Source: Thermoplasmata archaeon
Lineage (GTDB): Archaea > Thermoplasmatota > Thermoplasmata > Thermoplasmatales > Thermoplasmataceae
DNA length: 45,100 bases
Direction of reading: 5' to 3'
NCBI GenBank assembly: GCA_021802205.1
Contig: JAKAAT010000007.1
Coordinates: 1 to 45,100, forward strand
The notes below the pieces were generated by a model. It made no database searches, was not told the origin of the DNA, and saw nothing but the letters and a program-made list of their open reading frames with translations. Each line of letters starts with the position of its first letter. Positions within the stretch are counted from its first letter, which is position 1. This document shows positions 1-45,100 of this stretch, piece by piece. The translations under genes were made by a program, and so were the position numbers.

Positions 1-24
1 TCTTGCAGTTACTGAAAAAAAGAT

Positions 25-38
25 TATTATATTATTAA
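25..38 (+). promoter_or_regulatory. TATA-like box of tRNA-Val
   Basis: An AT-only stretch containing TTATATTATT lies about 26 bases before the first base of the tRNA, the usual TATA to start distance in archaea. No clear BRE is visible. The assignment rests on position only. Confidence 0.4.
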
Positions 39-53
39 AGACTTATCCACTAA

Positions 54-126
54 GGGCTCGTAGTCTAGTGGTTATGATACCGCCCTTACAAGGCGGTGGT
101 CACCGGTTCAAATCCGGTCGGGCCCA
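54..126 (+). tRNA. tRNA-Val (anticodon TAC)
   Basis: The sequence folds as a cloverleaf. The acceptor strands GGGCTCG and CGGGCCC pair (one G-T), the anticodon stem CCGCC/GGCGG closes the loop CTTACAA with anticodon TAC, and the T arm has the GGTTCAAATCC consensus. The discriminator is A126 and no CCA is encoded. The 3' end from base 110 is repeated at 12577-12594, so this gene is the integration target of the downstream element. The tRNA remains complete because the element supplies an identical 3' end. Confidence 0.95.
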
Positions 127-127
127 T
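110..127 (+). repeat. attL core, 3' end of tRNA-Val
   Basis: The 18 bases AAATCCGGTCGGGCCCAT, covering the T-arm 3' strand, acceptor strand and discriminator of tRNA-Val, recur identically at 12577-12594 in the same direction. Direct repeats of a tRNA 3' end bounding an integrase-bearing segment are the classic mark of integration by a tyrosine recombinase. Confidence 0.9.
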
Positions 128-130
128 TCT

Positions 131-141
131 ATATACGGTTT
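131..141 (+). repeat. Left arm of attP inverted repeat
   Basis: ATATACGGTTT starts three bases after the attL core. Its exact reverse complement AAACCGTATAT stands at 12561-12571, five bases before the attR core. In the excised circle the two would flank the 18-bp core as an inverted repeat, as integrase core or arm sites do. Confidence 0.7.
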
Positions 142-376
142 ACTTTTTTGTTAAAACCCGTAATATAAAGTATTTCCAAGCAATTAAATGGTATATGTAT
201 GTTAATATTTTGCTCCTGCCTCTATATACTCTTAGCAAGTTTTTGGATCGGGTTTATAAATATAAAAATAGTTGAATAAAAATAAATAATTATTTAATTT
301 CCATCTTATTAAATAAACTCTATACGCAAATAGTATTCTTTTCCATTAATGTAATTTAATACTATAACATTAGCTT

Positions 377-601
377 CTAACATACCCCCAATGCTATTTG
401 AAATAATTCGAAATCTTTTAAAATATCACTCTCTCCTACTTCCCTAATTCCTTCCTTGAGCCACGCTTGATGTGCTACAGCTATTTTTTCATATAGCTCA
501 TCCTCACTATATGCTTGACCATCATCAAGAATTTTATATAACATCTCCTCCCATAAATCCGCCCTTTTTCCTTTCTTAAACTCATCTGCTGATATAGGCA
601 T
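377..601 (-). CDS. Small acidic protein of unknown function
   Basis: A 74-residue, charged, probably all-helical protein (MPISADEFKKGKRADLW...) that I do not recognise. It has no membrane segment or cysteine motif. The ATG at 601 is preferred over an in-frame GTG at 610, since neither has a Shine-Dalgarno site and a TATA-like AT stretch lies just upstream. It is the first gene inside the left end of the integrated element and stands alone. Small charged proteins in this position are often regulators or antitoxin-like, but no partner gene is seen. Coding status is supported only by the clean reading frame and amino-acid composition. Confidence 0.55.
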   Translation of the reverse strand: MPISADEFKKGKRADLWEEMLYKILDDGQAYSEDELYEKIAVAHQAWLKEGIREVGESDILKDFELFQIALGVC

Positions 602-693
602 TTTATTCACTTATTTTTATATCATAAGATAATTACATTATCTATCATAATGTTCTTAATAAATTTTATTTAAAAGGATAATCAATTATTAAG

Positions 694-978
694 ATGCTAA
701 TGAAAGAAATGGTATATATTGTAATGATATAGATAATTAATGGAATTATAGCTATATTAGTAATATTAGGAATAGTTTTAATAATATATGGTGGTTATAA
801 TGGACCTGGATATAATTATCATTATAATTTAGCTGATATTTCTTTAGGTTCGGTGTTTATAATAATATCGGTAGCGATCTTTATAATCAGCAAAAAACAA
901 TACAATAATTTATTCTCCTTTAATCTTTCCCCATCTGCTTTTATTTTCAACCTGCCCAGCCAAAATATCAATATTTGA
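694..978 (+). pseudogene. Two-helix membrane protein frame with in-frame TAG
   Basis: Reading from ATG 694 gives 12 residues, then a TAG at 730-732, then about 80 more open residues in the same frame. The part after the TAG looks like a real small membrane protein: a hydrophobic helix (NGIIAILVILGIVLIIYGG), a polar Tyr/Asn turn, and a second helix (SLGSVFIIISVAIFIISKK). No ATG, GTG or TTG lies between the TAG and the first helix. The last 20 codons run into the 3' end of the opposite gene and may not be real. A nonsense-mutated gene is the simplest reading. A short AT-rich stretch of intergenic DNA that encodes Ile/Leu by chance remains possible. Confidence 0.3.
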
Positions 979-1998
979 AATAGCACTGTATAATTCAGAT
1001 GTGATGGTTCCGAATTCATGGCTATTGTAGTATCTGAAGCCTGAAGCATCCTCCTTTACACCCTCTATTCTATCCAGTGAATTGTTTATATGTTCCTTTA
1101 TTTTAGGCAACATTTTCTGTGGATTATGTACCATGAAAGCATTAAGTTCATTCTGTGCATTCTCCTTTTCCTTTTCAATCTGCTCCTTCAATGCCTGCCT
1201 TTTTTCACTTAACTTGTAATCTGAAAGCATATCCTCCTTTTCAATTAGATTCTTTATTTCCTCTGCCTGTTCAGTTAAAAGTTTTAAAGTGTTTTTCTGG
1301 TCAGTGGTAAGTTTAATTTCATGCTTCAAGACATCATAAACTTCATTCGGGTTTGGATTCCTGTCAAACACGGATTTGCCAAATAAAATAAGCGAATCAT
1401 TGAAACTTTTAATCTTCTTTAAAACTTCTGGATCCTCAAGATTGCCCACCTGCTTGTCTAATTCATCTTTGCGTTTATTTGCTTCTTCCAGACTGGCTTC
1501 CACTTCCTCGTATTTGGCTTCCAGTTCTTTAATTTCAGATTTTAACTTATATTCCTCATCCTTATCTTTCCTTATCTGCTCCAGAATCCCATTATATTCT
1601 TCTTTTAAATCTTTAATTTTGTTTTCTTCGTTCTTAACTTCCACAATTCCACTTAACTCATTTTTTACTTCCTCCAAATATAGTGGATTATCCGGATCAC
1701 AAATTTCTTCAAAAATAGGTCTCATTTTTTCATATTTCTTGTAAATGAATTTGGAAGCTTTCGGATTAACTGTTCTTAAATAATCATAGGCTACATCTAC
1801 ATCTATATCTTTCTTAAGTAAAAATAGTTCTACAGGTTCCAGAGATGCACCCTTCTCGTTTTCTTCGTTGATTTGATGCAATAATTTACTAATGTATTTT
1901 GGTCTGCTCAAACTTTTTGAAGAACATAAAGAATCAAGAATACCTATATCCTTTTTATCCAATTCAAGTGAAATTGTTTTTTTATTCACATCTGTCAT
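910..1998 (-). CDS. Ribbon-helix-helix / coiled-coil DNA-binding protein
   Basis: A 362-residue protein. Residues 7-45 fit a ribbon-helix-helix fold: a short strand of alternating residues (KTISLELD) followed by two helices with a small turn (IGILDSLCSSKSLSRPKYI). Residues about 115-185 and 235-290 are rich in Glu, Lys and Leu heptads and read as coiled coil, split by a conserved-looking non-coil segment (residues 195-225). An RHH head on a long coil is typical of DNA-organising or segregation proteins of plasmids. The 180 bases upstream of its ATG hold repeated ATATGAT motifs, partly in 11-base phase, the kind of array an RHH protein binds. I infer autoregulation and/or a centromere-binding role. 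No ParA-type ATPase is nearby. Start ATG 1998 directly precedes the RHH strand. Confidence 0.7.
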   Translation of the reverse strand: MTDVNKKTISLELDKKDIGILDSLCSSKSLSRPKYISKLLHQINEENEKGASLEPVELFLLKKDIDVDVAYDYLRTVNPKASKFIYKKYEKMRPIFEEICDPDNPLYLEEVKNELSGIVEVKNEENKIKDLKEEYNGILEQIRKDKDEEYKLKSEIKELEAKYEEVEASLEEANKRKDELDKQVGNLEDPEVLKKIKSFNDSLILFGKSVFDRNPNPNEVYDVLKHEIKLTTDQKNTLKLLTEQAEEIKNLIEKEDMLSDYKLSEKRQALKEQIEKEKENAQNELNAFMVHNPQKMLPKIKEHINNSLDRIEGVKEDASGFRYYNSHEFGTITSELYSAISNIDILAGQVENKSRWGKIKGE

Positions 1999-2034
1999 TA
2001 ATATTACAATATAAACCTATAAATAAACTTTTTT

Positions 2035-2180
2035 ATAATCATATGATTTGAAAACCCTTTATTTTAAAGTGTTATAAACGATTATAATATGCCTCAATAT
2101 GATAACAATATGATAATCATATGATTATAAAATCCTTTATTTTATTAGGTTTTAAATTATTATCATATTGAAAATATGAT
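2035..2180. repeat. ATATGAT array upstream of the RHH gene
   Basis: ATATGAT or its complement occurs at 2038-2044, 2041-2047, 2097-2103, 2108-2114, 2116-2122, 2119-2125, 2162-2168 and 2174-2180. Three direct copies start exactly 11 bases apart (2097, 2108, 2119). Two spots form palindromes: 2113-2128 reads ATAATCATATGATTAT perfectly, and 2035-2048 is a 14-base match to it. 2162-2180 is an inverted pair. This is the expected layout for operators or a centromere of the adjacent RHH protein. Local AT richness raises the chance background. Confidence 0.6.
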
Positions 2181-2339
2181 TTTTTAACAACTTTAATTTT
2201 TGCAGTTTAATGTATATATATAATACGAACCCTTTATGTAAAACAGTGTTTGAGCCACCAAACTATGTATAGTAATTTTCCCTTTAAATCATTAGCTCCC
2301 TAAAACCTCCAAATTTTTTAAAAAAATCACAAAATGAAA

Positions 2340-2368
2340 TTACATAGTTTAAAATCTAAACTATGTAA
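2340..2368. repeat. 11-bp inverted repeat
   Basis: TTACATAGTTT (2340-2350) and AAACTATGTAA (2358-2368) are perfect inverted arms around a 7-base spacer. A third partial copy, AAACTATGTA, is at 2260-2269. It lies between the 3' end of the HEPN-like gene and the ATATGAT array, in a 445-base stretch without genes (1999-2443). It could be an operator or an RNA hairpin; nothing else was seen in the stretch. Confidence 0.45.
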
Positions 2369-2443
2369 AGTTTTGTGGGCATTTTTATAATAAAGTTAAG
2401 AACTTATATAATAATAGAATTTTCCATTTTTCTTTTAATTTAT

Positions 2444-2971
2444 TTAAGCAGGATACTTTTTAATAAATAATTTTATTCCCTCTATCATCAACTTAACAGT
2501 CTCTCCATTAATTTCTTTTGAGTCTGGATGTGCAGCATCATTTCTTAATCCTAACCAACTTGTAACAGATTTATTATCAGTTTTATCAATAATATTATTT
2601 TTATATAATTCATTATTCAAAGAATCGGCATTTTTATATTTCCCATCATTAATAATAGGAATTGAGTTCTTCTCTGCTAGTTTTCTAAGATGACTTTCCA
2701 GAGATACGCCTGCAACAACGGCGGAGGCTCTTATATAATTTTGGGATAATAGATATTCTGCCTGTTCCAGTATATCGGTAAATAATTCTTCATCTATCAT
2801 TTCATTAATATTTGTTAAAAAATCGTTTTCATAAGCCTTTTTAAGACTTATTAATACCCCATATAGTTGCGTTATCTTAATTGAATTAAAAGGTGCGGTT
2901 ATAGAGTCGGCAATTTTTCTATATTCACTATTGATCGGACTTAAATCCAGTATAGTCTGTTTTAAACTCAC
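2444..2971 (-). CDS. HEPN / DUF4145-like protein, N-terminus cut by frameshift
   Basis: A 175-residue mostly helical protein. Residues 79-97 (YIRASAVVAGVSLESHLRK) followed later by LRNDAAHP (R143, H148) match the pattern of abortive-infection and DUF4145-type HEPN domains, in which Rx4-6H is the ribonuclease motif. The listed start is a GTG at 2971. The frame stays open upstream and joins, after a one-base shift in a 10-T run (3020-3029 on the plus strand), to about 35 further codons beginning at TTG 3125, so this reading is probably not full length. HEPN proteins often act as RNases in defence or toxin systems. No MNT nucleotidyltransferase or other antitoxin is adjacent, so no toxin role can be claimed. 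Confidence 0.6.
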   Translation of the reverse strand: MSLKQTILDLSPINSEYRKIADSITAPFNSIKITQLYGVLISLKKAYENDFLTNINEMIDEELFTDILEQAEYLLSQNYIRASAVVAGVSLESHLRKLAEKNSIPIINDGKYKNADSLNNELYKNNIIDKTDNKSVTSWLGLRNDAAHPDSKEINGETVKLMIEGIKLFIKKYPA

Positions 2972-3125
2972 ATATAATTCTGAATGCCATTCTGCCTTGA
3001 TTAAATAGTTAGCAGAAGATTTTTTTTTTGGCTAAAGCAATTATATTTTGTGTCAGCTCTGTTGCATTATATAGTACTGTATTAATACGCCTTAAAGCCT
3101 CCTCTTTGCTTATACTTATTGGCAA
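2972..3125 (-). pseudogene. Out-of-frame N-terminal part of the HEPN-like gene
   Basis: On the minus strand, TTG 3125 opens LPISISKEEALRRINTVLYN..., a helix-forming sequence ending in a lysine run coded by ten A residues. One base shift there enters the frame SSANYLIKAEWHSELYV that leads directly into the GTG start of the downstream reading frame. The continuity of helical, charged sequence on both sides suggests one original gene of roughly 227 codons. The shift may be a mutation, a sequencing error in the homopolymer, or slippage-based switching. Confidence 0.45.
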
Positions 3126-3389
3126 GGTAATTTGTATTATACATAATGTACGAATAAATTTTTCTATTAAAAATATCAGTTTTTAAATATAATTAAAATT
3201 AATGCCTAGTAAAGAAAATGATGGAAATTTGAATTTACAGTAAATGTATTACATTATCTAAAATTATATTTTTCATATTATTATATTTAAATTTAACTAT
3301 ATGATTACTAAATTGTATATAATATTATTTATATATCTATCTCTACAAAAATTTATTATTTATATTTTTATTGAATTATTATAGATAAA

Positions 3390-3707
3390 TTGCTTGTTAT
3401 TATAATATCCGGAAATGAGAATAAAGAAAAGGCTATTCTTGGATTGATGTTTTCATTGCACACAACAATTGAAACAAGGGTAATACTTTTTGGACCGTCT
3501 GAAAAACTTGCCGCAGAAAATGATAAGGATATACTAAATATGATAAACCAGCTAATAGATAAAGGAAATATACCAGTAGCATGCACAAACTATGCAGAAA
3601 ACAATAAAATAAGTGATGAATTATTAAAAATAAAATTAATATTAAAACCTGTTGGACCATTAATATCTGATTACATTAAGGATGGTTATGTTCCAATTAC
3701 ATTTTGA
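3390..3707 (+). CDS. DsrE/DsrF-like family protein
   Basis: A 105-residue protein with the DsrE-like pattern: an N-terminal strand (LVIIISGNENKEKAILGL) leading to a helix, a VILFGPSEKLA strand-turn-helix, a second helix (ILNMINQLIDKGNIPVACTNYA) and a C-terminal ISDYIKDGYVPITF. DsrE-fold proteins handle sulfur or act as peroxiredoxin-like and multimer-forming proteins. A cysteine sits in PVACTNYAE (about residue 66) where several family members have a sulfur-binding Cys. The start is a TTG at 3390 because the first strand begins immediately there and no ATG precedes it. It is opposite in direction to the MFS/TrmB/MBL operon, and its sulfur flavour matches the MBL gene. Confidence 0.7.
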   Translation: MLVIIISGNENKEKAILGLMFSLHTTIETRVILFGPSEKLAAENDKDILNMINQLIDKGNIPVACTNYAENNKISDELLKIKLILKPVGPLISDYIKDGYVPITF

Positions 3708-3908
3708 TTAACATTTAATTTCTATAATATTTATATTAAATACATATGTTATATTCTTATTGGGATAAAATTCATATGGTATTTTAGGGTCATTAAATCC
3801 ATTAATTGATGTAATAACATGATTTAAATTTGTATTATAAAATAGGTAAAGCCCAATATTTACATTTTTTATTTTATTATTTAGAGTTTCCAAAGATATA
3901 TCAAACAA
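3708..3908 (-). CDS. Doubtful short reading frame
   Basis: A 66-residue reading frame between the DsrE-like gene and the MFS gene, rich in Asn, Ile and Tyr with no recognised motif. It abuts the stop of the DsrE gene. It may be a remnant or simply AT-rich chance sequence. It is listed because the interval 3708-3954 has no other candidate. Confidence 0.2.
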   Translation of the reverse strand: MFDISLETLNNKIKNVNIGLYLFYNTNLNHVITSINGFNDPKIPYEFYPNKNITYVFNINIIEIKC

Positions 3909-3954
3909 TGGTATACATTTTTATCTTAGATTATTGTAATTATGTAAGAAACCA

Positions 3955-5190
3955 TTAACTCTTAGTCCGGCAAGCAACCATCACTATTGCACCTGAAATG
4001 GCCATCAGTAGTGCTACGGATATAAAGACAGACCTTACATTCAACGCCGTTGCCAATATTCCAACAAAGAGAGCACCAAATCCATAACCGGAATCACGCC
4101 AGAGCCTGTATATACCAAGTCTCGTGCCCCTTTCGGATGGTTTGACATTATCGTTCACAGCAGCAATGAGAACCGGATACAGAAACGCCATTCCGAGGCC
4201 AGAAAAAAAACTCAGCAAGGCAATATTTAAAATGCCATGAAAGAAAACGAATCCCAACATGGCAGTTGAATCAATCCAGAAGCCTGTGATTATAAGAATG
4301 TTACGGCCAATATGGTCTGATAGCTTTCCTGTGATTATCTGGAGCAAACCCCATGTTATCTGATAAATTCCAACCAAAATCGCTATGATAAATAGATTGA
4401 AGTGAAGCGTAAGAAGGTACAATGGCATGAGCCCCCAGAATACAACATCCACGAATTTCTCAATTAGCCCTGCCTGTGAATAAGAAAAGAGAATTCGGTT
4501 TGACCATGAAGTATCTGTAAACATCTTCATGAATGAGGTTGAAATACCTGTTTTGTTTATTCCAGCATCCTCTGTTCTGGCAAAGCCTACAGTTTCCCTT
4601 ATTGTGAAAGCCGTTATTCCTATGGCTACAATTACAACAATGATTCCAAATATAAATGACGCCCCCCTTAATCCATACAACCCTGCCATATAGCCCGTAA
4701 TTACTCCTGCGGTAGCCTGACCTATATAGCCAGCCGCCTCATTCAATCCAACAGTATGGCCTCTAGATATGCTTCTGCTCAGATCCAGCCCTGCGGTCAC
4801 AGTCATGGTCCAGGCGAATGCCTGGTTAACGCCCACGTCTATATTGGCCAGCACAATCATATTCCAGCTTGTTGAGAAGTAGAATATAAAAGGAACTGGA
4901 ATAGCAACAAGCCACCCTAAAAGAAGCAGTTTCTTTCGTCCAATGTCATCCGATATTTTTCCAGATACAAGATTGAGTACACTCTTTGTGAAACCAAAAG
5001 CTGCCAGAAATGAAAGTATGTAAAGATATGATGAAATGTGATATATATTCTCAGCCATTGCAGGAACGAGAACACGCTCTATCCCCAAGAACCAGCCAAT
5101 GAAAATGGTTAGTAAAAGAAGGATGACGTACTGCGTGCCATTATGAGTTAATGTTTGTGATGCAGCACTATTTTTCACAGGGGGAATCAT
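3955..5190 (-). CDS. MFS transporter (element cargo)
   Basis: A 411-residue protein with about 12 hydrophobic helices. The MFS signature between helices 2 and 3 reads GKISDDIGRKKLLLLG, and its second-half counterpart reads GKLSDHIGRNILIITG, so both halves are intact. The substrate cannot be read. The start ATG 5190 overlaps the stop of the TrmB gene by 4 bases, so the two are translationally coupled, and the decayed sulfur-type hydrolase is first in the same operon. Relatives of such trios move sulfur compounds or drugs, which is inference. This gene and the regulator look less AT-rich than other genes of the element, which suggests later acquisition as cargo. Confidence 0.85.
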   Translation of the reverse strand: MIPPVKNSAASQTLTHNGTQYVILLLLTIFIGWFLGIERVLVPAMAENIYHISSYLYILSFLAAFGFTKSVLNLVSGKISDDIGRKKLLLLGWLVAIPVPFIFYFSTSWNMIVLANIDVGVNQAFAWTMTVTAGLDLSRSISRGHTVGLNEAAGYIGQATAGVITGYMAGLYGLRGASFIFGIIVVIVAIGITAFTIRETVGFARTEDAGINKTGISTSFMKMFTDTSWSNRILFSYSQAGLIEKFVDVVFWGLMPLYLLTLHFNLFIIAILVGIYQITWGLLQIITGKLSDHIGRNILIITGFWIDSTAMLGFVFFHGILNIALLSFFSGLGMAFLYPVLIAAVNDNVKPSERGTRLGIYRLWRDSGYGFGALFVGILATALNVRSVFISVALLMAISGAIVMVACRTKS

Positions 5191-5966
5191 AAATCATCCC
5201 CTTTTGGGCATGCAGGCTTGGATCTGTCCCATATCATTTCGAAATGTTCTCTGGACTGTAAGACACAATTACTGCATGGTTCAACTATTCCGTAGATATC
5301 ATGGTCCTTCTCTATGGATATCATGAACGATGTCCCACCATCAAAGATATAATATCTTGAGTTCAACCTGTCATATATCCTTGAAAATGGTAGAAGATCC
5401 CTTGGCATTTTTTTTATATCACATGCGGAAACTATAATCTTCAGCTGAACATCCTTTTTTGCCTTGAGAAGTTCACACAATTTATTATCGATTGTTCTGA
5501 TGCCGGGATCCATCACATAAATTGAATGCCGTGAATTTTTTATCATGGTTTGGAGGTAATACTGTACTTTACTTAAACCAACTATGCTCCATGACACTTT
5601 AAGATCCTTCGATTTATCTGCATTATTCCTGATGATTGACAGATAATCGTTTATATTATCCTCAATCTTGTCTATCTTGGACCTGTTCTCCTCACACAGG
5701 ATGCTAATTACAGTAGCCGGTTCTGGTATTGAAAACATGGTTGGATTACCTTCTATTTTCTGTACCAGATTGAGTTGTATCATTTTCTCCAAAACTCCGT
5801 ATACCTTGGTGTAAGGGATTTCATTTGCTTGTGACAGCTCCCTTGCAGTCATCTCCTTGTGGGATAAAGTTAGAAAAAGCTCTGCCTCATAGTGTGTGAG
5901 ACCTAAATACTCAAGCTCATTTAATATTTCAGAATGTTTGTCGGCAATATTTTCCAGGTTTGACAT
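5187..5966 (-). CDS. TrmB-family transcription regulator
   Basis: A 259-residue protein. Residues 15-80 form the TrmB winged helix (LGLTHYEAELFLTLSHKEMT... ending YTKVYGVLEKMIQLNLVQK). A linker helix follows (KIDKIEDNINDYLSII), then a PLD-like effector domain (SIYVMDPGIRTIDNKLCELL, and DGGTSFMISIEK near residue 215). TrmB proteins sense sugars or other small molecules and repress or activate transporter operons. Cysteines in IVEPCSNCVLQ near the end could bind a metal or sense redox state, which is speculative. The gene starts two bases after the hydrolase stop and overlaps the MFS gene by 4 bases, so it probably controls this operon. Confidence 0.85.
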   Translation of the reverse strand: MSNLENIADKHSEILNELEYLGLTHYEAELFLTLSHKEMTARELSQANEIPYTKVYGVLEKMIQLNLVQKIEGNPTMFSIPEPATVISILCEENRSKIDKIEDNINDYLSIIRNNADKSKDLKVSWSIVGLSKVQYYLQTMIKNSRHSIYVMDPGIRTIDNKLCELLKAKKDVQLKIIVSACDIKKMPRDLLPFSRIYDRLNSRYYIFDGGTSFMISIEKDHDIYGIVEPCSNCVLQSREHFEMIWDRSKPACPKGDDL

Positions 5967-5967
5967 A

Positions 5968-6636
5968 TTAATCTACCCCCATGTTTAACTCTTCTATCTT
6001 TTTCTTTTCAGGCATGGGCTGAAACTGGATACTTCCAAGCCTTTTTCTAAAATCATTGTATAAGTCTTCCTGAAATGGAGGGTTACTTAGCCGTTTATAT
6101 AAAAGTGTATAAGAGACCTCTAGACTAATTCCTGCATTGCATGCAGATCCTGAGTGGTGTACTGGCATTAATTCATACGAAGTATATATTACAGAAATAT
6201 ATGATCTTCCAACATATCCAACAAATAATATGTCACAGGTAAATCTAGTCGATAGAGCTTTATAATTTCTATTATCATTATAACGCAATAATAATATGCT
6301 CTCAGGTGTGTGTGATACCTCAATCTTTGCATTTCCTATTTTCAGGTTATCGTCCTCTTTCAGTGGAAGAAAGCCAAAAACTATCTTTACATCTTCAAAC
6401 ATATAAATTGGAGCGCTGGTAAATATCTGTAATTTTTTGGTGCCTGGAATATGGTCTGTGTGAATGTTTGTTTCTATTATACAAACTATCTTCAGTAACA
6501 AAGAACCAGTCATCTCAATGTATTTATCTACTTCGTTTTTAGGATCAATTACAAATGCTTTGCCGGAACTGGAAAATCCAAAAATGTATGAAGCACATGA
6601 ACGTCCATTATTTATTATCTGGCTTACAAGTGACAT
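5968..6636 (-). pseudogene. Decayed persulfide-dioxygenase-like metallo-beta-lactamase
   Basis: The 222-residue frame aligns by eye along its length with the MBL family that includes persulfide dioxygenases: CASYIFGFSSSGKAFVIDP near the start, IETNIHTDHIPG at 54-65, LFVGYVGR, and SACNAGISLE at the end. Key metal ligands are missing. The HxHxDH motif is N57-x-H59-x-D61-H62, the HTPGHTPGS segment is shortened to SHTPES, and the GD of the bridging aspartate motif has become GY. The reading frame is open, yet the enzyme is unlikely to bind two metals or even one iron normally. It is first in an operon with a TrmB regulator and an MFS transporter. Either a recently decaying gene or a non-catalytic descendant. 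Confidence 0.65.
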
Positions 6637-6783
6637 AATTAGTTATTATCCACTGGATAATAAATATTTTGATCATCCTTAACTACGTGGCAATTTCAAT
6701 ACAAATAGCCAGGCACACTTATATTTATAATAGAATAAGAATAAAAATAGTCACACTAAAATAATTAGATGCCACAATATATG

Positions 6784-7109
6784 TGTCCCAACCCCATTTA
6801 AATAACTGTTGGGACAATTTTTTCCTTTGGAAATAAAGGCTCAGCTTTCAATTGTCCCAACCTTCTTCTAATTTCCAGTTTTACCTTGCTAAATACAACG
6901 ATATAAATACAAACAATAATGTAAAATCGTTATATTCTAATAAACTAATCAATTCAATTAAATGTTGGTTGGGACACTTTAATGGAAAACCTGTGTATCA
7001 CTAATAAAAAAGTGTCCCAACAGTACTGTTGGGACAGATAAGCATAAATTTTATTGCTAAGCCATTATTTTCAAGCATTTTTGATGTCCAAACACCAATT
7101 GTTGGGACA
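6784..7109. repeat. Seven TGTCCCAAC repeats in both orientations
   Basis: Exact copies of TGTCCCAAC are at 6784-6792, 6853-6861 and 7013-7021, and of its complement GTTGGGACA at 6808-6816, 6968-6976, 7028-7036 and 7101-7109. The GC-rich 9-mers stand out in AT-rich DNA. Two pairs form inverted repeats: 6784/6808 around an AT-rich spacer, and 7013/7028 as a perfect palindrome. Probable binding sites of an element-encoded protein. Confidence 0.8.
7013..7036. repeat. Perfect 24-bp palindrome
   Basis: The half-site TGTCCCAACAGT (7013-7024) is followed at once by its exact reverse complement ACTGTTGGGACA (7025-7036). It contains two of the seven nonamers head to head, so a dimer is expected to bind; a cruciform is possible. 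Confidence 0.8.
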
Positions 7110-7636
7110 CAACCCGTGGTAGGTTAACTTTATACCATGCAATGATTCAATAATATAATGCGTTTATAATATGTTTTGTTTATTATAAAAAGAACATAAA
7201 ACCTTATTAATTGGTCTGGGTTACATTATTGGAGCCACAACTCCATTTTCATAGGCATTAGTTCTCAGTGACTGTGGCACCTCTTGTTTAATTGTCATAA
7301 AATAATGTGGGTGCTATTTTTTTATTCTGGTTCAAGACATAAACTTAATGGGTATTATAACACTCCAAAATAACCCCATTTTAAATGAATCATTATCTTA
7401 TGGTTAATTTATACACATGCAAAGTGTTTCATTTAAAATAATAATATAAAAGGCAATTTTATAGCTTAAAAACTAATATAAAAATGGTTGTCTGAACTCA
7501 TATCAATTGTTTTATTCTTTTTTATTAATCAACCAAGATCATTTATATCTGGCACAAGAACACAATTATTAATCCCTTCTGGTTCTTTTATTGTTCTGGA
7601 TCCAGACACCACACCCTTTTATTCTTTTAAAAAAAG

Positions 7637-7933
7637 TTGTTACCAATTGTTACTAAATTGTTACAAAATTGTTACTTCAGAAACCCTTTAATTCATTAAC
7701 TCAAAATAACCTTTTCAAGAAAGTAACAAAGTAACAACAAATTCTCCCTATGGAAAAAATAATTTAAATTAAAAAAACAAAATAAAAATCAAAATAAAAT
7801 TCAAAAAATAAAAAAATATTTTTGCATAGGAACGATGAAAAAAGTTGTTACTTTGTTACTTTTAATGCAAACCCTTTAAAACACTGGCTTAAAAGAGTAA
7901 CAATTTTGTAACAATCAATTGTTACTTTGTTAC
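7637..7933. repeat. Twelve TTGTTAC repeats, partly helically phased
   Basis: TTGTTAC starts at 7637, 7647, 7658, 7669, 7845, 7853, 7919 and 7927; the complement GTAACAA starts at 7723, 7731, 7897 and 7908. Spacings within groups are 10-11 bases (one helical turn) for 7637-7669 and 7897-7908-7919, and 8 bases for the pairs at 7723, 7845 and 7919. Such regular iterons suggest cooperative binding on one DNA face, as at plasmid origins. Confidence 0.8.
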
Positions 7934-7985
7934 TTTTTATAAAAATAATTAAAGATAGTTACAGAATAGTTAAAAAATAATAAAA

Positions 7986-9908
7986 TTATAAACCAAGATC
8001 TTCTGGTGATGGGACATTGCCGTTCCAAATATTAACATTATTCTCGGTTTTCTCAGTTTTAGTCTCAGTTTTAATTTCCTTTTCAGTCTCTTTTTCATTT
8101 AGCATTTCTGCGTATTTATAAGGCAAATTCCCAGAAATACCTCTATTTCTATTCCCTTCAATATATGTGATTTTATTTACAAATCCATTACTTTCGGCAA
8201 AGCTGTTGGCACTTTGTTTTATATTCATCCCTTTTTTTATTATATTAAACCCAGTTGTTGTGATTTGGAAGATCCATTTCTTTTTATCTTTTTTATCCTG
8301 CTCAATTTTAAACTCATTCTTCATTTCTTTGTCCATGAACGATAAATTTTTATAACCATCCTGTGTATGTTGAGCATCTTCTTTGTTATAATACAGGCTT
8401 AACATCTTTGCAAAGAATTCGTCAATAATTTCAGGCACTTCTATTTTAGAAACCACTGGAATAAATCCTTCTGCATCCATGATCCAAGCACCAAGCAGGG
8501 CAACAACCTTGCGTCCATCCTTCTCTGTTTCCTTTAATTCCTTATATTTATTGATAATAGCCGATGCTTTTTTATCTTTTAATTTCTCATATAGCATACC
8601 ACCAGAACTTTTATTCATTCTGCTTATAAAGTCAGAACCCTTATTTTTCATTTTATTATCCCTTATTATATCTTTATCATCGAATACAAATTTGTATATT
8701 CTCTTGTCCTGTGCCATTTTCTCGGTTGCATCCAGATCTTTCACATCTTTGGATTCTGTATTCCTTGAGAATATATAAGTGGTTGTTACATTATAAATTG
8801 TCATTGTTTGGTCTCTATTGCCTCTGGCATTCTTGCCCCTGCTTTTTAATCTTCCCAGTGCCTCTGCATTAAGTTTCGCCTCCTCAATATAAATCGGGAG
8901 ATTGGTTGTTCCTGTAAAACTTTTCTGCCTGAATGGAGATGAAACCGTGTCATCCTGCATTGTAGCCAGAAAAATACCATAATCCATGCCGAATGTCATA
9001 TCAATGGTGAAACTTTTTCCTGTGTCTGATTTTCCTATCGCATCGATTGTTATGGGGTAATCTTCATAATTAAGCACGTTTATTATATTTGCACCTATAA
9101 TTGCATAATGCAAAGTTAATTGCTTTGGGCTTAACATTGAAATGCCCTCGTTATAAAGTTCTGGATTAATATTGCCCACATTTAAGCCCTTTAATATAAC
9201 AATTTGATAAGCATCCTTATTTCTGGCATATCTTTTCTCAGGGAATTTTATTATGCCATTTTCAATATAAAGATTTGGCTCACGATATTCGCCCTCCTCG
9301 ATAGGCAGGGCATCTATACATGCAGTGAATGAATTCACGCTTGATGGATATACCATCATAAGAACAAAGTCGGATTTGGCATATATTGTATCCTCAAATT
9401 TTAACATATCTGTATTTGTGTCATTATCTATTATTTTAAGCCTTTTTAAATTATTCTTGATGGGTTCATTATTATAATTTTTTAGTGTTATCGCAGTTTT
9501 TATCAAATGGAAACCATCTGTTTTGAAAACTTTTTTAATTGTGTATGGTCTGCCATCATTATCCCATCCTGCAAACTCAATCGGATTCCCGTCTTCCCAT
9601 TTTATTGCTGTCCATGCCCCTGCTATGCCTTCACTTCTTTTCTTGTTTATATAGGTAATTTTGGCTTTTAAAATATCACTCCATACATCCTTTGCCAGAT
9701 TATCACTATATCCATTAATAAATTTAAAAACGTTGTTATAATCATCGTTAGTCCATTCATTATTTTCAAGAAAACTTTCTGCCCTGTATTTATCTATATC
9801 CTCAAGAATAGTCCCTTTTTCATTGATTTCTATTAATGTTTTTAAAGCATTTCTGAGATCTGTGCTATAAACTATTTCTGGATCAACATTTTCTTTATTA
9901 TCTGTCAT
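7986..9908 (-). CDS. 640-aa P-loop ATPase, probable replication protein
   Basis: The protein has a clear Walker A motif at residues 292-299 (GKSDTGKS) after a strand ITIDA, and a Walker B-like LPIYIEEAK at about 337-345. A possible sensor segment (TIYNVTTTYIFSRNTE) follows at 370-385. The N-terminal 270 residues hold an unrecognised domain that includes AGAWTAIKWEDGNPIEFAGW. Residues about 520-600 look like a winged helix, and the tail is a Glu/Lys/Thr-rich linker. The order resembles DUF927/SF3-type helicases of plasmids, but I cannot name the family. It is last in a four-gene operon, two bases after the LSm-like gene, and its 3' end faces the iteron region. Initiator or helicase function is inferred from that setting. 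No primase (Prim-Pol or TOPRIM) motif was seen. Confidence 0.7.
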   Translation of the reverse strand: MTDNKENVDPEIVYSTDLRNALKTLIEINEKGTILEDIDKYRAESFLENNEWTNDDYNNVFKFINGYSDNLAKDVWSDILKAKITYINKKRSEGIAGAWTAIKWEDGNPIEFAGWDNDGRPYTIKKVFKTDGFHLIKTAITLKNYNNEPIKNNLKRLKIIDNDTNTDMLKFEDTIYAKSDFVLMMVYPSSVNSFTACIDALPIEEGEYREPNLYIENGIIKFPEKRYARNKDAYQIVILKGLNVGNINPELYNEGISMLSPKQLTLHYAIIGANIINVLNYEDYPITIDAIGKSDTGKSFTIDMTFGMDYGIFLATMQDDTVSSPFRQKSFTGTTNLPIYIEEAKLNAEALGRLKSRGKNARGNRDQTMTIYNVTTTYIFSRNTESKDVKDLDATEKMAQDKRIYKFVFDDKDIIRDNKMKNKGSDFISRMNKSSGGMLYEKLKDKKASAIINKYKELKETEKDGRKVVALLGAWIMDAEGFIPVVSKIEVPEIIDEFFAKMLSLYYNKEDAQHTQDGYKNLSFMDKEMKNEFKIEQDKKDKKKWIFQITTTGFNIIKKGMNIKQSANSFAESNGFVNKITYIEGNRNRGISGNLPYKYAEMLNEKETEKEIKTETKTEKTENNVNIWNGNVPSPEDLGL

Positions 9909-9909
9909 C

Positions 9910-10224
9910 TCAGATCACCTCAACCCATAAAATACCAGACTTCATGAAAATCCTGTCTTTTACTACATTTCTCACAATCTCTCTGCCACCAATATTTGTT
10001 TTATCTTCTGTATTTATAGATATCAGAATATTATACATGCCCAATTCCTTTAAAGTTCCTTCAAAAACCTGATTATTTGTAAGCCCAATTTTAATTTTTT
10101 TGCCGATAAGCTCTTTAACAAAAGAATCTGTGCTATATCGCAAGGGCTTTTTATCGATATTGTTAAATACTTTTAAATCCTTATTGTTCTTGTTGTTGTC
10201 CACAACATTGTTATTTTTATACAT
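9910..10224 (-). CDS. LSm/Hfq-like RNA-binding protein
   Basis: A 104-residue protein with an Asn/Lys-rich tail (1-25) and an Sm-like fold. Sm1 spans about 35-69: LIGKKIKIGLTNNQVFEGTL then GMYNILI, matching the pattern of a hydrophobic Gly, a beta hairpin, EGxL and M-x-N. Sm2 is near the end: DRIFMKSGILWVEV, in the place of the usual IRGxxI strand. The Sm1 aspartate is replaced by Gly and the Sm2 Arg by Lys, so RNA binding may differ. A Shine-Dalgarno GGAGGT precedes the ATG and lies within the end of the upstream tiny gene. Its stop is next to the ATPase start, so the two are probably made together. An LSm protein on a plasmid could control copy number RNA or mRNA; this is speculation. Confidence 0.65.
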   Translation of the reverse strand: MYKNNNVVDNNKNNKDLKVFNNIDKKPLRYSTDSFVKELIGKKIKIGLTNNQVFEGTLKELGMYNILISINTEDKTNIGGREIVRNVVKDRIFMKSGILWVEVI

Positions 10225-10226
10225 TT

Positions 10227-10376
10227 TTATTTAACCTCCTGTTTGCTTAAATTCCATAAAAGACTAAACTTTGCGAGGAATTCCTGTTCGGTCATCTGTG
10301 ATGGCTCTGCCATTATTATGGTTTTTAATTTTTCATCGTTTTTTGCAATTTCTCGAAGTGGTTTCATATCTATCAT
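10227..10376 (-). CDS. 49-aa protein, operon member
   Basis: MIDMKPLREIAKNDEKLKTI... is a 49-residue helical protein I do not recognise. Its ATG overlaps the stop of the 53-aa gene by four bases (ATGA), a GGTGG ribosome site lies 8-10 bases upstream, and its own last codons carry the GGAGGT site of the LSm gene. This tight packing supports it as real despite the size. Codon 4 is also ATG. A small replication accessory or regulatory peptide is possible. Confidence 0.6.
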   Translation of the reverse strand: MIDMKPLREIAKNDEKLKTIIMAEPSQMTEQEFLAKFSLLWNLSKQEVK

Positions 10377-10534
10377 TTTATATCACCCACCTTTATAATT
10401 AACCCACCATCGACTCTCTCATACTCTACTTTGCTCTCCGATGTAATGTGCTGTTCATCCACCAAATAAAAGGGTACTGGCACATACATCGAGGTTCTTA
10501 GGTAAATCGGTCTTCTCCCGTTCATCTTTGCCAT
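10373..10534 (-). CDS. 53-aa basic protein, possibly AbrB/MazE-like
   Basis: MAKMNGRRPIYLRTSMYVPV... continues into VEYERVDGGLIIKVGD. The order basic head, strand with VPVP, hinge, then a V-E-Y-E-R-V-D-G-G-L-I-I-K hairpin resembles the swapped-hairpin (AbrB/SpoVT/MazE) fold, which would make it a DNA-binding autoregulator. The match is weak because the usual LGIKEGD turn is altered. It is the first gene of the operon and couples to the 49-aa gene by an ATGA overlap. A TATA-like AATATTTAAAAAA about 20 bases before the ATG suggests a nearly leaderless transcript. Confidence 0.55.
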   Translation of the reverse strand: MAKMNGRRPIYLRTSMYVPVPFYLVDEQHITSESKVEYERVDGGLIIKVGDIK

Positions 10535-10643
10535 ATTTATTATAATATTTTTTAAATATTAAAAAAAAGATGGAGAAAAAAAAGATGTCTACATTTATAA
10601 ATATAGCAATATTTAAGTAATTACAAAGTATTAACATAGTATA
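10535..10643. promoter_or_regulatory. Divergent promoter region of the replication operon and wHTH gene
   Basis: TTTATAAATA at 10594-10603 is a good archaeal TATA box for the rightward wHTH gene (ATG 10644). On the other strand AATATTTAAAAAA (10548-10560) sits where a TATA box for the leftward operon (ATG 10534) should be. The A-rich tract 10559-10583 between them may be bent DNA. Products of either flank are candidates to regulate here. Confidence 0.5.
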
Positions 10644-11114
10644 ATGATAACAATACCTGATCCAGACATAAGCAAACCGTTGAAATATAACATTTTATAC
10701 CTTTTAATCTCTGGCAGGTATGATATTATAACAATGTATGAAATTTTAAAAGAAGCAAGGTATATGCCAGATAACAAGGATAAATACAAGGGCATTGAAC
10801 GGGCATTAAGGGAATTGGATAAGGAGGGCTTTGCATTAAAAAAGGATATCGTTAAAGGTGTGGCATATTATTCTGCCAGTCAAGAAACCATTTTAAAACT
10901 TACAGAAAACGTTATAAAAGAAGCCAATAAGGTAAATCATGATGCATCCCTGTTAAATGATGAAATAGAAAATATTGATAATATTTATGAAAAACTTGGG
11001 CATGGAAGTTATCTGGGCATAGACAACAGCCAAGCATCAAGGTTAAATGGGTATCTTGATGAAAAATGGTATTATGTTGATAAGAAAGGGCATATTAAGA
11101 AAACACAAGAATAG
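10644..11114 (+). CDS. Winged-helix regulator
   Basis: A 156-residue protein. Residues 10-80 fit a winged helix: KYNILYLLISGRYDIITMYE, a recognition-helix region (YKGIERALRELDKEGFALKK) and a wing (GVAYYSASQETILKL). The rest is a helical, acidic segment and a Tyr-rich end (DEKWYYVDKKGHIKK) that may serve as dimerisation or ligand part. It is transcribed away from the replication operon and shares its control region, a common place for a plasmid copy-number or integrase regulator. The ATG follows a TATA box by about 45 bases without a Shine-Dalgarno site. Confidence 0.65.
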   Translation: MITIPDPDISKPLKYNILYLLISGRYDIITMYEILKEARYMPDNKDKYKGIERALRELDKEGFALKKDIVKGVAYYSASQETILKLTENVIKEANKVNHDASLLNDEIENIDNIYEKLGHGSYLGIDNSQASRLNGYLDEKWYYVDKKGHIKKTQE

Positions 11115-11199
11115 CCTTATAGTTCATAATAAAATAAGCCCTCAAATTTGCGATTTAAGGCTTATTCAATATGGCAATGGATAATTATATGGATCAACA

Positions 11200-12528
11200 T
11201 TAAGAATATTCCACGATAACACGATCATTACCCAGTGCCATTTTAACAGTAAAACCTGCATTTATGTATTCCTCAACCTGATCGATGCTTATAACTTTCT
11301 GTTTATGGCTTTTTGATAATTCATCCTTATCCTGCTGGATCTGGGCAGTTATATCTATTTGCTTGGTGCCAAACAATTTCTCACGTGCCATTTTTGTTAT
11401 TTCATCTGGGTTCATGTCAAGAAGCTTATTCTTTGCTATTTCCTCCTCTGTAAACCCTGCCATCATAAGCAACTGGCTTCTAAATTTAACTTCTATCTCA
11501 TCTTCGGTCATGCCCTTCCTCTCGGTTTCAAGGTATTTAGTGGATTTAAGATAAGCCGATCGCATGGATTCTATTTGGTCTTGTGATAATTTTTTATCAG
11601 TGGTATATTTGCTTTCTATATCACCAACATGTCCCATAAAAAAGCTCCTGTAATCCCTTATTATAAGCCTCTCATCCTGTGCCATTAACAACCTGCTATC
11701 GAAGTAAGCCCTTAAAACGTATGGTCTCCCGTTAAATCCTGCATTGCGTATTGCATTCCTCATAAGGTCTCCAACATTAACTGCTGTTATGTGCTGTTTT
11801 GCCCTGTATCCTAATTTAGAAGCTGTTATAATTGCAGATTCTGGTGTTATAACCTCCCCTGATCTGATCCTTTCAATTAGGTAATTTTCAAGGTACATGC
11901 AACCCTCCTGCCCAAGAAATGTTATATACTTTTTGCCTGTTTTGGATAATTCAGCCCTTACGTTAATCTGTGCAGGTATTTTTAAAAATGTGATCTGATC
12001 GCCATCAACACTTAAATCAGGCATATCCTCTATTTTTAAACCATCTGTGCCTTTATAATTGCCAAGAACACCAATTCTTACACCAGTAAATGCCACAATG
12101 GCACAGGCAGTCCTTTCCCTGCTGTCACCAGCATTGAATATCCTTTTAAGCTCCTCCTGTGTTGGTATTCTTTCATTTTTTAATGTTACCGATATATTTG
12201 CATCCCTTATCTTTATCCTGCGTGGCAGTTTTATGCCATTAAAAAGAAGCCATGATTTAACAGCTTTAATTGTGCTGTTTATATAAGAACCTGCATTGCC
12301 CTTTTTCTCCCTCATAATAATGTAGTCATCCATAAGATCAGATAATGTTTTATCCCTCATTTTAACAAGCTGTTGTGGTGTTTTTTCCATTTCTATGCAG
12401 AATGATCCAAGCCTTCTTAAATAAACATCCCCTGTTATCCTTGATCCTGCCTCTGTATTGTGCTTCCACCTTGCAATATCCCTATCTTTCAATAAATAGC
12501 CATACTTTTCTTTACCCATGCTTATCAT
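11200..12528 (-). CDS. int: Tyrosine recombinase (integrase)
   Basis: A 442-residue archaeal-type integrase with a complete catalytic set: R151 in FTGVRIG, a probable K in ELSKTGKK (196-200), Y270-V-L-R273 in place of HxxR, H300 in FFMGHVGD, and Y308 in ESKYTTDK as nucleophile. The N-terminal 130 residues hold a SAM-like core-binding domain. The C-terminal 110 residues are an extra helical extension. The gene lies 48 bases from the attR core, pointing inward, and is not interrupted by att, unlike SSV-type integrases that split on integration. Expression after integration, and hence excision, should be possible. It recombines the tRNA-Val 3' end with attP. ATG 12528 lacks a Shine-Dalgarno site; M4 is an alternative. 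Confidence 0.92.
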   Translation of the reverse strand: MISMGKEKYGYLLKDRDIARWKHNTEAGSRITGDVYLRRLGSFCIEMEKTPQQLVKMRDKTLSDLMDDYIIMREKKGNAGSYINSTIKAVKSWLLFNGIKLPRRIKIRDANISVTLKNERIPTQEELKRIFNAGDSRERTACAIVAFTGVRIGVLGNYKGTDGLKIEDMPDLSVDGDQITFLKIPAQINVRAELSKTGKKYITFLGQEGCMYLENYLIERIRSGEVITPESAIITASKLGYRAKQHITAVNVGDLMRNAIRNAGFNGRPYVLRAYFDSRLLMAQDERLIIRDYRSFFMGHVGDIESKYTTDKKLSQDQIESMRSAYLKSTKYLETERKGMTEDEIEVKFRSQLLMMAGFTEEEIAKNKLLDMNPDEITKMAREKLFGTKQIDITAQIQQDKDELSKSHKQKVISIDQVEEYINAGFTVKMALGNDRVIVEYS

Positions 12529-12560
12529 GTAATGATACAGATACAGTATATAAACTTTTT

Positions 12561-12571
12561 AAACCGTATAT
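12561..12571 (+). repeat. Right arm of attP inverted repeat
   Basis: AAACCGTATAT is the exact reverse complement of 131-141 and lies on the element side of the attR core. It falls between the integrase start and the core, so it may also overlap the integrase promoter. Confidence 0.7.
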
Positions 12572-12576
12572 CGTAT

Positions 12577-12594
12577 AAATCCGGTCGGGCCCAT
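12577..12594 (+). repeat. attR core
   Basis: AAATCCGGTCGGGCCCAT repeats tRNA-Val 110-127 in direct orientation with no tRNA body upstream of it, so it is the orphan 3' fragment left after integration. It marks the right border of the element. Confidence 0.9.
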
Positions 12595-12724
12595 AAATAT
12601 AACATTTTTAATATAATTATACTTTTAAAACTTCAAAATTTGTACTCATGCTGTATTTTCAAAGGAAAATTGCTTGATTATAATCCAAAACAATGTTTAT
12701 TAAACATGCGATAATAAGTATATT

Positions 12725-12862
12725 ATGAGCCAAGAAGTCCAAATGGATATTAAAGATGTAAGATTCACTGTAGAAAAACATCTTAGGGATTTAGGTATAG
12801 AAGGACAGATCAGAATAGCATCCGCAAAATTTAACCTTAAAGCGGGAAGTCTCCTTCCGTGA
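12725..12862 (+). pseudogene. 5' fragment of a small gene interrupted by the IS
   Basis: ATG 12725 opens MSQEVQMDIKDVRFTVEKHL..., an apparent native sequence up to codon 36 (F, TTT 12830-12832). Beyond TTTAA (12830-12834) the frame runs into the insertion sequence and stops at TGA 12860-12862. Removing 12835-14220 joins it in frame to 14221-14362. The original would be an 83-residue alpha/beta protein with a strand-rich second half. I do not recognise the family. It sits directly upstream of a retropepsin-like gene that has its own Shine-Dalgarno site. Confidence 0.6.
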
Positions 12863-12871
12863 GGGAGGAGA
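12850..12871 (+). repeat. Left-end hairpin of the IS
   Basis: TCTCCTTCC pairs with GGGAGGAGA over nine positions with one T-G, closing a GTGA tetraloop. Subterminal hairpins at this position are what Y1 transposases recognise in IS200/IS605 elements. Confidence 0.6.
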
Positions 12872-12919
12872 TGAGAGCATAATTTTATAGGTAATAAATT
12901 CATATATATTCTAAAAAAG

Positions 12920-14203
12920 ATGATACTGAGAGCTTATAAATTCAGAATATACCCGAAGAAGAAACAGATTGAGAAAATCAATTCAATCCTGAATTTATCA
13001 TATAAATTATACAATGCAATGCTTGAACAGAGAAAAATGGCATATGAATTGAAGAAGGATTTCCATTCAAGCAATAATGTAAATTATCTATCACAGCAGA
13101 ATGAACTACCTGAATTGAAGAAATATTTCCCTGAATATAGAGAAATTTATTCATTGGCATTGCAGGATGTTGCAAGGAGGCTGGATAAGGCATATGACAA
13201 CTTCTTCAGGAGAATAAGGGAAAAGAAGAATGGGAAAAGGATTAAGGCAGGATTCCCGAGATTCAAATCAAGGAATAGCTATAAATCCATAACATACCCA
13301 CAGTCTGGATTCAAGATAATGGATAACGGTCATCTATTTCTCTCCAAGCTCGGGGAAATAAGAATGTTCAAGCACAGGGAAATAAAGGGAAATATTAAAC
13401 AGGCAACCATTAAAAAGGATAAAGCAGAAAACTACTTTGCAACCTTTATTGTGGAAGAAAACACTGAGAACAGGAATTATTCAGAGCTACCTGATAATCC
13501 CGTGGGAATAGATGTAGGTCTCATCAAACTTATAGCAACCACAGATAATGAACCAGCAGATCCACCCAAATATTTGAGAAAGTCAGAAAAGAAACTAAAA
13601 AATGCACAGAGAAACCTATCAAGGAAGCAGAAAGGTTCAATGAATAGAATGGAAGCAAGGGTAAGGGTAGCTAAGATAAGCATCCATATATCCAACCAGA
13701 GGAATGATTTCTCACAGAAACTATCAAGAAAGTTGGTAAACAATCACAACTTCATAGCATATGAAGACCTGGATATTGCCAATATGCTGAAGAACCATAA
13801 GCTGGCTAAAAGCATAGCAGATGCTTCATGGGGTATACTTATAAATAATACTATTTACAAGGCTGAGAGAGCCGGTAAATACTGTATTAAGGTAAACCCC
13901 AGGAATACCTCCAAAGCATGCTCCTATTGTGGTAATATAATAGAGGAACAATCCCTTGATGACAGGGAATATAACTGTAAAGTATGTGGTTTATCTATGG
14001 ACAGGGATGACAATGCAGCAGTGAATGTATTGAATGCTGGATTAAATAAAGTATTCAATACCTTTATTATAATAAAGCAGAAAAAGAGCAAACATAATAA
14101 GAGAAGAGTACCCACGGACTGTGGGGAATTCATGCCCGTGGAGGAACTGGCCAATACCTTAAGGCAAGCCAGTCCCATAGAAGCGGGAAGCCCCGTGCGT
14201 TAG
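12920..14203 (+). CDS. tnpB: TnpB, RNA-guided nuclease of IS605 type
   Basis: A 427-residue protein with all RuvC residues in place: D198 in GIDVGL, E282 in AYEDLDI and the aspartates in MDRDDNAAVNV (361-364). The zinc ribbon has both pairs, CSYC (334-337) and CKVC (353-356). The N-terminus MILRAYKFRIYPKKKQ is the usual start of the family, and length is normal (about 400). Known TnpB proteins cut DNA next to a TAM using an omega RNA encoded at the right end of the element. The TAM here should match the left flank TTTAA. The gene overlaps the right-end hairpin. Nothing suggests inactivation. Confidence 0.92.
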   Translation: MILRAYKFRIYPKKKQIEKINSILNLSYKLYNAMLEQRKMAYELKKDFHSSNNVNYLSQQNELPELKKYFPEYREIYSLALQDVARRLDKAYDNFFRRIREKKNGKRIKAGFPRFKSRNSYKSITYPQSGFKIMDNGHLFLSKLGEIRMFKHREIKGNIKQATIKKDKAENYFATFIVEENTENRNYSELPDNPVGIDVGLIKLIATTDNEPADPPKYLRKSEKKLKNAQRNLSRKQKGSMNRMEARVRVAKISIHISNQRNDFSQKLSRKLVNNHNFIAYEDLDIANMLKNHKLAKSIADASWGILINNTIYKAERAGKYCIKVNPRNTSKACSYCGNIIEEQSLDDREYNCKVCGLSMDRDDNAAVNVLNAGLNKVFNTFIIIKQKKSKHNKRRVPTDCGEFMPVEELANTLRQASPIEAGSPVR

Positions 14204-14220
14204 CTTGGGGAGGAAGTCAC
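14090..14220 (+). ncRNA. Probable omega RNA region of TnpB
   Basis: In known systems the omega RNA scaffold covers the last part of tnpB and the right end, and its guide is the flanking DNA. The right-end hairpin CCCCGTGC-GTTA-GCTTGGGG (14191-14210) is visible, with one internal mismatch. The guide would then start at 14221 (TCAGGGTTATTGGG...). The 5' limit is a guess. Confidence 0.4.
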
Positions 14221-14362
14221 TCAGGGTTATTGGGATGTTGTTGTTGTCTATTCAAGAGACATAGAAGTTGGGGACAGAAAACAAAAGGCAGGCATAATTG
14301 CCGTACTGGTGATAAATGATACAACCAGAAAAGTTGAGTCATTCAAGGAGAACCCAACATAA
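14221..14362 (+). pseudogene. 3' fragment of the gene interrupted by the IS
   Basis: Read with the last two bases of TTTAA as the first two of codon AAT, this gives QGYWDVVVVYSRDIEVGDRK and on through AGIIAVLVINDTTRKVESF to a TAA at 14360-14362. The alternating strands look like a genuine beta-rich protein end. There is no start codon of its own, so the gene is dead unless the element is lost. It lies 12 bases before the retropepsin-like gene. Confidence 0.6.
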
Positions 14363-14366
14363 GGAG
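14361..14366 (+). promoter_or_regulatory. Shine-Dalgarno of the retropepsin-like gene
   Basis: AAGGAG stands 8 bases before ATG 14375 and overlaps the stop of the interrupted gene, so the two genes were once translationally linked in one transcript. Confidence 0.6.
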
Positions 14367-14374
14367 CTTTTCAT

Positions 14375-14734
14375 ATGGGATTGATCATCGATCCGATTGA
14401 GATAAGTGGTACAATTAAAAGTGTTAAGATCTCCGCCCCGATAGATTCTGGAGTTGAAGGAAACTATATTAATGCTGTGTTACCCAATGGAATTAGACCA
14501 GAACAACTTGGAATTGTATCTTATGGAGAAATTCCCATTTCAATTCCTGGATCGTCGTCCAGGGAACTACACAATGCTTTGACATTTGCAAATCTAACAG
14601 TGAGCGGGGTTATATTTTCTGAACCAGAATTTATAGTTCTCGAAAATATTGGTTTTCCTGCCATAATTGGGGTGGAAATTCTTCAAATGATTGGATTGAA
14701 ACTGGACTTCAGGTCTGATACTATTGGATTCTGA
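14375..14734 (+). CDS. Retropepsin-like aspartic protease family protein
   Basis: A 119-residue protein of clan AA type. A strand leads to APIDSGVEGNYIN (D at about residue 24), in the place of the DT/SG catalytic motif, and the C-terminal part reads PAIIGVEILQMIGLKLDF, matching the iLG-x-x-L-L-x-x-x-x-L-x-x-D pattern that follows the psi loop. The family works as a homodimer with one Asp per subunit; cellular members in archaea have unknown substrates. It is the second gene of a two-gene unit whose first gene was split by the IS, so its expression may now depend on readthrough from the IS. Confidence 0.7.
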   Translation: MGLIIDPIEISGTIKSVKISAPIDSGVEGNYINAVLPNGIRPEQLGIVSYGEIPISIPGSSSRELHNALTFANLTVSGVIFSEPEFIVLENIGFPAIIGVEILQMIGLKLDFRSDTIGF

Positions 14735-14759
14735 AATCCTAATTGTTCCTAAAAAACAA

Positions 14760-14812
14760 AAATATATAAATTACCGGTTAATTCTATCTATGAAATAATC
14801 GAATCGATTATT
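14760..14812 (+). promoter_or_regulatory. TATA box and adjoining 19-bp inverted repeat
   Basis: AAATATATAAA at about 14759-14769 is a likely TATA box. AATAATCGA-A-TCGATTATT (14794-14812) is a perfect inverted repeat that begins about 25 bases later, where transcription of the downstream membrane gene should start. It may be an operator; a weak terminator of the retropepsin-like gene is the alternative since T residues follow. Confidence 0.4.
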
Positions 14813-14836
14813 TTTCTTACAAAAGGAATATTAGAT

Positions 14837-15425
14837 ATGATCAGCAAAAATAAGGGGTATAATAAAATGAGCAAAGTGTCATTAGTGTATCAACATGGGA
14901 GGCAGCCGGATTGCTAATCATTGCGTTATTTGCATTTTCTGGAGTCATAATTTCATTTATATTACCGGGCATAATTTACCTGGCGAATCCCATGCACAGT
15001 ACCTTTCACATGTTGAATTATTTCTCCCACTGATAGAATTACCTTTTTTCCTGGCCGGCTTAACCATATCCTTCAGGATCAGGAAAAAGGAAGTTCCCGG
15101 AAGAATAGATGGCAACAGGTATACATCGCCAAATGTAAGGACAGAGATCAGGATTCCAGAGGATTCATATCAGAATATCCAGAATATCGACCCAATCAAG
15201 AATTTGGAGGAAAAACTGGATTATTACAGGAATTCTGCTGAGTGGGATTCAAAAATTCTTCCTGAACTGACCAAACGGCTTTTGACTCTGTCAATTATGT
15301 ACAGAAATATTGATATTGAAAAATCTAGATTGTATAGAGACGAGGCAATGAAAATATTAAACAGAAAGGATTATCCTGAAAACCCGGAAGGAGAGGAAGT
15401 GAGAAACTTTGCAAAAGAATTGTAG
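14837..15425 (+). pseudogene. Membrane protein with cytosolic tail, two frameshifts
   Basis: Three frames must be combined to make a sensible protein. ATG 14837 starts MISKNKGYNKMSKVS. A shift near 14880 enters a frame with helix WEAAGLLIIALFAFSGVIIS and on to GIIYLANPM, which stops at TGA 15031. A second shift just before it enters the frame with helix LFLPLIELPFFLAGLTISF and a soluble tail (residues rich in Arg/Glu, ending VRNFAKEL). The last frame alone, from ATG 14895, gives 176 residues with an implausible Cys/His-rich start. Either the gene is broken or the sequence has two errors here. The family is not recognised. Two small membrane proteins follow in the same direction. Confidence 0.55.
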
Positions 15426-15439
15426 CATAGGTAGAAAAA

Positions 15440-15658
15440 ATGGAAAATAAAAGAGATTTCAAGTATTTTGTTATTTCTGTAGCATTCGCAGCGTTTCTAA
15501 TAATAGCAGGTGGCTTTGGAATTTTCTGCTTTATTTTATTTATGCATGGTAATTTCTTGGCTTTTCAGATCACATCTTTTGCAATGGCCGCCCTGAGTAT
15601 TTATATACTTTATCGTAGAAAACATAAAACAGAGAATTTGAGGAAAATTTGCAAATAG
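15440..15658 (+). CDS. Small membrane protein, two helices
   Basis: A 72-residue protein with two hydrophobic helices (YFVISVAFAAFLIIAGGFGI and about residues 38-58) and a basic C-terminal tail (YRRKHKTENLRK). It begins 14 bases after the preceding frameshifted gene and precedes another membrane protein, so the three may form one unit. No family recognised. Confidence 0.6.
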   Translation: MENKRDFKYFVISVAFAAFLIIAGGFGIFCFILFMHGNFLAFQITSFAMAALSIYILYRRKHKTENLRKICK

Positions 15659-15697
15659 CTTTCTTCAAGAATATGTAAATGGAGTGGGGCATGAATT

Positions 15698-16090
15698 ATG
15701 AATAAAAATATATATAAATCAATAATTTCCTATTTAATAGGTATAACATTTTTATATGTTTCCATCCTTCTATCACATTATGTTAAGTATAATGGTCATT
15801 TTCTATCAGCATTTCCTTTAATTCTGCCAATTGTATTTGCATTAGTATTATTCGGAGTTTCAGTTCTGTTCATTTTTGGTAGAGGCTATCCATGGTTTTT
15901 CAGAACAGGAGTGATGAGTCTCACCGGTGGTTTGACGGTATTTATTTTTGGAATAATATCGTTTATGCTCAACGTGAGTGCACTGATCTGGTCGGGTTCT
16001 GTGGGTATTGGTGTTATTTTTATTTTGGCAGCGATTGTTAGACTGATTATCCAGGGAGGTTTAAGTGCATATAAAAAAGGTACAAATTAG
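15698..16090 (+). CDS. Membrane protein, four helices
   Basis: A 130-residue protein with four predicted hydrophobic helices at about 10-30, 36-58, 68-92 and 97-120, short loops and few charges. It has the same direction as the two membrane genes before it and faces the formate-dehydrogenase-like gene tail to tail. No catalytic motif is visible and I do not recognise the family. Confidence 0.65.
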   Translation: MNKNIYKSIISYLIGITFLYVSILLSHYVKYNGHFLSAFPLILPIVFALVLFGVSVLFIFGRGYPWFFRTGVMSLTGGLTVFIFGIISFMLNVSALIWSGSVGIGVIFILAAIVRLIIQGGLSAYKKGTN

Positions 16091-16146
16091 GTTAATGTTT
16101 TTCAGTTATGATATATTATAAAAGCTATTATGGAAAACGGTATCCC

Positions 16147-18120
16147 TCAGGAAGATGTGTGTATAACTGGAGATACAGTTACAGGAGTAAATTTGTATTT
16201 CGGTGTTCCAGTTTCATCATCCAGTTCTGCGTCCACAACATAGTTTATGTCAGCATTATGCATATATGAGAATACAACACCCGGAATTACATCTTCAGTA
16301 ATCCTTGCTGCTATTTCAAGCTGTCCTACCCTGGATTTCAACAATACCATACTCCCGTCACTTACACCGTATTTTTTTGCGTCAACCGGATTTATCCACA
16401 GGGTCGGAACATATTTCTGCATGCCCGGAATTCTGTTTATAACCTCATCAGTGTTATATCTTGTAACTGTTCTTCCCGTTGAGAGTATCAGATCACTGCT
16501 TTCATCCTTTGCTTCAACAGGAATAAATTTTGCCTTGCCGTCAGGCAGTGCAAATTTTTCACTGTACAGATGGAGCTCACCGTTCGGGTATCTTGAATTT
16601 TTAGAATAATCCTTTACATCACTGATGTTCACTGCGGAGTATATTTTGGAAACTTTTTTCATCTCTTCAAAGTTTGCTTCCGGCGAGGTTTCAAAGGAAA
16701 ACCCTGCCTTTTTTGCAATTCTTGCAATAATCTCACCATCGGGCAATGCTTCCCCAGGTGGATCGACTGCCTTGAATCTCCACTTTACCAGCCGGTCAAG
16801 ACTTGTAACTGAACCGTCCTTCTCTGCCCATGCTGCAGCAGGCAGTACTATATGAGCATAATCCGTATTCTCTGTCATGAATATATCCTCAACAACAACC
16901 AGTTCCAGGGATTTAAGAAAGTTTTCTATTCTTGTCTTATCTGGCAGGCTTCTTACCGGGTTGTAACCCATGAGGAATAGTGCCTTTATCTTTCCCTCAT
17001 TTCCGTAAAATGCTTCTGGTATATTTGTCCCCTTGCAGATGGGCGGCTTGAATCCCCATACCTTGAATAATTCATTGCTGTTTGCCTCATTCAATGAGCC
17101 ATTGGGGAATATATCCGGTTTTATCAGATCCCCGGAACTTTGAACATTTGTCTGCCCCCTGTAAACTATAATGCCAGTGCCCTCCTTTCCTATGTTGCCG
17201 GTTAACAGCACAAGGTCTATATAGGATTTTATGCCCTTTGTGCCAGTTGACTGTGTCAGCCCCAGTCCCCATGAAAAAATAGATTTGCCCCCGGAAACAA
17301 GGTCTGCAAATTGCTTTATGGTTTCTTTTGGAATGCCTGTTTTGGTCTCTGCAAGTTCGAGGGTATATGATGACACCGTGGCTTTATAGGATTCAAAATC
17401 ATTTGTTCTTGAATCTATAAAATCCTTCTTAATAAGATTATTCTGTATCAGGTAGTTCCCAACTGCATTGAAAAGGAAAATGTCCGTACGTGGCTTTATC
17501 TTTATATGAACATCGGCAAAAACATCTGTTCTTGTAGTTCTCGGATCTATAACTATGACCTTGGCACCATTCTGCTTTGCCTCTACAAAATACTGTGATA
17601 GCACCGGATGACTATCTGTGATGGATTCTCCAGCTATAACTATCACATCTGCCTTCGGAATTTCAGTTACAGATGTGGCACCGGCACCTATGCCAACCAT
17701 TTCCTTGAGTGCCTTTGCTGATGGATCATGGCAAACTCTGGCACAGGAATCCACATTGTTTGTGCCCAGTGCCCTACCCAGTTTCTGGAATAAATAAACC
17801 TCTTCCAGTGTATTCTGGCATCCACCATAAAATGCAACGGAATCGGGACCATATTTTCCCTGTATTTCTTTGATTTTTTTCACAACAAGGTCTAAAGCGC
17901 TGTCCCAGTCTGTTCTCTCAAGATTGCCTTTTGTTCGGACCAGCGGATAGTATATTCTATCCCACATGGTTAGGGCTTCATGTGCAGCTGCGCCCTTACC
18001 ACATATATGACCGTGACTGACAACATGTTCAGGAGTTGGTTTTACAGCGGTAATTATATTATTAACAGGCAATAACTCTAATCCGCATCCGACTCCGCAA
18101 AAGGGACAAATAGATTTCAT
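16147..18120 (-). CDS. Formate-dehydrogenase-like molybdopterin oxidoreductase
   Basis: A 657-residue protein of the DMSO reductase superfamily, about as long as the catalytic core of FdhA. C5-x2-C8-x3-C12-x27-C40 binds one 4Fe-4S cluster. C130-H131 in SCARVCHDPS lies where formate dehydrogenases have Sec/Cys-His ligating Mo or W. Further cofactor segments are VIVIDPRTTRTDVFADVHIK and, near the end, STGRTVTRYNTDEV and PVDAKKYGVSDGSMV of the molybdopterin-dinucleotide-binding domain. It lacks a ferredoxin-like N-terminal extension and no beta subunit or FdhD lies nearby, so the electron acceptor is unknown. No Tat signal is visible, so it is cytoplasmic. Formate oxidation is the best guess. 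Confidence 0.85.
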   Translation of the reverse strand: MKSICPFCGVGCGLELLPVNNIITAVKPTPEHVVSHGHICGKGAAAHEALTMWDRIYYPLVRTKGNLERTDWDSALDLVVKKIKEIQGKYGPDSVAFYGGCQNTLEEVYLFQKLGRALGTNNVDSCARVCHDPSAKALKEMVGIGAGATSVTEIPKADVIVIAGESITDSHPVLSQYFVEAKQNGAKVIVIDPRTTRTDVFADVHIKIKPRTDIFLFNAVGNYLIQNNLIKKDFIDSRTNDFESYKATVSSYTLELAETKTGIPKETIKQFADLVSGGKSIFSWGLGLTQSTGTKGIKSYIDLVLLTGNIGKEGTGIIVYRGQTNVQSSGDLIKPDIFPNGSLNEANSNELFKVWGFKPPICKGTNIPEAFYGNEGKIKALFLMGYNPVRSLPDKTRIENFLKSLELVVVEDIFMTENTDYAHIVLPAAAWAEKDGSVTSLDRLVKWRFKAVDPPGEALPDGEIIARIAKKAGFSFETSPEANFEEMKKVSKIYSAVNISDVKDYSKNSRYPNGELHLYSEKFALPDGKAKFIPVEAKDESSDLILSTGRTVTRYNTDEVINRIPGMQKYVPTLWINPVDAKKYGVSDGSMVLLKSRVGQLEIAARITEDVIPGVVFSYMHNADINYVVDAELDDETGTPKYKFTPVTVSPVIHTSS

Positions 18121-18315
18121 GTGTAATTAATTGATAGCTCTATTTAATGTTAAGTATTTTATTGAATAAATTTAGATGTCAATTTTATGAACAAACGGAT
18201 TTAGTTTCTGTATTTATGAATTCTCTGAGATAATAAGTTGAACGTATATTAATGAACATATTACTGAAATGCATAGTTTACCAGTAAAAATAATAAAAGG
18301 AAATAAATTACAAAA

Positions 18316-18324
18316 TTATATATA
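18316..18324 (+). promoter_or_regulatory. TATA box of the glutamate synthase operon
   Basis: TTATATATA is centred about 30 bases before ATG 18350, which implies a leader of only a few bases. No Shine-Dalgarno site precedes that ATG, consistent with leaderless translation. Confidence 0.5.
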
Positions 18325-18349
18325 GATAGATAGTTACTATCATGCTATT

Positions 18350-20434
18350 ATGAGCAAAGTAGTTGCAAAGTATATAGAAATACCAAAGAAAAATATTATA
18401 GATTTCTGGTCCATTGACAAAATAAACCATATAAGAAGACTATCGTATTCACCTGAAGCTTCTGAAATTTTTGTTAAAAATACAGAAAGCCTTCGTATTC
18501 TGGACAGGATTAATTTTAAGACCAATATGCTTAATTACAATTCAACTAATATTTCAGTTACAAAAACTTCACTTGCAGGATTCGATCTTGAGGTGCCGGT
18601 TTACCTTGGTGATATGTCATATGGTGCCCTTAGTGGAAATCCAAATATTGTTATAGCGAAAACTGCTGAGATAACAAAAACAATGGCAGGTACAGGTGAA
18701 GGCGGCCTTTATGGTTCAGTTAAAGATACAAAAAGGATATTTATACAATGGGCATCTGCCAGATTCGGTGTAAGTTACGATGAGCTAAAAACCGGCGCCG
18801 GTATAGTCATTAAGATAGGTCAGGGAGCTAAACCCGGAATAGGGGGGCATTTGCCCGGAAGCAAGGTAACTCACGATATCTCAATTGCCAGAAAAATTCC
18901 TGAGGGGATCGATGCCATTTCGCCTGCGCCTCATCACGATATATATTCCATAGAGGACCTTGCTCAGCGCATAGAAGCATTGAAAATAATGTCAGGAAAG
19001 CCTGTTTATGTAAAGGTGGCAGCAACCAATTACATACCGTACATAGTAACGGGAATAGCAAGGTCCGGGGCGGCAGGAGTAATTATAGACGGACACGGAG
19101 CAGGTACAGGAGCCGCACCGGTGACCGTGAGGGACAGTCTAGGAATTCCCGTTGAAATGGCTGTAGCTTCTTCGCATAACATACTTGTCAGGGAAGGTTT
19201 AAGAGAAAATTTCAGTATAATCGCAGCTGGGCGTATTTCGGATTCTACCGATGCAATAAAACTGTATGCACTTGGCGCAGATGTGGTAAGTCTAGGAACA
19301 TCCGTACTAATAGCAATGGGATGCGTTATGGTTCGAAAATGCAATCTCGGATACTGCCCTGCAGCACTAACCAATAAGGCAGACAATAAAACAATGATTG
19401 ATTTGGATTATGGTGTAAACCATACCGTTAATTTTGTTAATGGTTTTAAAATGGAAATAGAAAAAATGATGTCCGTACTCGGAATAAAAACTATGAAAGA
19501 TCTAATAGGCAATACAGCCTTCCTGTGCGGAGAAGGACTATCCAAAAACACATTGAAAGTACTAGGAATTCGTTCTGAATCCACTGAAAATTTAAATTTT
19601 AAACAGGGAATGTTTAAACCTGATAAAAAATATATAAACGAACTTATTATTAAAGGGGAGCCAGTAATAAGCAGTATGGGAAGCAACGCACCACCGGATG
19701 TTGAATTGCCTTCCAGGATAATAGACTGGCTAAGACTTGATGGTGCGCAGGTCACCAGACCATCCATAGACCCTTACAGGGAGGATATAAACCTTAATTT
19801 CTGTCTGTGCGGCGGAAGAATAAACATATCAATGCCTGTGATGGTCAAGGTCAGCGGTGCAGATAAAGAAGTCAAAAATGCACTATCCTGGGCTGCTATG
19901 TTCACAGGAACTATGATAATTGACGATGATCTCCAGAAAGATTTTAGTGATATTTCAATTACGGGTGACACAGTTTATAAATATAAAGGTCACAGTTATT
20001 CTACCAGCCGGAACTTAGATAATACAATGGATGGATTTGTTATCAGGGAAGATAGTGAATTAGAAATAAATATAGCATCTCTGGATCAGGAGTTAAAAGA
20101 TAGAGGCATACGTGAAAATTTTGATATCATCGGAGAAATTAATTATTTCAGGAATACAGGGGATATAGTTAAGTACCTTGCACTGGGCTGCGACTCTGTG
20201 ATAATTTCCTATCAAATATTTGAGGATGGGTTGAACAATAGTTACAGCAATATTAGGGAAAAAGCTGTTAACTTTCTCATGGGAATAAAAAAGGAAATTG
20301 GTCTGATTTCAGGTGCAATGGGAATAGCCAATTTACAATATTCTATTGTTGGGAATACGGAATTGCTGAGGTCAATAAATCTTGATAATAATATCGCAAG
20401 GAAAATTAATGTAGCGGAGGCGGGTTCCACATGA
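18350..20434 (+). CDS. gltB: Glutamate synthase FMN subunit with degenerate second domain
   Basis: A 694-residue protein. Residues 75-400 are the FMN-containing synthase domain: GDMSYGALSG, IGQGAKPGIGGHLPG at 156-170, SPAPHHDIYSIEDLAQ at 191-206, and AAGRI...LGADVVSLGTS at 292-318. In the Fe-S region only C331 and C336 (KCNLGYCP) are present and the third Cys of a 3Fe-4S site is missing. There is no N-terminal ferredoxin module, unlike many archaeal homologues. Residues about 450-690 look like a worn copy of the same domain: RGIRENFDIIGEINYF...ALGCDSVIIS parallels REGLRENFSIIAAGRIS...ALGADVVSLG. The stop overlaps the GATase gene start by 4 bases. Together they should convert glutamine and 2-oxoglutarate to glutamate. 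Confidence 0.85.
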   Translation: MSKVVAKYIEIPKKNIIDFWSIDKINHIRRLSYSPEASEIFVKNTESLRILDRINFKTNMLNYNSTNISVTKTSLAGFDLEVPVYLGDMSYGALSGNPNIVIAKTAEITKTMAGTGEGGLYGSVKDTKRIFIQWASARFGVSYDELKTGAGIVIKIGQGAKPGIGGHLPGSKVTHDISIARKIPEGIDAISPAPHHDIYSIEDLAQRIEALKIMSGKPVYVKVAATNYIPYIVTGIARSGAAGVIIDGHGAGTGAAPVTVRDSLGIPVEMAVASSHNILVREGLRENFSIIAAGRISDSTDAIKLYALGADVVSLGTSVLIAMGCVMVRKCNLGYCPAALTNKADNKTMIDLDYGVNHTVNFVNGFKMEIEKMMSVLGIKTMKDLIGNTAFLCGEGLSKNTLKVLGIRSESTENLNFKQGMFKPDKKYINELIIKGEPVISSMGSNAPPDVELPSRIIDWLRLDGAQVTRPSIDPYREDINLNFCLCGGRINISMPVMVKVSGADKEVKNALSWAAMFTGTMIIDDDLQKDFSDISITGDTVYKYKGHSYSTSRNLDNTMDGFVIREDSELEINIASLDQELKDRGIRENFDIIGEINYFRNTGDIVKYLALGCDSVIISYQIFEDGLNNSYSNIREKAVNFLMGIKKEIGLISGAMGIANLQYSIVGNTELLRSINLDNNIARKINVAEAGST

Positions 20435-22329
20435 ATTATACACCTTCCAGCTGCGGCCTCTTCGGCATAATGAGAAAAACGAATTCAGGAAAAATTTCAG
20501 GCAGTATACCTGTTAAATGCCTTGATTATATTAGATACCGGGGGAGTGACAAGGGTTCCGGATATGCATCATTTAACCTGAATGAAACGAACAGTTTCAC
20601 AGTAAAAATATTTTACAGGGATGAGGATGAAAAATTACAGGCATTACTTCAGGAACATGGAATAGAAGTACAGAATTCATACACTGAAAATGGGAAATCA
20701 ATAAAAAGCTGCTGTTATGATATAGTTTTTGAAAATAGCAAATCTCTGGATGAGGTTAATGCAACACTGTGGAACGAGGGCAGCGGGAGATTGTATAGTG
20801 CAGGAAGGTCACTTCTTGTATACAAAGGTGTCGGATATCCTGATGAGGTTGGCGAAGAATATGCTTTAAATCAAAAAGAGGCTGACATGTGGCTGGCACA
20901 TACAAGACAGCCCACGAATTCACCGGGATATCTGCCATACTGGTCACACCCATTTTCCACTTTTAATATAGCAATAGTACATAACGGCGACATCAGTTCA
21001 TTCGGAGCAAACAGAGAGTATCTCAAATCAAAGGGAGTAACAAGTTTTGTGGGCACTGACAGTGAGGTAATAGCCCATATTTTTAAGGAACTGATCGGAG
21101 AATATGATTTAATTACTGCATTAAAAATAATGTCCGGAAATGTGGATGACCCTGAAATTAAGTACAGGACAAGGGGATGCGTACTGGACGGGCCATACAC
21201 TCTCATAATAGGCTACGATGATGGCCAGGATATTTACATGATTGCCATGGCCGATAGAACGAAGCTCAGGCCCGCTATACTGGGTGAGGACGATAACAAC
21301 ATTTTCATAGCAAGTGAGGAGAGCCAGATAAGAATTATAAGCCAGGATCCAAAAATATGGACTCTTGAACCTGGTTCTTTTTTTATATCTTCCATGAAAA
21401 GGGGAATAATAAATCCTGGAAGGGAGAATTTTAAGAGTAGGGAGAAGTTAAAAGAGATAGAGGAACATGGTATTGATGCAGGAAATATAGATTATAATAT
21501 GCTTGACCGTGAAATAGTTAAGTATCACGGCAACCACATATACGTAAACAATGTTGCCGGTCATCGATATATAGGCATGACATTTCCGGGGGAACATCGT
21601 AATGTTACACTGTATGGAAATGCGGGCAATTGCCTCATGAATCTCAATGAGAATAATACTGTAATGGTAAAAGGTAATGTGGCCGACGATTGCTGCGATT
21701 CCATGAGTGGGGGAATAGTGAAAATATTCGGGGATGCCGGTGATGTACTGGGCCAGGCTCTGAGTGGTGGGAAAATATATGTGGATGGAAATGTTGGAAA
21801 TAGAGCATGCATACAGATGCGGGAATATGGAGCCTCTATTCCAAAAGTTATTATAAACGGCAAATTCGATGATTATCTCGGAGAGTACATGGCAGGTGGT
21901 ACAATTCTGGTATTATCCAATAGTAGCATAAATTTTGGAAAATATATTGGATCAGGTATGCTCGGTGGGAAGATATTTATCCGTGGAAAAATTAAAAGTA
22001 AAAATATAGGGGTGCAGCCCGCATCCATGGTAAAAAAGGGAATGTTAAAGGCCCTGAAAATTGCTGGTATAATTGAAGAATTCCAATACACCAAATTTAT
22101 AAGAAAAAACTTTATAGATATAATCAGGGAACTCCCGGAGGATGCACGGATGTATACAAGAAAATATTATTCCGGGCATCAAATTCCGGATTATGAATAT
22201 AGATATCTTTCTTCAGAAGAAAAAGAGGACTTGATCATAATTTTGCAGGACTTTGATAAGGAAATGTGGAAAAATAGTTCAAAATATCTTGATGATAAAT
22301 TCACTGTTATACATCCCAGGAAACGGTAA
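20431..22329 (+). CDS. Glutamate synthase GATase + GXGXG subunit
   Basis: A 632-residue protein that fuses the two remaining glutamate synthase modules. Residues 8-330 are a class II glutamine amidotransferase: C8 in SSCGLFGIM would become the N-terminal nucleophile after removal of seven residues, with AHTRQPTNSPG, IVHNGDISSFGANREYL and FVGTDSE as the glutamine site. Residues about 360-590 are the GXGXG beta-helix: GNAGNCLMNLNEN, VKGNVADDCCDSMSGG, GDAGDVLGQALSGG, VDGNVGNRACIQMREYG. In many archaea these modules are separate genes. The ATG overlaps the FMN subunit stop (ATGA), so equal synthesis is likely. No gltD-type NADPH subunit lies nearby, so electrons may come from ferredoxin or another donor. 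Confidence 0.88.
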   Translation: MNYTPSSCGLFGIMRKTNSGKISGSIPVKCLDYIRYRGSDKGSGYASFNLNETNSFTVKIFYRDEDEKLQALLQEHGIEVQNSYTENGKSIKSCCYDIVFENSKSLDEVNATLWNEGSGRLYSAGRSLLVYKGVGYPDEVGEEYALNQKEADMWLAHTRQPTNSPGYLPYWSHPFSTFNIAIVHNGDISSFGANREYLKSKGVTSFVGTDSEVIAHIFKELIGEYDLITALKIMSGNVDDPEIKYRTRGCVLDGPYTLIIGYDDGQDIYMIAMADRTKLRPAILGEDDNNIFIASEESQIRIISQDPKIWTLEPGSFFISSMKRGIINPGRENFKSREKLKEIEEHGIDAGNIDYNMLDREIVKYHGNHIYVNNVAGHRYIGMTFPGEHRNVTLYGNAGNCLMNLNENNTVMVKGNVADDCCDSMSGGIVKIFGDAGDVLGQALSGGKIYVDGNVGNRACIQMREYGASIPKVIINGKFDDYLGEYMAGGTILVLSNSSINFGKYIGSGMLGGKIFIRGKIKSKNIGVQPASMVKKGMLKALKIAGIIEEFQYTKFIRKNFIDIIRELPEDARMYTRKYYSGHQIPDYEYRYLSSEEKEDLIIILQDFDKEMWKNSSKYLDDKFTVIHPRKR

Positions 22330-22404
22330 TTGCTGGATAATGAAAATTATCCAATTTCTTTTAGCATAACTTGAAATTTTAGTTATCTTAAAAATAAGTC
22401 ATTT

Positions 22405-23595
22405 TTACAATTTTGTATTTATTTTTGGGGTACCAAGAAGGTCATCATCCTTCCAGTATTTCCTATAGATTATGGCTATTGATATTAGCACAGGTATTGT
22501 TAACAGTGCAAATGTTTTTTCAAATCCTATATAGGGAATTATCGCCGCAAATATTAATGGTATTACCATGAACAGGCTCATATTATAAGAATAATAATAA
22601 GAATTTACTGCGTTCCTTTCTTCAATAGTTGACCCCCTTGAAATTTCTACTGTTGATACGGGGAATATTGAGCCATGTGGGATTCCCAGCAGCATCATTA
22701 CGGCAACAAAAGCTATGTAATCCGGCAGAAATGGAAACATTACAAGAGCAAAAACAGTTATTGCAGGGGCAAATATAAGCGGTATTCTGAGGTTTTTAAA
22801 TGGCCTGATACTTATATACATTCTGGTTACCATGGAGACTGCAAAGAAGAAAACAAACGGTAAATATGCCATATAGCTACTAACATGGAATCTTGCCTCA
22901 GCAAATATTGCAAGAAAAACTGTCAGGGCGGCAAATGGAACGTTATATGTGGTAATTGTGAGTATGGAAGAAATAAATCCCTTATTTTTTCTAATAAATC
23001 CACCATGCATCTCTTTTTTATTTTCCGGGAATTCCATGAAGAAGGATGTAACTATGCCTATAAGGCCCAAAGGTGCGAAGAATAAAAATAATGTTCTGTA
23101 ACTTATTATTGTTAACAAATAGGTTTCAAGGCTTGGCCCGAACACCAGACTGAAACTCAGTCCCACTGAATATATTCCCAGAAGCCTCTCTCTGCCTGTT
23201 TTATCAGGATACAACGTAGCAGATGTTACAATGTTAGGCAGTATTATGCCGTATGCCAATCCTATTACAAAGGATATTATGAATACGCTTATGTCCCCGG
23301 AAAAATAATAGGATACCATGAGCCCGGTTAATACAAAGTTTGCTGTTATAAACATTCTCTTCCTCAAAATGGAGCCCATGAGTGGATTGATGAATGAAGT
23401 AGCAAGAACAGTTCCCAGATATATTATTGCTGTAACCAGTGCTGTTCCTATATACGAAAAATTCAGAATATATTTTGAGTACAATGGAACCGTGGTAACA
23501 ACCATATTGTTCGTGCTTCGCATTGATATTGCCATTAGAATCAAAATTACAGAATAGAGGATAAACAACCTTTTGCCGGGAACCTGTTTGTTCAT
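22405..23595 (-). CDS. MFS transporter
   Basis: A 396-residue protein with about 12 hydrophobic helices. The loop between helices 2 and 3 reads INPLMGSILRKRMFITANFV, a loose form of the MFS signature. Helix 4-5 contains GLAYGIILPNIVTSATLY and the late half GIPHGSIFPVSTVEISRG, features seen in drug or sugar exporters. The substrate cannot be told. It faces the glutamate synthase operon tail to tail with 75 bases between, and precedes nothing in its own direction, so it is a single-gene unit; the P450 lies upstream on the same strand, 107 bases away. Confidence 0.85.
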   Translation of the reverse strand: MNKQVPGKRLFILYSVILILMAISMRSTNNMVVTTVPLYSKYILNFSYIGTALVTAIIYLGTVLATSFINPLMGSILRKRMFITANFVLTGLMVSYYFSGDISVFIISFVIGLAYGIILPNIVTSATLYPDKTGRERLLGIYSVGLSFSLVFGPSLETYLLTIISYRTLFLFFAPLGLIGIVTSFFMEFPENKKEMHGGFIRKNKGFISSILTITTYNVPFAALTVFLAIFAEARFHVSSYMAYLPFVFFFAVSMVTRMYISIRPFKNLRIPLIFAPAITVFALVMFPFLPDYIAFVAVMMLLGIPHGSIFPVSTVEISRGSTIEERNAVNSYYYSYNMSLFMVIPLIFAAIIPYIGFEKTFALLTIPVLISIAIIYRKYWKDDDLLGTPKINTKL

Positions 23596-23701
23596 AAAAG
23601 CTCAGTGCACAATTTTATAAAGTCCTTGGGTTTAAACGCAAAATTTAACTTTAACAACAGGAAGTCAGTTCTTATATTATAAAATACCTGCTATAAAATT
23701 T

Positions 23702-24853
23702 TCATATTTTTTTGAATTCAGGCTTTATCAACAATTTTCGGAATCCGTACAGTATATCGCTGTCGAGTCTGTCCTCAGGTTTTGGAGTTTCAACATCGTA
23801 AGAAACTATATTTCTTGAAAACTCTTCCAGTGCAATCCGGGCTTCAAGCCTGGCAAGCGATGCACCCAGACAAAAATGTATTCCCTGACCGAAGGCCATA
23901 TGCCTTTTTGTCGTCCTGTAAGGATCGTAAATTTCGCCTTTTTGAAATATAGTTTCATCCCTGTTGGCCGACCCAAGATAAAGATTTAGTATGTCATCCT
24001 TCAAAATTTCGATTCCGTGTAGTTCGGCATCAACCTTTGCATAACGCCTGGTTGACTGGACAGGTGACCTGTATCTGAGTGTTTCCTCAACAACGGATGG
24101 TATGATACCAGAATTATTCCTGATGTTACTGTACATTCCAGTGGATTCATGGATCGACAAAAAAGCATTTGTAATCAAATTTGTGGTAGTTTCATTGCCT
24201 GCCACAAGTAAAAGTATGGCAAAGCCTGCTATTTCCCTATCCGTGAGCTGCCTGCCCTCTATCTCAACTCTTGAAAGCCTGCTTATTAGATTATTTCTCA
24301 ATCCTTCCCTGTCAATCTTTCCGTAGAAATAATCTGCCATCTCGTATTGAGTTTCAATATCAGGTTCTCTTCCCAGTGATGTGGCCAGTTTATCAGACCA
24401 TTCCCTGAAAAGGTTTGAATCTGATTCGGGCACACCGAGCATTTCAGAAATAACAGTAATTGGCAGCAAATAGGAAAACTCTGTTACAGCATCCTGCCAT
24501 TCCATATCTTTCATATTTTCAACTAGTCTGGATGCTATTTTTCTTATTTTTTCCCTATATGGTTCTATTGTTGCAGGGGTGAAAGCATCGCTTACAAGGT
24601 TTCTCAGGATAGCATGTATAGGCGGGTCCAGTATAAGTATGCTCGGGCTTGTTTTCTGGTTCATCATTTCTGCCAGTTCTCCGCCTAAAAGATCCCTGAA
24701 CTGGGATGAATAAACATGGTAATTTGATAGTACTTCAGAGATATCCGTATATTTGAAGACATGAATTGTATTTCCGGATCTAATTATGGGTGATTCCTTC
24801 CTCATTTTTTTATACCATTCAAAAGGCTCTTCAGTATAATCCGGTATATCCAT
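23702..24853 (-). CDS. Cytochrome P450, CYP119-like
   Basis: A 383-residue soluble P450. The I helix has AGNETTT (218-224), the K helix ETLR (257-260, ExxR), and the heme loop FGQGIHFCLG (321-330) with C328 as thiolate ligand. The C helix region has HAILRNLVSDAF (80-91). There is no membrane anchor. Length and lack of insertions fit the compact thermoacidophile P450s such as CYP119. The natural substrate of that group is uncertain (fatty acids are accepted by CYP119). No ferredoxin or reductase gene is adjacent. It is divergent from the GtrA gene across 109 bases. Confidence 0.93.
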   Translation of the reverse strand: MDIPDYTEEPFEWYKKMRKESPIIRSGNTIHVFKYTDISEVLSNYHVYSSQFRDLLGGELAEMMNQKTSPSILILDPPIHAILRNLVSDAFTPATIEPYREKIRKIASRLVENMKDMEWQDAVTEFSYLLPITVISEMLGVPESDSNLFREWSDKLATSLGREPDIETQYEMADYFYGKIDREGLRNNLISRLSRVEIEGRQLTDREIAGFAILLLVAGNETTTNLITNAFLSIHESTGMYSNIRNNSGIIPSVVEETLRYRSPVQSTRRYAKVDAELHGIEILKDDILNLYLGSANRDETIFQKGEIYDPYRTTKRHMAFGQGIHFCLGASLARLEARIALEEFSRNIVSYDVETPKPEDRLDSDILYGFRKLLIKPEFKKI

Positions 24854-24962
24854 TAACTAAGATATTTAGGATATATATTAGATTTATTGATATTACTTCG
24901 AAACACAAACCCTATCTTTTCAATCAATAAAAATAAAAAGGATTGTATTATTCCCTTCTTAG

Positions 24963-25739
24963 ATGATTCAGAAATATAGGAATGGCAAAGCGACATACAA
25001 TGATGATTTTGACTATATATTGATATCAAACGTCAAAATAGAGGATGAAAAACGTAATGCCATTGTCAATTCAGCCTATTCTGACAATAATGATTTTATA
25101 TTGCTTTTTGGAAAACAGGGGGTACTGGTATTCATCTACGGAATTCTCATAAAATTATCGTTATCTATAAAAAGGGGCAAAATACTTCCATTTGGAACTA
25201 TTTATTCCAAAAATGCCTATGATTATCTGGTGTCAAAGAATATGACACCAGATCAGGGAAAAAATATGATTCTAGGAAATGCAATGCTTTTGAAAAACAG
25301 GAGCTTTCAGTATAATATTGTGAATACAGGCATAAAATGCAGTGAAACAATTACATTCAGAGATTTTCTGGACCTTACAATTAAAAGGGGAAATATGTTC
25401 AAATATATTATTGTGGGCATATCGGGCGTTGTGGTTAACGAGGTTATACTTCTGATGTTGCATAGCGTTCTGGGCAGGGATTTGAGTATCCTTCCGGCAA
25501 TTGAAATATCCATTATCTGGAACTTTGTACTTAATAACAGGTATACATTCCGGGGAAGGGGGCATTTCTATATGAGACTCGCAAAGTACAACGCTTTTAA
25601 TCTAATAGGTTTCGGTGCAAATCTAGGGGTTTATTATTCTGCCATATTTTATAAAACAAACATATATGTGGCCGATTTCCTTGGCATACTTGTTGCATTT
25701 ATAATTACTTATACAACTGCAACTTTAATTGTGTGGTAA
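24963..25739 (+). CDS. GtrA-family membrane protein with N-terminal extra domain
   Basis: A 258-residue protein. The last 120 residues are a GtrA domain with four helices: FKYIIVGISGVVVNEVILLM, a segment ending ISIIWNFVLNNRYTFRG (the conserved W-N-F-x-x-N-R-x-x-x-F), KYNAFNLIGFGANLGVYY, and LGILVAFIITYTTATLIVW. GtrA proteins are thought to flip or carry polyprenyl-linked sugars. The first 130 residues are soluble and mixed alpha/beta (DYILISNVKIEDEKR...); in other archaea GtrA is fused to a DPM-type glycosyltransferase, but I see no DxD motif here, so this may be a shrunken remnant of one. The next gene, a GT-C-like membrane protein, begins within two bases, which supports a joint role in surface glycosylation. 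Confidence 0.8.
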   Translation: MIQKYRNGKATYNDDFDYILISNVKIEDEKRNAIVNSAYSDNNDFILLFGKQGVLVFIYGILIKLSLSIKRGKILPFGTIYSKNAYDYLVSKNMTPDQGKNMILGNAMLLKNRSFQYNIVNTGIKCSETITFRDFLDLTIKRGNMFKYIIVGISGVVVNEVILLMLHSVLGRDLSILPAIEISIIWNFVLNNRYTFRGRGHFYMRLAKYNAFNLIGFGANLGVYYSAIFYKTNIYVADFLGILVAFIITYTTATLIVW

Positions 25740-25740
25740 T

Positions 25741-27588
25741 ATGGAAAAAGAAGGGATGGACAGGCTTCAACGGATAATAATGAATGAGATCGCCACTGTT
25801 CTAATCATGTGTGCTTTCATTTCGTACGGTCTCTTCGGGTATCTCAATATATATGCCATAGTTCTAGAGACTGTGCTGCTATTAATTTCAGCTGTCATGC
25901 TGGTAATATCAAATTTGAACGGATACGTCAAATTCGGTAATGTGTACCTGCAGACATTCGTTTACTCCTTGATGCTTCTCATTGACATGACCATAGATAT
26001 GGTAGTTGCGGATATGATTTTAAAAATCATGCTTTTGATACTTGCCACCACAGCATTGCTTGTTGTTTCCTATAAATTTTATAAAAATCCTACTATGTAT
26101 GATTTTCTCAGGGGGAAAACTGCCATTTCCAGACCGGTATATATTATAATAGCCATAATATTTCTCATAGCGGTATCTGTAATTTCCGTAATATTTGTGT
26201 TCGAACCAACAGACGAGTTCCTTATAGATCTCTATTCTGCCATGAAATTCCTTCAGGGGTTCAATCCATACAATCCGGCGGTAACTGCAGACGTATTCTC
26301 CTATTTTAAAGCCTTTAATCTTGATCTGAACGTCACCCCGACTATGTCAGGGAAAGATATCACATTGCTCGGGTATCCGGCCCTGGCATTTCTTATCTAT
26401 ATACCATATGTCTATGCTGGAAAATTTGCAAATTTAATAATATCTATAATATCATTTATTCCATTTATATTTATATACCAGAAATTCAGGGATAAGAAGA
26501 TAGCGCTGTATGCCATGCTTTCTATTTTGCTCAATGTTATATTTGTTTACAGCGCGGCATTCTCTCTTGTAGGACTTGTATGGGTTGTATTCCTTATGGC
26601 TTCATATTACTTCAGAGAAAAACCGGTATATTCTGGATTATTCTTCGGGCTCTCATTATCCGCAAAGCAGTTCCCCGCCTTCATGTTCCCTCTCATGTTC
26701 TACATGATTTATAGAGAAAGGGGATTGAGGGATGCGTTTAAGTGGACGCTCTCTGCATTTATACTGTTCATGGCAATAAATGGTTATTTCATTTTAAGAT
26801 CTCCTGTATTATATTTCAGGAACATATTGTCATCCGAAACCATGGGTTTAATCGGAATAGGCTTCGGGCCATCACAGCTCTCCTTTTTGAATTTTGTCCA
26901 TTTGCCTGCTGGATTTTTTACAGCAATTCTGGTGATTTCATTTCTCTTTTTCCTTGCAATGTATGTCATACATTATGACACATTGAAATTCAGCCTATTC
27001 GTTTTCCCGTTATTTATTATGATATTTAACTACAGGCTCCTTATCACATATGTGGCCTTCTGGCCTATCATATCGGTGCTTTCCATAGAGGATATTGACT
27101 ATAAAAGGAAGCTTGCCATCGACAAAAAGACATTGAAACGTTATGCTGCATACGCAGTAGCAATATTAATAGCTGTCATGGTTATAGGTGCCTATTATAA
27201 TGACACCACACACGATACAGTAAAAATAGACTCCATACATATGATTGTAAGCCATGGAAATGCTAGTGCAATAATGGTAAACGTAACATATACTGGCGCT
27301 GAGCCTGAAGCCATTTACTTCAGAGGTATAATAAATGAAACAAATTATAATGGACTTCTTTTCAATTACTCCGGAAATATAATCAAAGATGGAACATCTA
27401 CTATCATGCTTTACCCTGTGCGTGGGGAAACAATTCCGGATAATATAACGATGGATTTAATAGCATACAATAGTACTGTGCAGGGGTCTGCCGCATACAG
27501 GATAATAGATTGGAACGTCACAGTTTACCATGATTTGCTATATAATCCTCCGCAAAATAGGTTATCACTAAGTCAGAGCCTGCCCTGA
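25741..27588 (+). CDS. GT-C-like polyprenol-sugar-dependent membrane glycosyltransferase
   Basis: About 615 residues with roughly 12-13 hydrophobic helices and a C-terminal outward domain of 110 residues that carries N-glycosylation sequons (NVT, NYS). After the fifth helix the loop reads DEFLIDLYSAMKFLQGFNPYNP, matching the D-x-x-x-Y...G-x-N-P-Y pattern of GT87/DUF2029 enzymes, in which the acidic residues are catalytic. It probably transfers a sugar from a lipid carrier on the outer face of the membrane. ATG 25741 follows the GtrA stop by one base; a GTG at 25729 would overlap. Its last 71 bases overlap the 3' end of hemB on the other strand. Confidence 0.75.
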   Translation: MEKEGMDRLQRIIMNEIATVLIMCAFISYGLFGYLNIYAIVLETVLLLISAVMLVISNLNGYVKFGNVYLQTFVYSLMLLIDMTIDMVVADMILKIMLLILATTALLVVSYKFYKNPTMYDFLRGKTAISRPVYIIIAIIFLIAVSVISVIFVFEPTDEFLIDLYSAMKFLQGFNPYNPAVTADVFSYFKAFNLDLNVTPTMSGKDITLLGYPALAFLIYIPYVYAGKFANLIISIISFIPFIFIYQKFRDKKIALYAMLSILLNVIFVYSAAFSLVGLVWVVFLMASYYFREKPVYSGLFFGLSLSAKQFPAFMFPLMFYMIYRERGLRDAFKWTLSAFILFMAINGYFILRSPVLYFRNILSSETMGLIGIGFGPSQLSFLNFVHLPAGFFTAILVISFLFFLAMYVIHYDTLKFSLFVFPLFIMIFNYRLLITYVAFWPIISVLSIEDIDYKRKLAIDKKTLKRYAAYAVAILIAVMVIGAYYNDTTHDTVKIDSIHMIVSHGNASAIMVNVTYTGAEPEAIYFRGIINETNYNGLLFNYSGNIIKDGTSTIMLYPVRGETIPDNITMDLIAYNSTVQGSAAYRIIDWNVTVYHDLLYNPPQNRLSLSQSLP

Positions 27589-28486
27589 ATAAGGATGTTA
27601 ATGCCTCAACTGCAGTGTCAGGAGCCAGAAGCCCCGATGCTATGGCATTTTTGAGCATACTGTACTCACCACTGACCATGTATGTTGCTAGGGGCATATT
27701 ATAATATTCCTTTGCTCTATAAATCATGTCAAGGTAGAATAATGCTGGTTTTACCATTATAACGTCTGCTCCCTCCTGTACATCCAGATCTATCTCTCTC
27801 ATTGCCTCATCGCCATTATGATAATCCATCTGGTAGCTTTTCCTGTCCCCGAACTGGGGAGTGGAATCGGCTGCATCCCTGAATGGGCCGTAAAGGTTTG
27901 ATGCGAATTTTGAGCTGTATGCCATGATCATTGTATTGATAAACCCTTCATTATCCATGGCATTCCTTATGGCACCAACCTGCCCATCCATCATACCCGA
28001 TGGCGCCACCATATCCACTCCCGCCTCTGCATAGCTAACTGCCTCCTTCCCATAAATTTCAAGGGTTTTATCGTTATTTACATAGCCATTCTCTATTATG
28101 CCACAGTGACCCGTGTCCGTATATTCACAGAGGCAGAGGTCCGCTATAGTATTCAGTGACGTATTTTTCTTTGCCGATGCAATAGCTCTCTGAACTATGC
28201 CGTTTTTATCATATGAAGAAGTACCGCAGGAATCCTTTTTGGCCGGTATTCCAAAAATTATGATGTTTCTGACACCGATTTCTTCCAGATGAAGTATATA
28301 CTTTTCATATTCGGAAAGCGAGTAACGGTAAATGCCCGGCATTGATTTTATTGCCGTCCTGCTTTTCTCTTTTTCATCAACAAATACGGGCATTATCAGT
28401 TTATCCGGATTTATACTGGTCTCCTTAAACATATTTCTTATATTGCCATTTATTCTGTATCTTCTTAATCTCTCAACAGGGAACAT
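27518..28486 (-). CDS. hemB: Porphobilinogen synthase (ALAD)
   Basis: A 322-residue enzyme that condenses two 5-aminolevulinate molecules to porphobilinogen in heme synthesis. Both Schiff-base lysines are present, in AYSSKFASNLYGPFRDAA and in VIMVKPALFYLD. The metal loop DLCLCEYTDTGHCG has the CxCx7C zinc ligands, so it is a zinc-type enzyme. The N-terminus RLRRYRINGNIRNM is typical. It is third on the minus strand after hydroxyacid dehydrogenase and QueC, 40 bases from the latter. Its stop lies inside the opposite membrane-protein gene, giving a 71-base convergent overlap. Other hem genes are not in the window. Confidence 0.95.
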   Translation of the reverse strand: MFPVERLRRYRINGNIRNMFKETSINPDKLIMPVFVDEKEKSRTAIKSMPGIYRYSLSEYEKYILHLEEIGVRNIIIFGIPAKKDSCGTSSYDKNGIVQRAIASAKKNTSLNTIADLCLCEYTDTGHCGIIENGYVNNDKTLEIYGKEAVSYAEAGVDMVAPSGMMDGQVGAIRNAMDNEGFINTMIMAYSSKFASNLYGPFRDAADSTPQFGDRKSYQMDYHNGDEAMREIDLDVQEGADVIMVKPALFYLDMIYRAKEYYNMPLATYMVSGEYSMLKNAIASGLLAPDTAVEALTSLFRAGSDLVITYFAEDYIANHGKL

Positions 28487-28525
28487 AATATAATTATTAT
28501 TTCAGGCTAATTAAATATTTTCAAT

Positions 28526-29245
28526 TTATAATTTTCCATGGGATTTCAGGTACTGAAGATAAAAATCCGGATATTCTTCATATTCTATGTCATCGAAATC
28601 GCCGGCCTCCATGAATCCCTTCAGTCTCAGGATACATGAATCACACTTCCCGCATGCCTTCTCCCTTCCGTTGTAGCATGACCACGTAAGACCATATGGG
28701 ACCCCTAATTTTCGGCCAAGCTTTACTATATCGCCCTTTGTAAGATACTGTAATGGAACATTGATTTTAAATCCGTTTTCTATTCCATATTCGGTGCCGA
28801 GATTTAGTGTTTTTTCCATGGCATTGTAAAATTCCGGCCTGCAGTCAGGATATCCAGAATAATCTATGGCATTGGCCCCTATGAAGATGGTTCCCGCTTT
28901 TATGGTCTCCCCGTAAGCTGCCGCCAGTGAGATGAATATGGTATTCCTTGCCGGCACATAGGTTACAGGCACACTGCCGGCTATTGAATCGATGCCACGC
29001 TCGGGAACCTCGATGTTATCTGTGAGCGCAGAACCTCCGATCTGCCTGAGATTCATATTAATCTTCTTTAGCTCAAGGCCGTAATAACTGCATATTTTTT
29101 CTGAACTCTGGATTTCCCTAATATGCCTCTGACCGTATTCAAAGCTCAGTGGAAACACCTTATAACCATGATCCAGTGCATACGCAAGAACTGTGGGAGA
29201 ATCAAGTCCTCCAGATATCAAAACCACTGCCCGTTTATCGTCCAT
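28526..29245 (-). CDS. queC: 7-cyano-7-deazaguanine synthase
   Basis: About 239 residues. The ATP pyrophosphatase loop SGGLDSPT lies near the start, and the C-terminal zinc site reads CYNGREKACGKCDSC. QueC makes preQ0 from carboxydeazaguanine using ammonia and ATP; in archaea preQ0 is put into tRNA and becomes archaeosine. The ATG at 29245 (MDDKRAVVLISGG) is chosen because family members begin close to the P-loop; an upstream ATG at 29263 would add six residues and has no Shine-Dalgarno site either. It sits between the hydroxyacid dehydrogenase and hemB on one strand. Confidence 0.95.
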   Translation of the reverse strand: MDDKRAVVLISGGLDSPTVLAYALDHGYKVFPLSFEYGQRHIREIQSSEKICSYYGLELKKINMNLRQIGGSALTDNIEVPERGIDSIAGSVPVTYVPARNTIFISLAAAYGETIKAGTIFIGANAIDYSGYPDCRPEFYNAMEKTLNLGTEYGIENGFKINVPLQYLTKGDIVKLGRKLGVPYGLTWSCYNGREKACGKCDSCILRLKGFMEAGDFDDIEYEEYPDFYLQYLKSHGKL

Positions 29246-29269
29246 AATATACCCTATGTACATGAACTA

Positions 29270-30205
29270 TTATAATTTATACAGGGGTTTTTTTCCGTTT
29301 AATACATTGAAAAGATTGGTTACCGCGGTCTCCGCCATTTTATCCCTGGTTTCGTAAGTTGCGCTCCCGAGATGTGGGGTGAGCACAACATTTTCCAGGG
29401 AAGTAAGAGGGTTTTTGCTGTCAATCGGTTCATCCTCGAAGACGTCCAGTGCGGCTCCCCTGATAATATGATCTTTCAACGCCTTTACAATGTCTTCTTC
29501 ATTCACAACCTTTCCCCTTGTACCGTTTATGAGAAATGCTGATTTCTTCATTTTTGAAATTCGTTCATAGTTCATGAAATGGAACGTTTCATTATTGAGG
29601 TCAAGGGCAATTATCACAAAATCCGATTCAGAGAGCAGGTAATTTAGATCCACGTATTCTGCATCCACATTATGGATTGACCTGCTGTAATAAAGCACTT
29701 TCATATCAAATCCTTTGGATCGTTTAAGAACAGCGTTTCCTATTCGCCCCATACCTATTATCCCCAGGGTTTTGCCATGCACTTCTGAACCAAGCATGAA
29801 ATCGGGCTTCCACCCGGAATGCCATCCGTCATGGCGTATCAAGCTATCACCTGATGCAATATTCCTGGCGGCTGCCAGCATTATCCCGAATATAAGATCG
29901 GCAGTTGCCTCCGTGAGCACTTCCGGTGTGTATGTTACTGTAATTCCTCTAGATTTTGCATATTCAACATCTATATGATCATATCCAACGCTGTATGTGC
30001 TTATCACCTTTAATCTGGTTGCGTGGTCAATTATTTCTCTATCTATCTTCTCATTCAACGTTATCAGAATGCCGTCTGCATCTACTATGTTGGAAATGAT
30101 CCACTGGTGTACATCCCCCTTACCGGGGAAAATCTGTATATGAAAATTTTCATGATTATCGAGATAATTTCCTGGAATCGGCCGGGTAACAAGAACGTTC
30201 ATCAT
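29270..30205 (-). CDS. D-2-hydroxyacid dehydrogenase (glyoxylate reductase type)
   Basis: A 311-residue NAD(P)-dependent enzyme. The nucleotide loop is GIIGMGRIGNAV (about 150-161), followed by YYSRS, whose Arg/Ser suggest NADPH may be used. The active-site Arg is in NGTRGKVVNEED, the Glu in DVFEDEP and the His in PHLGSAT, so the R-E-H triad is complete. The N-terminal catalytic domain contains STYSVGYDHIDVEYAKSRGI. Glyoxylate or hydroxypyruvate is a likely substrate. It is seven bases upstream of queC, probably cotranscribed, with no obvious metabolic link. The 104 bases to the divergent DedA gene hold the promoters. Confidence 0.9.
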   Translation of the reverse strand: MMNVLVTRPIPGNYLDNHENFHIQIFPGKGDVHQWIISNIVDADGILITLNEKIDREIIDHATRLKVISTYSVGYDHIDVEYAKSRGITVTYTPEVLTEATADLIFGIMLAAARNIASGDSLIRHDGWHSGWKPDFMLGSEVHGKTLGIIGMGRIGNAVLKRSKGFDMKVLYYSRSIHNVDAEYVDLNYLLSESDFVIIALDLNNETFHFMNYERISKMKKSAFLINGTRGKVVNEEDIVKALKDHIIRGAALDVFEDEPIDSKNPLTSLENVVLTPHLGSATYETRDKMAETAVTNLFNVLNGKKPLYKL

Positions 30206-30309
30206 AGATAATTATTATAACTTGGCTAAAGAATTTTTCCCATAGAAGTTCTGGGTTTCCGTTTCTCCACCGCAAATATTAATTATGTATAGTCTATTGA
30301 GTTTTTGAA

Positions 30310-30975
30310 ATGAGTATTATTACATCCATTACGGTCAGCCTGATAAAATTCGTTGAGGTGTTAATCGTCAAACTGGGCCTCACTGGAGTATTCTTCCTCA
30401 TGCTTCTGGAGGGAATGCTTCTCCCAATTCCCTCAGAAGTTGTAATGACATTTTCAGGGTATCTTGCGTTTTACGGGCTTATGGATTCCTTCGGGCCATA
30501 TCCATCCATTGTACTGCTGCTTATTGCTGGATCTGTTGGAGATCTCGTGGGTGCATGGATTGCCTATGCAGTTGGTAAATATGGCGGTGATCCATTCATA
30601 ATCCATTATGGCAAGTATTTCCTATTGAAGAGCGACACCATAGACAGAACAAAGGTATGGTTCAATAAATACGGGGACCTTTCTGTATTTACCACTAGAT
30701 TTATTCCGGTATTCAGAACGTTTATTTCCATACCGGCAGGAATAGCTACAATGGATTTTAAAAAATTTTCTATTTATACACTTACAGGAGATATGATTTA
30801 CAACGCTGTATTAATTTATCTCGGCATACTTTTCGGGTCTCACTGGGAGCTGCTTCTAAAGTATTTTGATGAATATTCCTATGTTGGCATTGCCGCTTTT
30901 GCAGCTGTTGTCATATATCTCTTTGTGAGGGTTTTAAATGCCAGAAAGCGGCGCAATATATCATTAAACAAATAA
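30310..30975 (+). CDS. DedA-family membrane protein
   Basis: A 221-residue protein. The family signature appears as a re-entrant segment (FLMLLEGMLLPIPSEVVMTFSG), then GSVGDLVGAWIAYAVGKYGG and TTRFIPVFRTFISIPAGIATMDFKKF, which contains the essential Arg of the family (F-x-R-F-x-P-x-x-R). Four to five hydrophobic segments are visible. DedA proteins act in lipid translocation or membrane homeostasis. A basic tail (NARKRRNISLNK) ends the protein. Two MFS genes follow in the same direction, the first after 30 bases. Confidence 0.9.
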   Translation: MSIITSITVSLIKFVEVLIVKLGLTGVFFLMLLEGMLLPIPSEVVMTFSGYLAFYGLMDSFGPYPSIVLLLIAGSVGDLVGAWIAYAVGKYGGDPFIIHYGKYFLLKSDTIDRTKVWFNKYGDLSVFTTRFIPVFRTFISIPAGIATMDFKKFSIYTLTGDMIYNAVLIYLGILFGSHWELLLKYFDEYSYVGIAAFAAVVIYLFVRVLNARKRRNISLNK

Positions 30976-31005
30976 ATAATATACTAATAAAGAATATAGT
31001 GTGAT

Positions 31006-32235
31006 ATGTTTTCTGATTCTCCTGAAGAAGTAAACAACTCGTTCAAGTATCTTATTATTTCAAGGGCTACAAGGAGTTCGGCTTTGATCTTTGTGACACT
31101 TGCACTGCCCCTTTATCTTCATTTTCTCCATTTTTCTGCAATATTCATAGGACTTCTTTATGTTCCCATTACATTATTCAATGTCTTTCTGACATTGATT
31201 CTTGGAAGGCTTGGTGATAAAATCGGGTATTCCAGAATACTGTTTCTTGGGGAAATATTTCCGGTTGTCGGGATGCTTCTAATCACAGTATCCACAAATA
31301 TATATTTTATCGGAACCGGTGCTATAATAGCGGGAATAACCGGAGGAGCCGGAGGCATGCGTGGTGCGTTCTCACCAGGAATGACTGCCTTTGTTGCAAA
31401 TAATTATGGAGCTGAAAACAATAGGGTTGGAAAACTGTCTCTTTTACTGGCAACCGCTTCTGCATTTTCAATATTTGGTGGTTTATTTCTGAGTTCCTAT
31501 GTGTTCATAGAAAATATTATTGGAGTGATTATGTTCTACCGCACATTTTTCTTTGTTTCATTTATACTTGTATTTGCATCACTGATATCTCTTTCAAGAC
31601 TAAAAGAATACAGAAGACCGAAGAAAACAACGAAAGTTATGAAGAAACAGAGCTTTGGCTTTCTCATGAGAATTATCTTGCCTAACAGCATAAATGCGGC
31701 CGCTATAGGAATTTCCATGCCACTGCTTCCACTCCTTTTTGAGCTTAAATACCATATAGACCCAAGTGTGATAGGATATACGTACACTGTTGGATATGCG
31801 GTTACAGCAATCGGATCCTATGTATCAGGGAAATATATAAATGGAATGTTTGACTCCCTGAAAATTGCATCAATAGCCCATGTACTGCAGGGTTCACTAT
31901 TCATTATTATGGCATTTACACCATTCTTCTTCCTTGCAGGTTTAATTTATGTGGGAAGGATGGGAATTGCCGGGATCGGATCACCAATGAGAGGTGCAAT
32001 CAATGTACGTGGTATTGATAAGGAGGATTATGGCACATCTACTGCCATACAGGGTGTTTCCGGGAGAGCATCACAGCTCACAAGTGGTGCCTCCGGTTAT
32101 CTCATGGATTTAAATTTTGCTTTTCCGCTTGTTATAGGCGGTTCACTGCAGGCTATTGGCGGAGTACTTTATTACACCATGATAAAATCATGGCGCCCGG
32201 GTAAATATGATAAGGCTGAAAAGGTGGAGGCGTGA
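31006..32235 (+). CDS. MFS transporter, first of a tandem pair
   Basis: A 409-residue protein with about 12 helices. The helix 2-3 loop is GRLGDKIGYSRILFLGEIFP (G-x-x-x-D-x-x-G). Helix 4 has GAIIAGITGGAGGMRGAFSP, and the second half ends with GASGYLMDLNFAFPLVIGG. The specific substrate is unknown. Its stop overlaps the GTG start of the next MFS gene by four bases; two fully overlapping MFS genes are unlike each other in sequence but may work as a pair. Start ATG 31006 has no Shine-Dalgarno site. Confidence 0.87.
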   Translation: MFSDSPEEVNNSFKYLIISRATRSSALIFVTLALPLYLHFLHFSAIFIGLLYVPITLFNVFLTLILGRLGDKIGYSRILFLGEIFPVVGMLLITVSTNIYFIGTGAIIAGITGGAGGMRGAFSPGMTAFVANNYGAENNRVGKLSLLLATASAFSIFGGLFLSSYVFIENIIGVIMFYRTFFFVSFILVFASLISLSRLKEYRRPKKTTKVMKKQSFGFLMRIILPNSINAAAIGISMPLLPLLFELKYHIDPSVIGYTYTVGYAVTAIGSYVSGKYINGMFDSLKIASIAHVLQGSLFIIMAFTPFFFLAGLIYVGRMGIAGIGSPMRGAINVRGIDKEDYGTSTAIQGVSGRASQLTSGASGYLMDLNFAFPLVIGGSLQAIGGVLYYTMIKSWRPGKYDKAEKVEA

Positions 32236-33470
32236 AAATGGATAGTATAGATAAAAGAGTATGGTACCTTGGATTTACGCGTCTGATAAGGGCTTCAGGC
32301 AGGGTTTCCACATTTATTTTCCTGCCACTGATATTTGTATTCATATACCATATATCATTCCTGGAAACCGGTATAGTACTTGGAATTGCAATACTTATTA
32401 TGTCCATAGTGCAATATTATTCGGGTATACTAACGGACAGGATAGGCAGGCGTGTGTTTCTTATACTAATACCGATTCCGGCGGGATTGCTATACATTGC
32501 CATGTATTTTACCGTATTGTACAGAATGCCCGCAATTCTTTTGATTTTACTTTTCTACTCAACCATAATCATAAATGCATTGCAGTATCCAGCCATAGAG
32601 GCATCCATAGCGGATGTCACTTCTCTGGGTCAAAGGCTCTCAGGATATACCATTATAAGGGTTCTTGCAAATGCAGGTGCGGCAATAGGGCCCATAATGG
32701 GTGCAGTACTCTCTGTGTACGGATTCCAGTACATATTCCTGCTAGCCGGAATCAGCACATTCATAGAAATAGGAATACTTTATTTCAGTGTGAGAGAAAC
32801 TTATTTTCCGTCAAAGGCGCTATATCTCACAAAATCAGATATAAAACTTGCCTATAAGGATAGATTTTTTATAGTGTTCATAATAATAGGCATAGTAATG
32901 GCATTCATGTTAAGGCAAAGAGGAGCGTCACTGACATTGTATGCCTTTGATTTCGAAGGTTTGCCCATACTCTATTTAGCATATATATACTCGCTCAATG
33001 GAATACTTGTTGTACTGTTGCAGTATCCCATATTCAAGGTAATGAATAAATCATCAAATCCAGTGTTGTTCAGATTTATTGGAATGATTTTCTATTTCCT
33101 CGGTTTCATGGTTTTGATGTTTTCAAAGGATATATTATATTTCATGATTTCAATGGGAATCATGACCATCGGCGAGGATTTCGTCGCACCCACCACACAG
33201 ACAATAATTACATCAATAGCTCCAGAAAATATGAAAGGGACATATATAGGCATTTATAACTTATTTATAAGTGCTGGTTCATTCTCCGGTTCTATAGTGG
33301 GACTTTATATGTTGGCTTACTATGAGAATCAGACGGCCTTATTCTGGCTCATAATTGCACTTGGCAGCTTTGTTGTGGGCATACTTTATTTCACAATAAA
33401 TAGTTCATTTTTGAAGAGAATGAATATTCAGTCAAAGAAAAGACCGTCCAGAAGGGCAGCAGCAAAATGA
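32232..33470 (+). CDS. MFS transporter, second of a tandem pair
   Basis: A 412-residue protein with about 12 helices and the MFS loop SGILTDRIGRRVFLILIPIP intact. Helix 5 carries ANAGAAIGPIMGAVLS, resembling motif C of drug/proton antiporters (G-x-x-x-G-P-x-x-G), which hints at efflux. The C-terminus is basic (SKKRPSRRAAAK). The GTG at 32232 overlaps the previous stop (GTGA), and an ATG two codons later is the alternative. GGTGGAGG just upstream is a good ribosome site for either. Confidence 0.87.
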   Translation: MKMDSIDKRVWYLGFTRLIRASGRVSTFIFLPLIFVFIYHISFLETGIVLGIAILIMSIVQYYSGILTDRIGRRVFLILIPIPAGLLYIAMYFTVLYRMPAILLILLFYSTIIINALQYPAIEASIADVTSLGQRLSGYTIIRVLANAGAAIGPIMGAVLSVYGFQYIFLLAGISTFIEIGILYFSVRETYFPSKALYLTKSDIKLAYKDRFFIVFIIIGIVMAFMLRQRGASLTLYAFDFEGLPILYLAYIYSLNGILVVLLQYPIFKVMNKSSNPVLFRFIGMIFYFLGFMVLMFSKDILYFMISMGIMTIGEDFVAPTTQTIITSIAPENMKGTYIGIYNLFISAGSFSGSIVGLYMLAYYENQTALFWLIIALGSFVVGILYFTINSSFLKRMNIQSKKRPSRRAAAK

Positions 33471-33490
33471 TAAACAGTATTCAAATTGGT

Positions 33491-34090
33491 TTAGGAGAAT
33501 ATGGACCTTATTTTATCATCGAGATTTATTGCACCAAGGCACAGAACTCTCAATGGTTCTTTTCCTATTACCGTCATTGATGCGTTTTTTATAGCCATGC
33601 CGAAACTATCTGCCTCTGAGAATCCAAGATAGTAAGAAGCTATTGCCCTGATAGGATCTGAATGGGAGACAAATATATATTTTCCATGATTATCGTCGAT
33701 GCAGCCCTTGACTCGTTTCCATAAATGTTCCCATGGCTCCATCCCCAGACTATCCCTTGTATCACCTGTTATATGGGAATTTGGGTAAAGCTTCTCCTGG
33801 AATTCATTAATGTTGTGGCCATTGGCCTTCCCAAGGTCTATCTCTCTCAGGCGATCGTCTATTTTTATGCTCAACCCTGTATAATTTGATATTATTGTGG
33901 CGGTATCATAAGCCCTCTTTATGGGGCTACTCACTATTCCATCAAATTTAAGCCCGCGCAGCTGCATGGCTGTCCTTTCTGCCTGCATTTTTCCCTGTTC
34001 TGTAAGGGAATTGTTTTCTATATCATCGGATAGAAGCTTTGCCACGTTAATATCGCTTTCACCATGTCTGATAAATATGTAAGCTCTCAT
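33491..34090 (-). CDS. Histidine phosphatase family protein
   Basis: A 199-residue protein with the phosphoglycerate-mutase-like fold. RHGESDIN near the start holds the nucleophile His, GIVSSPIKRAYDTA carries the second Arg pattern, REIDLGKANGH the Glu region, and FVSHSDPIRAI the second catalytic His. The exact substrate (phosphoglycerate, alpha-ribazole phosphate or other) cannot be told. It faces the MFS pair tail to tail and stands alone on its strand. Confidence 0.88.
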   Translation of the reverse strand: MRAYIFIRHGESDINVAKLLSDDIENNSLTEQGKMQAERTAMQLRGLKFDGIVSSPIKRAYDTATIISNYTGLSIKIDDRLREIDLGKANGHNINEFQEKLYPNSHITGDTRDSLGMEPWEHLWKRVKGCIDDNHGKYIFVSHSDPIRAIASYYLGFSEADSFGMAIKNASMTVIGKEPLRVLCLGAINLDDKIRSIFS

Positions 34091-34249
34091 GAATGGTGAT
34101 AAAACTTCAGCTAATAAATTTGTATATTATTGACTATATAACCATAGAAATAATAACATAATTTAGACGCTAATTCGTGTTAAGTAAGGATGCTCATCAA
34201 ACTGTGGAATAAACAGCAAAGTATAATACAGTATAATAATTTCCATATT

Positions 34250-34639
34250 ATGGAAATTTTCAAAAAGGAGAGGATAATAACCACCACAAAAAGTGTAGAT
34301 GATCTTGTCAAGGCTTTTTCAACGTATCTGACCGATAATAAATGGAGAGTGCAGAGTAATATACAACCCGATAAAGCCATACTGCAGGCCCAAAAATTCG
34401 GTATTCTTAGGGGACTCGTTGCTGCTGACAGGGCACTTACATTTATATTCACATCAGATTCTGGACAGGTTAAAGTTGAGGTTGGAGTCGGAAGGCTCCT
34501 TGGAGATATTGCAGTTACAGCAATAGAGGTTATCCTTATTTCTGAAATATTTATCGTTGTAGATATCCCAGAAATTGCATGGTCAGATCATGTGGAGAAG
34601 GAGCTTCTGGATGAACTGCAAAATATTGCTAATCAATAA
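34250..34639 (+). CDS. Protein of unknown function
   Basis: A 129-residue protein starting MEIFKKERIITTTKSVDDLV. The first half is mixed alpha/beta (KWRVQSNIQPDKAILQAQKF), the middle has alternating strands (ALTFIFTSDSGQVKVEVGVG), and a long hydrophobic stretch follows (GDIAVTAIEVILISEIFIVV) that could be a membrane helix or a buried strand pair. ATG 34250 is preferred since the sequence before it (from an in-frame ATG at 34190) is Asn/Gln-rich and contains TATA-like DNA. No family recognised. It stands alone between a convergent/divergent pair of unrelated genes. Confidence 0.6.
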   Translation: MEIFKKERIITTTKSVDDLVKAFSTYLTDNKWRVQSNIQPDKAILQAQKFGILRGLVAADRALTFIFTSDSGQVKVEVGVGRLLGDIAVTAIEVILISEIFIVVDIPEIAWSDHVEKELLDELQNIANQ

Positions 34640-34768
34640 TAACTTCGCTCAATCGCGATTTATAGATGGAAAAGTAGTTGTTGTGGGCAATAGAACAATA
34701 AATAAATTATTATCATGAATTTTCACTGCTATTAGCTCTGATAAAATTAATCTTAAAGACAGAAATAC

Positions 34769-35939
34769 ATGAATAGGGAGGAGTTTTTTACATTTCCGGT
34801 ATACACCTCGAGATTAATTTACGGCATTACCTGGTTTGCCATAGCTCCAGCTTTTATTTTAATCGAAAGTCAACTTCAGCTATCGGAACTGGAAATAGGG
34901 TTTGTTGCAACAAGTTTCTTTATAGGATTAATGCCATTTCAATTTATCGGCGGAATTTTTGCTTCAAGGATTTCCCCGAGACATATAGCAGTAGCAGGAC
35001 TATTCATAATAGGATTATTTTCTATTCTAACAGGTGAATCGCAAAACTTCGCAGAGACCTTTATAACGCATATGTCTGTTGGCATCGGTAGTGCCATGTT
35101 CTCATCTCCGGCACTGGCACTTTTAACAAGAGGAAATGATAGCAAAACGGTATCACGAAGGACCGGAATGTATAATGCTCTGTTCGGAATAGGTTCAGGA
35201 ATAGGCATCACAGGATGGATTATTATTGACTCCATTACCGGATGGAGAATTTCAATGTTCATTTCTGGAATTCTGGCACTTGCAGTAATATCTTTTATGC
35301 TTCATTTCAAAGAAGAATCCGTTACTGTAAATAAATCCGGAGATTTCTCTGTCAATTTCAAGAAAATTATAATGAATAAATACAGGTGGATGCCAGGATT
35401 TTCGGCAGGAATCGGTGCACTGTCTGAAACAGTTATCGGTCAAATGTTCGTATATTATTCTGAAAAAAACACACATTATGAGTCGGCTCGATTCAGGAAT
35501 TACTGTATCTATATACTTTATAATGGGAATATTCGGTGGGTATCTCTACGGAAGATATTTCGGAATGGCGGATCACAAAACACTTATTTATGTATATACT
35601 GGTATAACCGCTTCTCTGCTGTTTAAATCTATCCCATTTGTTAGTAATATCTACATTTTAATAGCAACAGTGTGGATTATCGGCATATTAACAGTAGCTA
35701 TGCTTACAATGGTTTATTATACGGTCATGTCCATGGAACGTAATAACAGGACCGTGTCATTTTCACTGGGATTCAATAATTTCATGCAGAAGATTATAGA
35801 GGTAGTTTCACCAGCACTGTTTGTATATATAGCATTAAATATGAATTATGAAGATTCATGGTATATACTGGGAATTTCAGGCCTGATTATGGTATTCCTC
35901 TATCCAGAACTGTATAAAAGTTTGGATGTCTATTTTTAG
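34769..35939 (+). pseudogene. MFS transporter split by a frameshift at A7
   Basis: The first frame (34769-35626) gives helices 1-7 of an MFS protein with the FASRISPRHIAVAG loop, then at residue about 232 turns into polar, stop-prone sequence. A second frame picks up exactly there, from THIMSRLDSGITVSIYFIMG through the remaining helices to a stop at 35939. The switch point is GAAAAAAAC at 35462-35470, a run of seven A. One base change restores a normal 390-residue transporter. It may be a mutation, a sequencing error, or programmed or phase-variable slippage. Confidence 0.75.
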
Positions 35940-36024
35940 AACGAGGTAGATATATTGCAGAATCCGAATTATGTTCATGCAAAAATTAATATACATATTT
36001 TAATTACTTTTATATGTATATAAT

Positions 36025-36645
36025 ATGAGAAATAAAAAACATTTAGCAGTCTTAATATCTATCTTGATAATTTCAACATCCCTTGCTGGAATTTATTATT
36101 ATGAAAACGAAAATCCACTGCATGTCAATGCAATTAAAAAAATCAATACAGGTGCAAAACTTAATAATGTAACTAATGATCAAAATGGTATTTATGACAT
36201 AAAATTGATTCCAAATATGCAGGATTCAGAAATTGCAGACGAAATAACCAGCTATTCAATATCAATATATATGGAAACGCCAAAATCTATTGACATACAT
36301 TTTACAGATAATCCGGCGTGCAACGTAGAAATTTTAAACAAAACTTTGTATTTTCATAATAGCACTGTTAAATTGAATGGTAGTATTCTGCAGAATATCA
36401 GCTTAGAATGGTATAATTATTTTAATACAACATGTAAAAATCAGATAGAATCTTATGAAAATGGCTCGAGTTCATTATCTATGCAGGTATACGCATTTGC
36501 GGACATACGTACTTACGGCAAAATATATGAGTATACCTACTTCAATAACATACCTTACAATCCAATAAAAATTCTGAGCGCCAACTACTTTAATTATTCG
36601 TTAAACGTGAATTTTTATATAGATAACTATATGTGTATTCCATGA
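36025..36645 (+). CDS. Exported or membrane-anchored glycoprotein of unknown function
   Basis: A 206-residue protein. A basic start and hydrophobic segment (HLAVLISILIISTSLAGIYYY) make a signal peptide or N-terminal anchor. The outer part is Asn-, Tyr- and Ser-rich with at least seven N-x-S/T sites (NVT, NKT, NST, NGS, NIS, NTT, NYS), which suggests heavy glycosylation at the acidic cell surface. Three cysteines (CNVE, CKNQ, YMCIP) could form a disulfide. No family recognised. A TATA-like TATATGTATATAAT lies at 36009-36022 immediately before the ATG. The MFS gene after it starts 18 bases on. Confidence 0.65.
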   Translation: MRNKKHLAVLISILIISTSLAGIYYYENENPLHVNAIKKINTGAKLNNVTNDQNGIYDIKLIPNMQDSEIADEITSYSISIYMETPKSIDIHFTDNPACNVEILNKTLYFHNSTVKLNGSILQNISLEWYNYFNTTCKNQIESYENGSSSLSMQVYAFADIRTYGKIYEYTYFNNIPYNPIKILSANYFNYSLNVNFYIDNYMCIP

Positions 36646-36663
36646 AATCAGGAGTCTGCTAAA

Positions 36664-37779
36664 ATGAATAATGATGGTCAGTTAATTGTTTCATCAAACC
36701 TTATTAATGGGCTTGGCTACTTTATTTTTACCTCTCTTTTTTTAATTTTATTTGTGAAGGAGGGCTTTAACACTGTAATATATTCAGTAATTTATGCATC
36801 ATCACTTATAATAGAGGCAGTGGTATTATTTTTTAACCCGAGAATTATTAATCGATTGGGACTGAAATATTCAGCTATCTTGTTTTATATCATTCCGGGT
36901 ATTGGGATTTTTTTAAGTGTATCATTCAACGAGTTGCCGTTAATATGGTTCGGCTACATTCTTTTCATCGTCGGTGGTGCTGGATGGGCTCCTCTAGCAA
37001 CAATGATCAGTAAAATATCCAGTGAGGAAACATTCACAAAAAATCTTGTAAATTTAATATCAACAAGCATACGGATTGGCTATATAATTGGAGGTATATT
37101 GACATTTGCAGCTGTATTTCTGGACAATTACCTTAGAATAACACTGACGGTGTCGTCCTTAATTGTCGTGATATCAGGATTGCCGCTTATCTTTCTCAGG
37201 AGATATGAATCCGGAGAAATAACAACTTCAATCGGGATAAAATCAATATTTAAATCACTGGGTTATGGAGCCATATCCCAGCTTACATTTATCTTCGTTC
37301 CATTATTACCGCTATTTCTTTATGACAGAAAAATCTTAATTTATTTTATACCATTATTTCTATTATTTAGATATTTTGGTGCAATAGTAATAGGCCGTGC
37401 CATATCCACAAAATTTGACCATAATAAAAATTTTGTCCTCTTAATACAGTTTGTCCTTCTTGTATCTGTTTTATTGTTTCTTCTTCCTTACTGGTACACC
37501 ATATTGATAGCACTGTTCCTTATAGGGATAGGAGGCATGAATCATAATTTCTATTTCTCCATATATGCCAGAGAAAATAGAGAAATTTCTAGTTCCTCTG
37601 CATTTTCAATAGGCGTATTGATTTCGAGTGCTCTATTGATACTTACTGGAGGATATGTATACTCAATTTCCATATTTCTACTCCTGATAATATTAATTAT
37701 AGCCCTGGCAATAGCAATGATTATTAGTTATTTTTTAATTGAGCCCAATAGAAATAAGAACGTTTCAATCCCACTTTAA
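36664..37779 (+). CDS. MFS transporter
   Basis: A 371-residue, very hydrophobic protein with 11-12 helices. The helix 2-3 loop is NPRIINRLGLKYSAILFYI, a divergent signature lacking the aspartate; helix 4 has GYILFIVGGAGWAPLATMIS. It is shorter than its neighbours in the family (about 400). Substrate unknown. It probably shares a transcript with the preceding surface protein, which could be an accessory; that link is inferred only from the 18-base gap. Confidence 0.8.
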   Translation: MNNDGQLIVSSNLINGLGYFIFTSLFLILFVKEGFNTVIYSVIYASSLIIEAVVLFFNPRIINRLGLKYSAILFYIIPGIGIFLSVSFNELPLIWFGYILFIVGGAGWAPLATMISKISSEETFTKNLVNLISTSIRIGYIIGGILTFAAVFLDNYLRITLTVSSLIVVISGLPLIFLRRYESGEITTSIGIKSIFKSLGYGAISQLTFIFVPLLPLFLYDRKILIYFIPLFLLFRYFGAIVIGRAISTKFDHNKNFVLLIQFVLLVSVLLFLLPYWYTILIALFLIGIGGMNHNFYFSIYARENREISSSSAFSIGVLISSALLILTGGYVYSISIFLLLIILIIALAIAMIISYFLIEPNRNKNVSIPL

Positions 37780-37792
37780 TTATAACTATTTA

Positions 37793-37867
37793 CGGGCTCG
37801 GTGGGATTTGGACCCACGATCACCGACTTAGAAGGACGGTGCCTTATCCATACTAGGCCACGAGCCC
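37793..37867 (-). tRNA. tRNA-Arg (anticodon TCT)
   Basis: On the minus strand GGGCTCG at the start pairs with CGAGCCC at the end, the T arm reads GTGGGTCCAAATCCCAC, and the anticodon loop is CTTCTAA (TCT). The anticodon stem CCGTC/GTCGG has one T-T mismatch. The discriminator is G37793 and no CCA is encoded. No intron and no repeat of its 3' end was noticed nearby. Confidence 0.93.
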
Positions 37868-37958
37868 GCTTCCAATATTTTAGGATATAATATAAGTATT
37901 TCTATGACTGAATTCCAGTGGTGCAGATTTTTATACTTCATTCAAATGACCGATTAAC

Positions 37959-38669
37959 ATGGCTGTTCCAGATGATATACCATTTTCTGAATTCGGTAAA
38001 CCGGAAAAAATTAAAAAAATTAACGGAACACTTTCTTTTGACAACGACCTTTACGGATTTCAGGGGAAAAAAGTATACCAGTATATATTCCTTTACTGGA
38101 TTTCAGATGATTCAATAATCAACAATGGCAAAAAAACCGTGAAAATATCCGTAAACGGGAACCTGCTGCAGAGAAAGGTCCTATACAGGCAGAATGTTTT
38201 CGACAAATTCGGCGATACAAGATGGTCATTCAGGGTTGGAGAATCCATAAATAATGGTATAATACTGTGTTATTACCATAACAAAGAGGGAAAAAAATCC
38301 TTTGCACACATATTTATTGACCCGTCGTTGAAGAGAAAATCTGCAAGGGCTGTGCAGGAAACTTTAATAAACGCAGCTGAGAAATACGGGATGGCAATAA
38401 GGGAAGGCTATGTATTTTATGAATATATTGACAGTGAAAATTACAGAGAATCCGAACCGAAGGAGAAAGAGAGTAGTGATAAAGACCTATTCGGTATTCT
38501 TGAGATAGAGCCTACTGATAATCCAGAGATAATTAAAAATGCATATAGGAGAATGGCAAAGCTGTATCATCCCGATCTTACCACTCCTGAAAATGAGGAA
38601 GAATATTCTGAAAAAATGAAAAATATAAATTATGCTTATGAAAAATTATATAAGAGATATTATAGGTGA
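37959..38669 (+). CDS. J-domain protein with C-terminal J domain
   Basis: A 236-residue protein. Residues about 175-236 are a J domain: DLFGILEIEPTDNPEIIKNA, then YRRMAKLYHPD with the HPD triad, and a last helix NINYAYEKLYKRYY. J domains stimulate the ATPase of DnaK/Hsp70. The first 160 residues form an unrecognised mostly beta domain (YGFQGKKVYQYIFLYWISDD...) with a helix pair SARAVQETLINAAEKYG. It lacks the Gly/Phe region and zinc fingers of DnaJ, so it is not the housekeeping DnaJ but a specialised co-chaperone. It ends one base before the aCPSF2 gene stop on the other strand. Confidence 0.85.
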   Translation: MAVPDDIPFSEFGKPEKIKKINGTLSFDNDLYGFQGKKVYQYIFLYWISDDSIINNGKKTVKISVNGNLLQRKVLYRQNVFDKFGDTRWSFRVGESINNGIILCYYHNKEGKKSFAHIFIDPSLKRKSARAVQETLINAAEKYGMAIREGYVFYEYIDSENYRESEPKEKESSDKDLFGILEIEPTDNPEIIKNAYRRMAKLYHPDLTTPENEEEYSEKMKNINYAYEKLYKRYYR

Positions 38670-38670
38670 A

Positions 38671-39900
38671 TTACTTGATCTCAAATTCATGGCCGTTGAA
38701 TGGCAGTATAAATTTGTATTCAGGTAACGATTCCTGAAGTTTTTCCCTCTGATCACCGTGGCATAATACAACGGTTTCCGGATCAACTCCCTTTATGAAT
38801 TTTACAAGGTCAGAATGGCCTGCATGTGCTGAAAGATCAAAGAAATCAATCTTCATTGCAGGTTTTATTGTTGCACCTGCTATCTGTATTGTTCCGTTTT
38901 CTATTAAGCTCCTTCCGTTTGTGCCATCGACCTGGTATCCAGTAAGGAATATTGCAGATTTGGGATCTTCAGCGAATGCATCTATGTATCCAAGCACAGG
39001 TCCGCCGTCCAGCATACCAGATGTTGTTATAATGATGTCTGCCTCCTCTATTGCTTCCTTTCTCATCCTGTTATTCCTTACCTGTATTACACGGCCCATG
39101 GATTTTCTGAATAATTTCTGATCCTTTAAAAATCCAGGTGTGTCCATGTATATCCATGATATCTTGTTTCCCATTCCATCCACATAAATTCTATAATCCA
39201 TATCACGTAGGGTCATGATCATTTCCTGGGTCCTTCCTATGGCAAAGGTGGGTAAAATTACCCTCCCACCATTCTCTATGGTTTCCCTTATGCTGTCCTT
39301 GAGCCTCTGTATGACCTCATCACGATCCTCATGATCCCTTCCCGCATATGTGCTTTCCATTATCAGTATATCTGTTTTTACAGGCTTTGCACCGTATAAA
39401 AGATTTGTATCCCTTGTGTAAAGGTCTCCGGTAATCATAAATGATTTTGAATCCTGGAACCACCACATTGAGGATCCCGGTATATGACCTGCACTGTGTG
39501 CCACTGCCGTCAGGTTATCCACCTGGAATGGCTGCTCGTATTTCGCTGTTACCATTGACTTGAAGAGGTTATCAACATCCTCCTCGTTGAACATCTTTGT
39601 GTAATTCTCCAGCCTCATGATTTTCAGCGAATCCATAAGTATAGGTTTTATACTATTAGCTGTCATTGCCGTGGCATGGAAATTTGCCTCAAAGCTATGG
39701 TAATACACTGGAAGTGCACCTGTATGATCCAGATGCGCATGGGTCAGGAATATATCGTTCACCTTTTCAGGTGGCATTGGGTATTCCGGTGGCTTTTCCG
39801 GCTCTATACCATAATCTATCATTATCTTGCTCTGCTTATCCTCTATCTTTATTGCTAGTCTTCCGACTTCTTCGGCTCCGCCGAGAAATTTTATTTTCAT
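38671..39900 (-). CDS. aCPSF2-type beta-CASP ribonuclease
   Basis: A 409-residue metallo-beta-lactamase/beta-CASP nuclease. The first metal motif is H54-A-H56-L-D58-H59 after GGAEEVGR near the start. Then come HSAGHIPGSSMWW, the SxY motif ESTYAGRDH, the beta-CASP segment VILPTFAIGRTQEM, IITTSGMLDGGPVLGY, and the final metal motifs DLSAHAGHSDL and LCHGD. There is no KH domain at the N-terminus, so it is the aCPSF2 rather than aCPSF1 type. It acts in RNA processing or decay. The ATG is six bases after the MTA phosphorylase stop, an apparent two-gene unit. Confidence 0.9.
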   Translation of the reverse strand: MKIKFLGGAEEVGRLAIKIEDKQSKIMIDYGIEPEKPPEYPMPPEKVNDIFLTHAHLDHTGALPVYYHSFEANFHATAMTANSIKPILMDSLKIMRLENYTKMFNEEDVDNLFKSMVTAKYEQPFQVDNLTAVAHSAGHIPGSSMWWFQDSKSFMITGDLYTRDTNLLYGAKPVKTDILIMESTYAGRDHEDRDEVIQRLKDSIRETIENGGRVILPTFAIGRTQEMIMTLRDMDYRIYVDGMGNKISWIYMDTPGFLKDQKLFRKSMGRVIQVRNNRMRKEAIEEADIIITTSGMLDGGPVLGYIDAFAEDPKSAIFLTGYQVDGTNGRSLIENGTIQIAGATIKPAMKIDFFDLSAHAGHSDLVKFIKGVDPETVVLCHGDQREKLQESLPEYKFILPFNGHEFEIK

Positions 39901-39906
39901 TTTATA

Positions 39907-40680
39907 TCACGCTTTTGCATTTTCTAATCTCAAAGAACATTTGCAATTCCTTTGACCGTTAATTTGTGGAACTAAATTATATAACATTTTGGATACCTTT
40001 TCCTCGCTTTCCTTCATAATCTGCATTACATCAGAGGCTTCCACTGCCTCATCCTTCCATGCATCATAATCTGTAACCGTTGCAAGCATGCCATAACACA
40101 TTGACAGTTCAGCTGCCAGATTTATCTCTGGAACCAGTGTCATTCCGATTATATCTGCGAAATTTTTAAACATTTTTGATTCGGATCTTGTAGAAAATCT
40201 GGGCCCCTCTATGCAGAGGTAAGACCCACTTCTATGGACAGGATAAGATAATTTTTTACCTGTTTCATAGGCTTTTGTACTGATATCGCTGCAGAATGGA
40301 TCTGCCATGGATATATGGTAAACATCAGGACCATTGTAATATGTCAGTTCCCTGCGTTTTGTAAAATCTATAAACTGATCAGGTATGACTATATCACCGG
40401 GATGGTATGCCTCATTAAGTGAGCCAACCGCATTTAGTCCAATAATTCGCTCAACACCCAGTTTGTTCATTGCGAATATGTTTGCCTTATAATTTACCAT
40501 ATGTGGTGGGAAAGTATGTTTCTTTCCGTGTCTGGGCAAAAATGCAACCTCCACGCCATTTATCTCTCCGATTTCAACTGGAGCGGATGGCTCTCCGTAA
40601 GGTGTTTCAACATCAATTGTTTTCTTGCTTTCCATTATACTGTAAAGACCACTGCCTCCTATTATTCCTATGTATGTCAT
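39907..40680 (-). CDS. S-methyl-5'-thioadenosine phosphorylase family
   Basis: A 257-residue enzyme of the purine nucleoside phosphorylase family (MTAP/MTIP branch). [10 protein letters not shown] at the start binds phosphate, [18 protein letters not shown] holds the RH phosphate site and substrate loop, [15 protein letters not shown] and [15 protein letters not shown] are the ribose and base parts, and [13 protein letters not shown] the purine loop. It salvages methylthioadenosine from polyamine or methionine metabolism; methylthioinosine or hypoxanthine specificity cannot be excluded. It is upstream of aCPSF2 on the same strand by six bases. The C-terminus has two Cys (CKCSLR) like other thermostable archaeal forms. 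Confidence 0.92.
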
Positions 40681-40724
40681 TGTTTATCCCATTAGTTATA
40701 TACTACCATATCTCACAATAATAT

Positions 40725-41453
40725 TTATTCATTTCTAAATATTTTATCATCTTGTCTTAAAAGAAATTTATTAATGCCGGAACCATACTGAGCTGCTGTT
40801 TTGTTCCTTGAATATATTTCATCTGGCATGTTTATCTTTTTTGCTATTTCACGTAGAATTATCTTATTTCTGGTATCCTTTATATTGTCATCCCTTGTTA
40901 TATTGTGCCTCATTCTGAGAATTCCTGGTGAAATATAGGGTGTAATAAGTTCCTTTCCGTAATATTCTGCCATTTTCTTCTCCCTGGGAAGCGTTACATT
41001 GAAAAGCCTGTTAAGGTATGTGTCATTTTTCAGTCTTACATTATCAATAAACCTGTGATAGCCGTAGAATATTTCATCTGCACCCTGACCGGTCACAACA
41101 TATTTCTCAGGTATGAAATCCATGAGTATGAAAAGGACAAGCTCATATCCCAGTTCCATTTTTGTGATTTTAGGATCAATTTCCTTTAACTGTGATATGT
41201 AACTCTGAATATCAATATCATCCAGTATTATTTTCTTTATGTGAATATTCAGAATCATTGATGCCTCATCGGCATTTTCTATGTCCCTGGAATCAGAAAA
41301 TCCCAGTGTATACGGTATGTATTTATAACCTGAAAGTCCCAGAAGAAGAGAGCTGTCAAGACCACCTGAATATGCAATGGCGCATGGAAGGTTCGCAGTC
41401 TTCTCAACTGCTGCCTTGAGCTCTTCATAAACATCTTCTACTATATTCTGCAT
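40725..41453 (-). CDS. Asparagine-synthetase-like PP-loop protein without GATase
   Basis: A 242-residue protein equal to the synthetase half of AsnB. The ATP loop is AYSGGLDSSLLLGL near residue 28, and the second motif GQGADEIFYGYHRF near residue 130 matches the family. The glutamine amidotransferase half is absent, so it would use ammonia or act on another substrate. A tail with RNKTAAQYGSGINKF is typical of archaeal stand-alone members. It lies 44 bases upstream of the MTA phosphorylase on the same strand. Confidence 0.85.
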   Translation of the reverse strand: MQNIVEDVYEELKAAVEKTANLPCAIAYSGGLDSSLLLGLSGYKYIPYTLGFSDSRDIENADEASMILNIHIKKIILDDIDIQSYISQLKEIDPKITKMELGYELVLFILMDFIPEKYVVTGQGADEIFYGYHRFIDNVRLKNDTYLNRLFNVTLPREKKMAEYYGKELITPYISPGILRMRHNITRDDNIKDTRNKIILREIAKKINMPDEIYSRNKTAAQYGSGINKFLLRQDDKIFRNE

Positions 41454-41580
41454 ATGTTTTATAATTTCTAAGGATTATTTAAACTTAAGGTTATAACCTC
41501 TAGTAGAAACTCCTGGGCAGAAGGTGATGTGCAGCATACAAAATTCAAATATTATTTATAAATCCGTAAAATAACTAGAT

Positions 41581-43083
41581 ATGTTCGGAATTAAAAAAAG
41601 CGATGAAGAATATTATGATCTCTCATTGAAAAGCTTTGAATCCGGAGAGTATGAAAAATCACTGGAATATATAAATATAGCAATTAATATGAGACCATCA
41701 AAGGGAAATTATCTATTTCACAAAATTGAAGTGCTTATTGAAATGGCTGATTATGAAGGGGCCCTGAGGGAACTTGATGTTATGGAGAGCAGATACAAGA
41801 ACAATCCAGCAATTTATTCACATAAAAGTTTCTGTTATTATTCAATAGAGGATTATGAAAACAGTATAAAATATGCTGACATGGCAATAAAGATCGGTCC
41901 AGAGGATGATACACCTTACTTTACTAAGGCCATTTCACTGAAAAAACTTCAGCGTTTTGATGAGGCAAAGACTCTTCTGGAAATATATTTAAAGACAAAT
42001 ATAACAGATTCAGATGCCCATTCAGAACTTGCCGACATTTACCTTCATGAAGACCAGAAAATGAAGTCACTGTCCGAGGCAAAGCTGGCCTTAAAATATG
42101 ATAGGGGAAATCAGGATGCTTATAATATAATATTGGCAATATACATGTCCGGAGAAGAACCAGAGAAATACATAGAAACCACTGCAGAGGCATTTGGAAA
42201 TACGGCAGAATTTGGATATTTATATGCACTGAATGATTTTCTGAAGATGGTTGGACTGAATAACTCCGGAGAGGAGATATACAGACAATTTATTAAATTC
42301 TATCCAGAAGTCAACGAATTTTATGATTTGCTAGCAGACATTCTAATTTCCCAGGGGAAAAAAGAGGAAGCCTACAGCACTTACAAAAAAATACTTGAGA
42401 ATGGCGATATTGATGCATATAAATTATGGTTTTATTTTTTATTAAAAAACAATGATTATGAACTCTTGGTAAAAGAGATAAAGAGATATGGGAAAGAAGA
42501 TGCGGAAATACTCGCCTTGTTATACTTTGGACAGAGTTTTCTCAGAGATTATGATAATGCACTTAAAACTTCAGAAAAATTATGCAATGAATATAGAAGC
42601 GAGGAGGCAAAGTTACTGTGTGCCACACAGTTAAATAATACAGGAAAACCAGATATTGCACTGACATACCTGGATTCGTGCAAATCCGTATATGATACTG
42701 AAAAAAATTATGAGTATTTTAGATCCTATCTGTACAGTAAAGACTATGAAAAATCTATGAAACATGCTAGGATTGTAGTAGATTCTGGGGAGGAGGGCGA
42801 TGTAATATCACTATTCTGCCAGCTTGTTGAAAATTCAGACAAGATCCAGATTTATAAATTTCTGGAATTTGAGCACGTTGAGGAGTTTAATGATGTATTT
42901 TCACTATTGAAATCAATAGCAAAGGGAATATATTCAAATTATGAAGAAGCTGTGAAGGACCTAAAAAACAAACAGTATTTAGACTGCGAATACCTGAATT
43001 TAGTGAAGGAAGACTTTATTGGCAGGGCAAGAGAGTTTATTGAAAAATATACGGCTTCTGAATGCGCAGGTAATAAACAATAA
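41581..43083 (+). CDS. TPR-repeat protein
   Basis: A 500-residue all-helical protein made of tetratricopeptide repeats. The first repeats are clear at residues 8-41 (LKSFESGEYEKSLEYINIAI), about 75-108 (SIEDYENSIKYADMAIKIGP) and 109-140 (AISLKKLQRFDEAKTLLEIY); later ones are more worn. No signal peptide or enzyme domain is present, so it is a cytoplasmic scaffold. Its partner is unknown. It diverges from the asparagine-synthetase-like gene and precedes the FAD synthetase by 83 bases. Confidence 0.85.
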   Translation: MFGIKKSDEEYYDLSLKSFESGEYEKSLEYINIAINMRPSKGNYLFHKIEVLIEMADYEGALRELDVMESRYKNNPAIYSHKSFCYYSIEDYENSIKYADMAIKIGPEDDTPYFTKAISLKKLQRFDEAKTLLEIYLKTNITDSDAHSELADIYLHEDQKMKSLSEAKLALKYDRGNQDAYNIILAIYMSGEEPEKYIETTAEAFGNTAEFGYLYALNDFLKMVGLNNSGEEIYRQFIKFYPEVNEFYDLLADILISQGKKEEAYSTYKKILENGDIDAYKLWFYFLLKNNDYELLVKEIKRYGKEDAEILALLYFGQSFLRDYDNALKTSEKLCNEYRSEEAKLLCATQLNNTGKPDIALTYLDSCKSVYDTEKNYEYFRSYLYSKDYEKSMKHARIVVDSGEEGDVISLFCQLVENSDKIQIYKFLEFEHVEEFNDVFSLLKSIAKGIYSNYEEAVKDLKNKQYLDCEYLNLVKEDFIGRAREFIEKYTASECAGNKQ

Positions 43084-43166
43084 CTAATTTTATAAATATA
43101 AAATCCATGCATTATGATGACATAACCATCGAATTATTTATAAAAGCCTAAGTATTTAACTTACTA

Positions 43167-43586
43167 ATGATAAAGGTGATGGCATCCGGGGTTTTTGATA
43201 TTTTGCATTTAGGTCACGTACATTATCTAAAGGAATCAAGATCCTTCGGTGACTATCTTATTGTTGTTATAGCATCTGACTATTACGCCGAAAAGCATGG
43301 GAAGGAGCTTATTTTCAATGAAAAGGAAAGAGCACAAATGGTGGCTGAGCTCAGGGTTGTTGATGAAGCTGTTATAGGCCATAGCAATGAAAACATATTC
43401 CAGACAGTTGCCGAACAGAAACCAGATATTATTACGTTGGGCTATGATCAGAGATTCGACGATTCTTATATAGAAAGTGAATGCAGAAAAATGGGCCTCA
43501 ATACAAAGGTCAGAAGAGTATCTCCCTATAACGGTGTAATAAATAGCTCATCGAAGATAAGAAAGAAAATTTTAGAAACTATGTAA
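43167..43586 (+). CDS. ribL: FAD synthetase (archaeal RibL type)
   Basis: A 139-residue cytidylyltransferase-fold enzyme that adenylates FMN to FAD. The nucleotide motif HLGH is at 14-17 within GVFDILHLGHVHYL, LIVVIASD follows, and the end has INSSSKIRKKI in place of the ISSTxxR motif. It is alone in its direction and meets prefoldin tail to tail with six bases between. The other reading of the fold, glycerol-3-phosphate cytidylyltransferase, is less likely because of the short length and closeness to RibL. The gltB FMN subunit and other flavoenzymes in the window would use its product line. Confidence 0.88.
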   Translation: MIKVMASGVFDILHLGHVHYLKESRSFGDYLIVVIASDYYAEKHGKELIFNEKERAQMVAELRVVDEAVIGHSNENIFQTVAEQKPDIITLGYDQRFDDSYIESECRKMGLNTKVRRVSPYNGVINSSSKIRKKILETM

Positions 43587-43592
43587 TAAAAA

Positions 43593-43976
43593 TTAATTTA
43601 TTCCCTGGTTATTCTGGGACCTTGTTGATTCTTCATATCTTTTCTGGATTGCCTGCTCCAGTTCCTTGTATTTATCTTCAAGTGATTTCTGCTGGTTCTC
43701 CAGTGTTTTTAATCTCATCTGGCTCAGCTCGCGCTGTTCATCCAGGTCAGATATTAATTTTTCCTTATCATCAATTTTATAAATAACAGGTCCAACATTT
43801 TTGTATACGGGAACATCTTTTTCTATGCCGTTCAATTCTTTCAATGTTTTTTCCAGTTCTTTTACCTTCATGTCCAGCTGGTATCTCTGGCTGGCTATCT
43901 GTTCTATCTGTGCCTGCATGTCCTGTGCCTGCTTTATCTGGTTCTGCAAATATGCATTTAAATTGGGTTCTACCAT
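43593..43976 (-). CDS. pfdB: Prefoldin beta subunit
   Basis: A 127-residue protein with two coiled-coil arms (residues about 1-45 and 75-120) joined by a beta-hairpin core (VYKNVGPVIYKID), the layout of the beta prefoldin (GimC). The hexameric chaperone passes nascent proteins to the thermosome. The ATG overlaps the end of the Pcc1 gene by seven bases, so the two are cotranslated, as in many archaea. Confidence 0.92.
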   Translation of the reverse strand: MVEPNLNAYLQNQIKQAQDMQAQIEQIASQRYQLDMKVKELEKTLKELNGIEKDVPVYKNVGPVIYKIDDKEKLISDLDEQRELSQMRLKTLENQQKSLEDKYKELEQAIQKRYEESTRSQNNQGIN

Positions 43977-44203
43977 ACATCTTCCTCCATTATTTTTTTT
44001 GTTACGTTCAATACCCGGGTAATTGAAGAAACACTGGCCCTTAATGATGAGGCATCGGGTGCATCTATAATTATATAGATATTTGATGCGTCTTCTTCCA
44101 GACTAACTTTAGACCTTCCGAAGGTTTCTGTAACCTCCGGTTTTATTGCCTCCAGGTACTTCAAATACTCTGATTTTTTCAGGGTAAGCTTAACCTTGAA
44201 CAT
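43970..44203 (-). CDS. pcc1: KEOPS complex subunit Pcc1
   Basis: A 77-residue protein: a strand (FKVKLTLKKS), a helix (YLKYLEAIKPEV), paired strands (SKVSLEEDASNIYIIIDA) and a C-terminal helix (DASSLRASVSSITRVLNVTK), the Pcc1 fold. It is the dimerising subunit of KEOPS, which makes t6A37 in tRNA together with Kae1, Bud32 and Cgi121, none of which are in the window. It directly precedes and overlaps prefoldin beta. Confidence 0.9.
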   Translation of the reverse strand: MFKVKLTLKKSEYLKYLEAIKPEVTETFGRSKVSLEEDASNIYIIIDAPDASSLRASVSSITRVLNVTKKIMEEDVW

Positions 44204-44233
44204 TCAAATTCATTATATGATATTATTATATAA

Positions 44234-44974
44234 CTATTTGTTAGGAAAATTAACAGGTCCGGATGGAGTTTTATTCAGTCTCCCATGATTCCATGCTATG
44301 TATCCTGTGGCAAATATGATAGTGAAAATAATAGATGAGATAATTGCAGGAAGATAGAGCGTAACCACAACATCTTCAATACACTGGAAGTAGCCGAGAA
44401 CAGTATAAAATATCAGCCCATTAATATCTAAGTTATCTTCTTTTTTTATCAAAATATAAAGTACAGAATAAATAAAAATGGATGTTATGAGCCACCCCAT
44501 AAAATTTGTCAATGGAACTCTGAAATATGCGCCTGGAACAGCCCAGCGCCAGAGATGTCTTGAGAATCTCGGATCGAAGGATATGTCCAGAGCCACAAGC
44601 AAAATAGCAGGAATCAATATACGACCTCTGGTAGCCAGTGAGGAGAAATAAAGAAGTGAGGACCAGAGAAATGGCACAGCAACAGGAACCGCAAAAATTT
44701 CAGGACCCAGAATATGAGAATAGGAATATTTTCCAAAGGGAATTCCAGTATGGACTCCAATAATTTCAATAATAAGGGATAATGAATATGACACAGAGAA
44801 AAAAATAGCAGTATATTTTACGCCCTTAAGCCTTATTGAATGAAAAAAATAAAATGGTATAAATACTATTTCCGCCGCAACTGAAAGTTCATAGTCATGG
44901 GTAAATAGATATATCACCAGCATCAAGGAGCCAAATATAATGTATCCATAGGCTACCTTCCATTCTATTTTCAT
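44234..44974 (-). CDS. CruF-like carotenoid hydratase (DUF422 family)
   Basis: A 246-residue membrane protein with seven or eight hydrophobic helices. The family pattern is visible in IIEIIGVHTGIPFGKYSYS, ALDISFDPRFSRHLWRW (in other members usually VALDLxxDP) and FRVPLTNFMGWL (the P-x-x-N-F-x-G-W motif). Relatives hydrate the ends of bisanhydrobacterioruberin to bacterioruberin or act on other carotenoids. Other carotenoid genes are outside the window. It is 30 bases upstream of Pcc1 on the same strand. Confidence 0.85.
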   Translation of the reverse strand: MKIEWKVAYGYIIFGSLMLVIYLFTHDYELSVAAEIVFIPFYFFHSIRLKGVKYTAIFFSVSYSLSLIIEIIGVHTGIPFGKYSYSHILGPEIFAVPVAVPFLWSSLLYFSSLATRGRILIPAILLVALDISFDPRFSRHLWRWAVPGAYFRVPLTNFMGWLITSIFIYSVLYILIKKEDNLDINGLIFYTVLGYFQCIEDVVVTLYLPAIISSIIFTIIFATGYIAWNHGRLNKTPSGPVNFPNK

Positions 44975-45100
44975 CGCTCATTAATTGCAATAAATTATTA
45001 TACAGTTACCGTTGGATATATGATAGTGAAAATACAAAAAATAAAAACAGCCATTGGAAATTACAGGCAAAAGACTATTTTTAATATTGCTATTTAAATA

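Follow-up and report, generated by a model that had tools for sequence, protein, structure and literature searches.

A valine tRNA gene of an uncultured archaeon of the Thermoplasmata carries an inserted 12.5-kb mobile element, and joining the element's two ends gives a symmetric attachment site in which a core taken from the tRNA 3' end lies between two inverted 12-bp arms. The same arm spacing recurs in many relatives, which carry their integrase gene at either end of the element. We put a probability of roughly 0.78 on the explanation as a whole, namely that integration proceeds via the core and both arms, with the arms being bound and needed during recombination.

Results

Anatomy of the Attachment Sites

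The window, meaning the whole 45,100-nucleotide stretch that was analysed, is the entire contig C41 of a draft genome (105 contigs; completeness 84.6%, contamination 4.05%). Thermoplasmatales is a plausible host, and the named loci with the most similar integrases are "Thermoplasmata archaeon" MAGs. The features of the insertion are as follows.

54..126, + strand: tRNA-Val(TAC), intact target gene, forms attL (ARAGORN)
110..127, + strand: attL core AAATCCGGTCGGGCCCAT, 18 bp, exact match to 12577-12594
131..142, + strand: far arm ATATACGGTTTA, the attP arm on the tRNA side
11200..12528, - strand: tyrosine recombinase (integrase), 442 aa, unsplit and intact, at the far end from the tRNA and on the opposite strand
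12547..12554, - strand: putative TATA-like box TTTATATA, picked by eye, between near arm and int start
12560..12571, + strand: near arm TAAACCGTATAT, the attP arm on the integrase side
12577..12594, + strand: attR core AAATCCGGTCGGGCCCAT, 18 bp, exact match to 110-127

The identity of the two 18-bp tRNA-Val 3' ends, which a sequence-only reading had reported, is exact. Because ARAGORN sets the tRNA at 54-126, the core consists of the final 17 nt of tRNA-Val plus one base. That reading had also described an 11-bp perfect inverted repeat in the joined form; the repeat is real and perfect but longer, as ATATACGGTTTA and TAAACCGTATAT are exact reverse complements across 12 bp. The core-arm spacers of 3 (131-142 side) and 5 (12560-12571 side) are as it gave them, and the gap between the two 12-bp repeats is 26 nt. 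Counted inwards from the tRNA 3' end, the dyad centre is 9 nt away, at the T-stem/acceptor junction. The arms occupy 14-25 nt from this centre, and the block conserved in the family, GGTTT, occupies 20-24 nt; in the near arm, read with int, GGTTT begins 20 nt from the centre. The flanks of the core are A+T-rich. When both 40-bp flanks were shuffled by mononucleotide, an inverted repeat of at least 12 bp arose in 1 of 4000 trials and of at least 11 bp in 5 of 4000, in agreement with the earlier judgment that the symmetry is unlikely by chance. On the integrase side, the TATA-like box is 5 bp from the near arm and precedes the int start by 19-26 nt, and the attR core is 48 nt upstream of the intact integrase ORF.

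An Intact Tyrosine Recombinase

The integrase was expected to be intact and unsplit, and it is: the 442-aa ORF retains all five catalytic residues. The columns R151, K196, Y270xxR273, H300 and Y308, which we take to be the catalytic residues of tyrosine recombinases, do not vary in any of the 54 family members aligned (the window's copy included). A Pfam search with the window integrase gave no match, and three of eight aligned near relatives matched Phage_integrase weakly; in PHROG the window protein matches integrase with an E-value of 5e-5. The AF2 model (pLDDT 90.1, pTM 0.74) has the core-binding and catalytic fold of the superfamily. Ranked by Foldseek E-value, the nearest solved folds are XerA 5hxy and 4a8e, with 5hxy on top (E 7.8e-9) at modest TM-scores (0.31/0.47); Cre chains reach TM-scores of up to 0.46/0.60. 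Core-binding-type helices begin at residue 10 of the model with no extra domain ahead of them, so that, read from the model, the enzyme appears to lack an N-terminal arm-binding domain; an additional C-terminal part is predicted at about residues 330-442. The family is one of archaea-wide tyrosine recombinases.

A Young Insertion at a Putatively Polymorphic Site

The sequence-only reading had proposed a comparison with related strains lacking the segment, and this comparison went its way: in all nine same-genus genomes the left flank and tRNA-Val occur without the element. The insertion is therefore young. One of these genomes, G003, shares the right flank and has a different 2.98-kb insert at the same core, not a bare site; it is thus not a clean control for the empty-site comparison. 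The upstream contig and the window share an overlap of exactly 127 bases that stops at the final core base, which suggests a polymorphic site, and the intact integrase fits such a site. Both would be compatible with the earlier prediction of a living, excisable element; the free circle that it implies was not found in the collections searched. Searches for free circle or plasmid relatives returned none by tblastn against phages and plasmids and none in one viral-contig scan, and a terminal overlap of at least 15 bases, as in a self-closed contig, was present in 0 of 29 loci (not all of them whole contigs).

Other Genes of the Element

The remaining genes, from the tRNA side to the integrase side, are listed here.

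377..610, - strand: 77-aa protein, outermost gene on the tRNA side, its 3' end facing the far arm
910..1998, - strand: coiled-coil (SMC-like) protein, 362 aa, with a 48% homologue in L033
2444..2971, - strand: cargo, DUF4145/HEPN-like protein, both matches under the curated cut-off
3955..5190, - strand: cargo, MFS transporter
5187..5966, - strand: cargo, TrmB-type regulator
5968..6636, - strand: cargo, metallo-beta-lactamase-fold protein, probably decayed
7986..9908, - strand: P-loop protein, 640 aa, putative replication protein (GKSDTGKS by eye)
9910..10224, - strand: Lsm/Hfq-like protein by weak matches, 104 aa, a backbone gene present in four distinct relatives
10373..10534, - strand: 53-aa protein, with a 66% identical homologue in L035
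10644..11114, + strand: 156-aa protein, neighbour of int; in L078 and L035, too, a homologue is found close to int

The 640-aa protein has a 58-60% homologue in L033, a tRNA-Arg element of the same genus. Its replication role stays putative, because Pfam and PDB searches with the window copy gave no hit and its AF2 model (pLDDT 34) is too poor for use. The 156-aa protein may be winged-helix-like and is a candidate directionality factor; it had no family match at E 0.01, and one weak match to DUF3087 at E 0.057. A defence-system reading was also tried for five element proteins and rejected; only the coiled-coil protein gave matches.

Arm Layout Is Shared by Relatives in Both Orientations

Relatives fall into type A, in which the int gene adjoins the tRNA, and type B, in which it lies at the far end as in the window. 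In many relatives of both types, a GGTTT or GGTTC block begins 20 nt from a centre placed, as in the window, 9 nt short of the tRNA 3' end. Among the 22 type-B near sites, which include near copies such as L034/L094, position 21 is G in all 22 and position 22 is T in 20, and the distance from centre to int start ranges from 56 to 78 nt. Across 63 near sites of type A, both GGTTC and AACC are most frequent at 20-30 nt. Either GGT at 20 or GAAT at 25 was found in 37 of 58 int-adjoining tRNA ends, as against 9 of 48 others; by eye, four of those nine are far arms of type-B elements. The other 21 of the 58 type-A near sites have neither motif at the exact place. Many near arms are themselves small palindromes of the form GGTTCnnAACC, and the near half-site was found repeatedly in several archaeal phyla. 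In one Thermoplasmata subgroup the conserved block (CGAATAC) lies about 4 nt farther out; thus, the spacing is not universal.

Complete type-B elements have direct repeats of 11-23 bp, and a strict core search recovered far ends in no more than 7 of the 66 type-A loci, many of which have short flanks. For the dyad count we started from 22 candidate direct repeats, dropped eight, and added L036, although ARAGORN did not call its tRNA. L041 was dropped as a near copy of L040; the repeats of L054, L082, L087, L095, L106, L108 and L110 (10-15 nt) were taken for chance, on the grounds that their best dyad lay elsewhere and that the stricter core search missed them. Before any were removed, 8 of the 22 (10-13 nt, one of 15) had their best dyad at another place. 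In all 15 complete elements kept, the element's own centre was the best of 17 (16 neighbours). Over the stretch 10-30 nt from the centre, 12 representatives averaged 14.25 matches of 21; when the far flank was shuffled 20,000 times by mononucleotide, the mean was 6.06 (sd 0.56, maximum 8.33). L070, whose centre was shifted by one base after its tRNA end was seen to be over-called, is the weakest of the rows with 10 of 21.

The contig of L059 holds a joined attP as predicted from its kin. This locus was spotted by eye and then tested; counting the core, its far and near attP halves are identical to those of L061 at 32/36 and 28/36 positions, respectively, and it is this similarity, not the dyad score, that makes the case. 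Its dyad score at the expected centre is 12, equal to the lowest of the 14 rows listed when 121 loci were scanned blind for dyads, L059 not being among them. The centres in that scan were scattered, with up to 15 matches among the rows listed. Since choosing freely among some 100 centres at each locus gives 12-15 matches at unrelated centres, a lone high score means little without a fixed centre. With arms recurring at the same tRNA-end position and with L059 as a joined form, the original proposal of an integrated element with a reconstructable attP holds.

Discussion

Proposed Mechanism

We propose that an integrative element resembling a plasmid inserted into the tRNA-Val gene through site-specific recombination between a symmetric attP, with the tRNA-3'-end-derived core between two inverted arms, and a chromosomal attB that would be the bare tRNA end without arms. 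Once integrated, attL and attR would retain one arm apiece. The arms would provide the two-fold symmetry missing from this part of the tRNA gene; polarity would therefore come from the core alone, and the integrase could sit at either end in relatives. As first choice, the integrase itself would bind the arms, through contacts of its core-binding and catalytic domains with an extended half-site; alternatively, a partner protein encoded by the element, for instance the 156-aa one, may do so. In either case the arms are presumed to be needed for strand exchange. The chances are about even that the same arms allow tRNA target switching and orientation flips without a dedicated arm-binding domain; well-supported branches force at least four changes, and parsimony gives eight.

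Alternative Explanations

Could the inverted repeat be an accident of A+T-rich flanks in an ordinary tRNA island? Shuffled flanks do occasionally yield at least 11 bp, and a free choice of centre yields 12-15 matches elsewhere, but all 15 complete elements kept have the repeat at one and the same tRNA-anchored centre, and this, together with the near half-site in several archaeal phyla, makes chance extremely improbable. The arms might instead be operators through which the integrase or the 156-aa protein controls int transcription, recombination needing the core alone. The near arm adjoins the TATA-like box, so it could be an int operator, and the small-palindrome form of many near arms would suit one. 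The far arm, however, has no neighbouring gene start, the nearest gene (377-610, -) ending towards it, and the near arm keeps a fixed distance to the crossover centre and not to the int start. We therefore regard a purely regulatory role as quite unlikely.

It is less far-fetched, albeit still doubtful, that the element is a stranded relic that integrated once and is now unable to leave. The searches for a free circle among phages, plasmids and viral contigs came back empty and the metallo-beta-lactamase cargo gene looks decayed, yet the integrase is intact, arms and cores are perfect, and the 127-base contig overlap stops at the core boundary, as expected if the element is absent in some cells. 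Less probable than this is that the integrase contacts the arms with its C-terminal extension (about 330-442), which would act as an arm-binding domain. The model, with its extra C-terminal part and no visible N-terminal arm-binding domain, would leave room for such a role. Against it, the extension of L033, the sole mosaic behind this comparison, is 88% shared with that of the window and its other domains only 49-53%, and its arms differ from those of the window; conversely, L071, L078, L075 and L077 have extensions at 44-67% and other domains at 62-80%, and their near arms are similar.

Comparison with Known Systems

As in phage lambda, attP is longer than attB and has additional sites beyond the core; unlike lambda Int, the window integrase appears from its model to lack an N-terminal arm-binding domain, and the arms are symmetric and close to the core. 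In SSV-type integration attP lies inside a split integrase, whereas here the core is outside an intact ORF. The SNJ2 integrase family (haloarchaeal pleolipovirus) resembles the window in its short att core and unsplit integrase, and the SNJ2 att core is reportedly flanked by inverted repeats. The accessible text of PMC8371274 places that family in Halobacteria only. XerA/dif is similar in its fold, nearest by E-value, and in its symmetric site; dif, as given in the same portion of PMC8371274, is two 11-nt repeats 6 nt apart, whereas the 12-bp repeats of the window are 26 nt apart and occur in attP only. The fam30-08 archaeal recombinases, from what that text describes, are alike by description only (no Pfam domain, several phyla).

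The pNOB8-type elements, in the available parts of PMC8371274 and PMC3293823, share an unsplit integrase, a tRNA target left intact and direct repeats at the ends, and the window integrase likewise stays unsplit after integration. Their integrase gene immediately adjoins the reconstituted tRNA and shares its strand (PMC3293823, in part), whereas that of the window lies at the far end and is encoded on the strand opposite to the tRNA; symmetric arms are not mentioned for them in those parts of the two papers. For pT26-2 family plasmids, the portion of PMC6972569 available reports att sites that overlap the 3' ends of many tRNAs, as here, with attP within the integrase gene in Thermococcales members. 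A conserved imperfect palindrome lies within their shared att sequence and is formed by the T-arm of the tRNA itself; the symmetric arms of the window, by contrast, flank the shared core and come from the element alone. No description of symmetric attP arms for this integrase family was found in the accessible parts of a literature that included PMC8371274, PMC6563490, PMC6972569, PMC13107129, PMC12302457, PMC2718499 and PMC3293823, which, being mostly literature outside subscription, is weak evidence of novelty.

Implications

According to the accessible text of PMC8371274, most of the enzymes studied depend crucially on dyad symmetry in their DNA, whereas the tRNA 3'-end region targeted by archaeal recombinases has no symmetry. 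A conserved attP dyad laid over this asymmetric region is a possible answer, testable with short DNA substrates. The arm layout also suggests, as a rule open to testing, how integrases of this kind locate their targets and leave them and, in practice, offers a rule that marks both ends of unrecognised archaeal elements with short direct repeats.

The attachment site of the element closed in silico

The element is bounded by the following features:

54-126, tRNA-Val, intact
110-127 and 12577-12594, the two copies of the 18-bp core
131-142, far arm
12560-12571, near arm, on the integrase side

The identical core that the sequence-only reading placed at both ends is an exact match at both positions. 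The same reading described an 11-bp perfect inverted repeat on the joined ends; the complementarity is indeed perfect, and the repeat is 12 bp long rather than 11. When both 40-bp flanks were shuffled in 4000 trials, repeats of at least 12 bp arose once and repeats of at least 11 bp five times. Thus, the claim that the symmetry exceeds chance is a fair one for the window alone.

A common arm layout in two element orientations

In the majority of relatives (type A) the integrase starts directly past the tRNA, and in the window and others (type B) the tRNA lies at the far end, on the opposite strand. Among 110 distinct integrases, 82 were assigned to type A and 22 to type B, with six uncalled, some of these assignments coming from visual inspection of the near core. 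On a quick tree, orientation changes eight times by parsimony and four times as forced by well-supported branches alone; L077, a type-A locus, is nested in the window's own well-supported seven-member group.

In 14 of 22 candidates, closure in silico gave inverted arms that share a centre lying 9-10 nt in from the 3' end of the tRNA as placed by ARAGORN; the remaining eight are seven that were dropped and L070, which was kept with its centre moved by one base. With a fixed centre, 10-17 of the 21 dyad positions matched in the 15 complete elements. The 12 left after removal of near copies averaged 14.25 matches; mononucleotide shuffling of the far flank gave 6.06 (sd 0.56). Each element's own centre beat every centre within 8 nt (15/15), by a single match in the weakest two, L033 and L070. 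Swapped far and near halves averaged 11.4 matches versus 14.3 for own pairs in type B, and 10.2 versus 14.2 in type A. Therefore, both arms of an element appear to change together.

In type-B near half-sites, counted together with near copies, the base at 21 nt is G in 22/22 and that at 22 nt is T in 20/22. The 63 type-A near sites peak at 20-30 nt with the consensus GGTTCA-AACC; a Thermoplasmata subgroup has CGAATAC instead, about 4 nt farther out. Either motif stands at its place in 37 of 58 tRNA ends adjoining an integrase, leaving 21 without, as against 9 of 48 control tRNA ends elsewhere; in four of these nine, the end is the far arm of a type-B element from the set.

A naturally joined site was found at L059 (G031:C4), where a single core with both arms lies 67 nt upstream of the contig's integrase. 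Its left half matches the far half of L061 at 32 of 36 positions and its right half the near half at 28 of 36, core included in each case. L059 thus has the predicted joined-end layout, in a sibling, with a dyad score (12/21) that a blind scan would not pick out. It may be a free circle or may stand in tandem; a search for self-closure of its contig found none.

State of the tRNA-Val site in the sample and in relatives

The window is the whole of C41, one of 105 contigs in the draft genome. Contig C5, reverse-complemented, ends in 127 bases identical to window 1-127. C21 likewise ends in a stretch of the window, 12830-12956, of exactly that length; these two overlaps suggest an assembler word length of 127. 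The C5 overlap stops on base 127, the final core base, and an assembly graph would split exactly where element and empty site diverge. This is a strong hint, short of proof, that the sampled population was mixed at tRNA-Val. A close strain carrying a different insert would give the same C5 pattern, as might a graph branch at the opposite side of the word that is shared. The C21 overlap falls at the edge of a transposon-like TnpB gene (12920-14203), which, because another contig of the same genome ends there, is probably repeated and marks an assembly branch.

In all nine same-genus genomes (G001-G009) the C5-matching sequence runs into an intact tRNA-Val, and the element is not downstream of it. 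G003 does not have a bare empty site. There, a second core copy with one mismatch lies 2.98 kb from tRNA-Val (L184, G003:C97). The sequence that follows this copy is 96% identical to the right flank of the window, and the left side of the copy resembles a type-A far half (25/36 to L061); immediately past the tRNA stands a stretch related to that flank at 75%. The site is thus occupied by another element or its remnant, and the same core has apparently served two different elements, one in each of two relatives.

In G006, synteny with window 18260 onward returns about 1.1 kb past the tRNA. Across 12 tRNA-Val loci (the nine genomes together with G010-G012), the window's arm was matched at 8 of 12 positions at best within the first 20 offsets. 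GGTTC occurs at the arm position in G012 (L196, G012:C25), perhaps the end of another element. L042 (G019:C1) resembles a tandem insertion in a tRNA-Val locus: it has a type-A integrase, a near core without a full tRNA and, further on, an 81% homologue of the protein at window 14375-14734.

The integrase family and the gene content of the element

The 442-aa integrase has a weak PHROG integrase match and no Pfam match; three of eight aligned near relatives match Pfam Phage_integrase, and the five catalytic positions are unchanged in 54/54 family members. Its AlphaFold2 model (pLDDT 90.1, confident) combines a core-binding and a catalytic fold and carries an additional part at the C-terminus, a domain division that is our reading of the prediction. 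By E-value, Xer enzymes are the nearest solved structures; the TM-scores are modest. The family is present in 34 of 61 searched genomes, own included. Relatives are encoded in 190 stretches of the genome collection, and the best 80 of these come from Thermoplasmata, Bathyarchaeota, Thaumarchaeota/Nitrososphaeria, Hadesarchaea, Archaeoglobales and others. Two bacterium-labelled records (L127, L128) carry this archaeal family, probably through mis-binning, with transfer as the alternative.

L033, a same-genus sister element in tRNA-Arg of G005, has in common with the window the integrase, an Lsm-like protein, a 640-aa protein and a coiled-coil protein. Among the 61 genomes, the 640-aa protein occurs in that of the window and in G005; G027 has a 28-residue fragment of it. 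No counterpart of the MFS, TrmB, metallo-beta-lactamase or HEPN-like gene was present in the fetched relatives except distant MFS matches at two loci, and we regard all four genes as cargo. The metallo-beta-lactamase-fold gene (5968-6636) has NIHTDH at the metal-binding motif, which we take to be worn relative to the usual one; it is probably decayed cargo.

Proposed mechanism and relation to known systems

As the most likely mechanism, we propose that the integrase would bind the symmetric attP, with the outer arms placing two protomers, or one protomer and a partner, around the core copied from the tRNA. This site would pair with an arm-less tRNA end, strand exchange would occur near the dyad centre, and one arm would then stay at each end, direction being fixed by the core alone. 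The C-terminal extension might be thought the arm-binding domain; however, the L033 integrase is a mosaic, 88% identical to the window's over the part matching window residues 331-442 (the extension) and 49-53% elsewhere, yet its arms are unlike the window's. Judging from this single mosaic, the choice of arms would instead follow the core-binding/catalytic part. Many arms are palindrome-like, which would allow for a partner acting as a dimer; the 156-aa neighbour is the natural candidate for such a partner.

Integrative elements borne by tRNA genes, with unsplit integrases, are a well-known kind, and the SNJ2 att site has inverted repeats. In pT26-2 plasmids, a palindrome is described within the tRNA part of the att sites (PMC6972569), whereas the symmetric arms of the window's family lie outside the core. 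What appears to be new, among the papers covered, is an arm layout that is symmetric and fixed, lies outside the core and over an asymmetric tRNA 3' end, and is independent of element orientation.
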